Positions 1 through 64,000 of a DNA stretch of 64,000 nt are shown piece after piece (positions within the stretch are counted from its first letter, which is position 1; each line of letters begins with the position of its first letter). The DNA is from Amphibalanus amphitrite (taxonomy: Eukaryota; Arthropoda; Thecostraca; Balanomorpha; Balanidae), in NCBI RefSeq assembly GCF_019059575.1, contig NW_024882773.1, positions 62,001 to 126,000 of the forward strand, given 5' to 3'. The translations under genes and the position numbers were made by a program. Under the pieces are notes generated by a model that did no database searches, had not been told where the DNA came from, and saw only the letters and a list, made by a program, of their open reading frames with translations.

Positions 1-630
1 TAACCGGACAGGTACTGAACAGTGGACAGATACCGGGCAGACAGCACCGGCCAGACACGCACAGCACAGACACCAGACAAGACACCAGACAAGACACCAG
101 ACAAAACACCAGTCAAGACACCGGACAGACGCAGACATACACGGCTCGCCGACCAGCCGGGCACGCGGACAGCCCGACAAACACGATCACCCGGATACAC
201 GCGGACAGTCGGACACACGGACACACACGGACAGTCAGACACACGACTAGCCGCGGGATATACATCGCCAGCCCGACACATAAGACTATCCGGAGACCGG
301 CGCCAATCACCAGGTGTGGGACACAATTATACGGATCAATACCCGCGTCAATGGCCCAGGCGGCCGGGGTGCCTGGCGTGCCCAGCCCCACACACAGCCG
401 CCACCAGGACGGCCAGACGGCGACTACAGGAGGATTCCCGCGGAGTGTGTGTGGGGGGGGGAGGGGCTGGGAAACACAGCCGGGGGGAGGGAACCCAGAG
501 ATATTGGGAGGGAGGGGCTCAGAGCCACCGAGGGGGAGCGGAAGCGGAAAGTAACGCCGATATGAGGTGGCGAGACGCGCCCCACCCTTGGCCTTTGCGG
601 GAGTCAACGTCCGGGGCAGCCGTACGATAA
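1..630. repeat. low-complexity CA/GACA-rich DNA with a short minisatellite
   Basis: The first 250 bases are built of short runs such as gacaccagacaa (tandem at about 68-125) and cggacacac words. From about 430 the sequence becomes purine-rich (gggggggag). Open frames exist on both strands only because the composition lacks stop codons. Their translations are Thr/Arg/Pro/Gly rich, with no domain and no splice context, so I call no gene. Confidence 0.6.
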
Positions 631-2447
631 GGTGTAAGCCGGGAAGTCCGGGGGTAGGTGACGGCGAGGGAGGGGTGTAGCAGGGGGAGGGGGAGTAAAT
701 ACTCGCGGCGGTACGGGGGTGTAAATACTCGCGACATGAGTGACGAACTCAGGAGTGACACATCACCCGGCGATGGCCCCACTCGCTACGTTCGTGGCCC
801 CGGCATATCCGCCCAGCCAGGCAGCGTGACGAGGCGGAGATTGTTTGGTATGTCAACAACAACAAAAAAAAACAGCATGTCATTCAAACACTATGAAGGT
901 GCTAGCATGCGTTCCTTTTCTTCAAAAGGCCTTAAAGATGATTTAAAAAGAAAGGATGAAACCTTCATAATCTTCGGACTTTGAATCGGAAGCACGCCTC
1001 GATACCCTACACATTTCAAGTATATGACCCAAAATAGGGCCATTTCTCTGGCTTACCGAGCTAGACCGATATCGGGCTACCAGTTAGTTTAGCTTCCACA
1101 GCAGCCCAGCAGACCAGCATATTGGTCCTGATAACCGGCCCTTGAACACAATGACACCACCGCAGCACACTGGCGCAGCACAAGTCGGTAACGGCAGTCT
1201 GCGTACCGAAGATTAGTGCCATGAAGCCCGCCCGAGGCCCATCCATGCAAATAATGTCATGTCCGTGCAGTAGGTCTGGCACCGTTTTCCACAGCCCCAA
1301 ACCAGGCGCCCCTCACCTCCACAACTTCGGGTTACTCCGGACATGCGACCGACAGCGGACAGACCGGTCCACGTACCGTGGGTTAGAGAACAGAACAAAA
1401 AATCCATAGCTCTTGAACCCTGGAAATGCTCCCATTCCTCATTCCGTGTGCACAAGACCCTTTGGAGCCCTACACTGTACAGCCCAAAGCATGCGTCTTC
1501 TACAGAAAGGTGACCCTTTCAGCGCCGTGTTTGCAGTGTAACAGAAAGCAGAACCGCATGATGCAGTCAGCAACCAGTAGGTTAGTTAAAATCACAGCCA
1601 AAAGCGTAATAGATACGCTGGTCATTAGTCAGACGGGACTCACCAATCGCCGATATTTTGTCTTTAATGGTATTAACAGAATCCATTGTGAACTGAAACA
1701 AAACAAGTGCTGAAAATAATCCCAAGATGACAACAGGCAAGTGGCAACTAAAGTGAAAGAACGATACGACACAGTATGAAAACAAGCTTCGATTATCGTA
1801 ACAGATCCATGGAAGCCAACAAGGGCTTGGAACACGACGAACGAAATAAGACAAAGTATTAGATCTCTTGGCAAACTTTGTTGATACTAACAATTTTTAC
1901 ATTTCAGATTTTTCATGCCTGATACCTGGGGTCACGTTAGACTTTTGAACTTACCATTGTAAGGCAATGAGGGCAAAATATGCACATTTACAATTGCCTC
2001 CTACTTTGAACAAACATGTCGAGACCACAAGATACTTAAAGAAACATGACCATTCTGCCCATGTGCAATGGACAGGGTGCAGCTCATGGCCATAGCCCAT
2101 AGCTCACTACAGGGGTCATGTCATGTCCATGACAGGTCACCAAGTTTTTTTTTACAATAACTTTTGATGAAGTCATGCTGGAGCAATGAAATCACATGGA
2201 ATGAGTTCATGTCATCAATATGAATTTGTTTCTATGCCGCATTACCTTTTCAAGTCATGTCATGACCTTGGCCTGAAGTTTACTTGTGAAGTTGACCTTG
2301 ACCTAGGGTCAACTTTTGTAGTTCACCTTTCCAGGTTGAATTGCAGTTTATTTGATGTGTCTAAATGTGAGAAACATGATGATGGCAAAATAAATCTGAT
2401 AAAATTCCTGACCCTTAAGTTGTTGAAAATATTGTTGGAGAATAGAA
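631..2447. other. no gene recognised
   Basis: Mixed-composition DNA with only short open frames and no recognisable domain. From about 2040 to 2340 it is rich in tgacctt/caaggtca words, which recur in the transposable elements further right and suggest an old element remnant. I see no convincing exon. Confidence 0.4.
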
Positions 2448-2479
2448 GTGAATCAGAATGGGTCAGTGAATCAGGATGG

Positions 2480-3707
2480 TCACAACCTTCTTGTTGACCA
2501 TCAATTCGGTTTCAGGTCGGGCCGCTCTACTGAAGACCAGCTTCTACTGACGTACGACTTCGTCTCGCGCAACTGGGACAACGGATGCCTCGTCGATCTT
2601 ATTCTTTTCGACTTCTCCAAGGCCTTCGACACGGTGTGCCACTCAGTCCTCCTCGAGAAACTCCGATGTATTGGTCTCGGCGGACAACTCCTTGACTGGC
2701 TCCAGGACTTCCTATCTCATCGAAGGATGCAAGTACCTAGTGGTCAAAAGCACTCTGAGCTCATCGAAGGAAGTACGGAGCGGAGTACCCCAAGGATCGA
2801 TTCTAGGTCCGATCCTTTTTTTGATCTACGTCAACCACATAGCCATCGGTTTGCACAGCCGCTACAAAATCTTCGCAGACGACCTGAAGATATACATGTG
2901 TGGGAACAAGTCCGAGCTCGACGCCAAAAGTCTTCAGTCGGACATCGATCGTCTCCAAGCCACAGCATCATCGTGGGGCCTTTCGCTGAACTCGAAGAAG
3001 TGCGTCCTCATGAGGTTCCAACGGAAATTCCATAAATCACCAAGACCGAGTTACTATCTGAATAACTCTGCCCTTCCCTGGACCGAATCGCACTCCGACC
3101 TTGGCGTGATCATCGATGACAGTCTAAGGTTCCATGAGCAGGCTAGAGCTGCCGCCAGGAAGGCTGGAGGAGTGGCACACAGCTTTTTGAAAGCAACCTT
3201 GTGTAGGGATGCAGACTTCATGCTGCACATCCTCCGCACCCACATCCGTCCAGTTCTGGAATACGCCTCTGTTGTATGGAACACAGGATATATCGATGAC
3301 CTCAGAAGACTCGAGGCGGTCCAACGACTATGGACTCGTCACATCAAAGGCCTGCAAAACATGGAGTACGGTGACCGCCTGAGACAGTTAAACCTCTTCT
3401 CTGTGAAGGGCAGACTGATCCGATCCGACCTCATCAAATGCTGGAAAATCTTCCACAGCCCCGGTCCCATCAAGCCGTCAGATCTCTGGGAATTGTCCTC
3501 CGAACGCCGCACCCGAGGTCATCAACTCAAAATTGAAAATCACAGTCCGGCGCTGCCAACTGGACGAGATCACGTTTCTTCTCGGAACGCGTCGTGAACG
3601 AGTGGAACGCCTTGCCCGACTCGACGGTCACCTCTACTTCCCTCGCCGAGTTCAAGTCATCACTCCTGAAGGTTCTTGGTGATCGTTTGTTCGACTACAT
3701 CGTCTGA
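2480..3707 (+). pseudogene. LINE reverse transcriptase fragment, family A (5' truncated, frameshifted)
   Basis: Remnant of a non-LTR retrotransposon ORF2. It starts abruptly inside the RT fingers (HQFGFRSGRSTEDQLLLTY), continues with the palm motif FDFSKAFDTV in one frame to about 2733, then shifts frame. The second frame (to about 3555) carries SGVPQGSILGP, the catalytic FADDLKIY and the thumb region. A second shift near 3560 leads to the C-terminal FSERVVNEWNALPDS segment and a stop at 3705-3707. The endonuclease and the first RT motifs are absent. It resembles the element at 20.3-22.1 kb closely enough (RST-DQLLL, FADDLK-Y, RTRGH motifs) to be the same family. At least two frameshifts and the 5' truncation make it dead. 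The clade is probably in the CR1/L2/Jockey range; I cannot fix it by eye. Confidence 0.88.
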
Positions 3708-3788
3708 TCTCTCCTGCAAGGTTCTACTGATCATCGCCGCGCACTCCAGATTCCGCGAAGGAGCGAATCAAACAGTACCGTGACAGCC

Positions 3789-4009
3789 GGTACGGGGACC
3801 CGCAGTTGCTACTGTACAGCGACCCTGAGCAAATTGTCCCAGCACCCTCACAGGGAACAACGATAAGCTGTCAGAGGGCACGCACAGAAAACCTCAGCTG
3901 CTCTTGTACAGGGACCGGCAGTCGATATCAATGTTGTCGGTTGTTACTGGACAGGACAGACGGCTATAGTTGGGGTTCGTGTACAGTAGCAACTGCGGGT
4001 CCCCGTACC
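3789..4009 (+). mobile_element. 221-bp inverted-repeat MITE, copy 1
   Basis: Begins with ggtacggggacccgcagttg and ends with the reverse complement, giving terminal inverted repeats of about 29 bp. The same element occurs in opposite orientation at 50860-51080, with exactly the same length and highly similar interior. No coding capacity. No clear target-site duplication could be fixed at the ends, so the superfamily is open. Confidence 0.8.
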
Positions 4010-5225
4010 TACTGAACTGATACCGCACAGCTAATCACATCTAGAATTTTTCCTCCCCCAACTCCAAGCAGACGCACTACCCCAATCCCCTGCGGTCCAT
4101 CTCTCAGCGCCCAGCGTAACCAGGGGAATTGGCGCGTTTCTTTCCTACACGGTTTCCTGCCTCTCCTCATGCACTGGTGAGTCAAGGAAACCCAACAGGT
4201 GAGTTGAGTTGAACAGGTGAGTTGAGCTGACGGGTCATTGCCCTGATGCTATGTTTCAGCATATTGATATATTCTATTCTTGGGTCACCATTAGGATTAC
4301 AACTGTATTTTAACTATGGATAAGAAAAACAAAGCAGAAGGCATTATCTGCATTGACACGTGGATTCTACAGACAGGACAGCAACTCACCACTTCAACCA
4401 AACCAGAGGTCATTTCAATTTTCAAAGCACCGTTACCTACGAATGTCACATCAGAGGCTTCCATAAAGATCCATTTGGTACTCACCAAGAGAAAAATAGC
4501 CTTTTCTGCTTTCTTTTGCTCTTCAGGCGTCCACGAGATCAAACCGGTAGTAAAGTAGGTCACGACCACAAACCCTTGGCAACGCAACGTGACCCCTCAC
4601 GGACGGACTCCGCTCGAGAAGTGTTGACGCCGCGAGAATAACTGCGTCAAATAGGTTCTAGCTGCGTTAGAGTTGTCGACAAAAAGATCCTGTTCTATTT
4701 GTTCAGAATTTCTGGTTGTTCGTCTTCTCTGCAAACAATCACGGAACAATAACAAATCACTTCATCGGATTTCCGTTCTGCTGGCTGCTGTAGACAGTAT
4801 TTTCTGTTTTAGAACAGATTTCTCTTTCATTTTGTTTCTCGTTGGGGTTTCTTTTGTTGATGGGCCAAGGCCAAAACATCAACAGTTGGGCACAGTCAGG
4901 CTATTTCGTTATTTTCGTGCTGTAGCTAATTTTTGTATGATTTTCCAGCGAGTCCTACACTCACTTTCAAGAGGAATTTTGCTTTTGTTCTCACACCTGC
5001 TTTTTAGAAGTCAATATAGCTGGCAATGAATGTAGTTTTACAAAGTTCATTTTGCATTTATCTTGGCACCTTCTTTCTAGAGTGACCATCAATCAACATG
5101 CACTTTCGTGTATTTTGTATTTTTTGCAAAGGTCAAATGTGTCAGTGGTTACTTAGCTATGGTCAACGACAGGCTGTGCCAGGCACCAGGATTGCGGGTG
5201 TTCGGAGTTCGGACCCCCGCCCACT
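4010..5225. other. no gene recognised; one weak exon-like stretch
   Basis: On the minus strand, about 4505-4600 reads TPEEQKKAEKAIFLL and ends in a strong donor-like site (cttg followed by gtgagt). No start codon in frame, no acceptor partner and no domain was found, so this is not called as a gene. The rest is AT-rich and unremarkable. Confidence 0.3.
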
Positions 5226-5282
5226 CCAGTTGGGCAAACTAGACTTTTGGAATCAAAATATGGAGGCATCAATAATTTGATT
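5226..5282 (+). repeat. left arm of a 4-kb-spaced inverted repeat
   Basis: The stretch starting cagttgggcaaactagac and running through ggaatcaaaatatggaggca is found reverse-complemented at about 9236-9298, on the other side of the family B LINE. See the matching arm for the pair. Confidence 0.7.
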
Positions 5283-6027
5283 CTGGTGGGAGGAGCCATG
5301 ACCAAATATGGGCATGGAATCAATTTTTTGATTCATTTTGGTACACTTTTGACTTCAAATGTATCGTTACGGTTGAAAAAAGGCCCATGACGGTGAGTTT
5401 TTTCTTAGAAAAATGTGGTAGCTTTCCAAAAAGTGTTACCTCAAAACTAAGAAATTGTCCCTTTGGCCTTGTGAATGAGATAAAGACAGAGCCACTGTCC
5501 ATCACGTAAAAGCTGTTTTGAGGAAATCACACTGTGTGTTATTTTTGTATCATGAATTGCATACTAAACAATCAGTATTTGTGTAAAATAGCAAAATGAA
5601 TTTTTCAAACACCTTATTATCATTGTTGTAGTGCTTTTATATTTATTATATGGTTTTTACCTGTTGCTTCAGTTTTTGTATTCTTGACATTTAAAAATTG
5701 TGAATTGTTATCAAATGTAGTGAAGGTTAACTACAACAATGCTATAGGTATCTGTTGTGGTGCTGAGGATACCACTAAATGAGAATAGTAGCAAGATAAA
5801 TGATGTATTCCTGCAAGTCATTGTTGCCTATCTCTTAACATTACCTGTGAATCAAAATAATGATTAGCCAGCTGATGGGGAATCAATATTATGATTATCT
5901 GTTTAAAGTGAATCAATTCCTTGATTGCCTTTCACTACCTATAGAATTCAAATTGTTATGATAGGAGCAATATTATTTTGCTTAGGAGATAGTTCCAGCA
6001 TTTCTGTTCAAGATCAGGCATGCTACC
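5283..6027. other. AT-rich DNA with repeated gaatcaat words, no gene
   Basis: No open frame of interest. Words of the type gaatcaat/atgatt recur (for example about 5850-5925) and echo the inverted-repeat arms at 5226-5282 and 9236-9298, so this may be the inside of the same old element. Confidence 0.35.
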
Positions 6028-6119
6028 TTACCTACCTTACCTTAATTTGATCGGAATTTTAAAGGCCACTTGGCCTGTAGGGAACCGTTCTCATCGAGCT
6101 CGAATCCTTTGAGACTTGA

Positions 6120-8150
6120 CTATCTCCAGTCAGGTACCAGGTACCTGAAGTTTGCCCAGTGGGCGTCGAGTTCGGATTTGAACTGCTCAACAGAGCCGGC
6201 ACCAACAACTGACATGGGCAGGCCGTTCCAGTCATTGACCACCCGGGCACTGAAAGCCTGTCTCCTTGGTCTTGACTCAGCTCTGGGTTTTGCGATTTTC
6301 CATGGATGGCCTCGGGTGCGGTCGGATGCAGCGGCAGTAAAGAACTCTTCTGGAGCCAGATCAACCCCTCCATGAAAGATTTGGTACACCTGGATCATGT
6401 CTCCTCGGCGTCGCCGATAAAACAGCGATGGCAGTTTCAGTGCCTCCAGTCGTTCCTCGTACCGGCGGTGTCTGAGAGAGGCTACCAGGCGGATTGCCCT
6501 TCTTTGGACTCGTTCGATTAGAAGTTGATCAGCTCGATTGAATGGGCCCCAAGCCACATTGCCGTACTCCAGGTGAGGGCGAACGAGAGTCTTGTATAGC
6601 AGGGGAAGAGTACACTCATCAATCGATTCGAACGACCGCCTGATCACTGCTAAGATCTGGTTGGCCTTTGCCACGGCTGCGGATGCTTGCCTCCGGAATT
6701 TTAGGGAGGAGTCTACCAGAATGCCAAGGTCCCGTTCAGATTCAGTCTCTTCCAGACACACTCCTCGCATCGTGTATCGGAGTTTGGGATTATTTGTACC
6801 CAGATGCAGAACCTTACACTTCTCTTCATTGAACGGGAGCTGCCATTTGTCAGACCATGCCACAAGTGCATCAATATCAGCTTGGAGGGCTAGCGCTCCC
6901 GATGTAGTCGCTGCTCCATCAGCCAGTAGGGAGGTTTGAGGTCGAGTAGCGGTCTGTCTTCCATCAACAGGCTGCATTGGTTGAGTAGGGTGGTCACTGA
7001 CAGCTCTGGGTTGAGCGACAGCCAGCCCTCCAACCTCAGCTGCCTCGAGATGGTCATCTCTGTCACTCTGGTTCAGTCCTCCATCGGCAGGCTGCGTTGG
7101 TCGAGTAGGGTGGTCACTGACAGCTCTGGGTTGAGCGACAGCCAACCCTCCAAGCCCAACCCCAGCTGCCACGAGTTGGGCATGTCTGCCGCTCTGGTTC
7201 TGCCCACCGCCAACAGGTTGCACTGGTCGAGTAGGGTGGTCACTGACAGCTCGGGGACGAGCGACAGCCAGCCCCACGGCCTCAGTTGCAACATCCTGGC
7301 CATCTTTGCCGTTCTGCCTGGATACGCCGCTGTAGACCTTTGTGTCGTCGGCGAACATCTTGGATGTACAGTTAACGGCAGATGGGATGTCATTGACGTA
7401 CAGCAGGAACAAGAGGGGACCAAGAACCGAACCCTGAGGAACTCCACTCTTGACAGGAACCAGATCAGAGTGGCTTCCATTGACAACGACTTTCTGGTTT
7501 CTTCCCGACAGGAATGCTTCGATCCATCGGAGGAGTTTGCCAGAGATACCGTAGCTGCGCAGCTTCCTCAGAAGTCGGTTGTGTGGAACAGCGTCGAATG
7601 CCTTGCGGAAGTCCAGGTACACCACATCTACTGAGTCACCTTCCTCGATCATCTTACACCAGTCCTCCAATACCTCCAGAAGTTGTGAACTGCATGATCT
7701 TCTGGGCCGGAATCCGTGTTGGTGTCTGGAAAACTGGTTTGTGAGGAACAGAAAGTCCATGAGCTCATCGCGGATCAGGGACTCCATGACCTTACAAGGG
7801 ATTGATGTGAGACTGATGGGCCGGTAATTCCCCGGGGTCTGCTTGTTACCCTTCTTGTGTATGGGAAAGACTGACGCTGTTTTCCATGAGGCTGGAAGGA
7901 CTCCTTGGTCGAGGGAAGCTTCAAACAGGGAAGCCAATGGACCAGCCAGGGGCTGAGACGCCAACTGCAGAAGCTTGGGGTGCAAACCATCGGGACCGGG
8001 AGTGCTGTCCGTTTTGAGAGAGGAAAGCTTGTTCCGGACTGCCTCAGCTGTTATGCGGATTGACTCGATTGGAGGACCTGAGAAGTTGGTTGTCGGTTCC
8101 GGGATCTCGGTCGTATCTTCGTCAGTGAATATACTACTGAAAAAAAGCAT
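6120..8150 (-). CDS. LINE reverse transcriptase with in-frame triple-repeat insertion
   Basis: Open for 676 codons. Order along the protein: fingers (SLKTDSTPGPDG, NYRPISLTSIP, GFRPRRSCSSQLL), palm A (VYLDFRKAFDAVPH), SGVPQGSVLGPLLF, catalytic FADDTKVY at about residue 268. An insertion of about 140 residues follows, made of three copies of a 40-42-residue unit (core AVSDHPTRP-QP). The thumb then resumes at ADIDALVAWSDKWQLPFNEE, and the C-terminal NDWNGLPMSVV segment precedes the stop. Related elements go straight from the FADD strand to this thumb. The frame starts only because a run of seven T (eight bases from gct onward) breaks the join to the endonuclease; with six it would be continuous. 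The long open frame suggests recent insertion or a sequencing slip in the T-run. Whether the enzyme works with the insertion is unknown. Confidence 0.85.
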   Translation of the reverse strand: MLFFSSIFTDEDTTEIPEPTTNFSGPPIESIRITAEAVRNKLSSLKTDSTPGPDGLHPKLLQLASQPLAGPLASLFEASLDQGVLPASWKTASVFPIHKKGNKQTPGNYRPISLTSIPCKVMESLIRDELMDFLFLTNQFSRHQHGFRPRRSCSSQLLEVLEDWCKMIEEGDSVDVVYLDFRKAFDAVPHNRLLRKLRSYGISGKLLRWIEAFLSGRNQKVVVNGSHSDLVPVKSGVPQGSVLGPLLFLLYVNDIPSAVNCTSKMFADDTKVYSGVSRQNGKDGQDVATEAVGLAVARPRAVSDHPTRPVQPVGGGQNQSGRHAQLVAAGVGLGGLAVAQPRAVSDHPTRPTQPADGGLNQSDRDDHLEAAEVGGLAVAQPRAVSDHPTQPMQPVDGRQTATRPQTSLLADGAATTSGALALQADIDALVAWSDKWQLPFNEEKCKVLHLGTNNPKLRYTMRGVCLEETESERDLGILVDSSLKFRRQASAAVAKANQILAVIRRSFESIDECTLPLLYKTLVRPHLEYGNVAWGPFNRADQLLIERVQRRAIRLVASLRHRRYEERLEALKLPSLFYRRRRGDMIQVYQIFHGGVDLAPEEFFTAAASDRTRGHPWKIAKPRAESRPRRQAFSARVVNDWNGLPMSVVGAGSVEQFKSELDAHWANFRYLVPDWR
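6950..7330 (-). repeat. three tandem ~120-126-bp units inside the RT frame
   Basis: The word gagtagggtggtcactgaca occurs at 6983, 7103 and 7229 (plus-strand coordinates), giving periods of 120 and 126 bp, both multiples of three. The units diverge by several substitutions, yet no stop or frameshift has arisen. Confidence 0.85.
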
Positions 8151-9114
8151 TCAGGAGTTGCGCCTTTCCCGTGTCATCGCTCACAGTCCGCCCTGAGTCA
8201 TCAGAAAGGTCATCGATCTTGGTCTTGGTCCGCAGCCTTGTGTTGGAATACCGCCAGAAAGCCTTTGGATTGGCTTTGATGTTCGTTGCTAGCTTTTCCT
8301 CAAAGTCACGTCTCAGTCTTCTTGTCAGCGCACGCAGTTGATTTCTGCACTGAGTGTACCTGCAATAGTCCAACACATCCTGGGAGTGAGAGTATATCTT
8401 CCATAGCTTCTCTTTCTTCTTTTTTAGGCGCAGAGCCTGCCCATTTATGTAGATGTTCTTACGGCTTCCTTTTCTCTTACTTTTCGGGAAACATTCCAGA
8501 GCAATCCTGGTGAGGTTACTGGTAATGAAGTCATACTTTTGGTCGATACCGAGTGCATCTGCTGACTCCCAGTCCAACTCCTGGACCAGCCTGATGTACT
8601 TGTCTGGGTTTCCTTTGAAGTAGTTGGGACGAGCAGAGGGGAACTCATGTTGGTATGTGTAGCATGCCAGATCGAACCGCAGGATGACATGGTCACTCCT
8701 TCCAAGGCCTGATTCATGGTAAAGGTGCTTTACCATCCCATCTTCATTGGTGAGGATCAGGTCCAGGATGTGGGGCGTCTCACCTGAACGGAAGCGAGTG
8801 GGTCGAGTGACTTGCTGAGTGAGGAAGCAATCATTTATCACTTCCAGAAACTGGTGTGAAACATCCAAAGGAGGAGCAGGAGAGAAGACATTCTCCCAGT
8901 CAATGTGGGGCATGTTGAAGTCCCCGCATATGAGAATACGGGAACAGGCTGAAGTACAGGCTGTACGCAAAAGTTGACATAGCTCAGTGGAACTCTCTTG
9001 TGTGCTCAGGGTTGGACTGCGGTATAGGCATCCAATCAGAAGCTTGTCATTTCCCATCAGTGGGAGTTGCAACCAGAGCTGCTCAATATGAGTTGTCATG
9101 CCAAAGTTGACCAC
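8134..9114 (-). CDS. LINE apurinic-type endonuclease domain (partial)
   Basis: Exonuclease-endonuclease-phosphatase fold of a LINE ORF2, which nicks target DNA to prime reverse transcription. Visible motifs: LLIGCLYRSP, the catalytic GDFNMPHIDW strand, DLILTNEDG and the C-terminal GRSDHVILRF with the catalytic Ser-Asp-His. Downstream is the usual linker (KAFWRYSNTRLRTKTKIDDL) leading to AQLLNAFFQ, where the frame is lost at the T-run shared with the RT frame. Upstream of the first Met the frame continues (HTSIYIKDNLKASVVNFG) back to about 9176, so Met at 9114 is not the native start; the N-terminal catalytic Asn/Glu region is missing. Confidence 0.85.
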   Translation of the reverse strand: MVNFGMTTHIEQLWLQLPLMGNDKLLIGCLYRSPTLSTQESSTELCQLLRTACTSACSRILICGDFNMPHIDWENVFSPAPPLDVSHQFLEVINDCFLTQQVTRPTRFRSGETPHILDLILTNEDGMVKHLYHESGLGRSDHVILRFDLACYTYQHEFPSARPNYFKGNPDKYIRLVQELDWESADALGIDQKYDFITSNLTRIALECFPKSKRKGSRKNIYINGQALRLKKKKEKLWKIYSHSQDVLDYCRYTQCRNQLRALTRRLRRDFEEKLATNIKANPKAFWRYSNTRLRTKTKIDDLSDDSGRTVSDDTGKAQLLNAFFQ

Positions 9115-9235
9115 AGATGCTTTCAGATTGTCTTTGATGTAAATGCTTGTATGCTCCTTCTTGAAACACTCTCTTATTTTTATGTGATTGGTAAGTTAGA
9201 AATGGTCTGCATTTATGCCCAAATATGGTCATAAG

Positions 9236-9298
9236 GAATCAATCTTTTGATGCCTCCATATTTTGATTCCAAAGGTCTAGTTTGCCCAACTGACTCAT
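9236..9298 (-). repeat. right arm of the inverted repeat paired with 5226-5282
   Basis: Reverse complement of 5226-5282 with a few mismatches (gaatcaat-ttga-gcctccatattttgattcc). The arms flank the family B LINE and about 750 bp of non-LINE DNA, so the LINE may have inserted into a pre-existing inverted-repeat element. Confidence 0.7.
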
Positions 9299-10077
9299 AA
9301 TTTTTATTTGTTTCTGTATGGAAGCTGTATGCGTAAGGTCAAGGTTGTGCATTTTTTGGGCTGGATCTGGGGTGGATGACTTAAGTTTAAGTTTAGATTA
9401 ATGGACTGTCATTAGACTAGGTCTATTCTTGCGTCCATTTTATTACTTATTCCAAAACTCGAAGAGTTGATGGGTATTTTGATTGTGTTTATGAATTGTA
9501 ATACCTTCGCTACTGCCTACTTTTGAGGGTGTCCTGTTTTTGCTCTGAAGAGATTGATGTGTCACAAAATGCTTTCTTTCAGTGTTTTTCATACTCTGCA
9601 CTCCAGATACTTATTTTGATTACTATTTGGACTTGGTTGTCTGCGAATCCTCAGTAAATATTATTGTAATATGGTATATTATGTTTGTTTGTTTGATGTT
9701 TGAAATTTTATTCAAGTTTGTGGCATTTTATACTCATTTTACACTACAAGCTATTGACAATTTTAAGATGTCCTGTAGCTACCTCTACCTCTCCCTAGCA
9801 GTTACATGGTGCAGCCCAGAACCTAGTTTATCTGTTTGGCTTGAAGTCTATTCTATGTAGTATGGACCCTTTTACCATTGGCCCCAAAAGTGCTGCCTGC
9901 CTGTACCTGCCTGCCTGCTTATCAGTCATCAACTCATATCATTTATCAAGTACCTACCTTAATCATGCCCACTGTCAAATTGACATATTATTTTTCTGTA
10001 TGCTCAAAGATTGCTGATGCTCATGCCTTACCATATGCAAAGTAATGTTTTACTCAATTCTGTTTTCCTTTTTTCAG
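9299..10077. other. no gene recognised; likely upstream intron or promoter of the ING gene
   Basis: AT-rich DNA with no supported exon. It ends in a good polypyrimidine tract and acceptor (tgttttccttttttcag, AG at 10076-10077). A second acceptor-like tatcag ends at 10210. Either could begin the exon carrying the ING start codon. Confidence 0.4.
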
Positions 10078-10308
10078 AACAATTTGAATAAACTAAGACA
10101 GAATTTGACAGAAGTCATAAGTTACATGTATAAGATGGCTTGCTGTTGATCCAGTACCGAAGATATTTTCATTGAAAATATTCATGCAATCTTCCTTGCC
10201 TCTGTATCAGAAACCTTCAAACTTACCAGCAGAATCGGTGGCTGAGTGAAGCCATTCACCACCAGTGCTGCATCCAACCAGTCAGCCCCAAAGGACAGCG
10301 TAACAGCG

Positions 10309-11516
10309 ATGGCCACCGGGGGCACGGGCGAGTCGCTGCTGGACAGCCTCGAGAACCTGCCGCAGGAGCTGAAGCACAACTTCGCCATGATCCGCGACCG
10401 CAACACCAAGTGCGACGCGCTGCAGCGCCTGATTGACGAGAAGTCGGACCGGTACCTGGCCTCGCTGCCGGACCCGTCGGCGCCGCCGCCCGACGGGCTG
10501 CTCAAGATGTACGAGAAACTCCGCAAACACGGCGAGAACAACGTGGCGCTGGCCACCAAGACGTACGAGCTGGTGGACCGCTACATCCAGAAACTGGACG
10601 TGGACCTGGCCGCCTTCGAGGAGCAGATCCAGGCCGGCAGCCACAGCGCGCGCGCCGCCGAGCCGCCCGCCCGGCGGCCCGCCAAAAAGAAGGCCAGCAG
10701 CAAGAAGTCTCGGAAGGCGGCCGAGGAGGACCCGATCTACTCGAAGGCCATCAAGAGCCCGGTGGAGGTGGAGGCGGCCATCCGGCAGCTCATCAATCCC
10801 ACCCAGCCGGTCTCCACGGACGGGCTGGACATGCCGGTCGACCCCAACGAGCCCACCTACTGCCTCTGTAACCAGGTGGGTGCGCAGAGCTCGGCACCGG
10901 GGTGGGTGCGCAGAGCTCGACACCGGGGTGGGGGCGCAGAGCTCGACACCGGGGTGGGGGCGCAGAGCTCGACACCGGGGTGGGGGCGCAGAGCTCGACA
11001 CCGGGGTGGGGGCGCAGAGCTCGACACCGGGGTGGGGGCGCAGAGCTCGACACCGGGGTGGGGGCGTGAGCGGGGCTGGAATCCCCTGAATGATAACAGT
11101 CTCACACACTTTATTTTTACACGGCTGTTTCGAGATGTTTTCCTCGAATTGTCACTGGAGGACAGGTGCCTACCAAGATGAGCTCGGTGACAGAATCCTC
11201 GTTCACCCTTCCAGTAGTTGTGCGGTGACAGTTTCTGTTAGTTCTTCCACCAAGCCTCTTATAGTGACACTGTGTATGTCTTACAATGAAACTCTGGTGG
11301 TGTTTGTCTCTGTCTGTGATGAATGTGGTGTTTGTTTTCGCCATGTATCTTACAGTGACATTCCGGCCCCCTCCACAGGTGTCTTACGGCGACATGGTGG
11401 GCTGCGACAACCCCGACTGTCCGATCGAGTGGTTCCACTTCTCCTGCGTCGGCCTCACCTCCAGCCCCCGCGGAAAGTGGTTCTGTCCACGCTGCATCAA
11501 AGACAAGAAAAAGTAG
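10309..11516 (+). CDS. ING5: ING4/ING5-family PHD-finger chromatin reader, two coding exons
   Basis: Exon 1 is 10309-10875 and exon 2 is 11379-11516; GT at 10876 and AG at 11378 give a phase-0 intron, and the product is about 234 aa. Met at 10309 (acagcgATGg) starts [18 protein letters not shown], the ING N-terminal dimerisation helices ([26 protein letters not shown]). A Lys/Arg-rich nuclear stretch ([15 protein letters not shown]) follows, then the PHD finger: [12 protein letters not shown] in exon 1 and [28 protein letters not shown] in exon 2. The finger keeps the Cys4-His-Cys3 ligands and the Tyr/Trp aromatic cage. Family knowledge: ING4/5 bind H3K4me3 and serve HBO1/MOZ acetyltransferase complexes in the nucleus. 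The lack of a C-terminal polybasic tail and the overall length fit ING4/5 rather than ING1/2; ING4 versus ING5 cannot be separated by eye. In vertebrates the PHD region is also split by introns. Confidence 0.93.
10876..11066 (+). repeat. 26-bp GC-rich minisatellite beginning at the ING splice donor
   Basis: About seven tandem copies of gcgcagagctcgacaccggg plus gtgggg; caccgggg recurs every 26 bp (10921, 10947, 10973 and onward). The first unit overlaps the donor GTGGGT itself. There is no stop codon in any plus frame of the array. Confidence 0.9.
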
Positions 11517-12190
11517 ACGCCGCCGTCAGAGACGGAGGGTGCTCCGCGGCCCGCGTCACAACGCTGGATCGGACAAACTACGGCCGACCGCGCGGCGTTT
11601 CATGGGCGTAACTGTTGTGTAACGGAGGCGTGTTTAAGTGTATCGTATATGTTCACGGCACGAAGCGTCCTTAAGCTGTTTGAGCTATGACGAGTCAGAT
11701 CCAGAGGTGCACTGTTTGAAGAGTCGAGGAATGCTGATCCCACCCAGAATTGTCGTACAATGGTTTATAACGCAAACTGTTTTAAAGACAAAGTGTGGGC
11801 TGCGGTGGTGTGTATTATTTTTTACTTCTCCTAGCTAGAATACTTCGCGTCCTGTAAAAAAATCAAACGGTGCTAGTCCAGGAAAAAATGGCACTGTACG
11901 ATTTTGGTTTTATTCAAATGTAGAAAAATTGTTACTTTGAAGTTTCGCGAAAAAAGCGAGAGAAAAAAGAGTGATCTTTCGAAACTTACGAGCGTTCTGC
12001 AGTTCAGTGGCATGTGTTAGCGGTTGAAGCAACATAGTCTTTATGTACGTATGTAGGTATATGAATCAGAATCAGAATCAGAATATATTTCATAACGAAT
12101 CCATCGAATATGGTTTTTCATCGTCACACGTCAAAGGTTGAAAACATACGAGGTAAAATACATTCAGGCCAATACAATACACCGCGATAC
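11517..12190 (+). other. 3' UTR and downstream of ING, no further gene
   Basis: AT-rich, with no open frame of interest. No canonical AATAAA is seen within 600 bp after the stop, so the cleavage site is not placed. A short aatcag triplet run lies at 12063-12082. Confidence 0.35.
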
Positions 12191-12199
12191 TTGATCAGG

Positions 12200-12490
12200 T
12201 CAGCCATACAGTTCTCTGAGTAGGTAGCGTCTCAGGGTTGATTTGAAGTGGCGAGTGTTTGTGTCGAATGGCAGCTGGTTGTACTGCTGGACAGCACCGT
12301 AGCTGAGACGCCTGCGACCCGACTCAGAAGTGAAGTGTATGTACGTAGTGAAGTGTATGTACGTAGTTGTAGGTGGCCGTACAGCATCGCAACGTACGAT
12401 AGAGATATAGGGCGAATCAGCAATATCTTGTGCATTGTGAGCGAACTGTACAGTGGGCATGTGTGGCCATCTTCCCTGCATCTCTTGCAT
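12200..12490 (-). pseudogene. remnant of a LINE RT C-terminus
   Basis: The translation ends SESGRRRLSYGAVQQYNQLP followed by a FKSTLRRYLL-type helix and a stop. That is the common C-terminal pattern of LINE ORF2 proteins (R-R-F-S-x-R-G-A-x-x-W-N-x-L-P, then F-K-x-x-L). An 18-bp duplication repeats TYIHFT. No RT palm was found nearby on this strand, so it is a short 3' fragment. A host origin is not excluded. Confidence 0.5.
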
Positions 12491-13588
12491 GGAATGTATG
12501 TATCCGCGTCTGTCATCTCATTGTTCCACGATGTGCGAGCGCTGGCCGTGGGCCAGCGATTGCCTTCCTCCTTTCGCCTCCCGTACCAATCCAGTGCTGT
12601 TTCGGTGCTACTGACTTTGGAACAGATTTCTCTCTGTTCCTTGACTCAGATTGTCCCACTGAGCTATTTGGAAACTCCAGATGTAAGCAGCTTCATTGTC
12701 CGTGTGCTACCGTTAATGGGGTAGAGAACTCTCTACAGTGTGCTGTTGTGAGGCTCAGGAGAGGTCAGCCTGTCCGCTCCAGACCGTTGCGCCTTATCCC
12801 CGCTCCTGTAATGAGGGTAGTTTCGAGATGCGGACGGATCTCGATGCTGAATGTGCCCGATGTCCAGTACAATGTGTCCAATACACTTGTCAAACGTACA
12901 CGCTTGTCTTCGAGTCACTGGCGTTATTGGCTGTCGATCGGCGATCATCGGACTGATTGGACAATTCCGTCCTACGGGCTGGCTCAGATATATCTTCTCT
13001 CTGATAAATTAGAACAGCTCAGAGAGGGGAGGGACGTGGATTGACAAACATTTTACATGCTGAATATGGTCTACGACCGCGCGGTGGGCTTCGCCTGAGA
13101 AAGCCGTACATATACCTAACGATTGCACTGACGGGCTGCGCTCTCAATGATTCTACGAGCTACATTTGGCCGTCAATCAAGCTTTTTTCCCAGTTCGGTA
13201 CGTGGGTCCAATATAGGTACGTGCATTATATGGGTATTTGGTGCGTGCGTGGTAGCAAGAGACCATGGTGACATGTGAGCCGGTAAATGTGGTCAAATGC
13301 CGAATAAAAGCATCTGTCAGCTGCCATTCACTGAAGCAATTTTCGAGTAATCCCATCGCCGCATCGTTTTATATCGTGGCCTGAACAGTTCCATTATGTC
13401 GATTAGAAAACATTGCAAAACCACTCGCAGCTTGAATCCCAGATAAGATCTTTCAAATCACATAATTGGCGTCGATTTATGCATAATATGATCCACTCCA
13501 TTACCTATCACAGATACACAGAGGCCTCAAGACCATTTACAACTGGGTCACATTGGGTCAAGTCACCGGCCACAAGGTCAGAGATCCC
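12491..13588. other. no gene recognised
   Basis: Short overlapping open frames on both strands, none with a domain or paired splice sites. Aataaa words are scattered (for example 13303) without an associated coding region. Confidence 0.35.
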
Positions 13589-13706
13589 AGAATACAGCAA
13601 ATAGCAGCTCGTTGAGCGTACCCAGACGACGGCGATACTGATAACTGATCAGAATACAGCAAATAGCAGCTCGTTGAGCGTACCCAGACGACGACGATGC
13701 TGCTAA
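13589..13706 (+). repeat. 62-bp direct duplication
   Basis: The segment starting agaatacagcaaatagcagc and running to about cccagacgacg occurs at 13589 and again at 13651 with almost no change, i.e. two tandem copies of a 62-bp unit. Confidence 0.85.
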
Positions 13707-14823
13707 CAGATTCGCGTGCAAACTCCTTGACGTCGACTATTATAGGACTAAATACTAGGAAAACGCATAATGGTGACAAGTATTGCATTATTCATACGGT
13801 TAATAAAAACCAGAAGAATAGCTTATTGTCAATCTCATCAGCAACGGGTATCTCGTGTTTGTTTACAGCTAGCTGCCTTCGTAGGCAAGGGTCACAATTC
13901 AGCGCTTCGTAAGGTCTTGTTGATGAAAAACAAAATACGAAACAATGGTATAAATGTCAGCTTTAGATAAGAGAAAGCAAACATGACTGGACAATGGATA
14001 TTGCAGTGAAACATTCACGGATCAAAATCCAACTAAACGATCATTTCCACGGACATACCGCACAACAGCAGAGCCTCAGGGGCACGTAGTGCCATCTAGT
14101 GAGGGAAGAGCCAACACACAGTTCTGACTCGGCCACCAGGTGACGCGACAGCTCCTGTTTTGTTCAGCAAGCAATGACATTAGGTGGTACACAATAACAC
14201 GTCTTGTTTTATAACTTCGGTTAGCTTTGTGAAGCTCCCCTTCACGGGATGACAATATCATCGCCCCTCCCCCCCCCCCGCAATCAGTTTAACACTGGGT
14301 GGAATTTCACCCACGATACCTTCTGGACTTGACTAGGTTCACATCACATCACATCCACTCACACCAGAGCGATCGGATGTCTGTCCAAACTCAGTCCAAC
14401 GCCCTTCCCGCGTGCCTTGGAACACAATTAACACAATATTGTACAGTCAAGAATCACGAGCTATGCGCCACTGCCGTTTGACGAACAATGACGGCCCACA
14501 CGATCACCGAGTACTGATGATATCCTCCATACTTCATATCAACCCACATATTTTCCCTATGTGACGGACAGGATATGTGCCTCCAGCATCTAATGTCGTT
14601 ATTTATGGTCTGAGAGAGCCGCGTTCCAGCCGCAGGTGACTATAGGTCCCCAATAACCGTCTTTAAGCACATCACAATACCGCGAGTGACACTCAGATCG
14701 GTAACTGCTAAACGGCCCTATACTTCCCGGTGGAGTATCACATAGAACATATTCTCCGTCACTCTCCTCCCCCCCCCCCCCGACTGATTACCCTCAGAGG
14801 AACCTCCCCTTAGCCCCCGCGCC
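13707..14823. other. no coding exon; probable 3' region of the BTB/zinc-finger gene
   Basis: Contains two poly-C tracts (about 14267-14279 and 14769-14781) and no convincing coding frame. On the minus strand this is downstream of the BTB gene's stop codon at 14824-14826, so part is presumably its 3' UTR. No clear polyadenylation signal was placed. Confidence 0.35.
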
Positions 14824-17800
14824 TCAGACCAGCCGGGCCGGCGGCCTGGCCTTGTCCCGGGTGGGCACGATGCTCCGTATATCCTGCTGGGTCAGTTTGT
14901 GCACATGTTCCAGGTGTCTCCGCAGGTGTTCCACCTTGCTGGTCACCTTCCCACAGAGGGCGCACGTGGTCAGGCCGGCGTGCATCTTCTTGTGGTACTC
15001 GAGCGAGCGGGCGTTGGAGTAGCCGCGGCAGCAGATCGGGCAGCGGTGCACGGCGCCGCCAGAGTCTGAAAGGGAGCGGGAGACGGGCGAGTTAGTGAGA
15101 TACACGACAGTTACTGTATCCGGTGCGAGGGAGGGACACAAAATAACGCCGAGATCACCTCTCAAATGAAGTGCTTAAAATAAAGTTCAAAGTTTTATGT
15201 ATGTATGTATGAATGTAAATAGGTGGGTAGGTATACATGCATATATAATGCATGTATTTACATCAAAAGCCTCCCGCATACAGCGTGAAAGCTTTGATGT
15301 CAATACATACATATAGGTATGCATACATACGATCAATACATACATACATACATACCTTTGACTCGGATCTAAGCGCTTACGACTTAAATCCGAGTCATAG
15401 GTAGCAAGTATGCGGGTAGGGGAGAAACACTCGCACAACACGTCAGACATCCATGGGGTCGTCGACAATACTCGTCTACGCATCTTCATAAAACAAACAA
15501 TATACATACATAAACAAGAACAGGCTATCCATCTTCTGGCGGCATACTTTGTCCGCTACTACACAGGTTTGTCAGCGGCGTAGCGGGGTGCGGTTCATCA
15601 GCGCGGCCCTGGCAGAGCGGGCGAAGCTGGCAGGTGGCAGCTGCACTACCTGAGGTGGGCGGCTACCAGCGCCGCGGCTCTGTGCTAAACAATTGTTGGC
15701 ATCACCCGCACACCGGCCGACAACATTTCGTGAAAGCAGGTGCGGCGACAAGAGAAGCATTCCGTTTCGAAGTTGAGAGGCCATGAACAGTGACTGAATC
15801 AAGAGCACTGGCGGCAAATACCAGCCATCGCAGCAGTTCCCTACGCGTATCTGAGTGTTCCCGACAATATCTCACTTGCATCGCTACACCTGCGATAGTG
15901 GTACAACTACAATCTTGTACAATCTTGATTTCGAGATACCTTACGCTCCGCAGTCACCGCTACAAAACCAGCAGTTTGGACTTCTTCCATAGCGAGCTGA
16001 CTGGCCTGAGCGACATCGTCCGGGCTGCGGAAGGCTTCAGTCCAGTAAGAGGGAGTCTATGTACACAGTAACACCCTCCGGACACAGAGGTAGCAGCGGC
16101 CCCAAAGTACGGCCTTTTCTCCGAGCGTCGCCTTAATTTGTAGCAGCCATCAGTTGGCACATCAAAGTACGGTGAAGTAAGTTTGTTTCCGCTTTGCAGT
16201 TCGCCGGAATTCCCGCCATTTTCATGCGCGACGCGCGTACCAGCCCACTCAAAGGCGCGGTTTTCCCTGATCCCCTCGGCCTGGTTTTCCACCCCTCCCT
16301 CTCCCCCTCTCTCCAGCCCGGCCCGATTTTCCATCCCTCTTCCCTCCAGCTCCCCAATCTCAGCCGTGCCACACTCGTGTCGCCAGAGTTTCCGGGGCGC
16401 CGATAACCCGCCGGAACTGGCCCTGCAGACTCGGCGGAAGGAATAGCAGATAGTGCGACCGCAGCATCCCCCCTCCGCAGATCGGTCCGTGCCCTTCTCA
16501 ATGGCACAGCGGTGAAAAGGCCAGCAGCGGCCCGACCGGGGTCAGTGGACGAAGCAGCTCGGTCAGACAGTGACACCCGCTGCTACAGGAACTGAGCAGA
16601 AAGACAGGGGGTGCGACTACCTGCAAAGGTCGACAGCGGTCTCCTTCAGCGTCTGCAAGACCCCATCATCGGTTGCAGGAGCGCAGGAAGCTACCAAAAT
16701 CAGCGGAAATTAAGAAGAAAAACATCGGTCAGATTTTGCCAGCGTCCTAAGAAGTGCGTCAGTACCAGGAATCCACCAGCATCTTCGAAAGTCCAGCAGC
16801 GGCAGGGATCCACCAGCACCCTCAGGAGTCCATCAGTGTCTCCAGGAGTCAGTCTACAGCGGCTCGCAGCCCCCAGCTCCCTCTGCGCCCCCTGAGCTCC
16901 GCTCTGTCGTGATGGCTGTGCGCGGCTGCTGCGGCCTGGACCTGCGCTCCTCGGCAATGGCCGTGGCCATCGTCTGTATGTCCTTCAGCGCCGTCCACCT
17001 GCTCGGAATCATAGCCGGCTGGGCCAAGGTGGCCTCCGACCTGAGCGACTTCCAGGCGGCGTCGGGCGCGCGTCCGGCCGGCGCGGCGCAGCTCTACGGC
17101 TGGGTGTTCGCGCCGCAGCTGGTGTATGTGCTGCTCTCGCTGCTGTTCAACGCGCTGCTCCTGCTCGCCGTGCGCCGCCGCTCGGCCTGCGCAGCTCTCG
17201 CCTGGCTCATCTACTACGCCATAGTGTTCGTGCTGGTGGCGCTGGCCTCGGTGGGCCTGCTGATCGGCTGCGGCGTGCTCTCCGCCGTCTTCTCGGAGTT
17301 CCAGGCCGAGGCGGCGCCGCCCGAGGAGACGGTCAACACCTTCGGCACCTTCGGACGCCCTCGGCCGGGGTCCATCACCGCTGACTGGCAGAGGCAGGAC
17401 GGGCTGCGGGTAGCCGCCGAGAGTGCCTACGTCGCCTCGGTGGTGTGCGGCGTGCTGGGGGCGCTGGGCCTGCTGGCCAGCCCGCTCCTCTGGTACTGGT
17501 ACGTGCTCGTGCTGGCGTTCTACCGGGAGATCAGCGACTCGTACAGCCCGGGAGGCGCGGCGCGGCCACGGCACGGCGCAGAGCCGGCCGTGCAAATGTC
17601 GGCGCTGGGAGCCCGCTGAACGGGACACGACGCAAAACAACGGAGTGGGAAGGAGAAAGACGACTAGTGAGCGAGTGGGGGAGGCAGACAATGGCAGGGC
17701 GAAGGGATATATAGCGAATGAGAGGGTCGGCTGGACATGTGAAGCCGTGGGCAAGTTCAACAGCAGATGCGGGTTTCGTGCTTGCTAATAACCACGCACA

Positions 17801-19708
17801 ATCCGCTTGTGCCAAACGCGTGTTTCATGAGTGTGATTTGCTTGCTCAAGTTCCATGTAACCAACTGGCCCTCACCCATGCTTCCCCAAAAATAAACGTT
17901 ATTTCTTCAACTGATCAGTTGCTGGGTTACATAGTCGTAATAATTAGTCGTAGTTGGTACTCAGTACAAGTCGAAACTCGTAAGCATGGATGTGCGATAT
18001 TTGGGTATAAGCAATGCGATATAAGCAATGTGGAGTAATTGAAGAGTAAATCGGAAAACAGGCGACTCTTGCTTTGGTCACTAAGTGACAGGAGTGTGAC
18101 ATATCCCCTTCCGCGCTCACCTTGGGTGGCGGCCGGGTCGCGTACTCGTCGCCAGTCGACAGCCGGGTCGTCCATCACTCCCGCGGGGAGGGGCAGCTCG
18201 GCCACACCGTCCAGGTCTCCGCCGAATCCCGTGCCGTCTCCGTCCACCTCCGCCAGCCCGGCGCCGGACCCGGGTATCCCACTGAGCCCTGCGGCGGACC
18301 CGGGTATCCCATCGAGCCCGGCGCCGGTCCCGGGCAGCCCGGCCAGCCGGTTGTCCAGCGGCGCGCCGCCCTCCTCCTCGCCGTCCGTGTCGCTGAGGTC
18401 GATTTTCTCGATTTTGACGGGCTCCGGCGGCGGCGGAGCGGCGGAGGCTGAGCAGGCGGCGCCCGGGTCGGGCTGTCCGTACAGGAGGGTCGACTCGGAC
18501 GGCCGGCACCGGTCTGCGCCGGCCGGGGAGGGGGAGGGGCCGGGGACGGCAGCAGGGGAGGCCGAGCGGCGGCGACGTCTCTTCACCGGCGGCGAGCAGC
18601 TCCCCGGGTCTGGAGGCCAGTCCTCCGACATGGCTGGGCACGTCTGTAATGAGAGAGAGCTGAGTCAGACTGGCCTGCCAGCTGAGTTCAGTCAGCTTAC
18701 TGATCTGATGGGCATCTGATGTGTATTTGAATGTGAATGAGGTGAGTTACCTTCAGCCATTGAGAGCAATCAATGGCATACCTTTGATTTTACATCTACT
18801 AGGATTTTGGACTGGACACACTAGGTAACCAGCCAACCATTTGGTACAGTAATCTTGGCAAAGGCTTCTGAAGGTTGAAAAAACATAGAAGCTCCAGCAG
18901 AACAACACATAGTTAATAAACAGAACATTGCATAGCATGCTGACAGCATCCATATCCATGATGCCTTTCCCACCTTGTCATCCTCGCCGCTCAGACCCCT
19001 GATCTGCAGCATCTCGGCTGTCTTGATGAAGCTGGCCAGCTGGCTCTGGGCCACGTTCACCCTTCCCTTGTAGACGAACTCGATCACTGCCTGCAGGTCG
19101 GCCACTGAAGTGTCCTTCAGGAAAATGACCATGTGCTGGCACTGGTTGTTCTGGAAAAGGAAAAACGCTGCAATTGCATCATCATTGTTAACATTACATT
19201 CATATCCTCAGATAACAACAAAAAACATATGTTTTAAATGGCCTGATAAAGTCCATTGACCACAACTACTATAGAATAAGAAATTTAACCAGCAACGTAA
19301 CTCATTATATATTATATCTCTTATACTTAGGTAATTACTCTGAAAGTTAAAGGGTAGATAATGAACTTCTAAACAGAAATAGCCCAGGAATATAATCTAG
19401 CTTTACAAAATATCATATAAATACATAAATGCATATCTCATAATTACAGTAATTATTATGCACAAATATGTACATAGAGCAGCAACAAATGAATGCGGCT
19501 AATAGCTCACCTTCAAGAGTTCCCTGAAGTAGGGACTGCATGCAGATAGCATTAGCCTGTGGGCTTTCAAACTCTGGCCATCACAGCACAGTGTTATATC
19601 AACCAGCTCTTCATCTTGTCGCAGCAAGTCAAAGGAAGAGGTGATGCTGTTCTGAAATGCATCCCACTTCAAACAAAATGTCTGAGAGTTCATCTTGAGG
19701 CCAGTGCT
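14824..19708 (-). CDS. BTB domain plus C2H2 zinc-finger transcription factor, four coding exons
   Basis: Exons on the minus strand: 19708-19511 (Met at 19693-19691, with an acceptor just upstream implying a 5' UTR exon), 19150-18974, 18643-18121 and 15065-14824. All junctions are GT-AG. Phases match (0, 0, 1) and the coding sum is 1125 nt, 374 aa. Exons 1-2 make the BTB domain: [52 protein letters not shown], then [20 protein letters not shown] and KGRVNVAQ. This is the arthropod tramtrack/bric-a-brac type, a dimerisation and corepressor module. Exon 3 is a Pro/Gly/Asp-rich linker with a basic KRRRRR nuclear signal and [15 protein letters not shown] repeats. Exon 4 has two C2H2 fingers (CPIC-x12-H-x3-H and CALC-x12-H-x4-H), implying sequence-specific DNA binding in the nucleus. 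The specific ortholog is not identified. The 3.06-kb last intron contains another gene. Confidence 0.9.
15195..15400. repeat. CATA/TATG microsatellites forming inverted pairs, plus a small hairpin
   Basis: tatgtatgtatgaatgtaaa near 15196 is mirrored by acatacatacatacata near 15345. Adjacent is a perfect 9-bp stem, gactcggat ... atccgagtc, at about 15360-15397 with a 19-nt loop. No tRNA fold or conserved box is seen. Intronic on the minus strand. Confidence 0.5.
16912..17619 (+). CDS. four-transmembrane protein, intronless, nested in the BTB gene intron
   Basis: 235 aa from Met at 16912 (gtgATGg). It begins [13 protein letters not shown], a Cys-Cys-x-x-x-Leu-Arg lead-in to the first helix like that of arthropod DUF4728/LAPTM-type tetraspans. 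Hydrophobic segments lie at about residues 15-37, 62-85, 96-128 and 174-204. A polar loop between helices 3 and 4 (about 130-172) is rich in Glu/Pro/Gly, and the tail ends SALGAR. No signal peptide is needed if helix 1 is the anchor. Codons are strongly G/C-ending, as in the ING and NFU1 exons, which supports a real host gene. An AATAAA at 17891 lies 270 bp after the stop. The family assignment is inference from topology and the Cys-Cys motif; MARVEL or tetraspanin-like proteins are alternatives. Function unknown. Confidence 0.75.
   Translation: MAVRGCCGLDLRSSAMAVAIVCMSFSAVHLLGIIAGWAKVASDLSDFQAASGARPAGAAQLYGWVFAPQLVYVLLSLLFNALLLLAVRRRSACAALAWLIYYAIVFVLVALASVGLLIGCGVLSAVFSEFQAEAAPPEETVNTFGTFGRPRPGSITADWQRQDGLRVAAESAYVASVVCGVLGALGLLASPLLWYWYVLVLAFYREISDSYSPGGAARPRHGAEPAVQMSALGAR
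17891..17896 (+). terminator. polyadenylation signal of the four-TM gene
   Basis: AATAAA (within ccaaaaataaacg) is the first canonical signal after the stop codon at 17617-17619 on the plus strand. Confidence 0.5.
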
Positions 19709-19739
19709 CTGCAAAGAAACAAATATAATCATCACAGTC

Positions 19740-20180
19740 GCAAAACACTTAAAATTTTCACTATAAATTGTTTTAACTGTTAGTGTTACCAGAATCTAAA
19801 ATATAGCACGCAGACACAACTAATGGCATGACAACCATTCCTATGGCAATTTGACAAAATTGGAGTTCACAAAGTTGAAGTCTCTTGCATGATGGGAGCA
19901 TTGTTGGAGCAGTTATACACAAATTTAATGCATTATTCTTAAAGAAAGACCTGCTAATCAATATAGAATACGATGGATAGATACAATCAGGATCAAAAGC
20001 TGATATCTTACTTTTGATCCTATTGATAAAAAATCCTATAAAAAAATGAGTGTGCGCCATTGAATGTAAAAAGTGCGTGAGAAGCGCCGCAAAATCTGAA
20101 AATGTTCTGAAATACGCAAGCGTCACTACTGTCGACACCAAACAACAGTATCATCAAATCAAATCCTACATTTGCCTGTT
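19740..20180. other. 5' flank of the BTB gene, no coding exon
   Basis: AT-rich; it should hold the upstream intron and promoter of the minus-strand BTB gene. No 5' exon could be fixed. The family A LINE begins just to the right. Confidence 0.35.
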
Positions 20181-20199
20181 CTGAGAGCTTCGACTACCC

Positions 20200-22140
20200 T
20201 TGATTGATAATTTTGAATAGTATCTGTCTTTGGATATTTGTTTGGAGAAAATCGAGAAACGCAGAAAACAATAGATCCGGCGGAAAAACCCGGAGAAAGT
20301 TTCGATAGATTTATAATTGGGCAGAGAATCGAGAATCGAGTACCCAAAGCTCCTCCATTCGTACATCCGGAATAAAAAAGTCGGACCTCCTGCGGTCGGT
20401 CCTATTTTGCTCAGCTCTGGTCGCCTTACCGATTCTCCCGAAGAGAAATGGTTGAGGCGTTTGCCTCCTCATTCTCGTCTGTTTTTACCAAAGACTGTCC
20501 GAGGAACCCTTCTCCGCATCAACATTTTGAGGGAATCATTGATAATATCACTTTCCCAGTGGAGCATGTTCTTAAGGTACTGAAATCACTTGATGGTAAT
20601 TCCGCTATGGGACCTGATGATATCAACCCATTACTGCTGAAGAGTTGTGCCCCGCAACTAGCGTATCCCCTTCATTTGATATTTTCTCGTGCCATCCACG
20701 AAGGTCAGCTACCCAGTGACTGGAAGTCATCCATGGTTATCCCTATATTTAAGAAGGGCGCAAGGTACGATCCTCTAAACTACCGCCCGATTAGCCTCAC
20801 CTCCGTTTGCTGCAAGACCTTTGAGCGACTCCTCTGCCAACACCTAACTGATTACCTTGAATCCCACATGATCCTCTCTCCGCATCAGTTTGGTTTTCGA
20901 GCCATGAGATCCACTTCTGACCAGCTTCTACTAGTCTATGACAGCGTTTCTAAGCATGTAGATGAAGGGCGTGTTGTAGACGTAATCTTATTTGATTTTA
21001 GTAAAGCTTTCGATGTTGTAGTACACAGTCTCCTCCTCTCCAAGCTTGAGTGCTTAGGTGTCCAGGGCAGTATCTTGCAGGTCATTTTCTCGTTCCTATC
21101 TAACCGATCGATGAGTGTTTGTATTGATGGTCACCATAGTCGTGCCAGAGAAGTTCTCAGTGGCGTCCCCCAGGGGACAGTCCTGGGACCCCTCCTTTTT
21201 TTAATCTATATTAACAGTATTGGATATAACTTGTCCTGTAACTATAAAATCTTTGCCGACGACCTGAAGTTATACGCATGTGTAGATTATCCCGATAGGT
21301 CCCTCCCATCCCTGGCCACTTCCGAAGTAATCCAGCGAGATATTGATCGACTTCACTCTACTGCTGCTTCTTGGGGCTTGTTTATGAATGTAAAGAAGTG
21401 CTCAATCCTCCGTTTCTCGAGGTCCTTTACTAATGTAGTCCGCCCCACATATACCCTAGATGGCAAACCTATTCCTCATGTCCACTCTGCCTCCGACCTT
21501 GGTGTACTGGTTGATTCTGGCTTGAAATTCCACGACCATATCCGTATGGCTACTCATAAAGCTGGCGCTTTGGCCTATAGCTTCCTTAAATCCACTGTGT
21601 GTCGATCTCCAAAGTTCATGGTGTTCCTGCTCACCACTCACATACGACCAGTGCTTGAATATGCCTCTCCTGTCTGGAACTCTGGTTTTATTCAGGATTT
21701 GAGGCTATTAGAAAGAGTGCAGCGCCGATGGACTAAGCGTATTTGTGGCTTGGAGACCATGAGCTATGGTGAACGTCTACGATCCCTACGTCTCTATTCC
21801 GTCCAAGGAAGGCTACTGCGTGCAGATCTTCTACAGTACTGGAAAATCTTTAACGGAAAATCTTGTATATCTCCGGCTGATTTATTTCCACAGCCGCCTC
21901 AGAATCGTACACGAGGCCATTGCCACAAAATATTTCCCTCTGCCATAAACACTGACATTAGGAAGCGCTCGTTCTCTCAAAGATGTATTTCTGTATGGAA
22001 TGCCCTCCCCGCTCAAACTGTGTGTGCTCACGATGTCAACACGTTTAAATCTATGTTAGATCGCGATATCAATGATGCGTTGTACTCTTACCCAATGTGA
22101 AAGCTCTACCTACACTAAGAACTAGGACAGTTCCAAACAT
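20200..22140 (+). mobile_element. LINE retrotransposon, family A, 5' truncated
   Basis: Starts in the linker between endonuclease and RT (KLLHSYIRNKKVGPPAVGP, frame from about 20317). One frameshift (two bases, at gaagagaaatgg near 20445) joins it to the RT frame 20448-22100. The endonuclease is missing. It inserted between the BTB gene and the candidate first exon of NFU1, and it is the better-preserved relative of the fragment at 2.48-3.71 kb. Confidence 0.85.
20448..22100 (+). CDS. LINE reverse transcriptase, family A
   Basis: 550 codons without a stop. In order: MGPDDINPLLLK, NYRPISLTSVCCKTFERLL (fingers), HQFGFRAMRSTSDQLLL, palm A ILFDFSKAFDVV, LSGVPQGTVLGPLLFLIYIN, catalytic FADDLKLYA, thumb RDIDRLHSTAASWGLFMNVK, DLGVLVDSGLKFHDHI, THIRPVLEYASPVWNSG and the C-terminal RTRGHCHKI ... 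FSQRCISVWNALP. All catalytic Asp residues are present, so this part of the enzyme looks intact and the insertion is probably recent. Met 20448 is unlikely to be the native start because the homologous frame continues upstream through a frameshift. Confidence 0.9.
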   Translation: MVEAFASSFSSVFTKDCPRNPSPHQHFEGIIDNITFPVEHVLKVLKSLDGNSAMGPDDINPLLLKSCAPQLAYPLHLIFSRAIHEGQLPSDWKSSMVIPIFKKGARYDPLNYRPISLTSVCCKTFERLLCQHLTDYLESHMILSPHQFGFRAMRSTSDQLLLVYDSVSKHVDEGRVVDVILFDFSKAFDVVVHSLLLSKLECLGVQGSILQVIFSFLSNRSMSVCIDGHHSRAREVLSGVPQGTVLGPLLFLIYINSIGYNLSCNYKIFADDLKLYACVDYPDRSLPSLATSEVIQRDIDRLHSTAASWGLFMNVKKCSILRFSRSFTNVVRPTYTLDGKPIPHVHSASDLGVLVDSGLKFHDHIRMATHKAGALAYSFLKSTVCRSPKFMVFLLTTHIRPVLEYASPVWNSGFIQDLRLLERVQRRWTKRICGLETMSYGERLRSLRLYSVQGRLLRADLLQYWKIFNGKSCISPADLFPQPPQNRTRGHCHKIFPSAINTDIRKRSFSQRCISVWNALPAQTVCAHDVNTFKSMLDRDINDALYSYPM

Positions 22141-22633
22141 TTCTCCATGCTGAACTTTTGTGCATTAAGTAATTACTTCCTGTAAATCTGTGAAGGAGAC
22201 TCACTTCTCCAGTCAGTTTGTACATGTATAATCTACAGCACAAACTTCCTACTGACTGGCGCGTCTCTTAAATGCAGGGTTCCTTGTACCTTCCTCTCTC
22301 ACTTTCTCCACCATTTTCCTCCCCGGACGCAAAAAGGAACCCAACCAGGTAAGTGGACAGTGCTGAAATTATATTTATAAAGGCCTTCAGAGAAAAAGGT
22401 CTGATATTCGCACTTCTGTGAAGGTAGTTTCTCTTCCTGCAGTCAGCCACTTTATTCAAACCACCACAGGGAAGGGTCTGACGCAACATAACATCATTGA
22501 GACATTGGACAGTTTTACAAATAAGCGACTCGCTCATATTTGCAAACCATCTACATTGACCTCAGTCTCATCTGTGGCCTCTGGCCAGTACCTAGTTTGA
22601 CTTTTCTGATTTCTCTCATCCCATTGTTCACAG
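22141..22633. other. LINE 3' flank and upstream intron DNA, no gene
   Basis: No supported exon. It ends with a good acceptor (gatttctctcatcccattgttcacag, AG at 22632-22633) that begins the candidate NFU1 exon. Confidence 0.35.
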
Positions 22634-22753
22634 GTTCTGTGAGATGCTGCTGCCAGTGTGCCGAGCCTGCAGCAGGAGGCTGGTGCCCACAGCTGCTGGG
22701 GCGGCTGCTTCCTGGACCAGGAGGGCTCACACTCTCCTGCCAGGTAGAGTCAG
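22634..22753 (+). CDS. NFU1: candidate NFU1 first coding exon (mitochondrial presequence)
   Basis: The acceptor AG at 22632-22633 and a donor cag|gtacgg after 22753 bound an exon with Met at 22644. It reads MLLPVCRACSRRLVPTAAGA, then AASWTRRAHTLLPGRV plus two bases. It has seven Arg and no acidic residue, alternating with hydrophobic and small residues, as expected for a mitochondrial targeting peptide. The leftover two bases (ag) plus the first base of the exon at 46525 (t) make Ser and continue in frame into [14 protein letters not shown] of NFU1. Support is therefore phase, orientation and composition; the 23.8-kb gap between the exons is not proven to be spliced. A rival donor ten bases earlier (after 22743) would break the frame. 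Confidence 0.45.
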
Positions 22754-22818
22754 GTACGGGCGGAACGGAGTGAGGAGCTTATTTGCCAAATGATGTGCCA
22801 GTCTTGGTTTTGTATTAA

Positions 22819-23300
22819 AGGGACTGTCCCACCTTTACATTAGATTTGAGTTGAGATAGCCAAGTTTGCGGCGAGGTTCAGAAACCACTATCTATCTAGG
22901 TTGCAACCCCCGCGGCCTCGTGGTGTTGAAGAAATTCGTTCCCTTCATTTGAAAATGGGCCTTGTACAAGGCCCAATCTCTTAACCATTAACGGCAATCT
23001 GATGACGTCATTTGCATTTTGAGCGCCTGTCACGTATTTAATTCAAGTACCACTTGATTTACCAATAAGCTGGCGTTGTCGGCGCACGGAGCTGGAGTAT
23101 GCCACGGTGAGTAGAGTATGCGTCTCGAAATGAGTTTTTTTTTTCTGGTTGTGGGATAATGATGAGTTAGAAGTATAAGTGATCTACTTATTTTGTTTCA
23201 ATTGGTCATGCCTCGGCTTTGCTGTGTCATTTGCGAAATATATAATACTCAGGGTACAGTTTTCAGGTAAGTTTTAATAGACTGCTTTTGCCTCAGGAGG
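22819..23300 (+). mobile_element. left end of a TTAA/GGGAC-type DNA transposon
   Basis: TTAA at 22815-22818 is followed by AGGGACTGTCCCACCTT, then sequence homologous for about 260 bp to the left end of the intact element at 35820-38594 (both share gagttgagatagccaagttt and ctcttaaccatta). No matching right end was found nearby, so the copy is truncated or rearranged. The end near 23300 is approximate. Confidence 0.65.
23208..23266 (+). pseudogene. possible THAP-like exon start inside the TTAA element
   Basis: ATG at 23208 reads MPRLCCVICEIYNTQGTVFR and meets a consensus donor (cag|gtaagt) at 23266/23267. A Met-Pro-x-x-Cys-Cys-x-x-Cys start is how THAP zinc fingers begin, and Kolobok transposases combine THAP with TTAA targets. 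The homology is too short to be sure and the partner Cys/His ligands were not found. Confidence 0.25.
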
Positions 23301-23670
23301 TGCCAGTTTTGTCAAATTTCGAGGCACTGGTAATGCCATTTTTATTATTTTATTCATGCAAGGTAACAATATGGTGATAATTGTCTTTGGTTTTGGTATC
23401 CACACAAATACTTGGAGGGCATTTCATCTCGTTCTTCGCCTCTCCCTTTTTATGCAAGGTTCAAGAACGATATGCCACAAATATTTGTGCTTACAATGTA
23501 TTATTGTAAAATCAAATATTTTTAGCATATTTCTCTCCATTTTGTCTGCATATTTGTTTTGCTGCATTTTTTCACCTTCACAAATCATGGTGTCCGGTGC
23601 ACAAGTCTTTGTCAGCTAGGCCTTGTGAAGGTCAGACAAAGAAATGTACCCAAGAAGTTTGCAGACAAGG

Positions 23671-23860
23671 AAATGGCATACAAAGTGCACCTCCCCCCTT
23701 TTACATCCTAATGGACCACACCACAAGTTTCTTTGAGAGCATCCTTGATTTTCAGTTAACCGCGGGTTGTTTAAACTGAAAATCAAGGATGCTCTTAAAG
23801 AAACTTGTGGTGTGATCCATTAGGATGCACAAGGGGGGAGGTTTACTTTGTATGCCATTT
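23671..23860. repeat. long hairpin (foldback), arms about 88 bp
   Basis: aaatggcatacaaagt at 23671 is mirrored by actttgtatgccattt ending at 23860. The arms pair almost throughout, including ccacaagtttcttt with aaagaaacttgtgg, around a loop of about 12 nt (aaccgcgggttg) near 23759-23771. Confidence 0.85.
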
Positions 23861-23875
23861 CAGTGTGAACAGTTA

Positions 23876-24036
23876 AACGCAGCTCAGCTCACTTCAGCTC
23901 ACGTTCCGCTCAAACCAGCTGCACTCGGCTCAGCTCAGTTTCAGCTCAGCTCAGCTCGGTTTCCGTTCAGCTCAGCTCAGCTCAGTTTCTGCTCAATTCA
24001 GCTCAGCTCAGTTTCTGCCCAATTCAGCTCAGCTAG
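23876..24036 (+). repeat. CAGCT-rich simple repeat
   Basis: cagctcagctcagctc runs interrupted by tttctgctcaattcag-type spacers; the pentamer agctc dominates. No gene. Confidence 0.8.
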
Positions 24037-24500
24037 GGGAGCTTTTCCCATATAATAACCATCAGAACAGGGTGAGAGTTCCAATTAGCACCTTTGTCCC
24101 ACTCCCCATATGATTTGGTGCTTATCCCACAACCAACCAACCAACCAACCAACGAAAAGGAATATTTTGCATTTCTAATTGTAAATTTTTCATGCAGAGG
24201 TAAGAAACCTAATGGATGAAATTAATTTAATCTAAATGACTGCTTTTGATATTTATAAGTTATAAGTGAAGAAAGCTGAATTATAATTGTCACCAATTTT
24301 GGGGATAACTTTGTGGGAAGAAAAGGAGACGTTTCCCCACAAAAACAAACCTGAAGTTTGAAAAGAGTTTATTATTTTAATAAAGGAAGTTGAATTGCAG
24401 GTCAGAGAAATTGGTGGTCGACTTCAATGATACTTCAGTCAGTTGTAAGGTGGAGATCGCAGATGTATGATGATGCTGTTGTAATTTTGGACTTTATTCT
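24037..24500. other. no gene recognised
   Basis: AT-rich DNA with a short aacc tetranucleotide run (24132-24153). Nothing else seen before the TTAA element starts. Confidence 0.35.
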
Positions 24501-24742
24501 TTATCCCTTGCCTGCACGGGGGGCCACCCGTCCCCCCCCCCCCCCCAGTTAGTATTTTCTGCTCTGCACTCAACATTTTTAAAGCTAGATGCTTGATTTT
24601 TCGCATCAGTATAGCTGCGTCTCAATCCTTTCTCAGCGTCCAATGACAATTTCAAGTTTTTGTGGTTTTTGGTTTCGGAGATATTACATTGTTCTTCAGG
24701 TCATGTCATGACCCAAATGACCAATAGTTACCCAATATCTTG

Positions 24743-24751
24743 CGTCGGCTA
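24743..24751 (+). repeat. left 9-bp target-site duplication (cgtcggcta)
   Basis: The same nine bases recur at 40335-40343 on the far side of the inserted element, immediately outside its terminal inverted repeats. The uninterrupted homolog near 60.8 kb has related but single sequence here. Confidence 0.75.
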
Positions 24752-24886
24752 ATGTCCGTGAAGTTAGCGTCAGCAACAGCAACGAATACAGCGTCGGATT
24801 CAGAATCGCTTCAAAAACTGCCATCAGGTCAATTGGGGGACGGGGAACACGAATATGACATTTATTTTGCCCTAGCTCCCTTCCTT

Positions 24887-27800
24887 CATCCCTTAATCGT
24901 CCCTTAAAGGACGGGGCGCGTCAAAAGTGCCCCAAGGCTTCGTCTGATCGCCAAAATAATGGTCGCAATCGATTCCTCGGGTCAATATCTAACCTCAGTC
25001 GAAGGTTCCAGACCTGTGGCTCCTATCCCTCATCCCTTAATCGTCCCTTAAAGGACGGGGCGCGTCAAAAGTGCCCCAAGGCTTCGTCTGATCGCCAAAA
25101 TAATGGTCTCAATCGATTCCTCGGGTCAATATCTAACCTCAGTCGAAGGTTCCAGACCTGTGGCTCCTATCCCTCATCCCTTAATCGTCCCTTAAAGGAC
25201 GGGGCGCGTCAAAAGTGCCCCAAGGCTTCGTCTGATTGCCAAAATAATGGTCGCAATCGATTCCTCGGGTCAATATCTAACCTCAGTCGAAGGTTTCAGA
25301 CCTGTGGCTCCTATCCCTCATCCCTTAATCGTCCCTTAAAGGACGGGGCGCGTCAAAAGTGCCCCAAGGCTTCGTCTGATCGCCAAAATAATGGTCGCAA
25401 CCGATTCCTCGGGTCAATATCTAACCTCAGTCGAAAGTTCCAGACCTGTGGCTCCTATCCCTCATCCCTTAATCGTCCCTTAAAGGACGGGGCGCGTCAA
25501 AAGTGCCCCAAGGCTTCGTCTGATCGCCAAAATAATGGTCGCAATCGATTCCTCGGGTCAATATCTAACCTCAGTCGAAGGTTCCAGACCTGTGGCTCCT
25601 ATCCCTCATCCCTTAATCGTCCCTTAAAGGACGGGGCGCGTCAAGTGCCCCAAGGCTTCGTCTGATCGCCAAAATAATGGTCTCAATCGATTCCTCGGGT
25701 CAATATCTAACCTCAGTCGAAGGTTCCAGACCTGTGGCTCCTATCCCTCATCCCTTAATCGTCCCTTAAAGGACGGGGCGCGTCAAAAGTGCCCCAAGGC
25801 TTCGTCTGATTGCCAAAATAATGGTCGCAATCGATTCCTCGGGTCAATATCTAACCTCAGTCGAAGGTTCCAGACCTGTGGCTCCTATCCCTCATCCCTT
25901 AATCGTCCCTTAAAGGACGGGGCGCGTCAAAAGTGCCCCAAGGCTTCGTCTGATCGCCAAAATAATGGTCGCAACCGATTTCTCGGGTCAATATCTAACC
26001 TCAGTCGAAAGTTCCAGACCTGTGGCTCCTATCCCTCATCCCTTAATCGTCCCTTAAAGGACGGGGCGCGTCAAAAGTGCCCCAAGGCTTCGTCTGATCG
26101 CCAAAATAATGGTCGCAATCGATTCCTCGGGTCAATATCTAACCTCAGTCGAAGGTTCCAGACCTGTGGCTCCTATCCCTCATCCCTTAATCGTCCCTTA
26201 AAGGACGGGGCGCGTCAAAAGTGCCCCAAGGCTTCGTCTGATCGCCAAAATAATGGTCGCAATCGATTCCTCGGGTCAATACCTAACCTCAGTCGAAGGT
26301 TCCAGACCTGTGGCTCCTATCCCTCATCCCTTAATCGTCCCTTAAAGGACGGGGCGCGTCAAAAGTGCCCCAAGGCTTCGTCTGATCGCCAAAATAATGG
26401 TCGCAATCGATTCCTCGGGTCAATATCTAACCTCAGTCGAAGGTTCCAGACCTGTGGCTCCTATCCCTCATCCCTTAATCGTCCCTTAAAGACGGGGCGC
26501 GTCAAAAGTGCCCCAAGGCTTCGTCTGATCGCCAAAATAATGGTCGCGATCGATTCCTCGGGTCAATATCTAACCTCAGTCGAAGGTTCCAGACCTGTGG
26601 CTCCTATCCCTCATCCCTTAATCGTCCCTTAAAGGACGGGGCGCGTCAAAAGTGCCCCAAGGCTTCGTCTGATCGCCAAAATAATGGTCGCAATCGATTC
26701 CTCGGGTCAATATCTAACCTCAGTCGAAGGTTCCAGACCTGTGGCTCCTATCCCTCATCCCTTAATCGTCCCTTAAAGGACGGGGCGCGTCAAAAGTGCC
26801 CCAAGGCTTCGTCTGATCGCCAAAATAATGGTCGCAATCGATTCCTCGGGTCAATATCTAACCTCAGTCGAAGGTTCCTGACCTGTGGCTCCTATCCCTC
26901 ATCCCTTAATCGTCCCTTAAAGGACGGGGCGCGTCAAAAGTGCCCCAAGGCTTCGTCTGATCGCCAAAATAATGGTCGCAATCGATTCCTCGGGTCAATA
27001 TCTAACCTCAGTCGAAGGTTCCAGACCTGTGGCTCCTATCCCTCATCCCTAAGTCGTCCCTTAAAGGACGGGGCGCGTCAAAAGTGCCCCAAGGCTTCGT
27101 CTGATCGCCAAAATAATGGTAGCAACCGATTCCTCGGGTCAATATCTAACCTCAGTCGAAGGTTCCAGACCTGTGGCTCCTATCCCTCATCCCTTAATCG
27201 TCCCTTAAAGGACGGGGCGCGTCAAAAGTGCCCCAAGGCTTCGTCTGATCGCCAAAATAATGGTCGCAATCGATTCCTCGGGTCAATATCTAACCTCAGT
27301 CGAAGGTTCCAGACCTGTGGCTCCTATCCCTCATCCCTTAATCGTCCCTTAAAGGACGGGGCGCGTCAAAAGTGCCCCAAGGCTTCGTCTGATCGCCAAA
27401 ATAATGGTCGCAATCGATTCCTCGGGTCAATATCTAACCTCAGTCGAAGGTTCCAGACCTGTGGCTCCTATCCCTCATCCCTAAGTCGTCCCTTAAAGGA
27501 CGGGGCGCGTCAAAAGTGCCCCAAGGCTTCGTCTGATCGCCAAAATAATGGTCGCAACCGATTTCTCGGGTCAATATCTAACCTCAGTCGAAAGTTCCAG
27601 ACCTGTGGCTCCTATCCCTCATCCCTTAATCGTCCCTTAAAGGACGGGGCGCGTCAAAAGTGCCCCAAGGCTTCGTCTGATCGCCAAAATAATGGTCGCA
27701 ATCGATTCCTCGGGTCAATATCTAACCTCAGTCGAAGGTTCCAGACCTGTGGCTCCTATCCCTCATCCCTTAATCGTCCCTTAAAGGACGGGGCGCGTCA

Positions 27801-30800
27801 AAAGTGCCCCAAGGCTTCGTCTGATCGCCAAAATAATGGTCGCAATCGATTCCTCGGGTCAATATCTAACCTCAGTCGAAGGTTCCAGACCTGTGGCTCC
27901 TATCCCTCATCCCTTAATCGTCCCTTAAAGGACGGGGCGCGTCAAAAGTGCCCCAAGGCTTCGTCTGATCGCCAAAATAATGGTCGCAATCGATTCCTCG
28001 GGTCAATATCTAACCTCAGTCGAAGGTTCCAGACCTGTGGCTCCTATCCCTCATCCCTTAATCGTCCCTTAAAGACGGGGCGCGTCAAAAGTGCCCCAAG
28101 GCTTCGTCTGATCGCCAAAATAATGGTCGCGATCGATTCCTCGGGTCAATATCTAACCTCAGTCGAAGGTTCCAGACCTGTGGCTCCTATCCCTCATCCC
28201 TTAATCGTCCCTTAAAGGACGGGGCGCGTCAAAAGTGCCCCAAGGCTTCGTCTGATCGCCAAAATAATGGTCGCAATCGATTCCTCGGGTCAATATCTAA
28301 CCTCAGTCGAAGGTTCCAGACCTGTGGCTCCTATCCCTCATCCCTTAATCGTCCCTTAAAGGACGGGGCGCGTCAAAAGTGCCCCAAGGCTTCGTCTGAT
28401 CGCCAAAATAATGGTCGCAATCGATTCCTCGGGTCAATATCTAACCTCAGTCGAAGGTTCCAGACCTGTGGCTCCTATCCCTCATCCCTAAGTCGTCCCT
28501 TAAAGGACGGGGCGCGTCAAAAGTGCCCCAAGGCTTCGTCTGATCGCCAAAATAATGGTAGCAACCGATTCCTCGGGTCAATATCTAACCTCAGTCGAAG
28601 GTTCCAGACCTGTGGCTCCTATCCCTCATCCCTTAATCGTCCCTTAAAGGACGGGGCGCGTCAAAAGTGCCCCAAGGCTTCGTCTGATCGCCAAAATAAT
28701 GGTCGCAATCGATTCCTCGGGTCAATATCTAACCTCAGTCGAAGGTTCCAGACCTGTGGCTCCTATCCCTCATCCCTTAATCGTCCCTTAAAGGACGGGG
28801 CGCGTCAAAAGTGCCCCAAGGCTTCGTCTGATCGCCAAAATGGTCGCAATCGATTCCTCGGGTCAATATCTAACCTCAGTCGAAGGTTCCAGACCTGTGG
28901 CTCCTATCCCTCATCCCTTAATCGTCCCTTAAAGGACGGGGCGCGTCAAAAGTGCCCCAAGGCTTCGTCTGATTGCCAAAATAATGGTCGCAATCGATTC
29001 CTCGGGTCAATATCTAACCTCAGTCGAAGGTTCCAGACCTGTGGCTCCTATCCCTCATCCCTTAATCGTCCCTTAAAGGACGGGGCGCGTCAAAAGTGCC
29101 CCAAGGCTTCGTCTGATCGCCAAAATAATGGTCGCAATCGATTCCTCGGGTCAATATCTAACCTCAGTCGAAGGTTCCAGACCTGTGGCTCCTATCCCTC
29201 ATCCCTTAATCGTCCCTTAAAGACGGGGCGCGTCAAAAGTGCCCCAAGGCTTCGTCTGATCGCCAAAATAATGGTCGCGATCGATTCCTCGGGTCAATAT
29301 CTAACCTCAGTCGAAGGTTCCAGACCTGTGGCTCCTATCCCTCATCCCTTAATCGTCCCTTAAAGGACGGGGCGCGTCAAAAGTGCCCCAAGGCTTCGTC
29401 TGATCGCCAAAATAATGGTCGCAATCGATTCCTCGGGTCAATATCTAACCTCAGTCGAAGGTTCCAGACCTGTGGCTCCTATCCCTCATCCCTTAATCGT
29501 CCCTTAAAGGACGGGGCGCGTCAAAAGTGCCCCAAGGCTTCGTCTGATCGCCAAAATAATGGTCGCAATCGATTCCTCGGGTCAATATCTAACCTCAGTC
29601 GAAGGTTCCTGACCTGTGGCTCCTATCCCTCATCCCTTAATCGTCCCTTAAAGGACGGGGCGCGTCAAAAGTGCCCCAAGGCTTCGTCTGATCGCCAAAA
29701 TAATGGTCGCAATCGATTCCTCGGGTCAATATCTAACCTCAGTCGAAGGTTCCAGACCTGTGGCTCCTATCCCTCATCCCTAAGTCGTCCCTTAAAGGAC
29801 GGGGCGCGTCAAAAGTGCCCCAAGGCTTCGTCTGATCGCCAAAATAATGGTAGCAACCGATTCCTCGGGTCAATATCTAACCTCAGTCGAAGGTTCCAGA
29901 CCTGTGGCTCCTATCCCTCATCCCTTAATCGTCCCTTAAAGGACGGGGCGCGTCAAAAGTGCCCCAAGGCTTCGTCTGATCGCCAAAATAATGGTCGCAA
30001 TCGATTCCTCGGGTCAATATCTAACCTCAGTCGAAGGTTCCAGACCTGTGGCTCCTATCCCTCATCCCTTAATCGTCCCTTAAAGGACGGGGCGCGTCAA
30101 AAGTGCCCCAAGGCTTCGTCTGATCGCCAAAATAATGGTCTCAATCGATTCCTCGGGTCAATATCTAACCTCAGTCGAAGGTTCCAGACCTGTGGCTCCT
30201 ATCCCTCATCCCTTAATCGTCCCTTAAAGGACGGGGCGCGTCAAAAGTGCCCCAAGGCTTTGTCTGATTGCACAAATAATGGTCGCAATCGATTCCTCGG
30301 GTCAATATCTAACCTCAGTCGAAGGTTTCAGACCTGTGGCTCCTATCCCTCATCCCTTAATCGTCCCTTAAAGGACGGGGCGCGTCAAAAGTGCCCCAAG
30401 GCTTCGTCTGATCGCCAAAATAATGGTCGCAACCGATTCCTCGGGTCAATATCTAACCTCAGTCGAAAGTTCCAGACCTGTGGCTCCTATCCCTCATCCC
30501 TTAATCGTCCCTTAAAGGACGGGGCGCGTCAAAAGTGCCCCAAGGCTTCGTCTGATCGCCAAAATAATGGTCGCAATCGATTCCTCGGGTCAATATCTAA
30601 CCTCAGTCGAAGGTTCCAGACCTGTGGCTCCTATCCCTCATCCCTTAATCGTCCCTTAAAGGACGGGGCGCGTCAAAAGTGCCCCAAGGCTTCGTCTGAT
30701 CGCCAAAATAATGGTCGCAATCGATTCCTCGGGTCAATATCTAACCTCAGTCGAAGGTTCCTGACCTGTGGCTCCTATCCCTCATCCCTTAATCGTCCCT

Positions 30801-33800
30801 TAAAGGACGGGGCGCGTCAAAAGTGCCCCAAGGCTTCGTCTGATCGCCAAAATAATGGTCGCAATCGATTCCTCGGGTCAATATCTAACCTCAGTCGAAG
30901 GTTCCAGACCTGTGGCTCCTATCCCTCATCCCTAAGTCGTCCCTTAAAGGACGGGGCGCGTCAAAAGTGCCCCAAGGCTTCGTCTGATCGCCAAAATAAT
31001 GGTAGCAACCGATTCCTCGGGTCAATATCTAACCTCAGTCGAAGGTTCCAGACCTGTGGCTCCTATCCCTCATCCCTTAATCGTCCCTTAAAGGACGGGG
31101 CGCGTCAAAAGTGCCCCAAGGCTTCGTCTGATCGCCAAAATAATGGTCGCAATCGATTCCTCGGGTCAATATCTAACCTCAGTCGAAGGTTCCAGACCTG
31201 TGGCTCCTATCCCTCATCCCTTAATCGTCCCTTAAAGGACGGGGCGCGTCAAAAGTGCCCCAAGGCTTCGTCTGATCGCCAAAATAATGGTCGCAATCGA
31301 TTCCTCGGGTCAATATCTAACCTCAGTCGAAGGTTCCAGACCTGTGGCTCCTATCCCTCATCCCTTAATCGTCCCTTAAAGGACGGGGCGCGTCAAAAGT
31401 GCCCCAAGGCTTCGTCTGATTGCCAAAATAATGGTCGCAATCGATTCCTCGGGTCAATATCTAACCTCAGTCGAAGGTTCCAGACCTGTGGCTCCTATCC
31501 CTCATCCCTTAATCGTCCCTTAAAGGACGGGGCGCGTCAAAAGTGCCCCAAGGCTTCGTCTGATCGCCAAAATAATGGTCGCAATCGATTCCTCGGGTCA
31601 ATATCTAACCTCAGTCGAAGGTTCGAGACCTGTGGCTCCTATCCCTCATCCCTTAATCGTCCCTTAAAGACGGGGCGCGTCAAAAGTGCCCCAAGGCTTC
31701 GTCTGATCGCCAAAATAATGGTCGCGATCGATTCCTCGGGTCAATATCTAACCTCAGTCGAAGGTTCCAGACCTGTGGCTCCTATCCCTCATCCCTTAAT
31801 CGTCCCTTAAAGGACGGGGCGCGTCAAAAGTGCCCCAAGGCTTCGTCTGATCGCCAAAATAATGGTCGCAATCGATTCCTCGGGTCAATATCTAACCTCA
31901 GTCGAAGGTTCCAGACCTGTGGCTCCTATCCCTCATCCCTTAATCGTCCCTTAAAGGACGGGGCGCGTCAAAAGTGCCCCAAGGCTTCGTCTGATCGCCA
32001 AAATAATGGTCGCAATCGATTCCTCGGGTCAATATCTAACCTCAGTCGAAGGTTCCAGACCTGTGGCTCCTATCCCTCATCCCTTAATCGTCCCTTAAAG
32101 GACGGGGCGCGTCAAAAGTGCCCCAAGGCTTCGTCTGATCGCCAAAATAATGGTCGCAATCGACTTCTCGGGTCAATATCTAACCTCTATCGAAGGTTCC
32201 AGACCTGTGGCTCCTATCCCTCATCCCTTAATCGTCCCTTAAAGGACGGGGCGCGTCAAAAGTGCCCAAAGGCTTCGTCTGATCGCCAAAATAATGGTCG
32301 CAATCGATTCCTCGGGTCAATATCTAACCTCAGTCAAAGGTTCCAGACCTGTGGCTCCTATCCCTCATCCCTTAATCGTCCCTTAAAGGACGGGGCGCGT
32401 CAAAAGTGCCCCAAGGCTTTGTCTGATCGCCAAAATAATGGTCGCAATCGATTCCTTGGGTCAATATCTAACCTCAATCGAAGGTTCCAGACCTGTGGCT
32501 CCTATCCCTCATCCCTTAATCGTCCCTTAAAGGACGGGGCGCGTCAAAAGTGCCCCAAGGCTTCGTCTGATCGCCAAAATAATGGTCGCAATCGATTCCT
32601 CGGGTCAATATCTAACCTCAGTCGAAGGTTCCAGACCTGTGGCTCCTATCCCTCATCCCTTAATCGTCCCTTAAAGGACGGGGCGCGTCAAAAGTGCCCC
32701 AAGGCTTCGTCTGATTGCCAAAATAATGGTCGCAATCGATTCCTTGGGTCAATATCTAACCTCAGTCGAAGGTTCCAGACCTGTGGCTCCTATCCCTCAT
32801 CCCTTAATCGTCCCTTAAAGGACGGGGCGCGTCAAAAGTGCCCCAAGGCTTCGTCTGATCGCCAAAATAATGGTCGCAATCGATTCCTCGGGTCAATATC
32901 TAACCTCAGTCGAAGGTTCCAGACCTGTGGCTCCTATCCCTCATCCCTTAATCGTCACTTAAAGGACGGGGCGCGTCAAAAGTGCCCCAAGGCTTCGTCT
33001 GATCGCCAAAATAATGGTCGCAATCGATTCCTCGGGTCAATATCTAACCTCAGTCGAAGGTTCGAGACCTGTGGCTCCTATCCCTCATCCCTTAATCGTC
33101 CCTTAAAGGACGGGGCGCGTCAAAAGTGCCCCAAGGCTTCGTCTGATCGCCAAAATAATGGTCGCAATCGATTCCTCGGGTCAATATCTAACCTCAGTCG
33201 AAGGTTCCAGACCTGTGGCTCCTATCCCTCATCCCTTAATCGTCCCTTAAAGACGGGGCGCGTCAAAAGTGCCCCAAGGCTTCGTCTGATCGCCAAAATA
33301 ATGGTCGCAATCGATTCCTCGGGTCAATATTTAACCTCAATCGAAGGTTCCAAACCTGTGGCTCCTATCCCTCATCCCTTAATCGTCCCTTAAAGGACGG
33401 GGCGCGTCAAAAGTGCCCAAAGGCTTCGTCTGATCGCCAAAATAATGGTCGCAATCGATTCCTCGGGTCAATATCTAACCTCAGTCGAAGGTTCCAGACC
33501 TGTGGCTCCTATCCCTCATCCCTTAATCGTCCCTTAAAGGACGGGGCGCGTCAAAAGTGCCCCAAGGCTTTGTCTGATCGCCAAAATAATGGTCGCAATC
33601 GATTCCTCGGGTCAATATCTAACCTCAGTCGAAGGTTCCAGACCTGTGGCTCCTATCCCTCATCCCTTAGTCGTCCCTTAAAGGACGGGGCGCGTCAAAA
33701 GTGCCCCAAGGCTTCGTCTGATCGCCAAAATAATGGTAGCAACCGATTCCTCGGGTCAATATCTAACCTCAGTCGAAGGTTCCAGACCTGTGGCTCCTAT

Positions 33801-34270
33801 CCCTCATCCCTTAATCGTCCCTTAAAGGACGGGGCGCGTCAAAAGTGCCCCAAGGCTTCGTCTGATCGCCAAAATAATGGTCGCAATCGATTCCTCGGGT
33901 CAATATCTAACCTCAGTCGAAGGTTCCAGACCTGTGGCTCCTATCCCTCATCCCTTAATCGTCCCTTAAAGGACGGGGCGCGTCAAAAGTGCCCCAAGGC
34001 TTCGCCTGATCGCCAAAATAATGGTCGCAATCGATTCCTCGGGTCAATATCTAACCTCAGTCGAAGGTTCCAGACCTGTGGCTCCTATCCCTCATCCCTT
34101 AATCGTCCCTTAAAGGACGGGGCGCGTGAAAAGTACCCCAAGGCTTCGTCTGATTGCCAAAATAATGGTCGCAATCGATTCCTCGGGTCAATATCTAACC
34201 TCAGTCGAAGGTTCCAGACCTGTGGCTCCTATCCCTCATCCCTTAATCGTCCCTTAAAGGACGGGGCGCG
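24887..34270 (+). repeat. 144-bp satellite array, forward, about 65 units
   Basis: Unit landmarks: ggacggggcgcgtcaaaagt, gccccaaggcttcgtctgat, ataatggtcgcaatcgattc, ctcgggtcaatatctaacct, cagtcgaaggttccagacct, gtggctcctatccctcatcc. Successive ggacggggc occurrences at 24909 and 25053 give 144 bp. Most units differ at 0-4 positions; occasional single-base deletions (taaagacgg) or 3-4-bp losses (25644, 28840) occur. Because 144 is 48 codons, uninterrupted stretches read open for hundreds of codons (for example 30260-31810), but this follows from the repeat period. Confidence 0.97.
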
Positions 34271-34300
34271 ACCATTATTTTGACCGAGGTCATTATTTTA
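34271..34300. other. head-to-head junction where the satellite switches strand
   Basis: The forward array stops in the middle of a unit at ggacggggcgcg and continues with fragments of reverse-strand unit (accattattttgaccgagg repeated in scrambled form) before regular inverted units begin. Confidence 0.8.
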
Positions 34301-35815
34301 GACCGAGGAATCGACTGCGACCATTATTTTGGCGATTAGACTTAGCCTTAGGGCTTTTTTGACGCGCCCCGTCCTTTAAGGGACGATTAAGGGATGAGGG
34401 ATAGGAGCCACAGGTCTGGAACCTTCGACTGAGGTTAGATACTGACCCGAGGAATCGATTGCGACCATTATTTTGGCGATTAGACGAAGCCTTGGGGCAC
34501 TTTTGACGCGCCCCATCCTTTAAGGGACGATTAAGGGATGAGGGATAGGAGCCACAGGTCTGCAACCTTCGACTGAGGTTAGATATTGACCCGAGGAATC
34601 GATTGCGACCATTATTTTGGCGATCAGACGAAGCCTTGGGGCACTTTTGACGCGCCCCGTCCTTTAAGGGACGATTAAGGGATGAGGGATAGGAGCCACA
34701 GGTCTGGAACCTTCGACTGAGGTTAGATATTGACCCGAGGAATCGATTGCGACCATTATTTTGACGGTCAGACGAAGCCTTGGGGCACTTTTGACGCGCC
34801 CCGTCCTTAAAGGGACGATTAAGGGATGAGGGATAAGAGCCACAGGTCTGGAACCTTCGACTGAGGTTAGATATTGACCCGAGAAATCGATTGCGACCAT
34901 TATTTTGGCGATCAGACGAAGCCTTGGGGCACTTTTGACGCGCCCCGTCCTTTAAGGGACGATTAAGGGATGAGGGATAGGAGCCACAGGTCTGGAACCT
35001 TCGACTGAGGTTAGATATTGACCCGAGGAATCGATTGCGACCATTATTTTGGCGATCAGACGAAGCTTTTGGGCACTTTTGACGCGCCCCGTCCTTTAAG
35101 GGACGATTAAGGGATGAGGGATAGGAGCCACAGGTCTGGAACCTTCGACTGAGGTTAGATATTGACCCGAGGAATCGATTGCAACCATTATTTTGGCGAT
35201 CAGACGAAGCCTTGGGGCACTTTTGACGCGCCCCGTCCTTTAAGGGACGATTAAGGGATGAGGGATAGGAGCCACAGGTCTGGAACCTTCGACTGAGGTT
35301 AGATATTGACCCGAGGAATCGATTGCGACCATTATTTTGGCGATCAGACGAAGCCTTGGGGCACTTTTGACGCGCCCCGTCCTTTAAGGGACGATTATGG
35401 GATGAGGGATAGGAGCCAGAGGTCTAGAACCTTCCACTGAGGTTAGATATTGACCCGAGGAATCGATTGCGACCATTATTTTGGCGATCAGACGAAGCCT
35501 TGGGGCACTTTTGACGCGCCCCGTCCTTTAAGGGACGATTAAGGGATGAGGGATAGGAGCCACAGGTCTGCAACCTTCGACTGAGGTTAGATATTGACCC
35601 GAGGAATCGATTGCGATCATTATTTTGGCGATCAGACGAAGCCTTGGGGCACTTTTGACGCGCCCCGTCCTTTAAGGGACGATTAAGGGATGAGGGATAG
35701 GAGCCACAGGTCTGGAACCTTCGACTGAGGTTAGATATTGACCCGAGGAATCGATTGCGACGGTTATTTTGGCGATCAGACGAAGCCTTGGGGCACTTTG
35801 GACGCGCCCCGTCCT
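34301..35815 (-). repeat. 144-bp satellite array, inverted, about 10.5 units
   Basis: Same unit as 24887-34270 read on the minus strand. It stops at a TTAA inside a unit, where the element 35820-38594 is inserted, and resumes at 38595. Confidence 0.95.
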
Positions 35816-35819
35816 TTAA

Positions 35820-38594
35820 AGGGACCATCCCACCTTAACATTAGTTTTGAGTTGAGATAGCCAAGTTTGCGGCCAGGCTCAGAAACCACCATTTATCCTG
35901 GTCGCAACCCCCGCAGCTTTATGGTGTTCAAGAAATTTCTTCCCTTTACTTGCAGGGTGGGACCAGCTTAGTCCCTATCTCTTAACCATTAGCGGTTTTT
36001 TGATGACGTCAGCAGTCATTTCAACGCCCGCCATTCCTTGAACCCGAGTTTTGCCGACCTTGAGCTCCCTTTTTTATCAACGTGAAATCCGTCGTCGGCG
36101 CTGAGAAAGCCTATTGCTTTTCATTTTAATTTGAATATTAGAAGATACCCACCACTGGAACTTGGACTGATATTATACCAAGGCCGAAGATGATCAAGCT
36201 GCCTGCTATATCTGGAGCTTGGTGTTCAACTTCAACATGGAATAAAAAACAAAATATCAAAGCAAACTGGATATGGTACTGCAAGTTAAAGTCCAAAGAA
36301 ATTTGAAGAGCTGACAATTGACATTAATTCTTTTCCTGCAAGGTTTCCATATGGAGATCACAGTCACACCATGAAGAAATATTTTTGATGTTTACAGTTG
36401 AAAGGGGATTTATATTCGTTTTGACGAAAGACGCTGCTGACTGTCTTTGGAAAAGGATGTCGGCATGAGGTGCAATTGTGCTTGTGAAGTGGTTATAACT
36501 GGTCTTTTCACAGTATTAAATTAAATGTGCCATTGCAGCCAAGTGTGTTATCATGTAAGGTAAAATCAAAACTACAATGTTGGTTTTACGAGCATTGAGA
36601 AGGCTGGTAGGTAACACCTGCCTGTGCTCGTAAATCATGCTGCCAGCCAGAGTATTCTAAATTAATTTTATCATACACTTTTGTTGTCCAGAATGGTTGC
36701 ACTATTGTTTGGTATCATATTATTCCATGTAAATATGGTAGTGTAAAGTCCGACCAACATGTTACCAGATTTGAAGCTGTTACGTTACCTAAGTACCTGT
36801 TTTTTACTGGCGTGGTGAATGTCACCTGGATTTTGTTTTGAGGTGCAGACCTAGTAACTCTGACTACATGGGTTTGAAGCTATTATCTATTCTGTTTTTA
36901 CTGGCCTGGTGAATGGCGACTGATGTTGTCCGTGGATGGCACTGAAACAAATTTTGAGTGTTTTGTACAGTGTTTTAATACAATGCCGAGGGCTGAAAGT
37001 TCTCTTGTTTAGAGTGGTGAAAGTTCAGGATATGCCAGCCACCATGGTGGGTCAGAGTTAAATGTGTTGCAGTCAGTTCGGCTTCGGCAAGCACACGGAT
37101 GGGCATACGCATCAAGACCTGCTCTGCCATACTTTCAGCCAATTTTACCTAAGTAAGTCTTTTCTTTTTTCTGCCAAAAGCTATGACATTGTGAATTTCA
37201 GCACTGTGGCCTGTGTGTAGCTTTCAGGAAAGCAATTCTAAATAAAGCTCTGATAAAGTGCAAAATCAGCAATGCAGCCCTCTATTACATTTTCTACAAC
37301 ATCTTACTTGTTCCTTGCATGGAGAGAAAAATGCAATGTTATGAATTCGTTTATTCACATAATTTGACAAGCATGCAGTTACCTGCTACTATCACTGCAC
37401 AAAACAGAGCAGAAAACATCAGTTGATCAAACACAAGACATAACAGAAGTTTACAACATAGGGCTGCCGAACCTGCTTCCTCCCACCACAGTTGATGCCA
37501 TTTCCTAGCCTGGCTTGATGTGAGCACTGAATAGCTGCTTTGTCTAATTACAGCTCACTACCATTCAACTTAAACTACTCTCTTTAAAGTAAGAGTGAGA
37601 GCGTTCAGTGTTCATAGCAGCTCGACAGACGACAGACAACAAACATCTTGACAAACCAACCAGTATTTGATTTGGCTAATGATTTATGTGCTTGTTGTAT
37701 CATGGCCAAACTACTTTAACAGCAATAATCCCTGTTTCATCTTGATCTTGCTTTTATTTCCATTTGAACTCAGATCTTGAAACAATCATCTGAAGTGATA
37801 TCAGATACTGGCTTCTGTTTCTCTTGAAAGCAAGTTAAAACAACAATGATAAACTAAGGCAGGAGATGTGAGTTGTGGCAGTAAATTTTTGATTCAACAT
37901 ATGTCAACCTTATATTGCTTGAGACCTCTGTGACAGACAAACAAATATTTATAGTTTTTTGATAGTTTGGATTCTTGGCTTGATTTAGCAGATCAGCTGT
38001 GAATCTTGACTTTGAAATCACATAAATGTCATGGTACCCGAACGAATCCTCGCATGACATTTCTTCGTAGCACAATTTTTCGTCCGCATTTCTTCGTCTA
38101 CAAATCTTCGTCGGTGCATTTATTTGTCCCTCAATGCTTACTCTTGCATATATTTGCGTTGAAGAAGAAATGCGAGCCGATTTTCATATACTCTGGTGCG
38201 AGACAAAGTAATGCGATAGGTACGAATAAATGCCCTGACGAAGATTTGCAGACGAAGAATTGCGATACGAAGAAATGCCATAAGAATTGTCCTGGAATCC
38301 TTTATTGGCCATCATATATTGACCTTGATAAGATAAACGCATCATTCGCGCAATATTTGTCGCACTTTGATACCAAATTATTGCTTCCAAATACCGACGT
38401 AAAGAAAACCTTTATGTGACGTCATAGAAACAGCGGATTTCCCAAAAAGTAAACAAAAATAAAAGTCTTATATCTCGAAAACGGGTGAATATTTTCCGGT
38501 AAAATTTGGTAGATGTTCATTTTCGCTCTTTGTGATTCACGCTACATCACTTTTATGCCAATTCATTAACTTTTTTGAAGGTGGGAGGGTCCCT
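35820..38594 (+). mobile_element. 2.78-kb TTAA-type DNA transposon inserted in a satellite unit
   Basis: Ends are AGGGACCATCCCACCTT and AAGGTGGGAGGGTCCCT (16 of 17 bp inverted match), flanked by TTAA at 35816-35819 and 38595-38598. The satellite normally reads cctttaagggacg at this point, so the TTAA is an exact target-site duplication. TTAA targets are used by piggyBac and Kolobok families. No transposase is recognised; the short frames inside (for example 38006-38419) show no domain. Relatives: 22819 (left end), about 45790-45966 (right end), 46856-49527. Confidence 0.85.
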
Positions 38595-38598
38595 TTAA

Positions 38599-40199
38599 GG
38601 GACGGTTAAGGGATGAGGGATAGGAGCCACAGGTCTGGAACCTTCGACTGAGGTTAGATTTTGACCCGAGGAATCGATTGCGACCATTATTTTGGCGATC
38701 AGACGAAGCCTTGGGGCACTTTTGACGCGCCCTGTCCTTTAAGGGACGATTAAGGGATGAGGGATAGGAGCCACAGGTCTGGAACCTTCGACTGAGGTTA
38801 GATATTGACCCGAGGAATCGATTGCGACCATTATTTTGGCGATCAGACGAAGCCTTGGGGCACTTTTGACGCGCCCCGTCCTCTAAGGGACGATTAAGGG
38901 GTGAGGGATAGGAGCCACAGGTCTGGAACCTTCGACTGAGGTTAGATATTGACCCGAGGAATCGATTGCGACCATTATTTTGGCGATCAGACGAAGCCTT
39001 GGGGCACTTTTGACGCGCCCCGTCCTTTAAGGGACGATTAAGGGATTAGGGATAGGGGCCACAGGTCTGGAACCTTCGACTGAGGTTAGATATTGACCCG
39101 AGGAATCGATTGCGACCATTATTTTGGCGATCAGACGAAGCCTTGGGGCACTTTTGACGCGCCCCGTCCTTTAAGGGACGATTAAGGGATGAGGGATAGG
39201 AGCCACAGGTCTGGAACCTTCGACTGAGGTTAGATATTGACCCGAGGAATCGATTGCGACCATTATTTTGGCGATCAGACGAAGCCTTGGGGCACTTTTG
39301 ACGCGCCCCGTCCTTTAAGGGACGATTAAGGGATTAGGGATAGGGGCCACAGGTCTGGAACCTTCGACTGAGGTTAGATATTGACCCGAGGAATCGATTG
39401 CGACCATTATTTTGGCGATCAGACGAAGCCTTGGGGCACTTTTGACGCGCCCCGTCCTTTAAGGGACGATTAAGGGATGAGGGATAGGAGCCACAGGTCT
39501 GGAACCTTCGACTGAGGTTAGATATTGACCCGAGGAATCGATTGCGACCATTATTTTGGCGATCAGACGAAGCCTTGGGGCACTTTTGACGCGCCCCGTC
39601 CTCTAAGGGACGATTAAGGGATGAGGGATAGGAGCCACAGGTCTGGAACCTTCGACTGAGGTTAGATATTGACCCGAGGAATCGATTGCGACCATTATTT
39701 TGGCGATCAGACGAAGCCTTGGGGCACTTTTGGCGCGCCCCGTCCTTTAAGGGACGATTAAGGGATTAGGGATAGGGGCCACAGGTCTGCAACCTTCGAC
39801 TGAGGTTAGATATTGACCCGAGGAATCGATTGCGACCATTATTTTGGCGATCAGACGAAGCCTTACGGCACTTTTGACGCGCCCCGTCCTTTAAGGGACG
39901 ATTAAGGGATGAGGGATAGGAGCCACAGGTCTGGAACCTTCGACTGAGGTTAGATATTGACCCGAGGAATCGATTGCGACCATTATTTTGGCGATCAGAC
40001 GAAGCCTTGGGGCATTTTTGACGCGCCCCGTCCTTTAAGGGACGATTAAGGGATGAGGGATGGGGGCCACAGGTCTGGAACCTTCGACTGAGGTTAGATA
40101 TTGACCCGAGGAATCGATTGCGACCATTATTTTGGCGATCAGACGAAGCCTTGGGGCACTTTTGACGCGCCCCGTCCTTTAAGGGACGATTAAGGGATG
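38599..40199 (-). repeat. 144-bp satellite array, inverted, about 11 units
   Basis: Continuation of the inverted array after the TTAA element. It ends in the right terminal inverted repeat of the large element. Several units share a variant pair (ggattagggataggggcc) at about 39047, 39330 and 39763, showing block duplication. Confidence 0.95.
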
Positions 40200-40334
40200 A
40201 GGGAAGGGAGCTAGGGCAAAATAAATGTCATATTCGTGTTCCCCGTCCCCCAATTGACCTGATGGCAGTTTTTGAAGCGATTCTGAATCCGACGCTGTAT
40301 TCGTTGCTGTTGCTGACGCTAACTTCACGGACAT

Positions 40335-40343
40335 CGTCGGCTA
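40335..40343 (+). repeat. right 9-bp target-site duplication (cgtcggcta)
   Basis: Direct repeat of 24743-24751, directly after the terminal inverted repeat ending at 40334. Confidence 0.75.
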
Positions 40344-41245
40344 TGGCTCTTGTGAGCTTTTGACACCTTGATTTCATTTTTTTTTTTTGCTGGACTTACC
40401 TTTCATCTATCATGATTTTCGATGTTGTATAGATGTCAGGGTCAAGGTCAATGTCAACCTTGGTCATCTAAAAGCATTGCATTTTAGGCTAGCTGTTAAC
40501 TTTTAATGAAGTTTTTTGCTGCATTTTTTGGTAAAAGCTCAGTTTATGATGCCATGTAATAGGGACACACAAACCATTCTGTGCACACATCAGTATACAC
40601 ACAGACACACACAGACAAACACATATCATTGACCTTGACCTAACTTGACCTGAAATGGCCACAACCAGTAAAAATCTAGTCGGATAGTGTGACAAAGAGC
40701 TGTTTTAGCTGGCTTGGCACCACAAACGATCAGTATATGATGGGCACAGCACGTGATATTCCAACGGTGGCCCCAAAAAGCAACATTTTTTAGTTTGACC
40801 TGACCTGGAAGGTCAATGACTGACCTGAGAAGGTAAAACTGAGTATCATTGGATTCGTCTCTTCCCAAAAAATCGTTTTGGTCCTTACCGCGAAGCTCTA
40901 TCTCCAACAGGAACGAAATGGCGCGGGGGGGGGGGTGGCAACCACCCCCACCCCCCAATGTGCGTTCTAGGATGGGAAAATGGCATGTGCAGGCGAGGGT
41001 TAAAGCATAGAGACTAGAGTAGAGATATACTTTGTCGTGTTTTGAGTGTAACGTCACAATTCTATAACTTTTTGTTTCAAGGGTATGGATATGACTCGGT
41101 CGCATTTTCGATTGGCGCAGTTGCGATAGTCCACGCCCCCCGCCCTCCCGCATATACCCCAGCTCTGACCGTGTCCAAACCCCTCCTGTGCACGCCCCAG
41201 CTCTGACCGTTCCCCGTCCCCGCCCCCTGTTCACGCCACAGCTCG

Positions 41246-42452
41246 TTGCGGGACAGCTCGTACACGGAGGAGGTGGCCGAGGACTCGGAGGGCGTCGCCG
41301 GCGCAGCCGCCGCGCAAAGCGAGCTCACAGCGCTCCTAGCTGTCAAAACTCCGAGCTGGAGGAGGCCCCTGCAGAGGAGCCGCTGCCGAAGGTACCGGCC
41401 GCTGCTGATGACCCGAGCAGGCGTCCCCGACGACGAGCAGGACGAACGGCAGGTGGCGCCGCTGGAGGAGCACCACGTCAACGAGTCCTTCATGCGGTAC
41501 GGTACGCTGCCCAAAGGCGCGCACATCGGCGCCTTCCTGGACTCGCTGCGGGAGAGCGGTTTGCGCGGCAGTGCGGAGGGTGGCGAGGCGGCCGCGGGAG
41601 CGGCAGGCGAGGCCCGCGCCCTGCGCAGTCACACGGAAGCAGAGGGCGTGCGGCCGCCGGCCTCCGCCGCCGCCGCCAAGAAGCCCTCAGCCATGGTGCG
41701 GTCCAACTCGTCCAACAGTGAGTTTCAGAGACCGCGGCTGTCGCGGCTCAGTCCGCTAGTGTTTGCCGGCGCGGCGGGGACGGGGCCGGCGCGGAGTCGG
41801 CGACCGACCGGCGCCGGCCGTCGTCGCGCCAGAAACTAAAACCTGCCGAGCTGGGGTTTCCCCCGCCGCCGATGGAACTGCCGCCTCCTGACGACATCGA
41901 GGCCGACTTTATCGTCGACCCGACGTTCCCGCCGACGCCGCCGGGCCTGAGGGACCAGTTGTCGAGCGGCGGTCCCGTGATACCGCCGGCCACCCGGTGC
42001 CCAGTCCGCGCACGCACGGCCGTCGCCGCAGCCTCTACCGCCGCTGCTTCACATCTGCCAAGCGGGACTCTCAAACCGCCGCCGCACCCGACCAGCGCGC
42101 CGCCGATCGGCTGCAGCCGCTCGGCCGGCGCCGGCAGCTCGGCGGAGGCCGTGCGCGATCTGGCCGCGGCCGTGGAGCGCAGCCAGGGCGCGCTGGAGAC
42201 ATCGTCCGCCTCCAGCGTGGCGTGCATGCGGCTGTCGGACAAGCTGGGCCTGCTGCTGACGGCGTGCGGCGCGCACGCTGGCCAGGTGCCGTCCACCGGC
42301 TGGCTCCGGTTCCGCGCCCTGCAGCGGCGCCTGGAGACGCACGCCGGCACTCTGCTCTCGGCCGGCGGGCGCGCAACAGCAGCGACGCCCAGCGGCTCTT
42401 ATTCAAACTAGCCAACACAGTGCGCGACATGTTCAATGTGGTGCAGCGATGA
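41246..42452 (+). pseudogene. Abl-like kinase C-terminal tail with F-actin-binding domain, frameshifted
   Basis: GC-rich coding-like DNA. One frame gives GTLPKGAHIGAFLDSL at 41501, then MVRSNSSNSEFQRPRLSRLS. A second (41872-42370) gives ELGFPPPPMELPPPDDIEAD and a helical region (AVRDLAAAVERSQGAL, MRLSDKLGLLLTACGAHAG, LRFRALQRRLETHAGTLL). A third carries LFKLANTVRDMFNVVQR and a stop at 42450-42452. Helix order and the ending Val-Gln-Arg match the F-actin-binding domain that closes Abl tyrosine kinases. No splice sites explain the frame changes (about 41770 and 42370, perhaps more upstream), so there are indels. No kinase, SH2 or SH3 exon occurs elsewhere in the window. It is either an orphan gene fragment or the end of a gene whose remainder was lost or misjoined across the satellite. 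Read errors in GC-rich DNA are another explanation for the shifts. Confidence 0.5.
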
Positions 42453-42893
42453 GAGACCGACGACTGCGCCGCCACGAGCTGCCCGCGCCGTTTGTTTTTG
42501 TGATATCTAATATCCATTTTATTGCGTTGACGGTGGCTCTTCTACGATTTAGTGGAACCAGTGTGTGCGCGCCGCCTGCGGCCACCCGGGTGTGACATTC
42601 CTTCCCGTCTCTGTCTCGTTTCTTATATACAGCAATCGAATGAGTTTTCATGCGTACCCTGTGTTTTGCGGATGCGCAAAACACAGGGCGTAACAGGCCG
42701 CCGCCACAGCCTGTTACGCCTTAACTCATATGCTACACAAACAGTCATCGTGATCTCATGATACCCACAACCTACATACCAACTGTTCTAACGATGTGTA
42801 CGAATGATCGTGTGCCTGTATTTTACCCATGCCTACTTGTTTTTATGCTAATTGACATGCGTTGATGAAAAGCCGCGAAGGCGGATTAACGTG

Positions 42894-42899
42894 AATAAA
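42894..42899 (+). terminator. polyadenylation signal after the Abl-like tail
   Basis: AATAAA (gtgaataaatgaac) lies 440 bp after the stop at 42450-42452 and is followed by a gaactt repeat. It supports this being a genuine terminal exon originally. Confidence 0.45.
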
Positions 42900-42909
42900 T
42901 GAACTTGAA

Positions 42910-43800
42910 CTTGAACTTGTATGCTTTCACTGAAAGTGGCATATAATTTTAGGGATATATTAATATTCAGATAAATAACGTCAGTCTCGGCGCACTCAAT
43001 GGTGCGCAGCTCAATGAAACGAACAACACGTTTGCGGTATCTCTCCTAGCTGGTGAAGGGAACGACAATGTCATGGGATTCGTGGAGTCCACGACGGCGA
43101 GCAACATTCATTAAGAGGGCAGCGTCTGCGGCAATTGGCCACGGTTCACAGGTCCGTTCTCGGTTGGTGGCAGACGCCAACGACCCGGGCACAGCTGAAT
43201 ACCAGCCGGCCGCCGTCGCCCGTCAGTCCTGCAGGCAGCGTCACTGGCGGCCGGCACATCGAGCGAGGACCGAGGGACGGCTACAGCACACAAAATACGC
43301 GGCGGACACTCCCCGGGCGGCGTGGCGCGGCAGGCCACTGCCGCCGCCCCTCTCCCACACACATATACATACTCACATAAACACACACTCGGCGCTCGCC
43401 AGTCGTGTCGCGCCGAGTTCACAGTTTGATCACAGCAGGACAGGACGTGGTGAGCGCGCGGGTCCCGGACGGCCGGCCGCCGGGCCGCAATCAGCCACCG
43501 GCACCGCAGGTCGCACACCGTTCTGCAAGGCCGGCAGCGTCGCGAAAAACACCGCCGGGTCGCGGGCCGCCCCATCATACACATTGCTGAGACAGACGAA
43601 GATCTCAGCACACTTGAACCGGCAACAAAACGTGTTGCCGCACAGCAGCCGCGACGGCGGCGGCGGCCGGGGGCGGCGCGCGCCGCGCATGGATGGCTGC
43701 TCTCGTCGATGAAGCCGAAGTGAACGTTCACTGATTTTACTCTTTTAATTCCGAACTGGCAGTGTTCACAGTTTACAAGATCACAGGCTCGTGCTGAAGT
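42910..43800. other. GC-rich DNA without a recognised gene
   Basis: Several overlapping open frames on both strands (Arg/Pro/Ala rich), driven by composition. A CA-rich patch lies at 43354-43388. No domain, start context or splice pair is convincing. Confidence 0.35.
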
Positions 43801-43859
43801 GGCGTGGCGCGCGCCGCCCCACAGTCTGGCAGTGAGCCTGAGAATCTACATCTGAGCGG

Positions 43860-44340
43860 CGGCCTGCTGACTGGAGGACACCTCACACTCAGCCTGTTTC
43901 TCGAGTCGCCGCTGCACCTGCGCGCCTGTTCGACCAGCCGCGTGCGCCCCTGCTCCAGGCGCAGGTCAGCCGCGCGTCTCCCGCTCTCCTGCTCCAGCTC
44001 GGAGAGGCGCGCGCGCAGGTCCTCCAGGGTGTGGTGTGCTCAGCCTCGGCGGGGCGGCCAGCTCCGAGTTGCGATGCGCCAGTTGCTATTCGGTGGCTGA
44101 CAGCCCGGCGACTAGGCCTGTTCTCCGACTAGGCCGCCTGGGATCGACTTTTACGGATGGAACGCCACGATTCTACGATCCTTGTCCAGTTTCTGCAGCA
44201 GCAGAGCGAGTCACTGGCAGCGCTGTTGCTGCCAGACGACGGCCGTCGGCGCCCGGCGCGTCGCGCAGCGGCACATGCGCCGCGGCGATCGAGCACGGCG
44301 CGCCGTGTCAGCTGATAGCTGCTGAGCGCCGCTAACCCCG
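43860..44340 (-). pseudogene. possible coiled-coil coding remnant
   Basis: On the minus strand, about 44030-43890 reads LEDLRARLSELEQESGRRAA, then DLRLEQGRTRLVEQARR, a plausible heptad pattern. Further upstream in another frame is ALLLQKLDKDRR. Frames do not join and no gene model could be built. It could equally be a chance reading of GC-rich DNA. Confidence 0.25.
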
Positions 44341-45785
44341 GCGCAGCAGCTGGCGGAGCGCCGCACCACACGGCAACCTGACGGGACGCGCGGGCGGGTC
44401 AGGGGGAGTGGTACCCGACAGGGTCAGCCACATCACAGCCACACCTACCTCACCCCACACTGACAAAGTGCCACCACGCCAGGAAAATGTTTCACCTCAG
44501 AATTGCATGAACCTAGAAATAAAACAGGATTGCATAGCTCCTGTATAGAATAGTCAGAGAAATATAGCATAGACACAAATTATTGGACCATAGGCAAGAT
44601 TTTGCTGAGGGAGGGGCCACAGGTCGGGGCCTATTGTCGTACCCCCTTCAAAAGGAAAACTCCTCGGATTTGGCCCACTATTTTTGGGGGTGTGGTGCAG
44701 CTGTTTTAATTTATTTTAATTTTTTATTTTATTTTATTTTTCACCTTCAGGGGGAGACCATGACACCCGTGGGCCGTGGACACCCCCTTGGCTGCATCCC
44801 CGCACTGAATGAAGAAGCAAATTGAAGAAGCGGCTTTGACCATAGGCGCAAAAATGACATGGAACAGTCAACAGACTACATTTTTATGGAGCAGGCTACG
44901 TTTTTTATGCAGTATGTTATATAGTGAACATTGCATGTTTTATATAGGCAATTTACTCTTCATGAACCCATTTTGCTACGCACTTATCTACCTTTCAAGT
45001 TTCAATTGATGGGCCAATGCTCGTGTATATAATTATCAGTATTCAAATATGATGCTGAGACATGTTCAATCTCTGACAAACTCCTTGTATACAAAAAAAA
45101 ATTATAGTAGTATGCAAAAGTCATAACTTACTGATCACTTTCTGTCAACAGCCTGCAAGCAGCATTGCGAGTTTCCTCATGCAGTGACAGAGACCTCTGT
45201 CATGTGCTTACTGCATGGTGTGTCTTGTTGGCTTTTAAGAAATTTCAACAGCTAAGAAGGAAAAACAAAACATTTCTTTAGATACCTGCATGATAGCAAG
45301 CTAAGATGAAATGAGTAAAAGCATACCAAAGAATAAAGATCCTAATCAATAAGTTCGGAATGGAATAGCTTGTGAGGTGTTATGTAGTACGCTGGTTGAA
45401 AGGTTTGTAGGTTGAATAGGCATCTGGCATGGAGGCTTTAGGTTAGTATTACAAACATTTTAGGAAAGTAGGTAAGGTTAGTTCAGGAAAGATTGTTTGT
45501 TATTTTCATCCAGATTTCAGACTTGTTCACTTTGTACCTATCTAAAATTGACACAAACATGTTAAAAGTAATGGTGAAAATATGCTCCTTTCCTATGTGA
45601 ATTGTGGTGTTAGTATCTGAATTATATGTGCAGGAAGTCCAACAAACTTACATTGACTAGGCATCAGTAAGGTATCATATTGCCAACTACAAAATGCCAA
45701 ATCAGAGACACTTTTGTTATTGTATGAGCCGCGTCATATTTGAAAGCAAATACATTTGCTGCCAAATTTCCCCCCTCATTGGCAT
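44341..45785. other. no gene recognised
   Basis: AT-rich intronic or intergenic DNA with a TTTTA-rich stretch near 44705-44740. Nothing else seen. Confidence 0.35.
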
Positions 45786-45789
45786 GAAG

Positions 45790-45966
45790 TAAATCCTTCA
45801 TGACGTCACAGATCCGATCTAAATGACGTCACGATGAAATATAAAAGTCGAAATATCTTAAAAAGTATAGTGTGAAAATGCGTAATAACTTGCAGAATTC
45901 GTCACAATACCCTGAGTAACATTTCCGAATCCTAAACGGGACTTTTTTGAAGGTGGGATAGTCCCT
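45790..45966 (+). mobile_element. right-end fragment of the TTAA/GGGAC-type transposon
   Basis: Ends gaaggtgggatagtccct followed by TTAA (45967-45970). The preceding 170 bp (gacgtcacgatgaaatataa, aaagtcgaaatatctt) parallels the right end of the element 35820-38594. Left end not found. Confidence 0.65.
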
Positions 45967-46008
45967 TTAAGTTATGTTTTGTATTAAGCTGTGACACTCA
46001 CTTGACGA

Positions 46009-46235
46009 AGCGGCTTCAGCGTCCGTATCGTCAATGACTGGAACGCTGTACCTGCTGAAGTTGTGTCTGCCGAAAGTGAAACGCTCTCAATATTCAAGGC
46101 ACGACTTGACTGTCACTGGACACACCTAATGTATGTCATGCCAAAACCTTGAGAGTCCTGAATGTCACCGCAAAGCAACTTGGTGAGAACAGGACCTATA
46201 GGCCAAGTGGCCAAGTGACCTACCTACTGCAGTGT
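46009..46235 (+). pseudogene. 3' fragment of a family B LINE
   Basis: Codes FSVRIVNDWNAVPAEVV and FKARLDCHWTHLMYVMPKP to a stop at 46150-46152, matching the last 45 residues of the LINE at 6.1-8.2 kb (ARVVNDWNGLPMSVV ... DAHWANFRYLVPDWR). The following 3' UTR shares ataggccaagtggcc. Only the extreme 3' end was inserted, as is typical for LINEs. Confidence 0.8.
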
Positions 46236-46524
46236 TGCCCGGGGGGACTAAGGGAAGGGACTCTGCACTGTAAGGATTTGAATTTTGGAAAGGAAGCAGG
46301 CTATGGGCCATGGGGATATCACTAATGTCTGGAAGATTATATAACTGTTTTGTAACTCTGCTGCTAACCTCAGCTCTTAATTACTTTGGTGCTCATTAAT
46401 TAAATAAAGTTGGCACACTTCATACAAAGTTGAGGAAGCTCTGGTTTGGTTGCCTCCTTGCTCACCCCATTGGATGTGTTAGAGTAATGGGATTGGTGAA
46501 AAAAGCTCCCTTTCTGTCCCTCAG

Positions 46525-49500
46525 TGTGTCGTCTCTGCGTACTCCGGCCGCTCTACTGGTCCCGAGGGTGTGCGCCCCGGCACTGCTGCCGGCTCGCACC
46601 ATGTTCATCCAGACGCAGGAGACGCCGAACCCCAACAGCCTCAAATTCCTTCCGGGAAGAACGGTACGCTGGGGGAGGGGGGGCAGACTGGTCGGTCCGA
46701 GGAGCGATATTTGCGGGCTGTGGGAATGTGGGAATAGCATGCTGCAGGACTGCGGAGTCTGAGTCGGAGTCGGTCGGTCAGAGTCGTCAGTCCTGCCCTG
46801 AGCCGTAGTCGGAGTCGCCAAAATCTTACCGATTCAAACTCCGGAGTCGAGTTAAAGGTACCCTCCCACCTTCAAGGAAGTTAATGAATTGGCACAAAAG
46901 TGATGTACCGTGGTTGAGAAAGACCGGAAATCAAATAAACATCAACCAAATTTCACACAAAAAATATTACCGGTTTTTGAGAAATTAGACTTTTATTTCT
47001 TGTTTATTTTTTGCCTCCGCTGTTCCTATAACGTCATTTGGAAGCAATCATAGGTGTCTTAGAAGTGCGACAAATGTTGCGCGCAAGGCAGTACGTACTA
47101 CCACAGCAACAATTGTCAATTTTCCCAAGGTTTTAGTAAAATATTGAAAAATCGCTAGATCTGCGGTGACGTCACAAAGTCAGAGGGGGCATTCAAATGC
47201 ATTAGCCCTTCTGAATTTGAGTGCTGCAGACTTAACAATTAAATATTTCCGACTTAAGGCATCTCTCGATGCGGTGAGCATCCAAACCGGTATTTGCGAG
47301 CCAGGGCTGTCTCAACTCAACAATGCGTAGTGATTAGTGTATGTTTACAGTCTTGTTTTTAACTATATTTGCATTTGTATAAGTTTTATGTTTGTGACTG
47401 AATCCGTTATTGGGTGCCCACTGCCCATGCCCGTGGATTTTTTTCATTAAACAAAATAAACAAATAAGCAAATAAGCTATACATTTGGCTGTCTCATCTC
47501 GAAACTACACCTGTAATGTTACCTTGTCTCACCTGGAATGTTAACCCGCGCACCGACGGGGGTCTGCGCCAACTTCGCACCGACGGGGGGGGGGCGGATT
47601 ACCGCCCCCCCCCCTGAGATCTCGAGAACGAAGCAAGATAGCGACAAGCGGTAAACGGCATCGGATATGCACGGCCAAGATCTACAATTTTTACTAAGGT
47701 CATTTTCAGGTCAGGTCAAAGATGACGTCACAGGGGTCGAAAAAGTCAAAATGGTGGCGCTAGATATGGAGAGAGTTTTTCTCGAATAACTTTCGAATTA
47801 GTCAGGATAGGAACAAACTAAGGGCATCATCGTGATCCTCTCGTCAATCCGCATCGAATGATATATATATGTTGACCTCGAAAGGTCAAGGTCAAAGGTT
47901 GACCTCAGGTCACGTAACCTCGAGGTCATCATGTATATCATTCGATGCGTCTTGACGAGCTGAACACAATGAGACCATCCACGCGTCTGTATCTTGTTCC
48001 TGTACGGAGTTATTGGCCAAAAACCTTTGGTGACCTTTGATGACGTCACATGACCTCACAGCTGCCCAACAGCAAAACAGACCTCAAGGTAGTGAAGGTT
48101 GATCGTATATGAAGTCATGTAAAGTATATGGGGCTATTCCGACCCGTTTTAGTGGTAAAAACAGGGAGTTGATTTTTCCCCCATTGACTTATAATGGGGA
48201 GGTCGCGAAATTGACCTGACCTTAGGTCACCGATATAAAAATTCCGAGATATACAAATTGTAGCTACTAATGACATAATAATATCCTGCGACTTTCAAAG
48301 GCCTCCAACATCTATTATTACATGGCTCCTGTGTTAATTTGGCATGAGATATTTTTTACTATTGCCCGACATCAGGTTACTGACCTTTCAGTGTCAGGTT
48401 ACTGACCTTTCTGAAGGTGAGAAGCGGTTGCCATGTCAACGGTCAATAGTAAGTTGCTCGCGCAGTGGTGTTTGAACAAAAATTCAAATGTCGTAATTTT
48501 ATCGTCGTTTTCTCAGACTGTTCAGTTTGATTTCGTGATTGGCTAGTCAAGTCATCAAGAACTGGGCCGTCATTTGAACATGTCCGTTCAAATACCCCGA
48601 TTTAATTTGTTGGAGCCGCATTAATTGGATGAGCTATTTTCATCGCGCAGGGCTCAGGGCACTAAAAAAGGTGATTAAATCAGCAGAAGACGTCTTCATT
48701 GAGTTCTTGCAAGTAAAAGGCATATCTGTTGAAAGCTGCATGCACAGCAACGATGTCCTGGACAACGCTGTGAAGGAGTTCTTCATTACTGTAAAACGCA
48801 AGGACGGTGAACGCTACAAATCGAAGAGTCTCCACACTCTCAAGTACGGCGTAGTGAGTGCTATTGCTATATCAACGTAGTGAGTGCTATATCAACTTTA
48901 ACATGTAAAGCAACTAAGTGTGTGCCGTAGACATGTGACGTGGCTATGATTGTATATCCAATACATTCAATTGTACCATGATATTTGTGTTTTGATATTT
49001 TTTATTACGGGATGAATGAGTACTAAGTAAAGATTCCGAGAGTTTGCCATGTAATAAAACGAATACTGCATGGGGGAGCGGGCAATAGCAAAAATATTGC
49101 CCTCTGTAACGTCACTGTCGCCCTCGGGTGAAGACCTCCACAAGTGCTATTGCCCTCGGCTTCGCCTCGGACAATAGCACTTATTTCGGTCTTCACCCTC
49201 GGGCGACAGTGACGTCACATCGGGCAATACTTTTTGCTATTGCCCGCTCCCCCATGCAGTATTCGTATACTGTAGCTGTGGCACGGTGACAAAGTTGCAA
49301 AAAAGTGACTTGAGGTTGGGTCATTCAAAGTGACCTGGTGACCTGACCTTAAAAGGTAGGAAGTTCAAACTTGCACACCATGTGTAAAATTGATAAGGTT
49401 ATAGTCATACCAAATTTCGCGGCGCTACGCGCCGCGGTTTTCCCGCTATTCGCGAAAAACCTCAGGGGGGGGCGGATATCCGCCCCCCCCCCCCCGTCGG

Positions 49501-52500
49501 TGCGCGGGTTAAGGTGGGATGGTCACGTTAAAACTGCATAGCTCTTTTGTCATGCACTGCAGCTGCACCCATTAAGCTTGACGATACTACGCTCTTAACC
49601 TTTCCAAATTAGCTTTCATCGAAAAATGTCACGTTTCTGTTTGGGACGAGCGTTTTCAGCGAAATTAAACAAGACAGCGATTTCGCCAGACCCTGCTTTT
49701 AATTCAGCGTGAAGAGTTCAATTCAGAATGAGGCTGTCCAGCCCCCATCCCCGTGTTTGCAGGTTAGGGATGGTCAGATGACCAGAAGGCAGTCACTGAC
49801 GTCGTGCCCCCGCTCTGTCGGTAGGTGCTGGAGGAGGGCGGCACGCTCGACTTCCCCACCGTGGCCACGGCGCAGCACTCGCCGCTGGCCAAGCTGCTCT
49901 TCCGCATCCCGGGCGTCAAGTCCGTCTTCCTCGCCCCAAACTTCATCACGGTCACCAAGGTCAGGCACTAAGATTCGTGTGTGACCCTCGACCCTTTCCG
50001 CAGTGACGAGGAGTAAGGCCGTGACTTTTTAGAGGAGTAAGCCTCGTCACATTTTTTTAGATCGGGAGTAGACAGTGGATGTTGTGTTCTAGACTGTATA
50101 GGGGCACCGTGTGTCATTGCGACTGTAACCGAGGCACTGCAACTCTGATCGTGAATATCGTTTACCCCATTGATACCTCTGATGGATAAGCTAAGGATAC
50201 TAAGCAATATGTTTTTGTGTGTCGTGAAGGGAAATTATCGCTGATTTCACTCACAAACCAGCTGCATGCGGCGCTTCCTATGGGGAGTCTAATCCTGAAC
50301 ATAGTCACGCTAGCGACATGCCAGTCGTCGTAATGGTGTGTCATACTGACGTTCCTGCGTATCTTCCGACACTCCCCGTGTGTGTCTTTACTGTTTACCT
50401 CTATACTGACATTCTTTCTGCGTTTCTTCTGAGGCTCTTTTTGTGCCTCTCCTTACGTTCTCCTAACGTTATTTTCCTTCTCCTCCAACATTCTCCTTGT
50501 ATCTGTGCTGACTGACTTTCACATTGTCTCTCCCGATCCCCTCTGTGTCTGTTCCGTCACAAGTGGTGTCTCTACACTGATATTGTCTCTATGTCCCGTC
50601 TCAGACTCCCTCTGTGTATTCCGTCTCCCTGTGTGTCTCCGTCTCCGTACTCACACCCACCCTGCCCTCCCTCCCGGTGGTAAGATTGATGACGAGGTGG
50701 AGTGGAAGGTCATCAAACCGGAGATTTTCGCCACCCTGATGGACTTTTTCACGTCGGGACTGCCCGTCGTACACCAGGCCGCCTACGACGCCGCCGACGG
50801 ACGTCAAGGTGTGATGACGTCAGTGGGTTACTTTTTGGGAAGGCGAGATGACGTCACTGGGTACGGGGACCCGCAGTTGCTACTGTACACGAACCCCAAC
50901 TCTAGCCGTCTGCCCTGTCCAGTAACAACGGATAACATTGATATCGACTGCTGGTCCCTGTACAAGGGCAGCTGAGGTTTTCTGTGCGTGCCCTCTGACA
51001 GCTTATCGTTGTTCCCTGTGAGGGTGCTGGGACAATTTACTCAGGGTCGCTGTACAGTAGCAACTGCGGGTCCCCGTACCTACCGTTCTCGGGTTTTATA
51101 ACGTTATGAATTAACAATGATAATTTGGAGATAGTAAAGCTGTAAAGCTACATATACATACCACCACGGGATACTATATCAATCTCAATCTCAATCTCAA
51201 TCTCAATCCTCGTATTGTCACGTTCAGCCGGTTCAGCCTCTGCCCGCCCGGCCTGTCGGCGTCTCCGTGCATCTATAGTTGTGTCCATGTCTGACAGATG
51301 GCGCGGAGAGCGGCGATCTGTAGTTGTATTTTTCTCCGACAGATGGCGCGGAGAGCGGCGACGAGGACGAGGTGGTGGCCATGATCCGTGAGCTGCTGGA
51401 CACACGTATCCGTCCCACGGTCCAGGAGGACGGCGGCGACATCGTCTTCATGGGCTTCGAGGACGGCGTGGTGCGTCTGAAGATGCAGGGCTCGTGCACC
51501 AGCTGTCCCAGCTCGGTGGTCACGCTGAAGAACGGCGTCCAGAACATGCTGCAGTTCTACGTGCCCGAGGTGCGGAACAGGTGGGGGAGGAGTACGGACG
51601 GAGGGCGGGGCGGGGGGGGGGAGCGACGGCAACGACTGGAGCGGTGCATCCGTTCTCTCCACCCTTAGTATGGCTCCGCCTCCAATAGTATAGTATCTCT
51701 TCACCCTCGGTATTAGCCCAATCGGTCCTCCATCCGCCTCTGGGACCAAGTACCGACTCCTCATGGTCTGTTTCACATTTCGCCGTTCCGAGCTGACAGT
51801 CACGCCACTGGGACTGGCGAGAGGCGGCCCCCAGTGGGGCTCGTCTCTCGGTGCCACTGGGACTGGCGAGAGGCGGCCCCAGTGGAGCTCGTCTCTCGGT
51901 GCCACTGGGACTGGCGAGAGGCGGCCCCAGTGGAGCTCGTCTCGGTGCCACTGGGACTGGCGAGAGGCGGCCCCCAGTGGGGCTCGTCGCTCGGGGCCCA
52001 GTATCGGCCCCTAGTGGAGCTCGTCTCTCGGGGCCCGGTATCGGCCGATGTGTGTCCACGGTCCGATGTCAGTATCCGCAATGTTGTGTCAGTTGTTGTG
52101 TGTCTGATGTCATATCCTCCAGTGTCACAGGTGGTCTCTATGGAACAGTTTATGGACGAGACGGACGAACCTCTCTAACCGGTTTGGCGGGAGCACGTGC
52201 GAGATACGTGAATATGGACAGTGCGCAATCAATTTTCGGACACCCTGTAGTGTGTCTGATGTTACAGGCTGGCTCTATGGAACAAGTCATGGACGAAGCG
52301 GACGAAGTTGTTACGGTTTGTGTCTGATATAGTGTGTCTGATGTTACAGGTTGTCTCTATTGAACAAGTCATGGACGAGACGGACGAAGTTGTTACGGTT
52401 TGTGTCTGATATAGTGTGTCTGATGTCACAGGTTGTCTCGGTGGAACAGTTTATGGACGAGGCGGACGAAGTTGTTACGGTTTGTGTCTGATATAGTGTG

Positions 52501-53102
52501 TCTGATGTCACAGGTTGTCTCGGTGGAACAGTTTATGGACGAGGCGGACGAAGTTGTTACGGTTTGTGTCTGATATAGTGTGTCTGATGTTACAGGTTGT
52601 CTCGGTGGAACAGTTTATGGACGAGGCGGACGAAGTTGTTACGGTTTGTGTCTGATGTTACAGGTGGTCTCGGTGGAACAAGTCATGGACGAGGCGGACG
52701 AAGTTGTTACGGTTTGTGTCTGATATAGTGTGTCTGATGTTACAGGTGGTCTCGGTGGAACAGTTTATGGACGAGGCGGACGAAGTTGTTACGGTTTGTG
52801 TCTGATATAGTGTGTCTGATGTTACAGGTTGTCTCGGTGGAACAGTTTATGGACGAGGCGGACGAAGTTGTTACGGTTTGTGTCTGATATAGTGTGTCTG
52901 ATGTTACAGGTTGTCTCGGTGGAACAAGTCATGGACGAGGCGGACAAAGTTGTTACGGTTTGTGTCTGATATAGTGTGTCTGGTGTTACAGGTTGTCTCG
53001 GTGGAACAAGTCATGGACGAGGCGGACGAAGTTATCGAGGACGAATTCAAAAAGTTCGAGAAAAAGATCAACGACGACAAGTCAAAATCTGAAGTCAAAT
53101 AG
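46525..53102 (+). CDS. NFU1: NFU1 mitochondrial iron-sulfur cluster scaffold, exons 2-6
   Basis: Coding exons: 46525-46663, 49825-49959, 50685-50808, 51343-51569, 52992-53102 (stop 53100-53102); all introns are GT-AG and phases agree throughout. With the candidate exon at 22.64 kb the product is 281 aa. Order: rest of the presequence ([18 protein letters not shown]), the Nfu N-terminal domain ([69 protein letters not shown]), and the NifU-like C-terminal domain ([34 protein letters not shown], then [20 protein letters not shown]). Cys-Thr-Ser-Cys is the cluster-binding CxxC. The tail [18 protein letters not shown] is acidic, then Lys-rich. Family role: receives or carries 4Fe-4S clusters for lipoate synthase and respiratory complexes in the matrix. 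The start of exon 5 is duplicated in its intron and the last acceptor is amplified tenfold. Confidence 0.95.
48629..48880 (+). pseudogene. fragment resembling a Crypton-type tyrosine recombinase N-terminal region
   Basis: 83-codon frame with [20 protein letters not shown] and [16 protein letters not shown]. The pattern F-F-x-x-V-(K/R)-K-x-D-G-x-x-Y-x-x-x-S-L-x-x-(L/I) is that of the DNA-binding helices in Crypton-derived/QRICH1-ZMYM-like proteins. No catalytic Arg/Tyr region follows; a donor-like gtagtgagtgc lies at the end of the homology, so it could be a captured exon. It lies within a TIR element that should not encode such an enzyme. Tentative. Confidence 0.4.
49059..49266. mobile_element. 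208-bp foldback element
   Basis: acgaatactgcatgggggag at 49059 is mirrored by ctcccccatgcagtattcgt at the other end. The arms (about 90 bp, with gcgggcaatagc and gtcgccctcgggtgaagacc inside) meet at a short centre near 49155-49165 (ggcttcgcc). Confidence 0.8.
50860..51080 (-). mobile_element. 221-bp inverted-repeat MITE, copy 2
   Basis: Same element as 3789-4009 in the other orientation, with the same length to the base and only scattered substitutions (cagcgaccctgag versus ctcagggtcgctg as reverse complement). It lies in NFU1 intron 4. Confidence 0.8.
51179..51209 (+). repeat. (caatct)n hexamer microsatellite
   Basis: tcaatctcaatctcaatctc: about five perfect hexamer copies in NFU1 intron 4. 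Confidence 0.85.
51291..51366 (+). repeat. duplicated splice acceptor plus start of NFU1 exon 5
   Basis: The string gacagatggcgcggagagcg occurs at 51294 and again at 51339; the second is the real acceptor and exon start. The upstream copy would read Gly-Ala-Glu-Ser-Gly-Asp and then tctgtag. Confidence 0.85.
51803..52050 (+). repeat. ~55-bp minisatellite in NFU1 last intron
   Basis: Four to five units beginning gccactgggactggcgagag and continuing gcggcccccagtgg and ctcgtctctcgg; the last units are degenerate (ggggcccagtatcggcccc). Confidence 0.85.
52131..52991 (+). repeat. 82-bp tandem array of NFU1 acceptor + exon-start decoys, ten copies
   Basis: Each unit has about 40 bp of intron ending tgatgttacag and 42 bp of exon (gttgtctcggtggaacaagt ... 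gacgaagtt). Exon-like starts: 52131, 52268, 52350, 52432, 52514, 52596, 52664, 52746, 52828, 52910; the true exon starts at 52992. Spacing is 82 bp, except 68 between 52596 and 52664 and a longer first gap. Every decoy keeps an AG acceptor and would read in the NFU1 frame as [19 protein letters not shown] or a close variant, then stop. Confidence 0.93.
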
Positions 53103-53562
53103 TGTTGCACTGATGATGAGACTGTTATGTTCTGTTACAAGTGCTGTGTGACGCGCTGAAACAGTGATGTGCTACATGATGTACATGATGTCATGTCTGC
53201 AGTCTTAACTTAAAGCTGTGTGACACTACTGGTAGGAACTCGGGACACATTACATTGCCGAGATACGAAGCGGTAACCGTTTGAAAAAAAAAAAACTGAT
53301 CGGTACCATGCCACAATCCACATCTTATATGTTGCATACTTCAGCAGAGTGTGCCACAATCAATAGGCTTCGTTGTGTTTAGTTTCAGCGTCTATTTGTT
53401 GCTGTTTTCGCATGGTGCATAATATTGCTCTGCAGGTAGGCAGGCACGGATTGTGATCCGCTCTGAGGCATGAGCGGAGTGGCGCTTGCTGCTACATTGC
53501 TAATGCTGCTGCTCCAGTAGCCTGAAACAATAACAAAATAATGATATACCTATTAGGCGAAA

Positions 53563-53568
53563 AATAAA
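53563..53568 (+). terminator. candidate NFU1 polyadenylation signal
   Basis: AATAAA in gaaaaataaatgtcg, the first canonical signal after the stop at 53100-53102 (460 bp). Confidence 0.4.
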
Positions 53569-53679
53569 TGTCGCCGAACTGAATTACTCCGATTTTGCTG
53601 TCTCGTCCGAGATATACGCGTAACTCACGTCGCGCCACTGGCCTATATGGCCCCGAAAGTTTGTTATGTGTGGGGGGAC

Positions 53680-54756
53680 CGGGGCAAAGCGGCCACCCTA
53701 TTGTTTGTGAACCCCCGCATGTTTAGGGGGGGTTGGATGGACCCCCATGGTTTTTCGCAAATAACTCGCGCAAAAAGCAGCCGATCGCGTCGAAACTCTT
53801 AGTACCCTGGAGTTGATCAATTTTACACCTACCCTAAAAATGTCATGACCCTGACCCAAATGAACTTTGACCTGTGACCTGATTCTCGAGACCATGTACG
53901 GCCGGAATCGCAATTTGACGTATGTCAGCTCACATTATCCGTGCGTTTCCAGTCTTTTTGTGATTATGAACGTCCAGACATGTAAAATGATGTTCGTCCC
54001 ACGCATTACCGTGGGTGTCAAGGTCACCTGAAGGTCAGGTCAGGTCATTGACCTTTGATGACCTCGGTTCACTTTTCGAGTTTTACATGTTTCTAGGGTA
54101 GTTTTTCGAGCTGATTTCGAATTTAGTGGCCATTTGAACATTTACGTAATAGTTTTAGTGCCTTCGTAACATGTAACGACGCCGTCAGTGGTAGTTGACA
54201 CCTACAATGGCTAGCCGTCAGGACGCCTACTGGTCGACCTGACCTGACCTGACCCAACTTGGCCTAAATGCATGAAGACATCATCTGTGATCAAAACTAA
54301 CATGAACTTCGTGATCAGCACCCCGAAAAACATAACAGCTTCACTTTACGAAGTTCTAGCAGGTCCCGATTTTCCCGACTTTTGGGTCATTGACCTGACC
54401 TGGAAGGTCAACCAATGACCTAGGACCTTAAAATTGGGTATCATCGGCTTCCGCTCGTCACGGGCAGCACGCTCATTTTTTCCGCGAAGTTCTAGTTCGA
54501 TCAGGAGCCGAACGGCAGGGGAGGAGGGCCCAATCGTCCAACCGACCTCCCTCCTACGCATTAGACGCTGGCAAACGCCGCACACATGCGAGGGCTAACA
54601 TGCCGACCGACGCTTCACTTTCAGACCTGGAAAGATTCTTCTTATGTCAACGTTATCCCTCTTAAATTGTCTTTCATTTCAACTTAATTTCATATCTAAG
54701 GGCGTTCACAGATAGTGGCAAGACTTTACACCTATGCATATTGGCCGCTTTGTCCC
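53680..54756. mobile_element. possible TIR element bounded by cggggcaaagcggcca repeats
   Basis: cggggcaaagcggccac at 53680 is inverted at 54741-54756 (ttggccgctttgtccc). The interior from about 54340 to 54597 resembles the right end of the TTAA element family of 60153-61058 (tgacctgacctggaaggtca, cgcgaagttctag, ending catgcgagggctaa), so one old element probably lies inside another. Confidence 0.45.
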
Positions 54757-54775
54757 AACCCTCGGACTTCGGAGT

Positions 54776-55091
54776 CGGGGCAAAGTGGACACCGGCGATT
54801 TATTTGCCCCTACATGAGGAACAGGATAGTTTTCTCATACTACGACTAGAGTTGTTGATGGCAATAAGGTTTAAACGAGGATGGATGTTTATATTGTCAT
54901 ATTCCCACCTGTAGCTAAACAAAGCAAGAACACTCATAGAGAAGCAGTGTATATTGCATTTTTTGGTGACTCATGTAACCGAAAAGTGGCCGAAAGAAAC
55001 GCATGACGATAGGGACATTTCAATATCAATAACGTTTGTTGTTCAGATGAAAGCAAAGTAGGGCCAATTGGGGGCTGGCCACTTTGCCCCG
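54776..55091. mobile_element. 316-bp TIR element of the same cggggcaaag family
   Basis: cggggcaaagtggac at 54776 is mirrored by ggccactttgccccg ending at 55091. No coding capacity. Confidence 0.5.
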
Positions 55092-55129
55092 TTCATTTCG
55101 CCCCGCGCCTACCGTCCGAGACAAATAAA

Positions 55130-58100
55130 GGTTGTCCGGAAAAAGTTTACCCAAATAATCTTCAATATAATTTGCAACTTTTATCTAATTCGTCTGAAAT
55201 TTATACGATACTTAAAGAATGCAATGAGAAGTAAGTGGGCTAAGTTTCATGCGAATCGGTTGTATTTAGCAGGAATGGTGGTACGTTAAAAAAAAAATCG
55301 TACGATTTTGGCGCCAGCGAGCGTCATTGGAAATAACGTCCACACGAAAATTTGAATGCAGCTCTTACTTCGGGATAAATCTATTTCATTTTTACACAGT
55401 GTTATCCCAAAACAATGAGAAGTGAAAATCGTAATTTTGAGCGCATTTATATTTTTAATCATGATAGGTGCACTTCAAAGAAATGACAGCTTAAAACTGC
55501 AATTTTTCGCTTGCAAGATGAATTCATCGAACACAACGAACAGTCTTCCGTATAAAAGAACCTGCACCTTATGCATCACTGCAACAGCAAAAAAAGCTAT
55601 AATAATGCGATGCATCAGCAGTGATTTACAGCAGTGATTCACTGTTCTTCTGTACCAAGAGTGCTTCAAATACTGTCTGTCAACTGTTCATGCGGTCGTC
55701 AATGCATTTTTTTCGTACGTTTTGGCCATAGGTTTCCATGCAGTTTTCACATATTCGTAATCGGCATTGTTATTGACAAGCTTAACACTTAACAGCCTTC
55801 TGTCTCTGATGAACATTGAAATAGGCATTTTTGGACATCAATTTTGCTTCCATATGTTTTTTGTGCAGCCTACGAGTTGTCATACGGGTCAAATGTAGGC
55901 GCTAGCCACGGTGCACTATGTTTTAACTCGGGACCAAAACTGGCCAGGGCTCGTAACTAAGAAACTATATGAGATACAGACGTGTTTTTTGGCTCAAACG
56001 AAACGTTGGAGACTAACAATCATTCGAAGTGCAAAATGTTTCGGACCAGATGCTTATGTACTTGTTTATGACGTCACAGGTGTCACGAAACATATACAAA
56101 TAGTGTCATGTTCTAGCTATGAATGCACGAGCATTTAGGTATCTGTAAATTTAGAGTAATGGTAAGTCTGAGCAAGGCTCATCGACGAGGCAAGTCAAGG
56201 TTGAGGACATGACCTTGTTAATTAGCGTTGATGACCTCAGGTGACCTTTAATGCTCTTATAGGTATAAGACTTATTCATATGGTAGGTACCTACAATATT
56301 TATATTTATTTCAAAAACATTTTCAAACGTATGTTTTGATATTACCTTGATGTTAACCCTGTCTCCACTTTATTAAGTCCAGAGTCTTGTATGTTTTACG
56401 TCACATGATGTCAGGGGCGGATCCATGGCTTATCCGTTTGAAGAGGGCAAAAGTTTCCGACCCATTCGGTGACCACGACCCACCGCCGCGCCGGTAACTT
56501 TACGACGCTTCACTACGTCTGCAATCTGCCTGTGTGCAGTTCGGGGAGTTCCATCTGTTATCAGCAGCGAGCGGTCAGCTCCATCCCTTAGAATGGTTGT
56601 GACGGAAAGACCTGCCTTTCATCCAGATAGGCATCGACGCCGTATTATAGGTATTTATCATCACCAAAAGCTTTGGGAGCGGCAAAAGGATAGTCTTGCC
56701 CACACGATTCAGCTATGGGGAGGTCAAATACCCACTATGCCCTTCACTGGATCCGCCATCGCATGACGTGAAATAGTAGAATGTATCCCAAAACTTCTTA
56801 CCAATTCCTATTGTATGGTGCGTTATGTAACATGTAACATGCATGTAAAAGCACTTCCTCGCCATACTAACTGACGCTTACTGCAGCAAACGGATGCTTT
56901 TTCATAAAGGTGGACAGCACTAATGATACCATTATACCATACCACCTACATCGAACGTATGAATACTGACTGAAGAAGCCGATGGTAGCCCTGCCGAACG
57001 TAAACAGGTAATGGACGACCAAAAGCCGATCATCGTGATCAGTGCTCTGTGGCAGGTCTCTACAGTCACCTTTCAGCTCACAGTCCCATCTCAAACTGGG
57101 CACAATGAATATTTAATTGCGCTTCATCAAGTACGAAAATATGTTTATAAACTAGGTATCAAGCAAGCATGTGTAGTAGTGGTGTCAATCGGAACTTGAA
57201 TCTTCGGAATTCCGGTTTTGTCCCAATGTCCAGTTCGGAATTCGGTTGGACAATGCAATGACGGCAGACTTTAGACAACTTTGGACAATCACTTGCTACA
57301 CCTCAGCATTTTTTATAAAGTAATCGTGTTTAACACTGATTGGCGAATAGAAAGCTCAGCTTTTGAGACGATTAACACATTAAAGCTGGTAATAACACAT
57401 TAAAAACAAATTAAATAGGAGTGTTGAGTGTAAACTATTGCGTAGGTTTCGGACATCTTTGGACAAATGGCTGGTTTGGACACTTTGGACGGACAATCGA
57501 CGTAAGCATTGGAAATTGGACGGACATTGGACATTATATTTTCTGAAACCGACACCACTTATGTGTAGCGACCATACAGCTCCAGAGCCCATCTATGAAT
57601 TTACTGTAATAGCCATGGGGTGGAAGGTTCCTGTTATAAACCTACAGGTACTATACTTAATTAATTACACAGATAATGCTGTTAATATTTAAGAAACGTA
57701 TATTTCATAGGAATGCTAGCAGTTTTTGAATGAACGACTGTCATTCACCGACATTGTCCGGTCTCCGGTTCCAGAGACCTTTTGTTTTCTTCTTGCGACA
57801 CATGAAAATGCAGCTGGCACGTGTCGTGGGGGGTCGTGCCGTCAGCTGATTACGCCCCAGGGTACGACAGGTCGCACACAGGTCGGCGACCTTCCATGGG
57901 ACACCAACTCGTCACAACAGACGAGAGAATGAACGAGGAATACTAGCATTTTCCCTTGACGCACGCTAGTAGCCGTCCCATGGCTCAGCAGGAGCAGACG
58001 TGACTCGTTCAAAAAAGTGTTCACCCCCAACACCGGCGCAGTCAGGCGCAGCTGAAATTTAGAGGGCATGTATACAACTCCTTGACCCACAGTGCAGTGG

Positions 58101-58755
58101 TAGTCCGAAACCGTACACTAGCGTACAATTTTTTGTAGCTCTATTAGAACATTGACATTTTTCAAAAAATTGTGCCAATGTAAGGGCTGACGGAAATCAA
58201 TAATAACACCTATATGCATTATAATTATATAAATTATGACTCATTACAAATCCAAAAGCTCGCGCTATCGTTTGGTACCCAAATTATACCTATAGTTTTG
58301 TCAATCCAAAGCTCGAAGATGTTGGCCTGAAGCAAGGCGACTGTTTTTGCGTTTGTTCGCCGAAGTTTAGCAGAGCTTACGAGAATTGTCTGACTTTGTT
58401 GTACATTTTCAACGTTTTCAAAAGCAAAGAGAATAAAAGTTTCCGTCGTTAAAGATGCTCTGATCATTTTTGAACACGATAGTGGCCAAATGAAAACGTT
58501 CAAAAATAGTCGATATTTCGCGTCCTGGCCAGTTTTTGGCCTGAGTTAAAACACATAAAAGGTGGTGCTAGCGCTAAAATCGTGTGATTTTTTGTCGTGC
58601 CATAACTTGTGCTAAACACATTCGATTCTCATGAAACTTTGCCCTTTTACTTCTCATTGCATTGTTAAAACATCATATAAATTTCAGACGAATTGAATAA
58701 AAGCTGCAAGTTTTATTCAAGATTCTTTGGGTAAACTTTTTTCCGGACACCCTGT
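55130..58755. mobile_element. 3.6-kb element with long inverted arms, gtccggaaaaagtttaccc ends
   Basis: gttgtccggaaaaagtttac at 55131 is inverted at about 58730-58752 (gtaaacttttttccggacac, then cctgt). Homology continues inward for about 190 bp (gaatgcaatgagaagtaag versus cttctcattgcattg). A second inverted block pairs about 55890-55955 with 58505-58575 (ggccagttttggtc ... gctagcgc). The ccctgta ending resembles Tc1/mariner-type TA insertions. No transposase seen; frames inside are short. Confidence 0.65.
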
Positions 58756-59195
58756 ACATTCCAGCTTAGCTATTAGTGGGGCAAATACAGGGGCGCGGGA
58801 ACTACATTCCGACTGGGGGGGCACACCATAATAGAGATTAACCTAGGGTACCCCCAAATCTAGTTTTCTCACCGGTTTTAGGCCACTTATTTTTCACCCC
58901 TCGGCCTTTTCAACAAAAAGAAAACATTGGCAAAAAAAAGTGTGGTATTCCGTCTCAAAGCTGTGGGGGCACCGCCCCCACGGCCCCAGAGTTGGGGGGC
59001 AAGCTGCCCCCACTGCCCCCCCCCCCCCGGCTCCCGCGCCTATGGGCAAATAGCATTAAGATTGGTAGAAGACGTACGATAGCCACTCAATGCATGATCA
59101 GGAACGTTAAGGTCACTTAAACTTCCAAACGGTCATGGAATGAAATAACATTTAAAAATCGACAAATGGCCGGTCGAGGTCAAAGATCAAGGTCA
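58756..59195. other. no gene; G/C homopolymer-rich patch
   Basis: Includes C and G runs (about 58970-59035) flanked by gggcgcgggaac and ggctcccgcgcc, a possible inverted pair with 58790-58805. Nothing coding. Confidence 0.35.
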
Positions 59196-59199
59196 TTTA

Positions 59200-59745
59200 T
59201 GCGACACTCAACAAAATGGCCGATCGAGGTCAAAGATCGAGGTCATATATGCGAAAACATGTTATTTTTCGACGGGGTACCGGATAAAAAGTTTATTTAC
59301 CGCCCGATCACGCTCAAAATGCCACCAAACGACGTACCGTGATGAAAGCTTTCCGCACACTCAACAAAATGGCAGATCGAGTTCAAAGGTCAAGGTCATA
59401 CCTACCTATACCTATGCGAAAAATCGTTATTTTTTACAGGTACCAGATAAAAAGTTTATTTACCGTCCGATAGCGGTGTGCGGTGAGTTTTCGTGATGGC
59501 GCGTCGTTTGGTGGCATTTGAGCGCGATCGGACGACAAATAAAGTTATATCCGGTACCCTGTCGAAAAACAATGGCTTTTGCGTATGTGATCCTGACCTT
59601 TAACCTCGATCGGCAATTTTGTTGACTGTGTGGGAAGCTTTCGTCACGGCGCGTGGTTTGGTGGATTTTTGAGCGCGATCGGACGGTAAATAAACTTATT
59701 TGGTATCCCGGCGAAAACGGTTTTAAGCCCCTAGAGGTCAAAGTA
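59200..59745. repeat. multi-unit foldback repeat with aggtcaaag words
   Basis: Units containing ggtaccggataaaaagttta and gatcacgctcaaaatgccac (about 59275-59365 and 59440-59475) recur reverse-complemented at about 59500-59570 and 59620-59715 (tttgagcgcgatcggacg, aataaacttattt). The block thus folds on itself about 59480. Confidence 0.7.
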
Positions 59746-60152
59746 CTTGACCTAGGTCAAAATGAATGATATTTTGTAAACCAGCGTGTCAAGATCTATC
59801 GGTTGACATAGTTTGGTGAAGTTCTAAACTCGACGCTGAAAACGAACTCGAATACGACGCTAACTCTTTATCTAGGTGATTTATCTCTTTAACTAGGTAA
59901 AAAAGGACTTTTTTAAATAAGATCATTTATTGCTTTCATTAGTAAAATTATAATCATAGTCAGAGTATCTAAAAAACATGCGATTTAGGCACGCTAACTT
60001 GACGCACATCCGGAAACTCCGGTGTGACTCATTCGAACGACCGCAAGCACTATACCTAACTGGCAACCAATAACTGGAGTTAACACCAGTTGTGAATTAT
60101 TGGCTTGCATCGGGTGGCCGCTTTGCTCCGGTCTCCCCGAGTTATGCTTTAA

Positions 60153-61058
60153 CCCTCGCCCGCACATGCCATTTTCCCATCCTAGAACGCACATGGGGGG
60201 GGGGGTGGTTGCCACCCCCCCCGCGCCATTTCGTTCCTGTTGGAGATAGAGCTTAGCAGTAAAGACCAAAAAGATTCTTTGGGAAGAGACGAATCCAATG
60301 ATACCCAGTTTTACCTTCTCAGGTCAGTCATTGACCTTCCAGGTCAGGTCAAACTAAAAAATGTTGATGTTTTGGGTCACCGTTGGATATCAAGTGCGCT
60401 GCTTATCAAATACCGATGACGATGCTGTTTTCTGGTGCCAAGCCAGCTAGAACCTCTTTGTCATACTATCCGACCAGAATTTTGCTGCTGAGGTCATTTC
60501 AGGTCAAGTTAGGTCAAGGTCAATTATATGTGTTTGTATGTCTGTGTGTGTCTGTGTGTATACTGATGTGTGCACCGATTGTTTTTGGGTCCATATCACA
60601 TGAAATCATGATCTGAGAAGCTTTTACCAAAAATGCAGTCAAAAAACTTCACAAAAAGTAAATTCAGCTTGCCTAAAACGCAATTATCTTAGATGACCTA
60701 GGTTGACCTTGACCCTGACCTTGACCCCTGTACATCGTCGAACAACATGTTCCATGATAGGTGGGAGGTAAGACTGGCAAAAAAGGCCGAAATCAGGGTG
60801 TCAAAAGCTCACAAGGCCCATGGCAAACGCAAGATGTTGAGAATTGGCCATTTGGGTCATGACATGACCTGAAAAACAAGGTCATATCTCCGAAACCAAA
60901 AATCACAGAAACTTGAAATTTTCAGTGGACATCAAGAAAGAATAGACAAGCAGCTATACGAAAAATCAGCCTTCTAGCTCAAAAAATGTTGAGTGCAGAG
61001 CAGAAAGACTGCCTGGGGGGGGGTGGGGTGGCAACCCCCCCCCATGTGCGGGCGAGGG
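60153..61058 (-). mobile_element. intact 906-bp TTAA element, family of the 24.5-41 kb outer element
   Basis: CCCTCGCCCGCACATG at 60153 is perfectly inverted at 61043-61058; TTAA flanks at 60149-60152 and 61059-61062. Subterminal poly-G/C runs, several aggtca/tgacct words and no open frame: a typical non-autonomous element. It supplies the uninterrupted reference for the copy broken by the satellite element. Confidence 0.85.
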
Positions 61059-61476
61059 TTAAGGGAATAGTTCACTTTTAACATGGAGTTTTTAACTGGA
61101 ATAGCAGTTCCATAGCTTGAGCTGAAACAAGCACAAATCAGGACCTTCACGGCCCAAAGATCACTCTAGGCAAAGATATTTCATTTCTCGTCCCGAAAGA
61201 AATGCCTTGCTGAAGAAATACCCTGAATGCGGCCAGCTCAGCCTCAGCTCGGCGTCAGCCAATCAGCATGCTGCTTACAGTCAATGGGTTTGAACTACGC
61301 AATATTGGTCAACGCGTAATAAGCTTCGGCGTCAAACAATATTTCATATAGAATATAAGTATTCCTATATCAAAATATAGAAATAATCTTGTTATAAAAG
61401 GTTTTATTTTCTTTCCTGATCATTTTGGGATTTCTATTGCAAAAAAACTAATTTCGGGAAGGTGAACTAACTAGTT

Positions 61477-61560
61477 ACAGGGTGTCCCATAAGTTCCTTC
61501 TCACCTTTATTTTTCTTTTAGAGGCTCTCTTATTTAAAGCCACGCTTAATTTGTTTTGTA
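61477..61560 (+). mobile_element. single cagggtgtccc element end
   Basis: ttacagggtgtcccataagt looks like the left terminus of a TA-target element related in style to the mariner at 61854. No inverted partner was found within a kilobase. Confidence 0.35.
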
Positions 61561-62059
61561 ACTGAGCTTTTGGGGTTGCTCAGTCGGCCACTTCTGTAAG
61601 TAACGCTGTAACGCTGGCCACTTCTGCAGCGTCCATCGTACACCCCCACATAACTATATTGTACATATCCACAAATTGATTGTGACAACTACTGTCTGAT
61701 TGTGCCGTTGATTTAGGCTGCGCCAAACAATGTGATGATTCATGCAGATTCTATGTTGTTATTTTGTATATTGTATATTGATCTTGTGTGTTGTATATTG
61801 TACATGTATCGTAGATATCATGGACGGCGCATCGTTATTTCGAGAGCCATGTACAGGGTGTTTCACTAAAAGTGTCAAAAAGTAAATGCTTATTAAAGAT
61901 ATATAAAATACGCAAAGCACGTGGTTGCGCACGTGGCTTTGTTGCAAATTTTTGGACATTTATGCTTTGGCCACTTAAGATATATTTTACACTCATATGG
62001 AGCGAGGGCAGGAGGCCAAAGTTACTTGTCGTTTTTTTCCCTTATACAGAACAAGAACA

Positions 62060-62285
62060 GGTTATTTACATCGCAACAGGAGCGGTGGATTACACTTACA
62101 TTTGGTGCTATCAGAAACATTGAAACCGTACGCCGACTTTTCAGGAAACGTTTCACTCTCTCACCTCGCTACGACCCAGATTATAAAAGTTTCAAAGGGC
62201 TTCTTGAGAGGTTTAAAAGGGTTCCTTTGATGCCGGTTCCAGTCCAAAAAAGCGGGTCGCCCCCACCTCTCGGCGGGAATCGTTG
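62060..62285 (+). pseudogene. transposase N-terminal helix-turn-helix remnant
   Basis: FTSQQERWITLTFGAIRNIE, then TVRRLFRKRF and SFKGLLERFKR follow the pattern of the DUF4817-like HTH found at the start of many arthropod mariner transposases (E-R-x-x-I ... x-x-V-R-R-L-F-R-x-R-F ... L-x-x-K-F-R). It runs to a stop at 62284-62286; the catalytic core that should follow is gone. Confidence 0.6.
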
Positions 62286-62464
62286 AAAAGGTCAGGGTCT
62301 TTTTTAGGGCCTTTTAAGATAAGAAGCTTATTTCAGCATCAGAAATAGCCAAGCCCTTACAAGTTATCAAAAACAACCACTGTAACGGCTGTAGCCACCA
62401 AGAACTGGCTGGACCAGAAGTTCCGTTCCCGAGCCGAATAATCAGCTGCCTCACCGCCCGCCCC

Positions 62465-62626
62465 TGGCCAGCGCGAGGCCCCGATCTGTCACCGCTAGCC
62501 TTCTGGTTTTGGTCAGTAGCTCTCGCAGAGCTGAGGAAGACTCAAGTCGCATCACTTTGGGAGCTGAAGAGCACAATGCAAGGCTTTGCCGACAGTCTGG
62601 ACGCTGAAGATGAAAACGGGCTGTGA
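62465..62626 (+). pseudogene. mariner DDE transposase C-terminal remnant
   Basis: WPARGPDLSPLAFWFW followed by LWELKSTMQGFADSL and a stop at 62624-62626. The Trp-Pro-Ala-Arg-x-Pro-Asp-Leu-x-Pro motif carries the third catalytic Asp of DDE transposases. Upstream RIISCLTARP fits the same family after a one-base shift. Confidence 0.75.
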
Positions 62627-62831
62627 GGCACCTCCGGACACGTGCCGAAACGGTGCATCAAAAGAAGGGGCGGATATGTGGAATAGGTTTGAGTGACGGT
62701 GATATCATTTTTTATATATTCAAATGTCCAACAATCGCGGATGAATTGATGTGCAAATGTATATAGAAAACATTGTTATTATGTGCATTAGGGCCTTTTA
62801 CTTTTTGACACTTTTAGTGAAACACCCTGTA

Positions 62832-63445
62832 TATATGAAATTATTCTCTCATCAAGGAGCTGATTGAAGCGCTGCACGATTTATTGATTGATGGAATCGA
62901 ATTTTGTTTGTTTGTGTCGACAATTGTTTCTGTACATTCTGAAGATGGCGCAAGCCGAAATATATCAATGATTTTGTTTAATTATTCAATTTCAACAAAA
63001 AAGTGCAAAGAATGAGCATAAGGTTGTTTATACATACTTTTCTACTTTTGGGGTTGCAATGGCAACTGTGAATAGGCTCCACGCTAACTAATTCGTCTAG
63101 ACAAAATATTTTTTGCTAGAGAGTTCACTTCCTGTGGAGACGGCTTACGCCGCAACATAGAGGTCTCCGATACGGGTACGTCTCGGTATTTAGTCCGCAC
63201 GTGGGCCATTTGCGACGGTTGATGGTGATTGAGGCCATCCAGTCTGTAGCCAATGTCTGTCGCTAACTGGACGCACAGTCAGCAAGTGACGCCGATGATT
63301 TGTCGGGAGTAAATCGCTGCAAGTTATGCTCTTTTTTGTCAGCTCTCAGGAGTGAGCCATGTAGCCAAAACTGTGTGGCGCCAAAGTGGCCGTCAAAAAG
63401 GTCTTAGCGTTAGAAAGTTGGTAAGCACTAAGCAGGCTTTTCAGG
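62832..63445. other. no gene recognised
   Basis: AT-rich, no domain. The integrase expected upstream of the BEL/Pao C-terminus is absent here, so this is either flanking DNA or badly decayed element. Confidence 0.35.
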
Positions 63446-63817
63446 ATGGATTACCAGCTGTCTAAGAGTATTATTAAGAGTGTAACGTTACCATTCGGAG
63501 TCTTCTCCCAGGCGGACCATGGAAATAGAAAAAAATGGAAGCAAGCTCGTCATTTCGCAAATGTTTTTTGGACACGGTGGAGATCCGAATACTTACCGAC
63601 TCTACAAGAAAGGCACGTTATGACAGAAACAAGAAAGAACTTTCAACCAGGAGACACAGTTCTGCTTGTTGATGATAGTGTTCCCAGAGGCCAGTGGCCA
63701 CTCGGTTTGATTGAAGCTGTTCGAACTAGTTCCGATGGATTGGTTCGATCTGCGACTGTCCGAACAAGAGGGACAGTAATGCAGCGCCCAGTGACAAAAC
63801 TGGTGAAGTTAAATTGA
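63446..63817 (+). CDS. BEL/Pao retrotransposon polyprotein C-terminus (DUF5641), partial
   Basis: PFGVFSQADHGNRKKWKQAR, then FANVFWTRWRSEYLPTLQER, FQPGDTVLLVDDSVPRGQWP, LGLIEAVRTSSDGLVRSATV and RPVTKL form the DUF5641 domain that closes BEL/Pao Pol proteins after the integrase. The catalytic integrase core is not found upstream, so only the last about 120 residues remain in this window; Met 63446 is an internal residue rather than a native start. The stop at 63815-63817 is followed directly by a polypurine tract and LTR-like sequence, as expected at the 3' end of such an element. Frame intact. Confidence 0.9.
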   Translation: MDYQLSKSIIKSVTLPFGVFSQADHGNRKKWKQARHFANVFWTRWRSEYLPTLQERHVMTETRKNFQPGDTVLLVDDSVPRGQWPLGLIEAVRTSSDGLVRSATVRTRGTVMQRPVTKLVKLN

Positions 63818-63846
63818 AACCTCTCGTTTTCGACCCCTCGTGGTTT

Positions 63847-63858
63847 CAAGGGGGTGGG
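63847..63858 (+). promoter_or_regulatory. polypurine tract of the BEL/Pao element
   Basis: caagggggtggg immediately precedes TGTTGGCGCC, the place where plus-strand DNA synthesis is primed in LTR retrotransposons. Confidence 0.6.
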
Positions 63859-64000
63859 TGTTGGCGCCGCCCAGCAAGAGGGTTCGCCGCAGTGTGTATA
63901 CGCGAGAAAATTGTCACGCGATTTTATAATTTCGAATTCAGTATTTTGTTTCCGTCTCAGCTGGAGTTTATTGCAAGTTTATTGCGCTAAATTGAATATG
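63859..64000 (+). mobile_element. start of the 3' LTR of the BEL/Pao element (cut by window end)
   Basis: Begins TGTTGGCGCCGCC, a TG start directly after the polypurine tract; the remaining 140 bp are non-coding. The CA end lies beyond the window, so the LTR length is unknown. Confidence 0.6.

Follow-up and report, generated by a model that had tools for sequence, protein, structure and literature searches.

Minisatellites that lie across exon-intron boundaries, termed mirages, are described from lancelets in BflGb6, BflGb9, Adh3 and TnC, with imperfect ones in PGBD5, and they are reported to leave regular splicing undisturbed (PMC3087553, PMC3902484). Related events are intron gain by tandem duplication in potato RdRp, where a duplication across an intron-exon boundary inherits the acceptor (PMC4974935, PMC3443670), and the dual-specific AGGT sites of human UBC, an array in which AG/GT sites mark the unit borders and could offer splicing a choice (PMC10809524; slashes mark splice junctions here and below). 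The last exon of NFU1 in the barnacle Amphibalanus amphitrite is preceded by an array that is like the lancelet mirages in having tandem units that extend across an intron end and part of an exon, many of them keeping splice signals (PMC3087553, PMC3902484). Inner copies that look homogenised, next to a diverged copy at one edge, may be a further likeness. It is unlike them in belonging to a barnacle and in its position at a terminal exon, where a decoy acceptor alters the C-terminus without needing a donor, and in that a database isoform has a decoy tail, whereas the lancelet mirages are reported to leave splicing undisturbed. The array shares with the potato case a duplication that carries an acceptor along, but no donor within it scores above 4.6, where five real donors score 5.6-9.9, and a new intron is not claimed; it shares with UBC the AG/GT array at unit borders, but each UBC unit is a complete 228-nt monomer that keeps the frame, whereas an NFU1 unit of 82 bases is not divisible by three and includes only 42 of the last exon's 111 coding bases. 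The best reading is a real boundary minisatellite of the kind known from lancelets, in a new lineage and at an arthropod terminal exon, and the literature searched, mostly outside subscription journals, holds no earlier report of a barnacle minisatellite at an exon or of NFU1 in a barnacle.

Layout of the NFU1 gene

The window is a stretch of 64,000 nucleotides of A. amphitrite DNA, and the gene that the preliminary description took to be NFU1 is indeed NFU1: its product matches the human NFU1 structure (PDB 2m5o, E 1.5e-40), has the CxxC motif and matches a public protein, P0124, that carries the Nfu N-terminal and NifU domains (Pfam PF08712 and PF01106). P0124 is listed as NFU1 iron-sulfur cluster scaffold homolog, mitochondrial-like isoform X2, Amphibalanus amphitrite (293 aa; cluster of 11 sequences; one contig of 192,518 bases), and in tblastn the identity of its upstream exons to the window is 96-100%, with differences at splice edges. 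The exons upstream of the array are as follows.

22272..22348, forward strand: coding exon 1a, with which isoform X2 begins (tblastn with P0124, 100%; donor CAG/GTAAGT)
22634..22753, forward strand: exon 1b (tblastn with P0124, 100%; edges read)
46525..46663, forward strand: exon 2 (tblastn with P0124, 98%, the single difference lying at the splice edge; gene model)
49825..49959, forward strand: exon 3 (gene model; tblastn with P0124, 96%, the differences lying at the splice edges)
50685..50808, forward strand: exon 4 (gene model; tblastn with P0124, 100%)
51343..51569, forward strand: exon 5, CxxC domain, donor GAG/GTGCGG (gene model; tblastn with P0124, 100%; PDB match to human NFU1, 2m5o)

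The long intron between exons 1b and 2 (22753 to 46525) contains about 87 copies of a 144-bp satellite in three blocks (24875-35825 and 38592-40211), the first block being inverted relative to the other two. Eleven bases 3' of the exon 5 donor stands a second candidate donor, CAG/GTGGGG (51578-51586), which on an approximate splice matrix scores 8.7, above the 6.9 of the donor used by isoform X2, and which would shift the frame if used.

Structure of the array

The array of acceptors and last-exon starts upstream of the true NFU1 exon is real: tandem repeat scores in TRF reach 1403 at a period of 396 bp and 1285 at 164 bp, so that a chance origin is not in question. In the one haplotype covered it consists of eleven copies, of which one is old and diverged, nine are decoys with the tail TVCV-stop, and the last is the true exon. 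The features of this region are listed below.

51804..52046, forward strand: 48/37-bp tandem repeats within the last NFU1 intron (TRF)
52131..52178, forward strand: diverged, oldest-looking decoy copy, tail PL-stop, with 15 additional bases 5' of the acceptor relative to the units
52251..52991, forward strand: nine decoy units, acceptors 52268 to 52910, each open to TVCV-stop
52664..52723, forward strand: decoy equal to the last 19 residues of P0124 (exact match, one of the eleven acceptors)
52992..53102, forward strand: true last NFU1 exon, coding part, 36 residues (similar tail type in barnacle-like P0125-P0128)
53563..53568, forward strand: predicted AATAAA poly(A) signal, the sole AATAAA or ATTAAA in 51570-54500

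The decoy acceptors are at 52131, 52268, 52350, 52432, 52514, 52596, 52664, 52746, 52828 and 52910. The preliminary description had ten 82-bp units, each with an AG acceptor and 42 bp of exon in phase, a common TVCV-stop tail and the real exon as the last copy. The true exon does close the array, and all ten decoys continue exon 5 in its phase; the number of copies is ten decoys plus the true exon, and the ten spacings are, in order, 137, 82 four times, 68 and 82 four times, eight of them thus being 82. The 137-base spacing follows the first copy, and the 68-base spacing, from 52596 to 52664, reflects a 14-bp loss between two TGTGTCTGAT repeats. Each unit comprises an intron end, an AG and 42 exon-like bases, or 39 in the first copy (52131), which is also the exception to the common tail, ending in PL-stop; the nine later decoys keep the open TVCV-stop tail of equal length, as had been stated. 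The predicted products of 52131 and of the TVCV decoys would be short-tailed, and the true exon encodes 36 residues. These units are not tandemly duplicated cassette exons, in which a whole exon with acceptor and donor would be repeated: the repeated part of the exon stops well before its end, at the 42 of 111 bases given above.

Tandem arrays are prone to misassembly, and one draft mirage is reported to have been apparently wrongly assembled (PMC3087553). The array could in that sense be an artefact in which copies were falsely multiplied or drawn from misjoined reads, but the copies differ by distinct point variants, one unit is of 68 bp, and the tail of a decoy occurs in a database protein, which may rest on the same assembly. 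This is the least probable of the accounts given here, and hardly to be credited.

Strength of the acceptors, donors and poly(A) signals

The boundary triplet CAG is kept in all eleven copies, as CAG/GT in ten and CAG/GC in one. On the approximate matrix, which ranks copies only roughly because it gives low scores to two true acceptors (exon 3 and exon 4), the true last exon scores 7.8 and the ten decoys 6.8-7.4, and the eleven copies are the eleven best acceptors in 51600-53102, the next best scoring 5.4. Other true NFU1 acceptors span 0.8 to 10.6 on the same matrix (exon 3, 5.5; exon 4, 0.8; exon 5, 10.6). The donors of exons 1a and 1b and the acceptor of the ING gene, aligned one or two bases out of register, are left out of these scores.

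Cassette mini-exons of 48 bases, running in phase to ACG/GTTTGT, were considered and are unlikely, as the intron left over would be 34 bases and the array donors are weak. Polyadenylation within the array is unlikely also, with neither AATAAA nor ATTAAA, the two signals tried, present there.

Origin of the copies and variation among them

Homology of the copies with the true exon ends after base 42, and the DNA between units aligns with the intron immediately 5' of the first copy, with one 21-base gap, one 15-base gap and two single-base gaps; a repeat search also found a 29-base match of 79-86% between inter-unit DNA and the intron upstream of the first copy. Thus a segment spanning the intron end and the exon start appears to have been tandemly duplicated, with breakpoints that can be placed only imprecisely from the alignment.

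The nine later decoys and the true exon, ten copies in all, differ from one another at 12 of 42 exon positions. Seven of these 12 variants are shared with the old copy 52131 and are distributed as a mosaic along the array, such as unequal exchange would produce. The most diverged copies are at the 5' edge (52131, 52268, 52350), and the copy at the 3' edge, the true exon, is not so diverged. The stretch from the end of the 42 exon bases to the following acceptor has 2 variable positions out of 40 across eight full-length intervals (the ninth being of 26 bases). The difference from the exon part (12/42 versus 2/40) has p 0.007 in Fisher's test and, with private variants only (5/42 versus 1/40), p 0.20; fewer variable sites outside the exon part could hint at constraint on the acceptor and tail. 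The five private exon variants comprise four that change an amino acid and one that is silent, a mutation pattern because of which protein constraint on the decoys is judged unlikely. Of the earlier suggestion of homogenisation or constraint, the first part fits the mosaic of variants and the second is not supported, given the four amino acid changes and the variants shared with 52131. The array looks neutral.

The same data bear on a functional switch, in which the decoy tail would be a selected alternative C-terminus set by the number of acceptors. The nine later decoys share an open tail with no variable sites in its 17 bases, every acceptor is kept and a database isoform carries the tail, all of which such a switch would accommodate; the tail lies within a homogenised repeat, however, so its sameness needs no selection, and the private exon mutations mostly alter the peptide. 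A selected switch is accordingly very improbable.

The public isoform X2

Of all the copies, the decoy 52664 alone encodes the tail of P0124, which differs from the tail of the true exon; the public gene model therefore already uses a decoy. P0124 has exactly the form that was foreseen for decoy use, in which the CxxC domain is kept and the tail is exchanged. NCBI isoform models are usually based on RNA reads. Decoy use is suggested, short of proof, by this isoform.

The long tail is found in P0125-P0128, of which P0127 is from Pollicipes pollicipes and P0125, P0126 and P0128 are barnacle-like by 81-86% identity. Among the 120 proteins listed for a query of the last two exons, a list whose reach (at most about 178 aa) stays below P0124, none has the TVCV tail.

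The array might instead be real and always skipped, isoform X2 being an artefact of ambiguous read placement or an allele. The undisturbed splicing reported for lancelet mirages would favour such a reading, as would the long tails of the barnacle-like proteins and the resemblance of the copies: reads of the true exon that extend up to 36 bases past the junction fit 52910 with no mismatch and 52664 with one mismatch, reads of 20 to 42 bases past the junction fit both at one mismatch or less, and shorter reads fit more decoys. Short reads cannot firmly tell the copies apart. The copy most easily confused with the true exon is nonetheless 52910 and not 52664, so simple mis-mapping would lead one to expect a different copy from the one observed, and the P0124 tail includes TVCV, which lies outside the ambiguous 42 bases, an argument that is not decisive because a gene model may extend past its reads. 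The RNA donor of X2 may also have had a different array, or a true-exon allele starting with GTG. Complete skipping is, on balance, an unlikely explanation that nevertheless deserves weight.

Predicted products and a model of the array

AlphaFold2 models, each built with 35 sequences, were made for P0124 (the decoy form; pTM 0.43) and for the Pollicipes protein P0127 (the long form; pTM 0.44). The strands and helices of the NifU domain are present in both, and the terminal helix is of 9 residues (284-292) in P0124 versus 20 residues (251-270) in P0127; the human chain 2m5o ends two residues past the stretch aligned with the start of the tail. Both products should keep the NFU1 fold, the long form being judged from Pollicipes. 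On these models the short-tailed protein is probably usable, and this would account for tolerance of the array.

The explanation favoured here, with moderate confidence, is that the array is a mirage-type minisatellite at the last intron-exon boundary of NFU1, tolerated and mainly neutral, with some use of decoys, which the public isoform with a decoy tail makes likely. A short stretch made up of the 3' end of the last intron together with the first 42 coding bases of the last exon would have been tandemly duplicated, and the copies would then have been multiplied and homogenised by unequal exchange, as their mosaic of shared variants suggests. With a working-looking acceptor retained in each copy, the exon 5 donor would meet eleven almost equal acceptors; splicing to the last would yield the ancestral 36-residue tail, and splicing to any of the nine TVCV decoys would yield a tail of 19 residues. 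With neither poly(A) signal in the array and AATAAA at 53563, the 3' UTR of a decoy message would comprise the remaining array and the true exon, ending at the single predicted poly(A) signal downstream, and such a message, with its stop codon in the last exon, should escape nonsense-mediated decay. Regulated use of the decoys is possible.

If the decoys are used, the C-terminus of a core iron-sulfur protein would be set by how many copies a repeat has, and the locus would let spliceosomal choice among near-identical acceptors be tested in a natural setting; boundary minisatellites, described from lancelets, would also arise in arthropods, and one of them may underlie a public protein record. 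A bolder and rather improbable proposal is that the array is an eleven-acceptor selector of the terminal exon, most or all of its copies used at random, with the ratio of long to short tails following the repeat number of the individual, and that boundary minisatellites are a general mutational habit of barnacles, the second lineage beside lancelets.

Other duplications at splice sites and in neighbouring genes

A second duplication in NFU1 includes the acceptor of exon 5.

51271..51360, forward strand: 45-bp tandem duplication that includes the exon 5 acceptor and the start of the exon, two copies, 84% (repeat search, alignment)

Its decoy acceptor (51298) scores 6.9 versus 10.6 for the true exon 5 acceptor on the approximate matrix. 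In an ING gene (PF12998), TRF found a 26-bp array of 7.4 copies (10875-11066) that starts at the donor following CLCNQ; a donor-like GGTGGG is retained in its repeats and scores 5.4-6.6 versus 9.9 for the true donor on the same matrix. Three of the 14 splice sites that could be placed in the two genes, a sample rather than every site of the window, are within local duplications, versus 4.7% of non-satellite positions. In a circular-shift test, in which the exon 1b donor was placed two bases off, 2547 of 50230 shifts (about 5%) reached three, and without the array 3633 of 50230 reached the remaining two. It is only suggestive that tandem duplications favor splice sites.

Starting from the exon 4 donor of NFU1, a 23-base repeat recurs 34 bases apart (50806 and 50840, within 50806-50862), below threshold at the site itself; it may be due to chance, because TGACGTCA is common in the window. 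A tandem similarity with a 38-bp shift (41156-41236) lies upstream of an open reading frame that matches F_actin_bind. The product of the neighbouring gene at 16912-17616 would, by reading, be a tetraspan-like membrane protein, and it matches a hypothetical A. amphitrite protein at 88% identity. Compared with this gene, the database barnacle proteins P0121 and P0122 have an additional 11-residue repeat that is missing in the window, another tandem duplication, in coding sequence.
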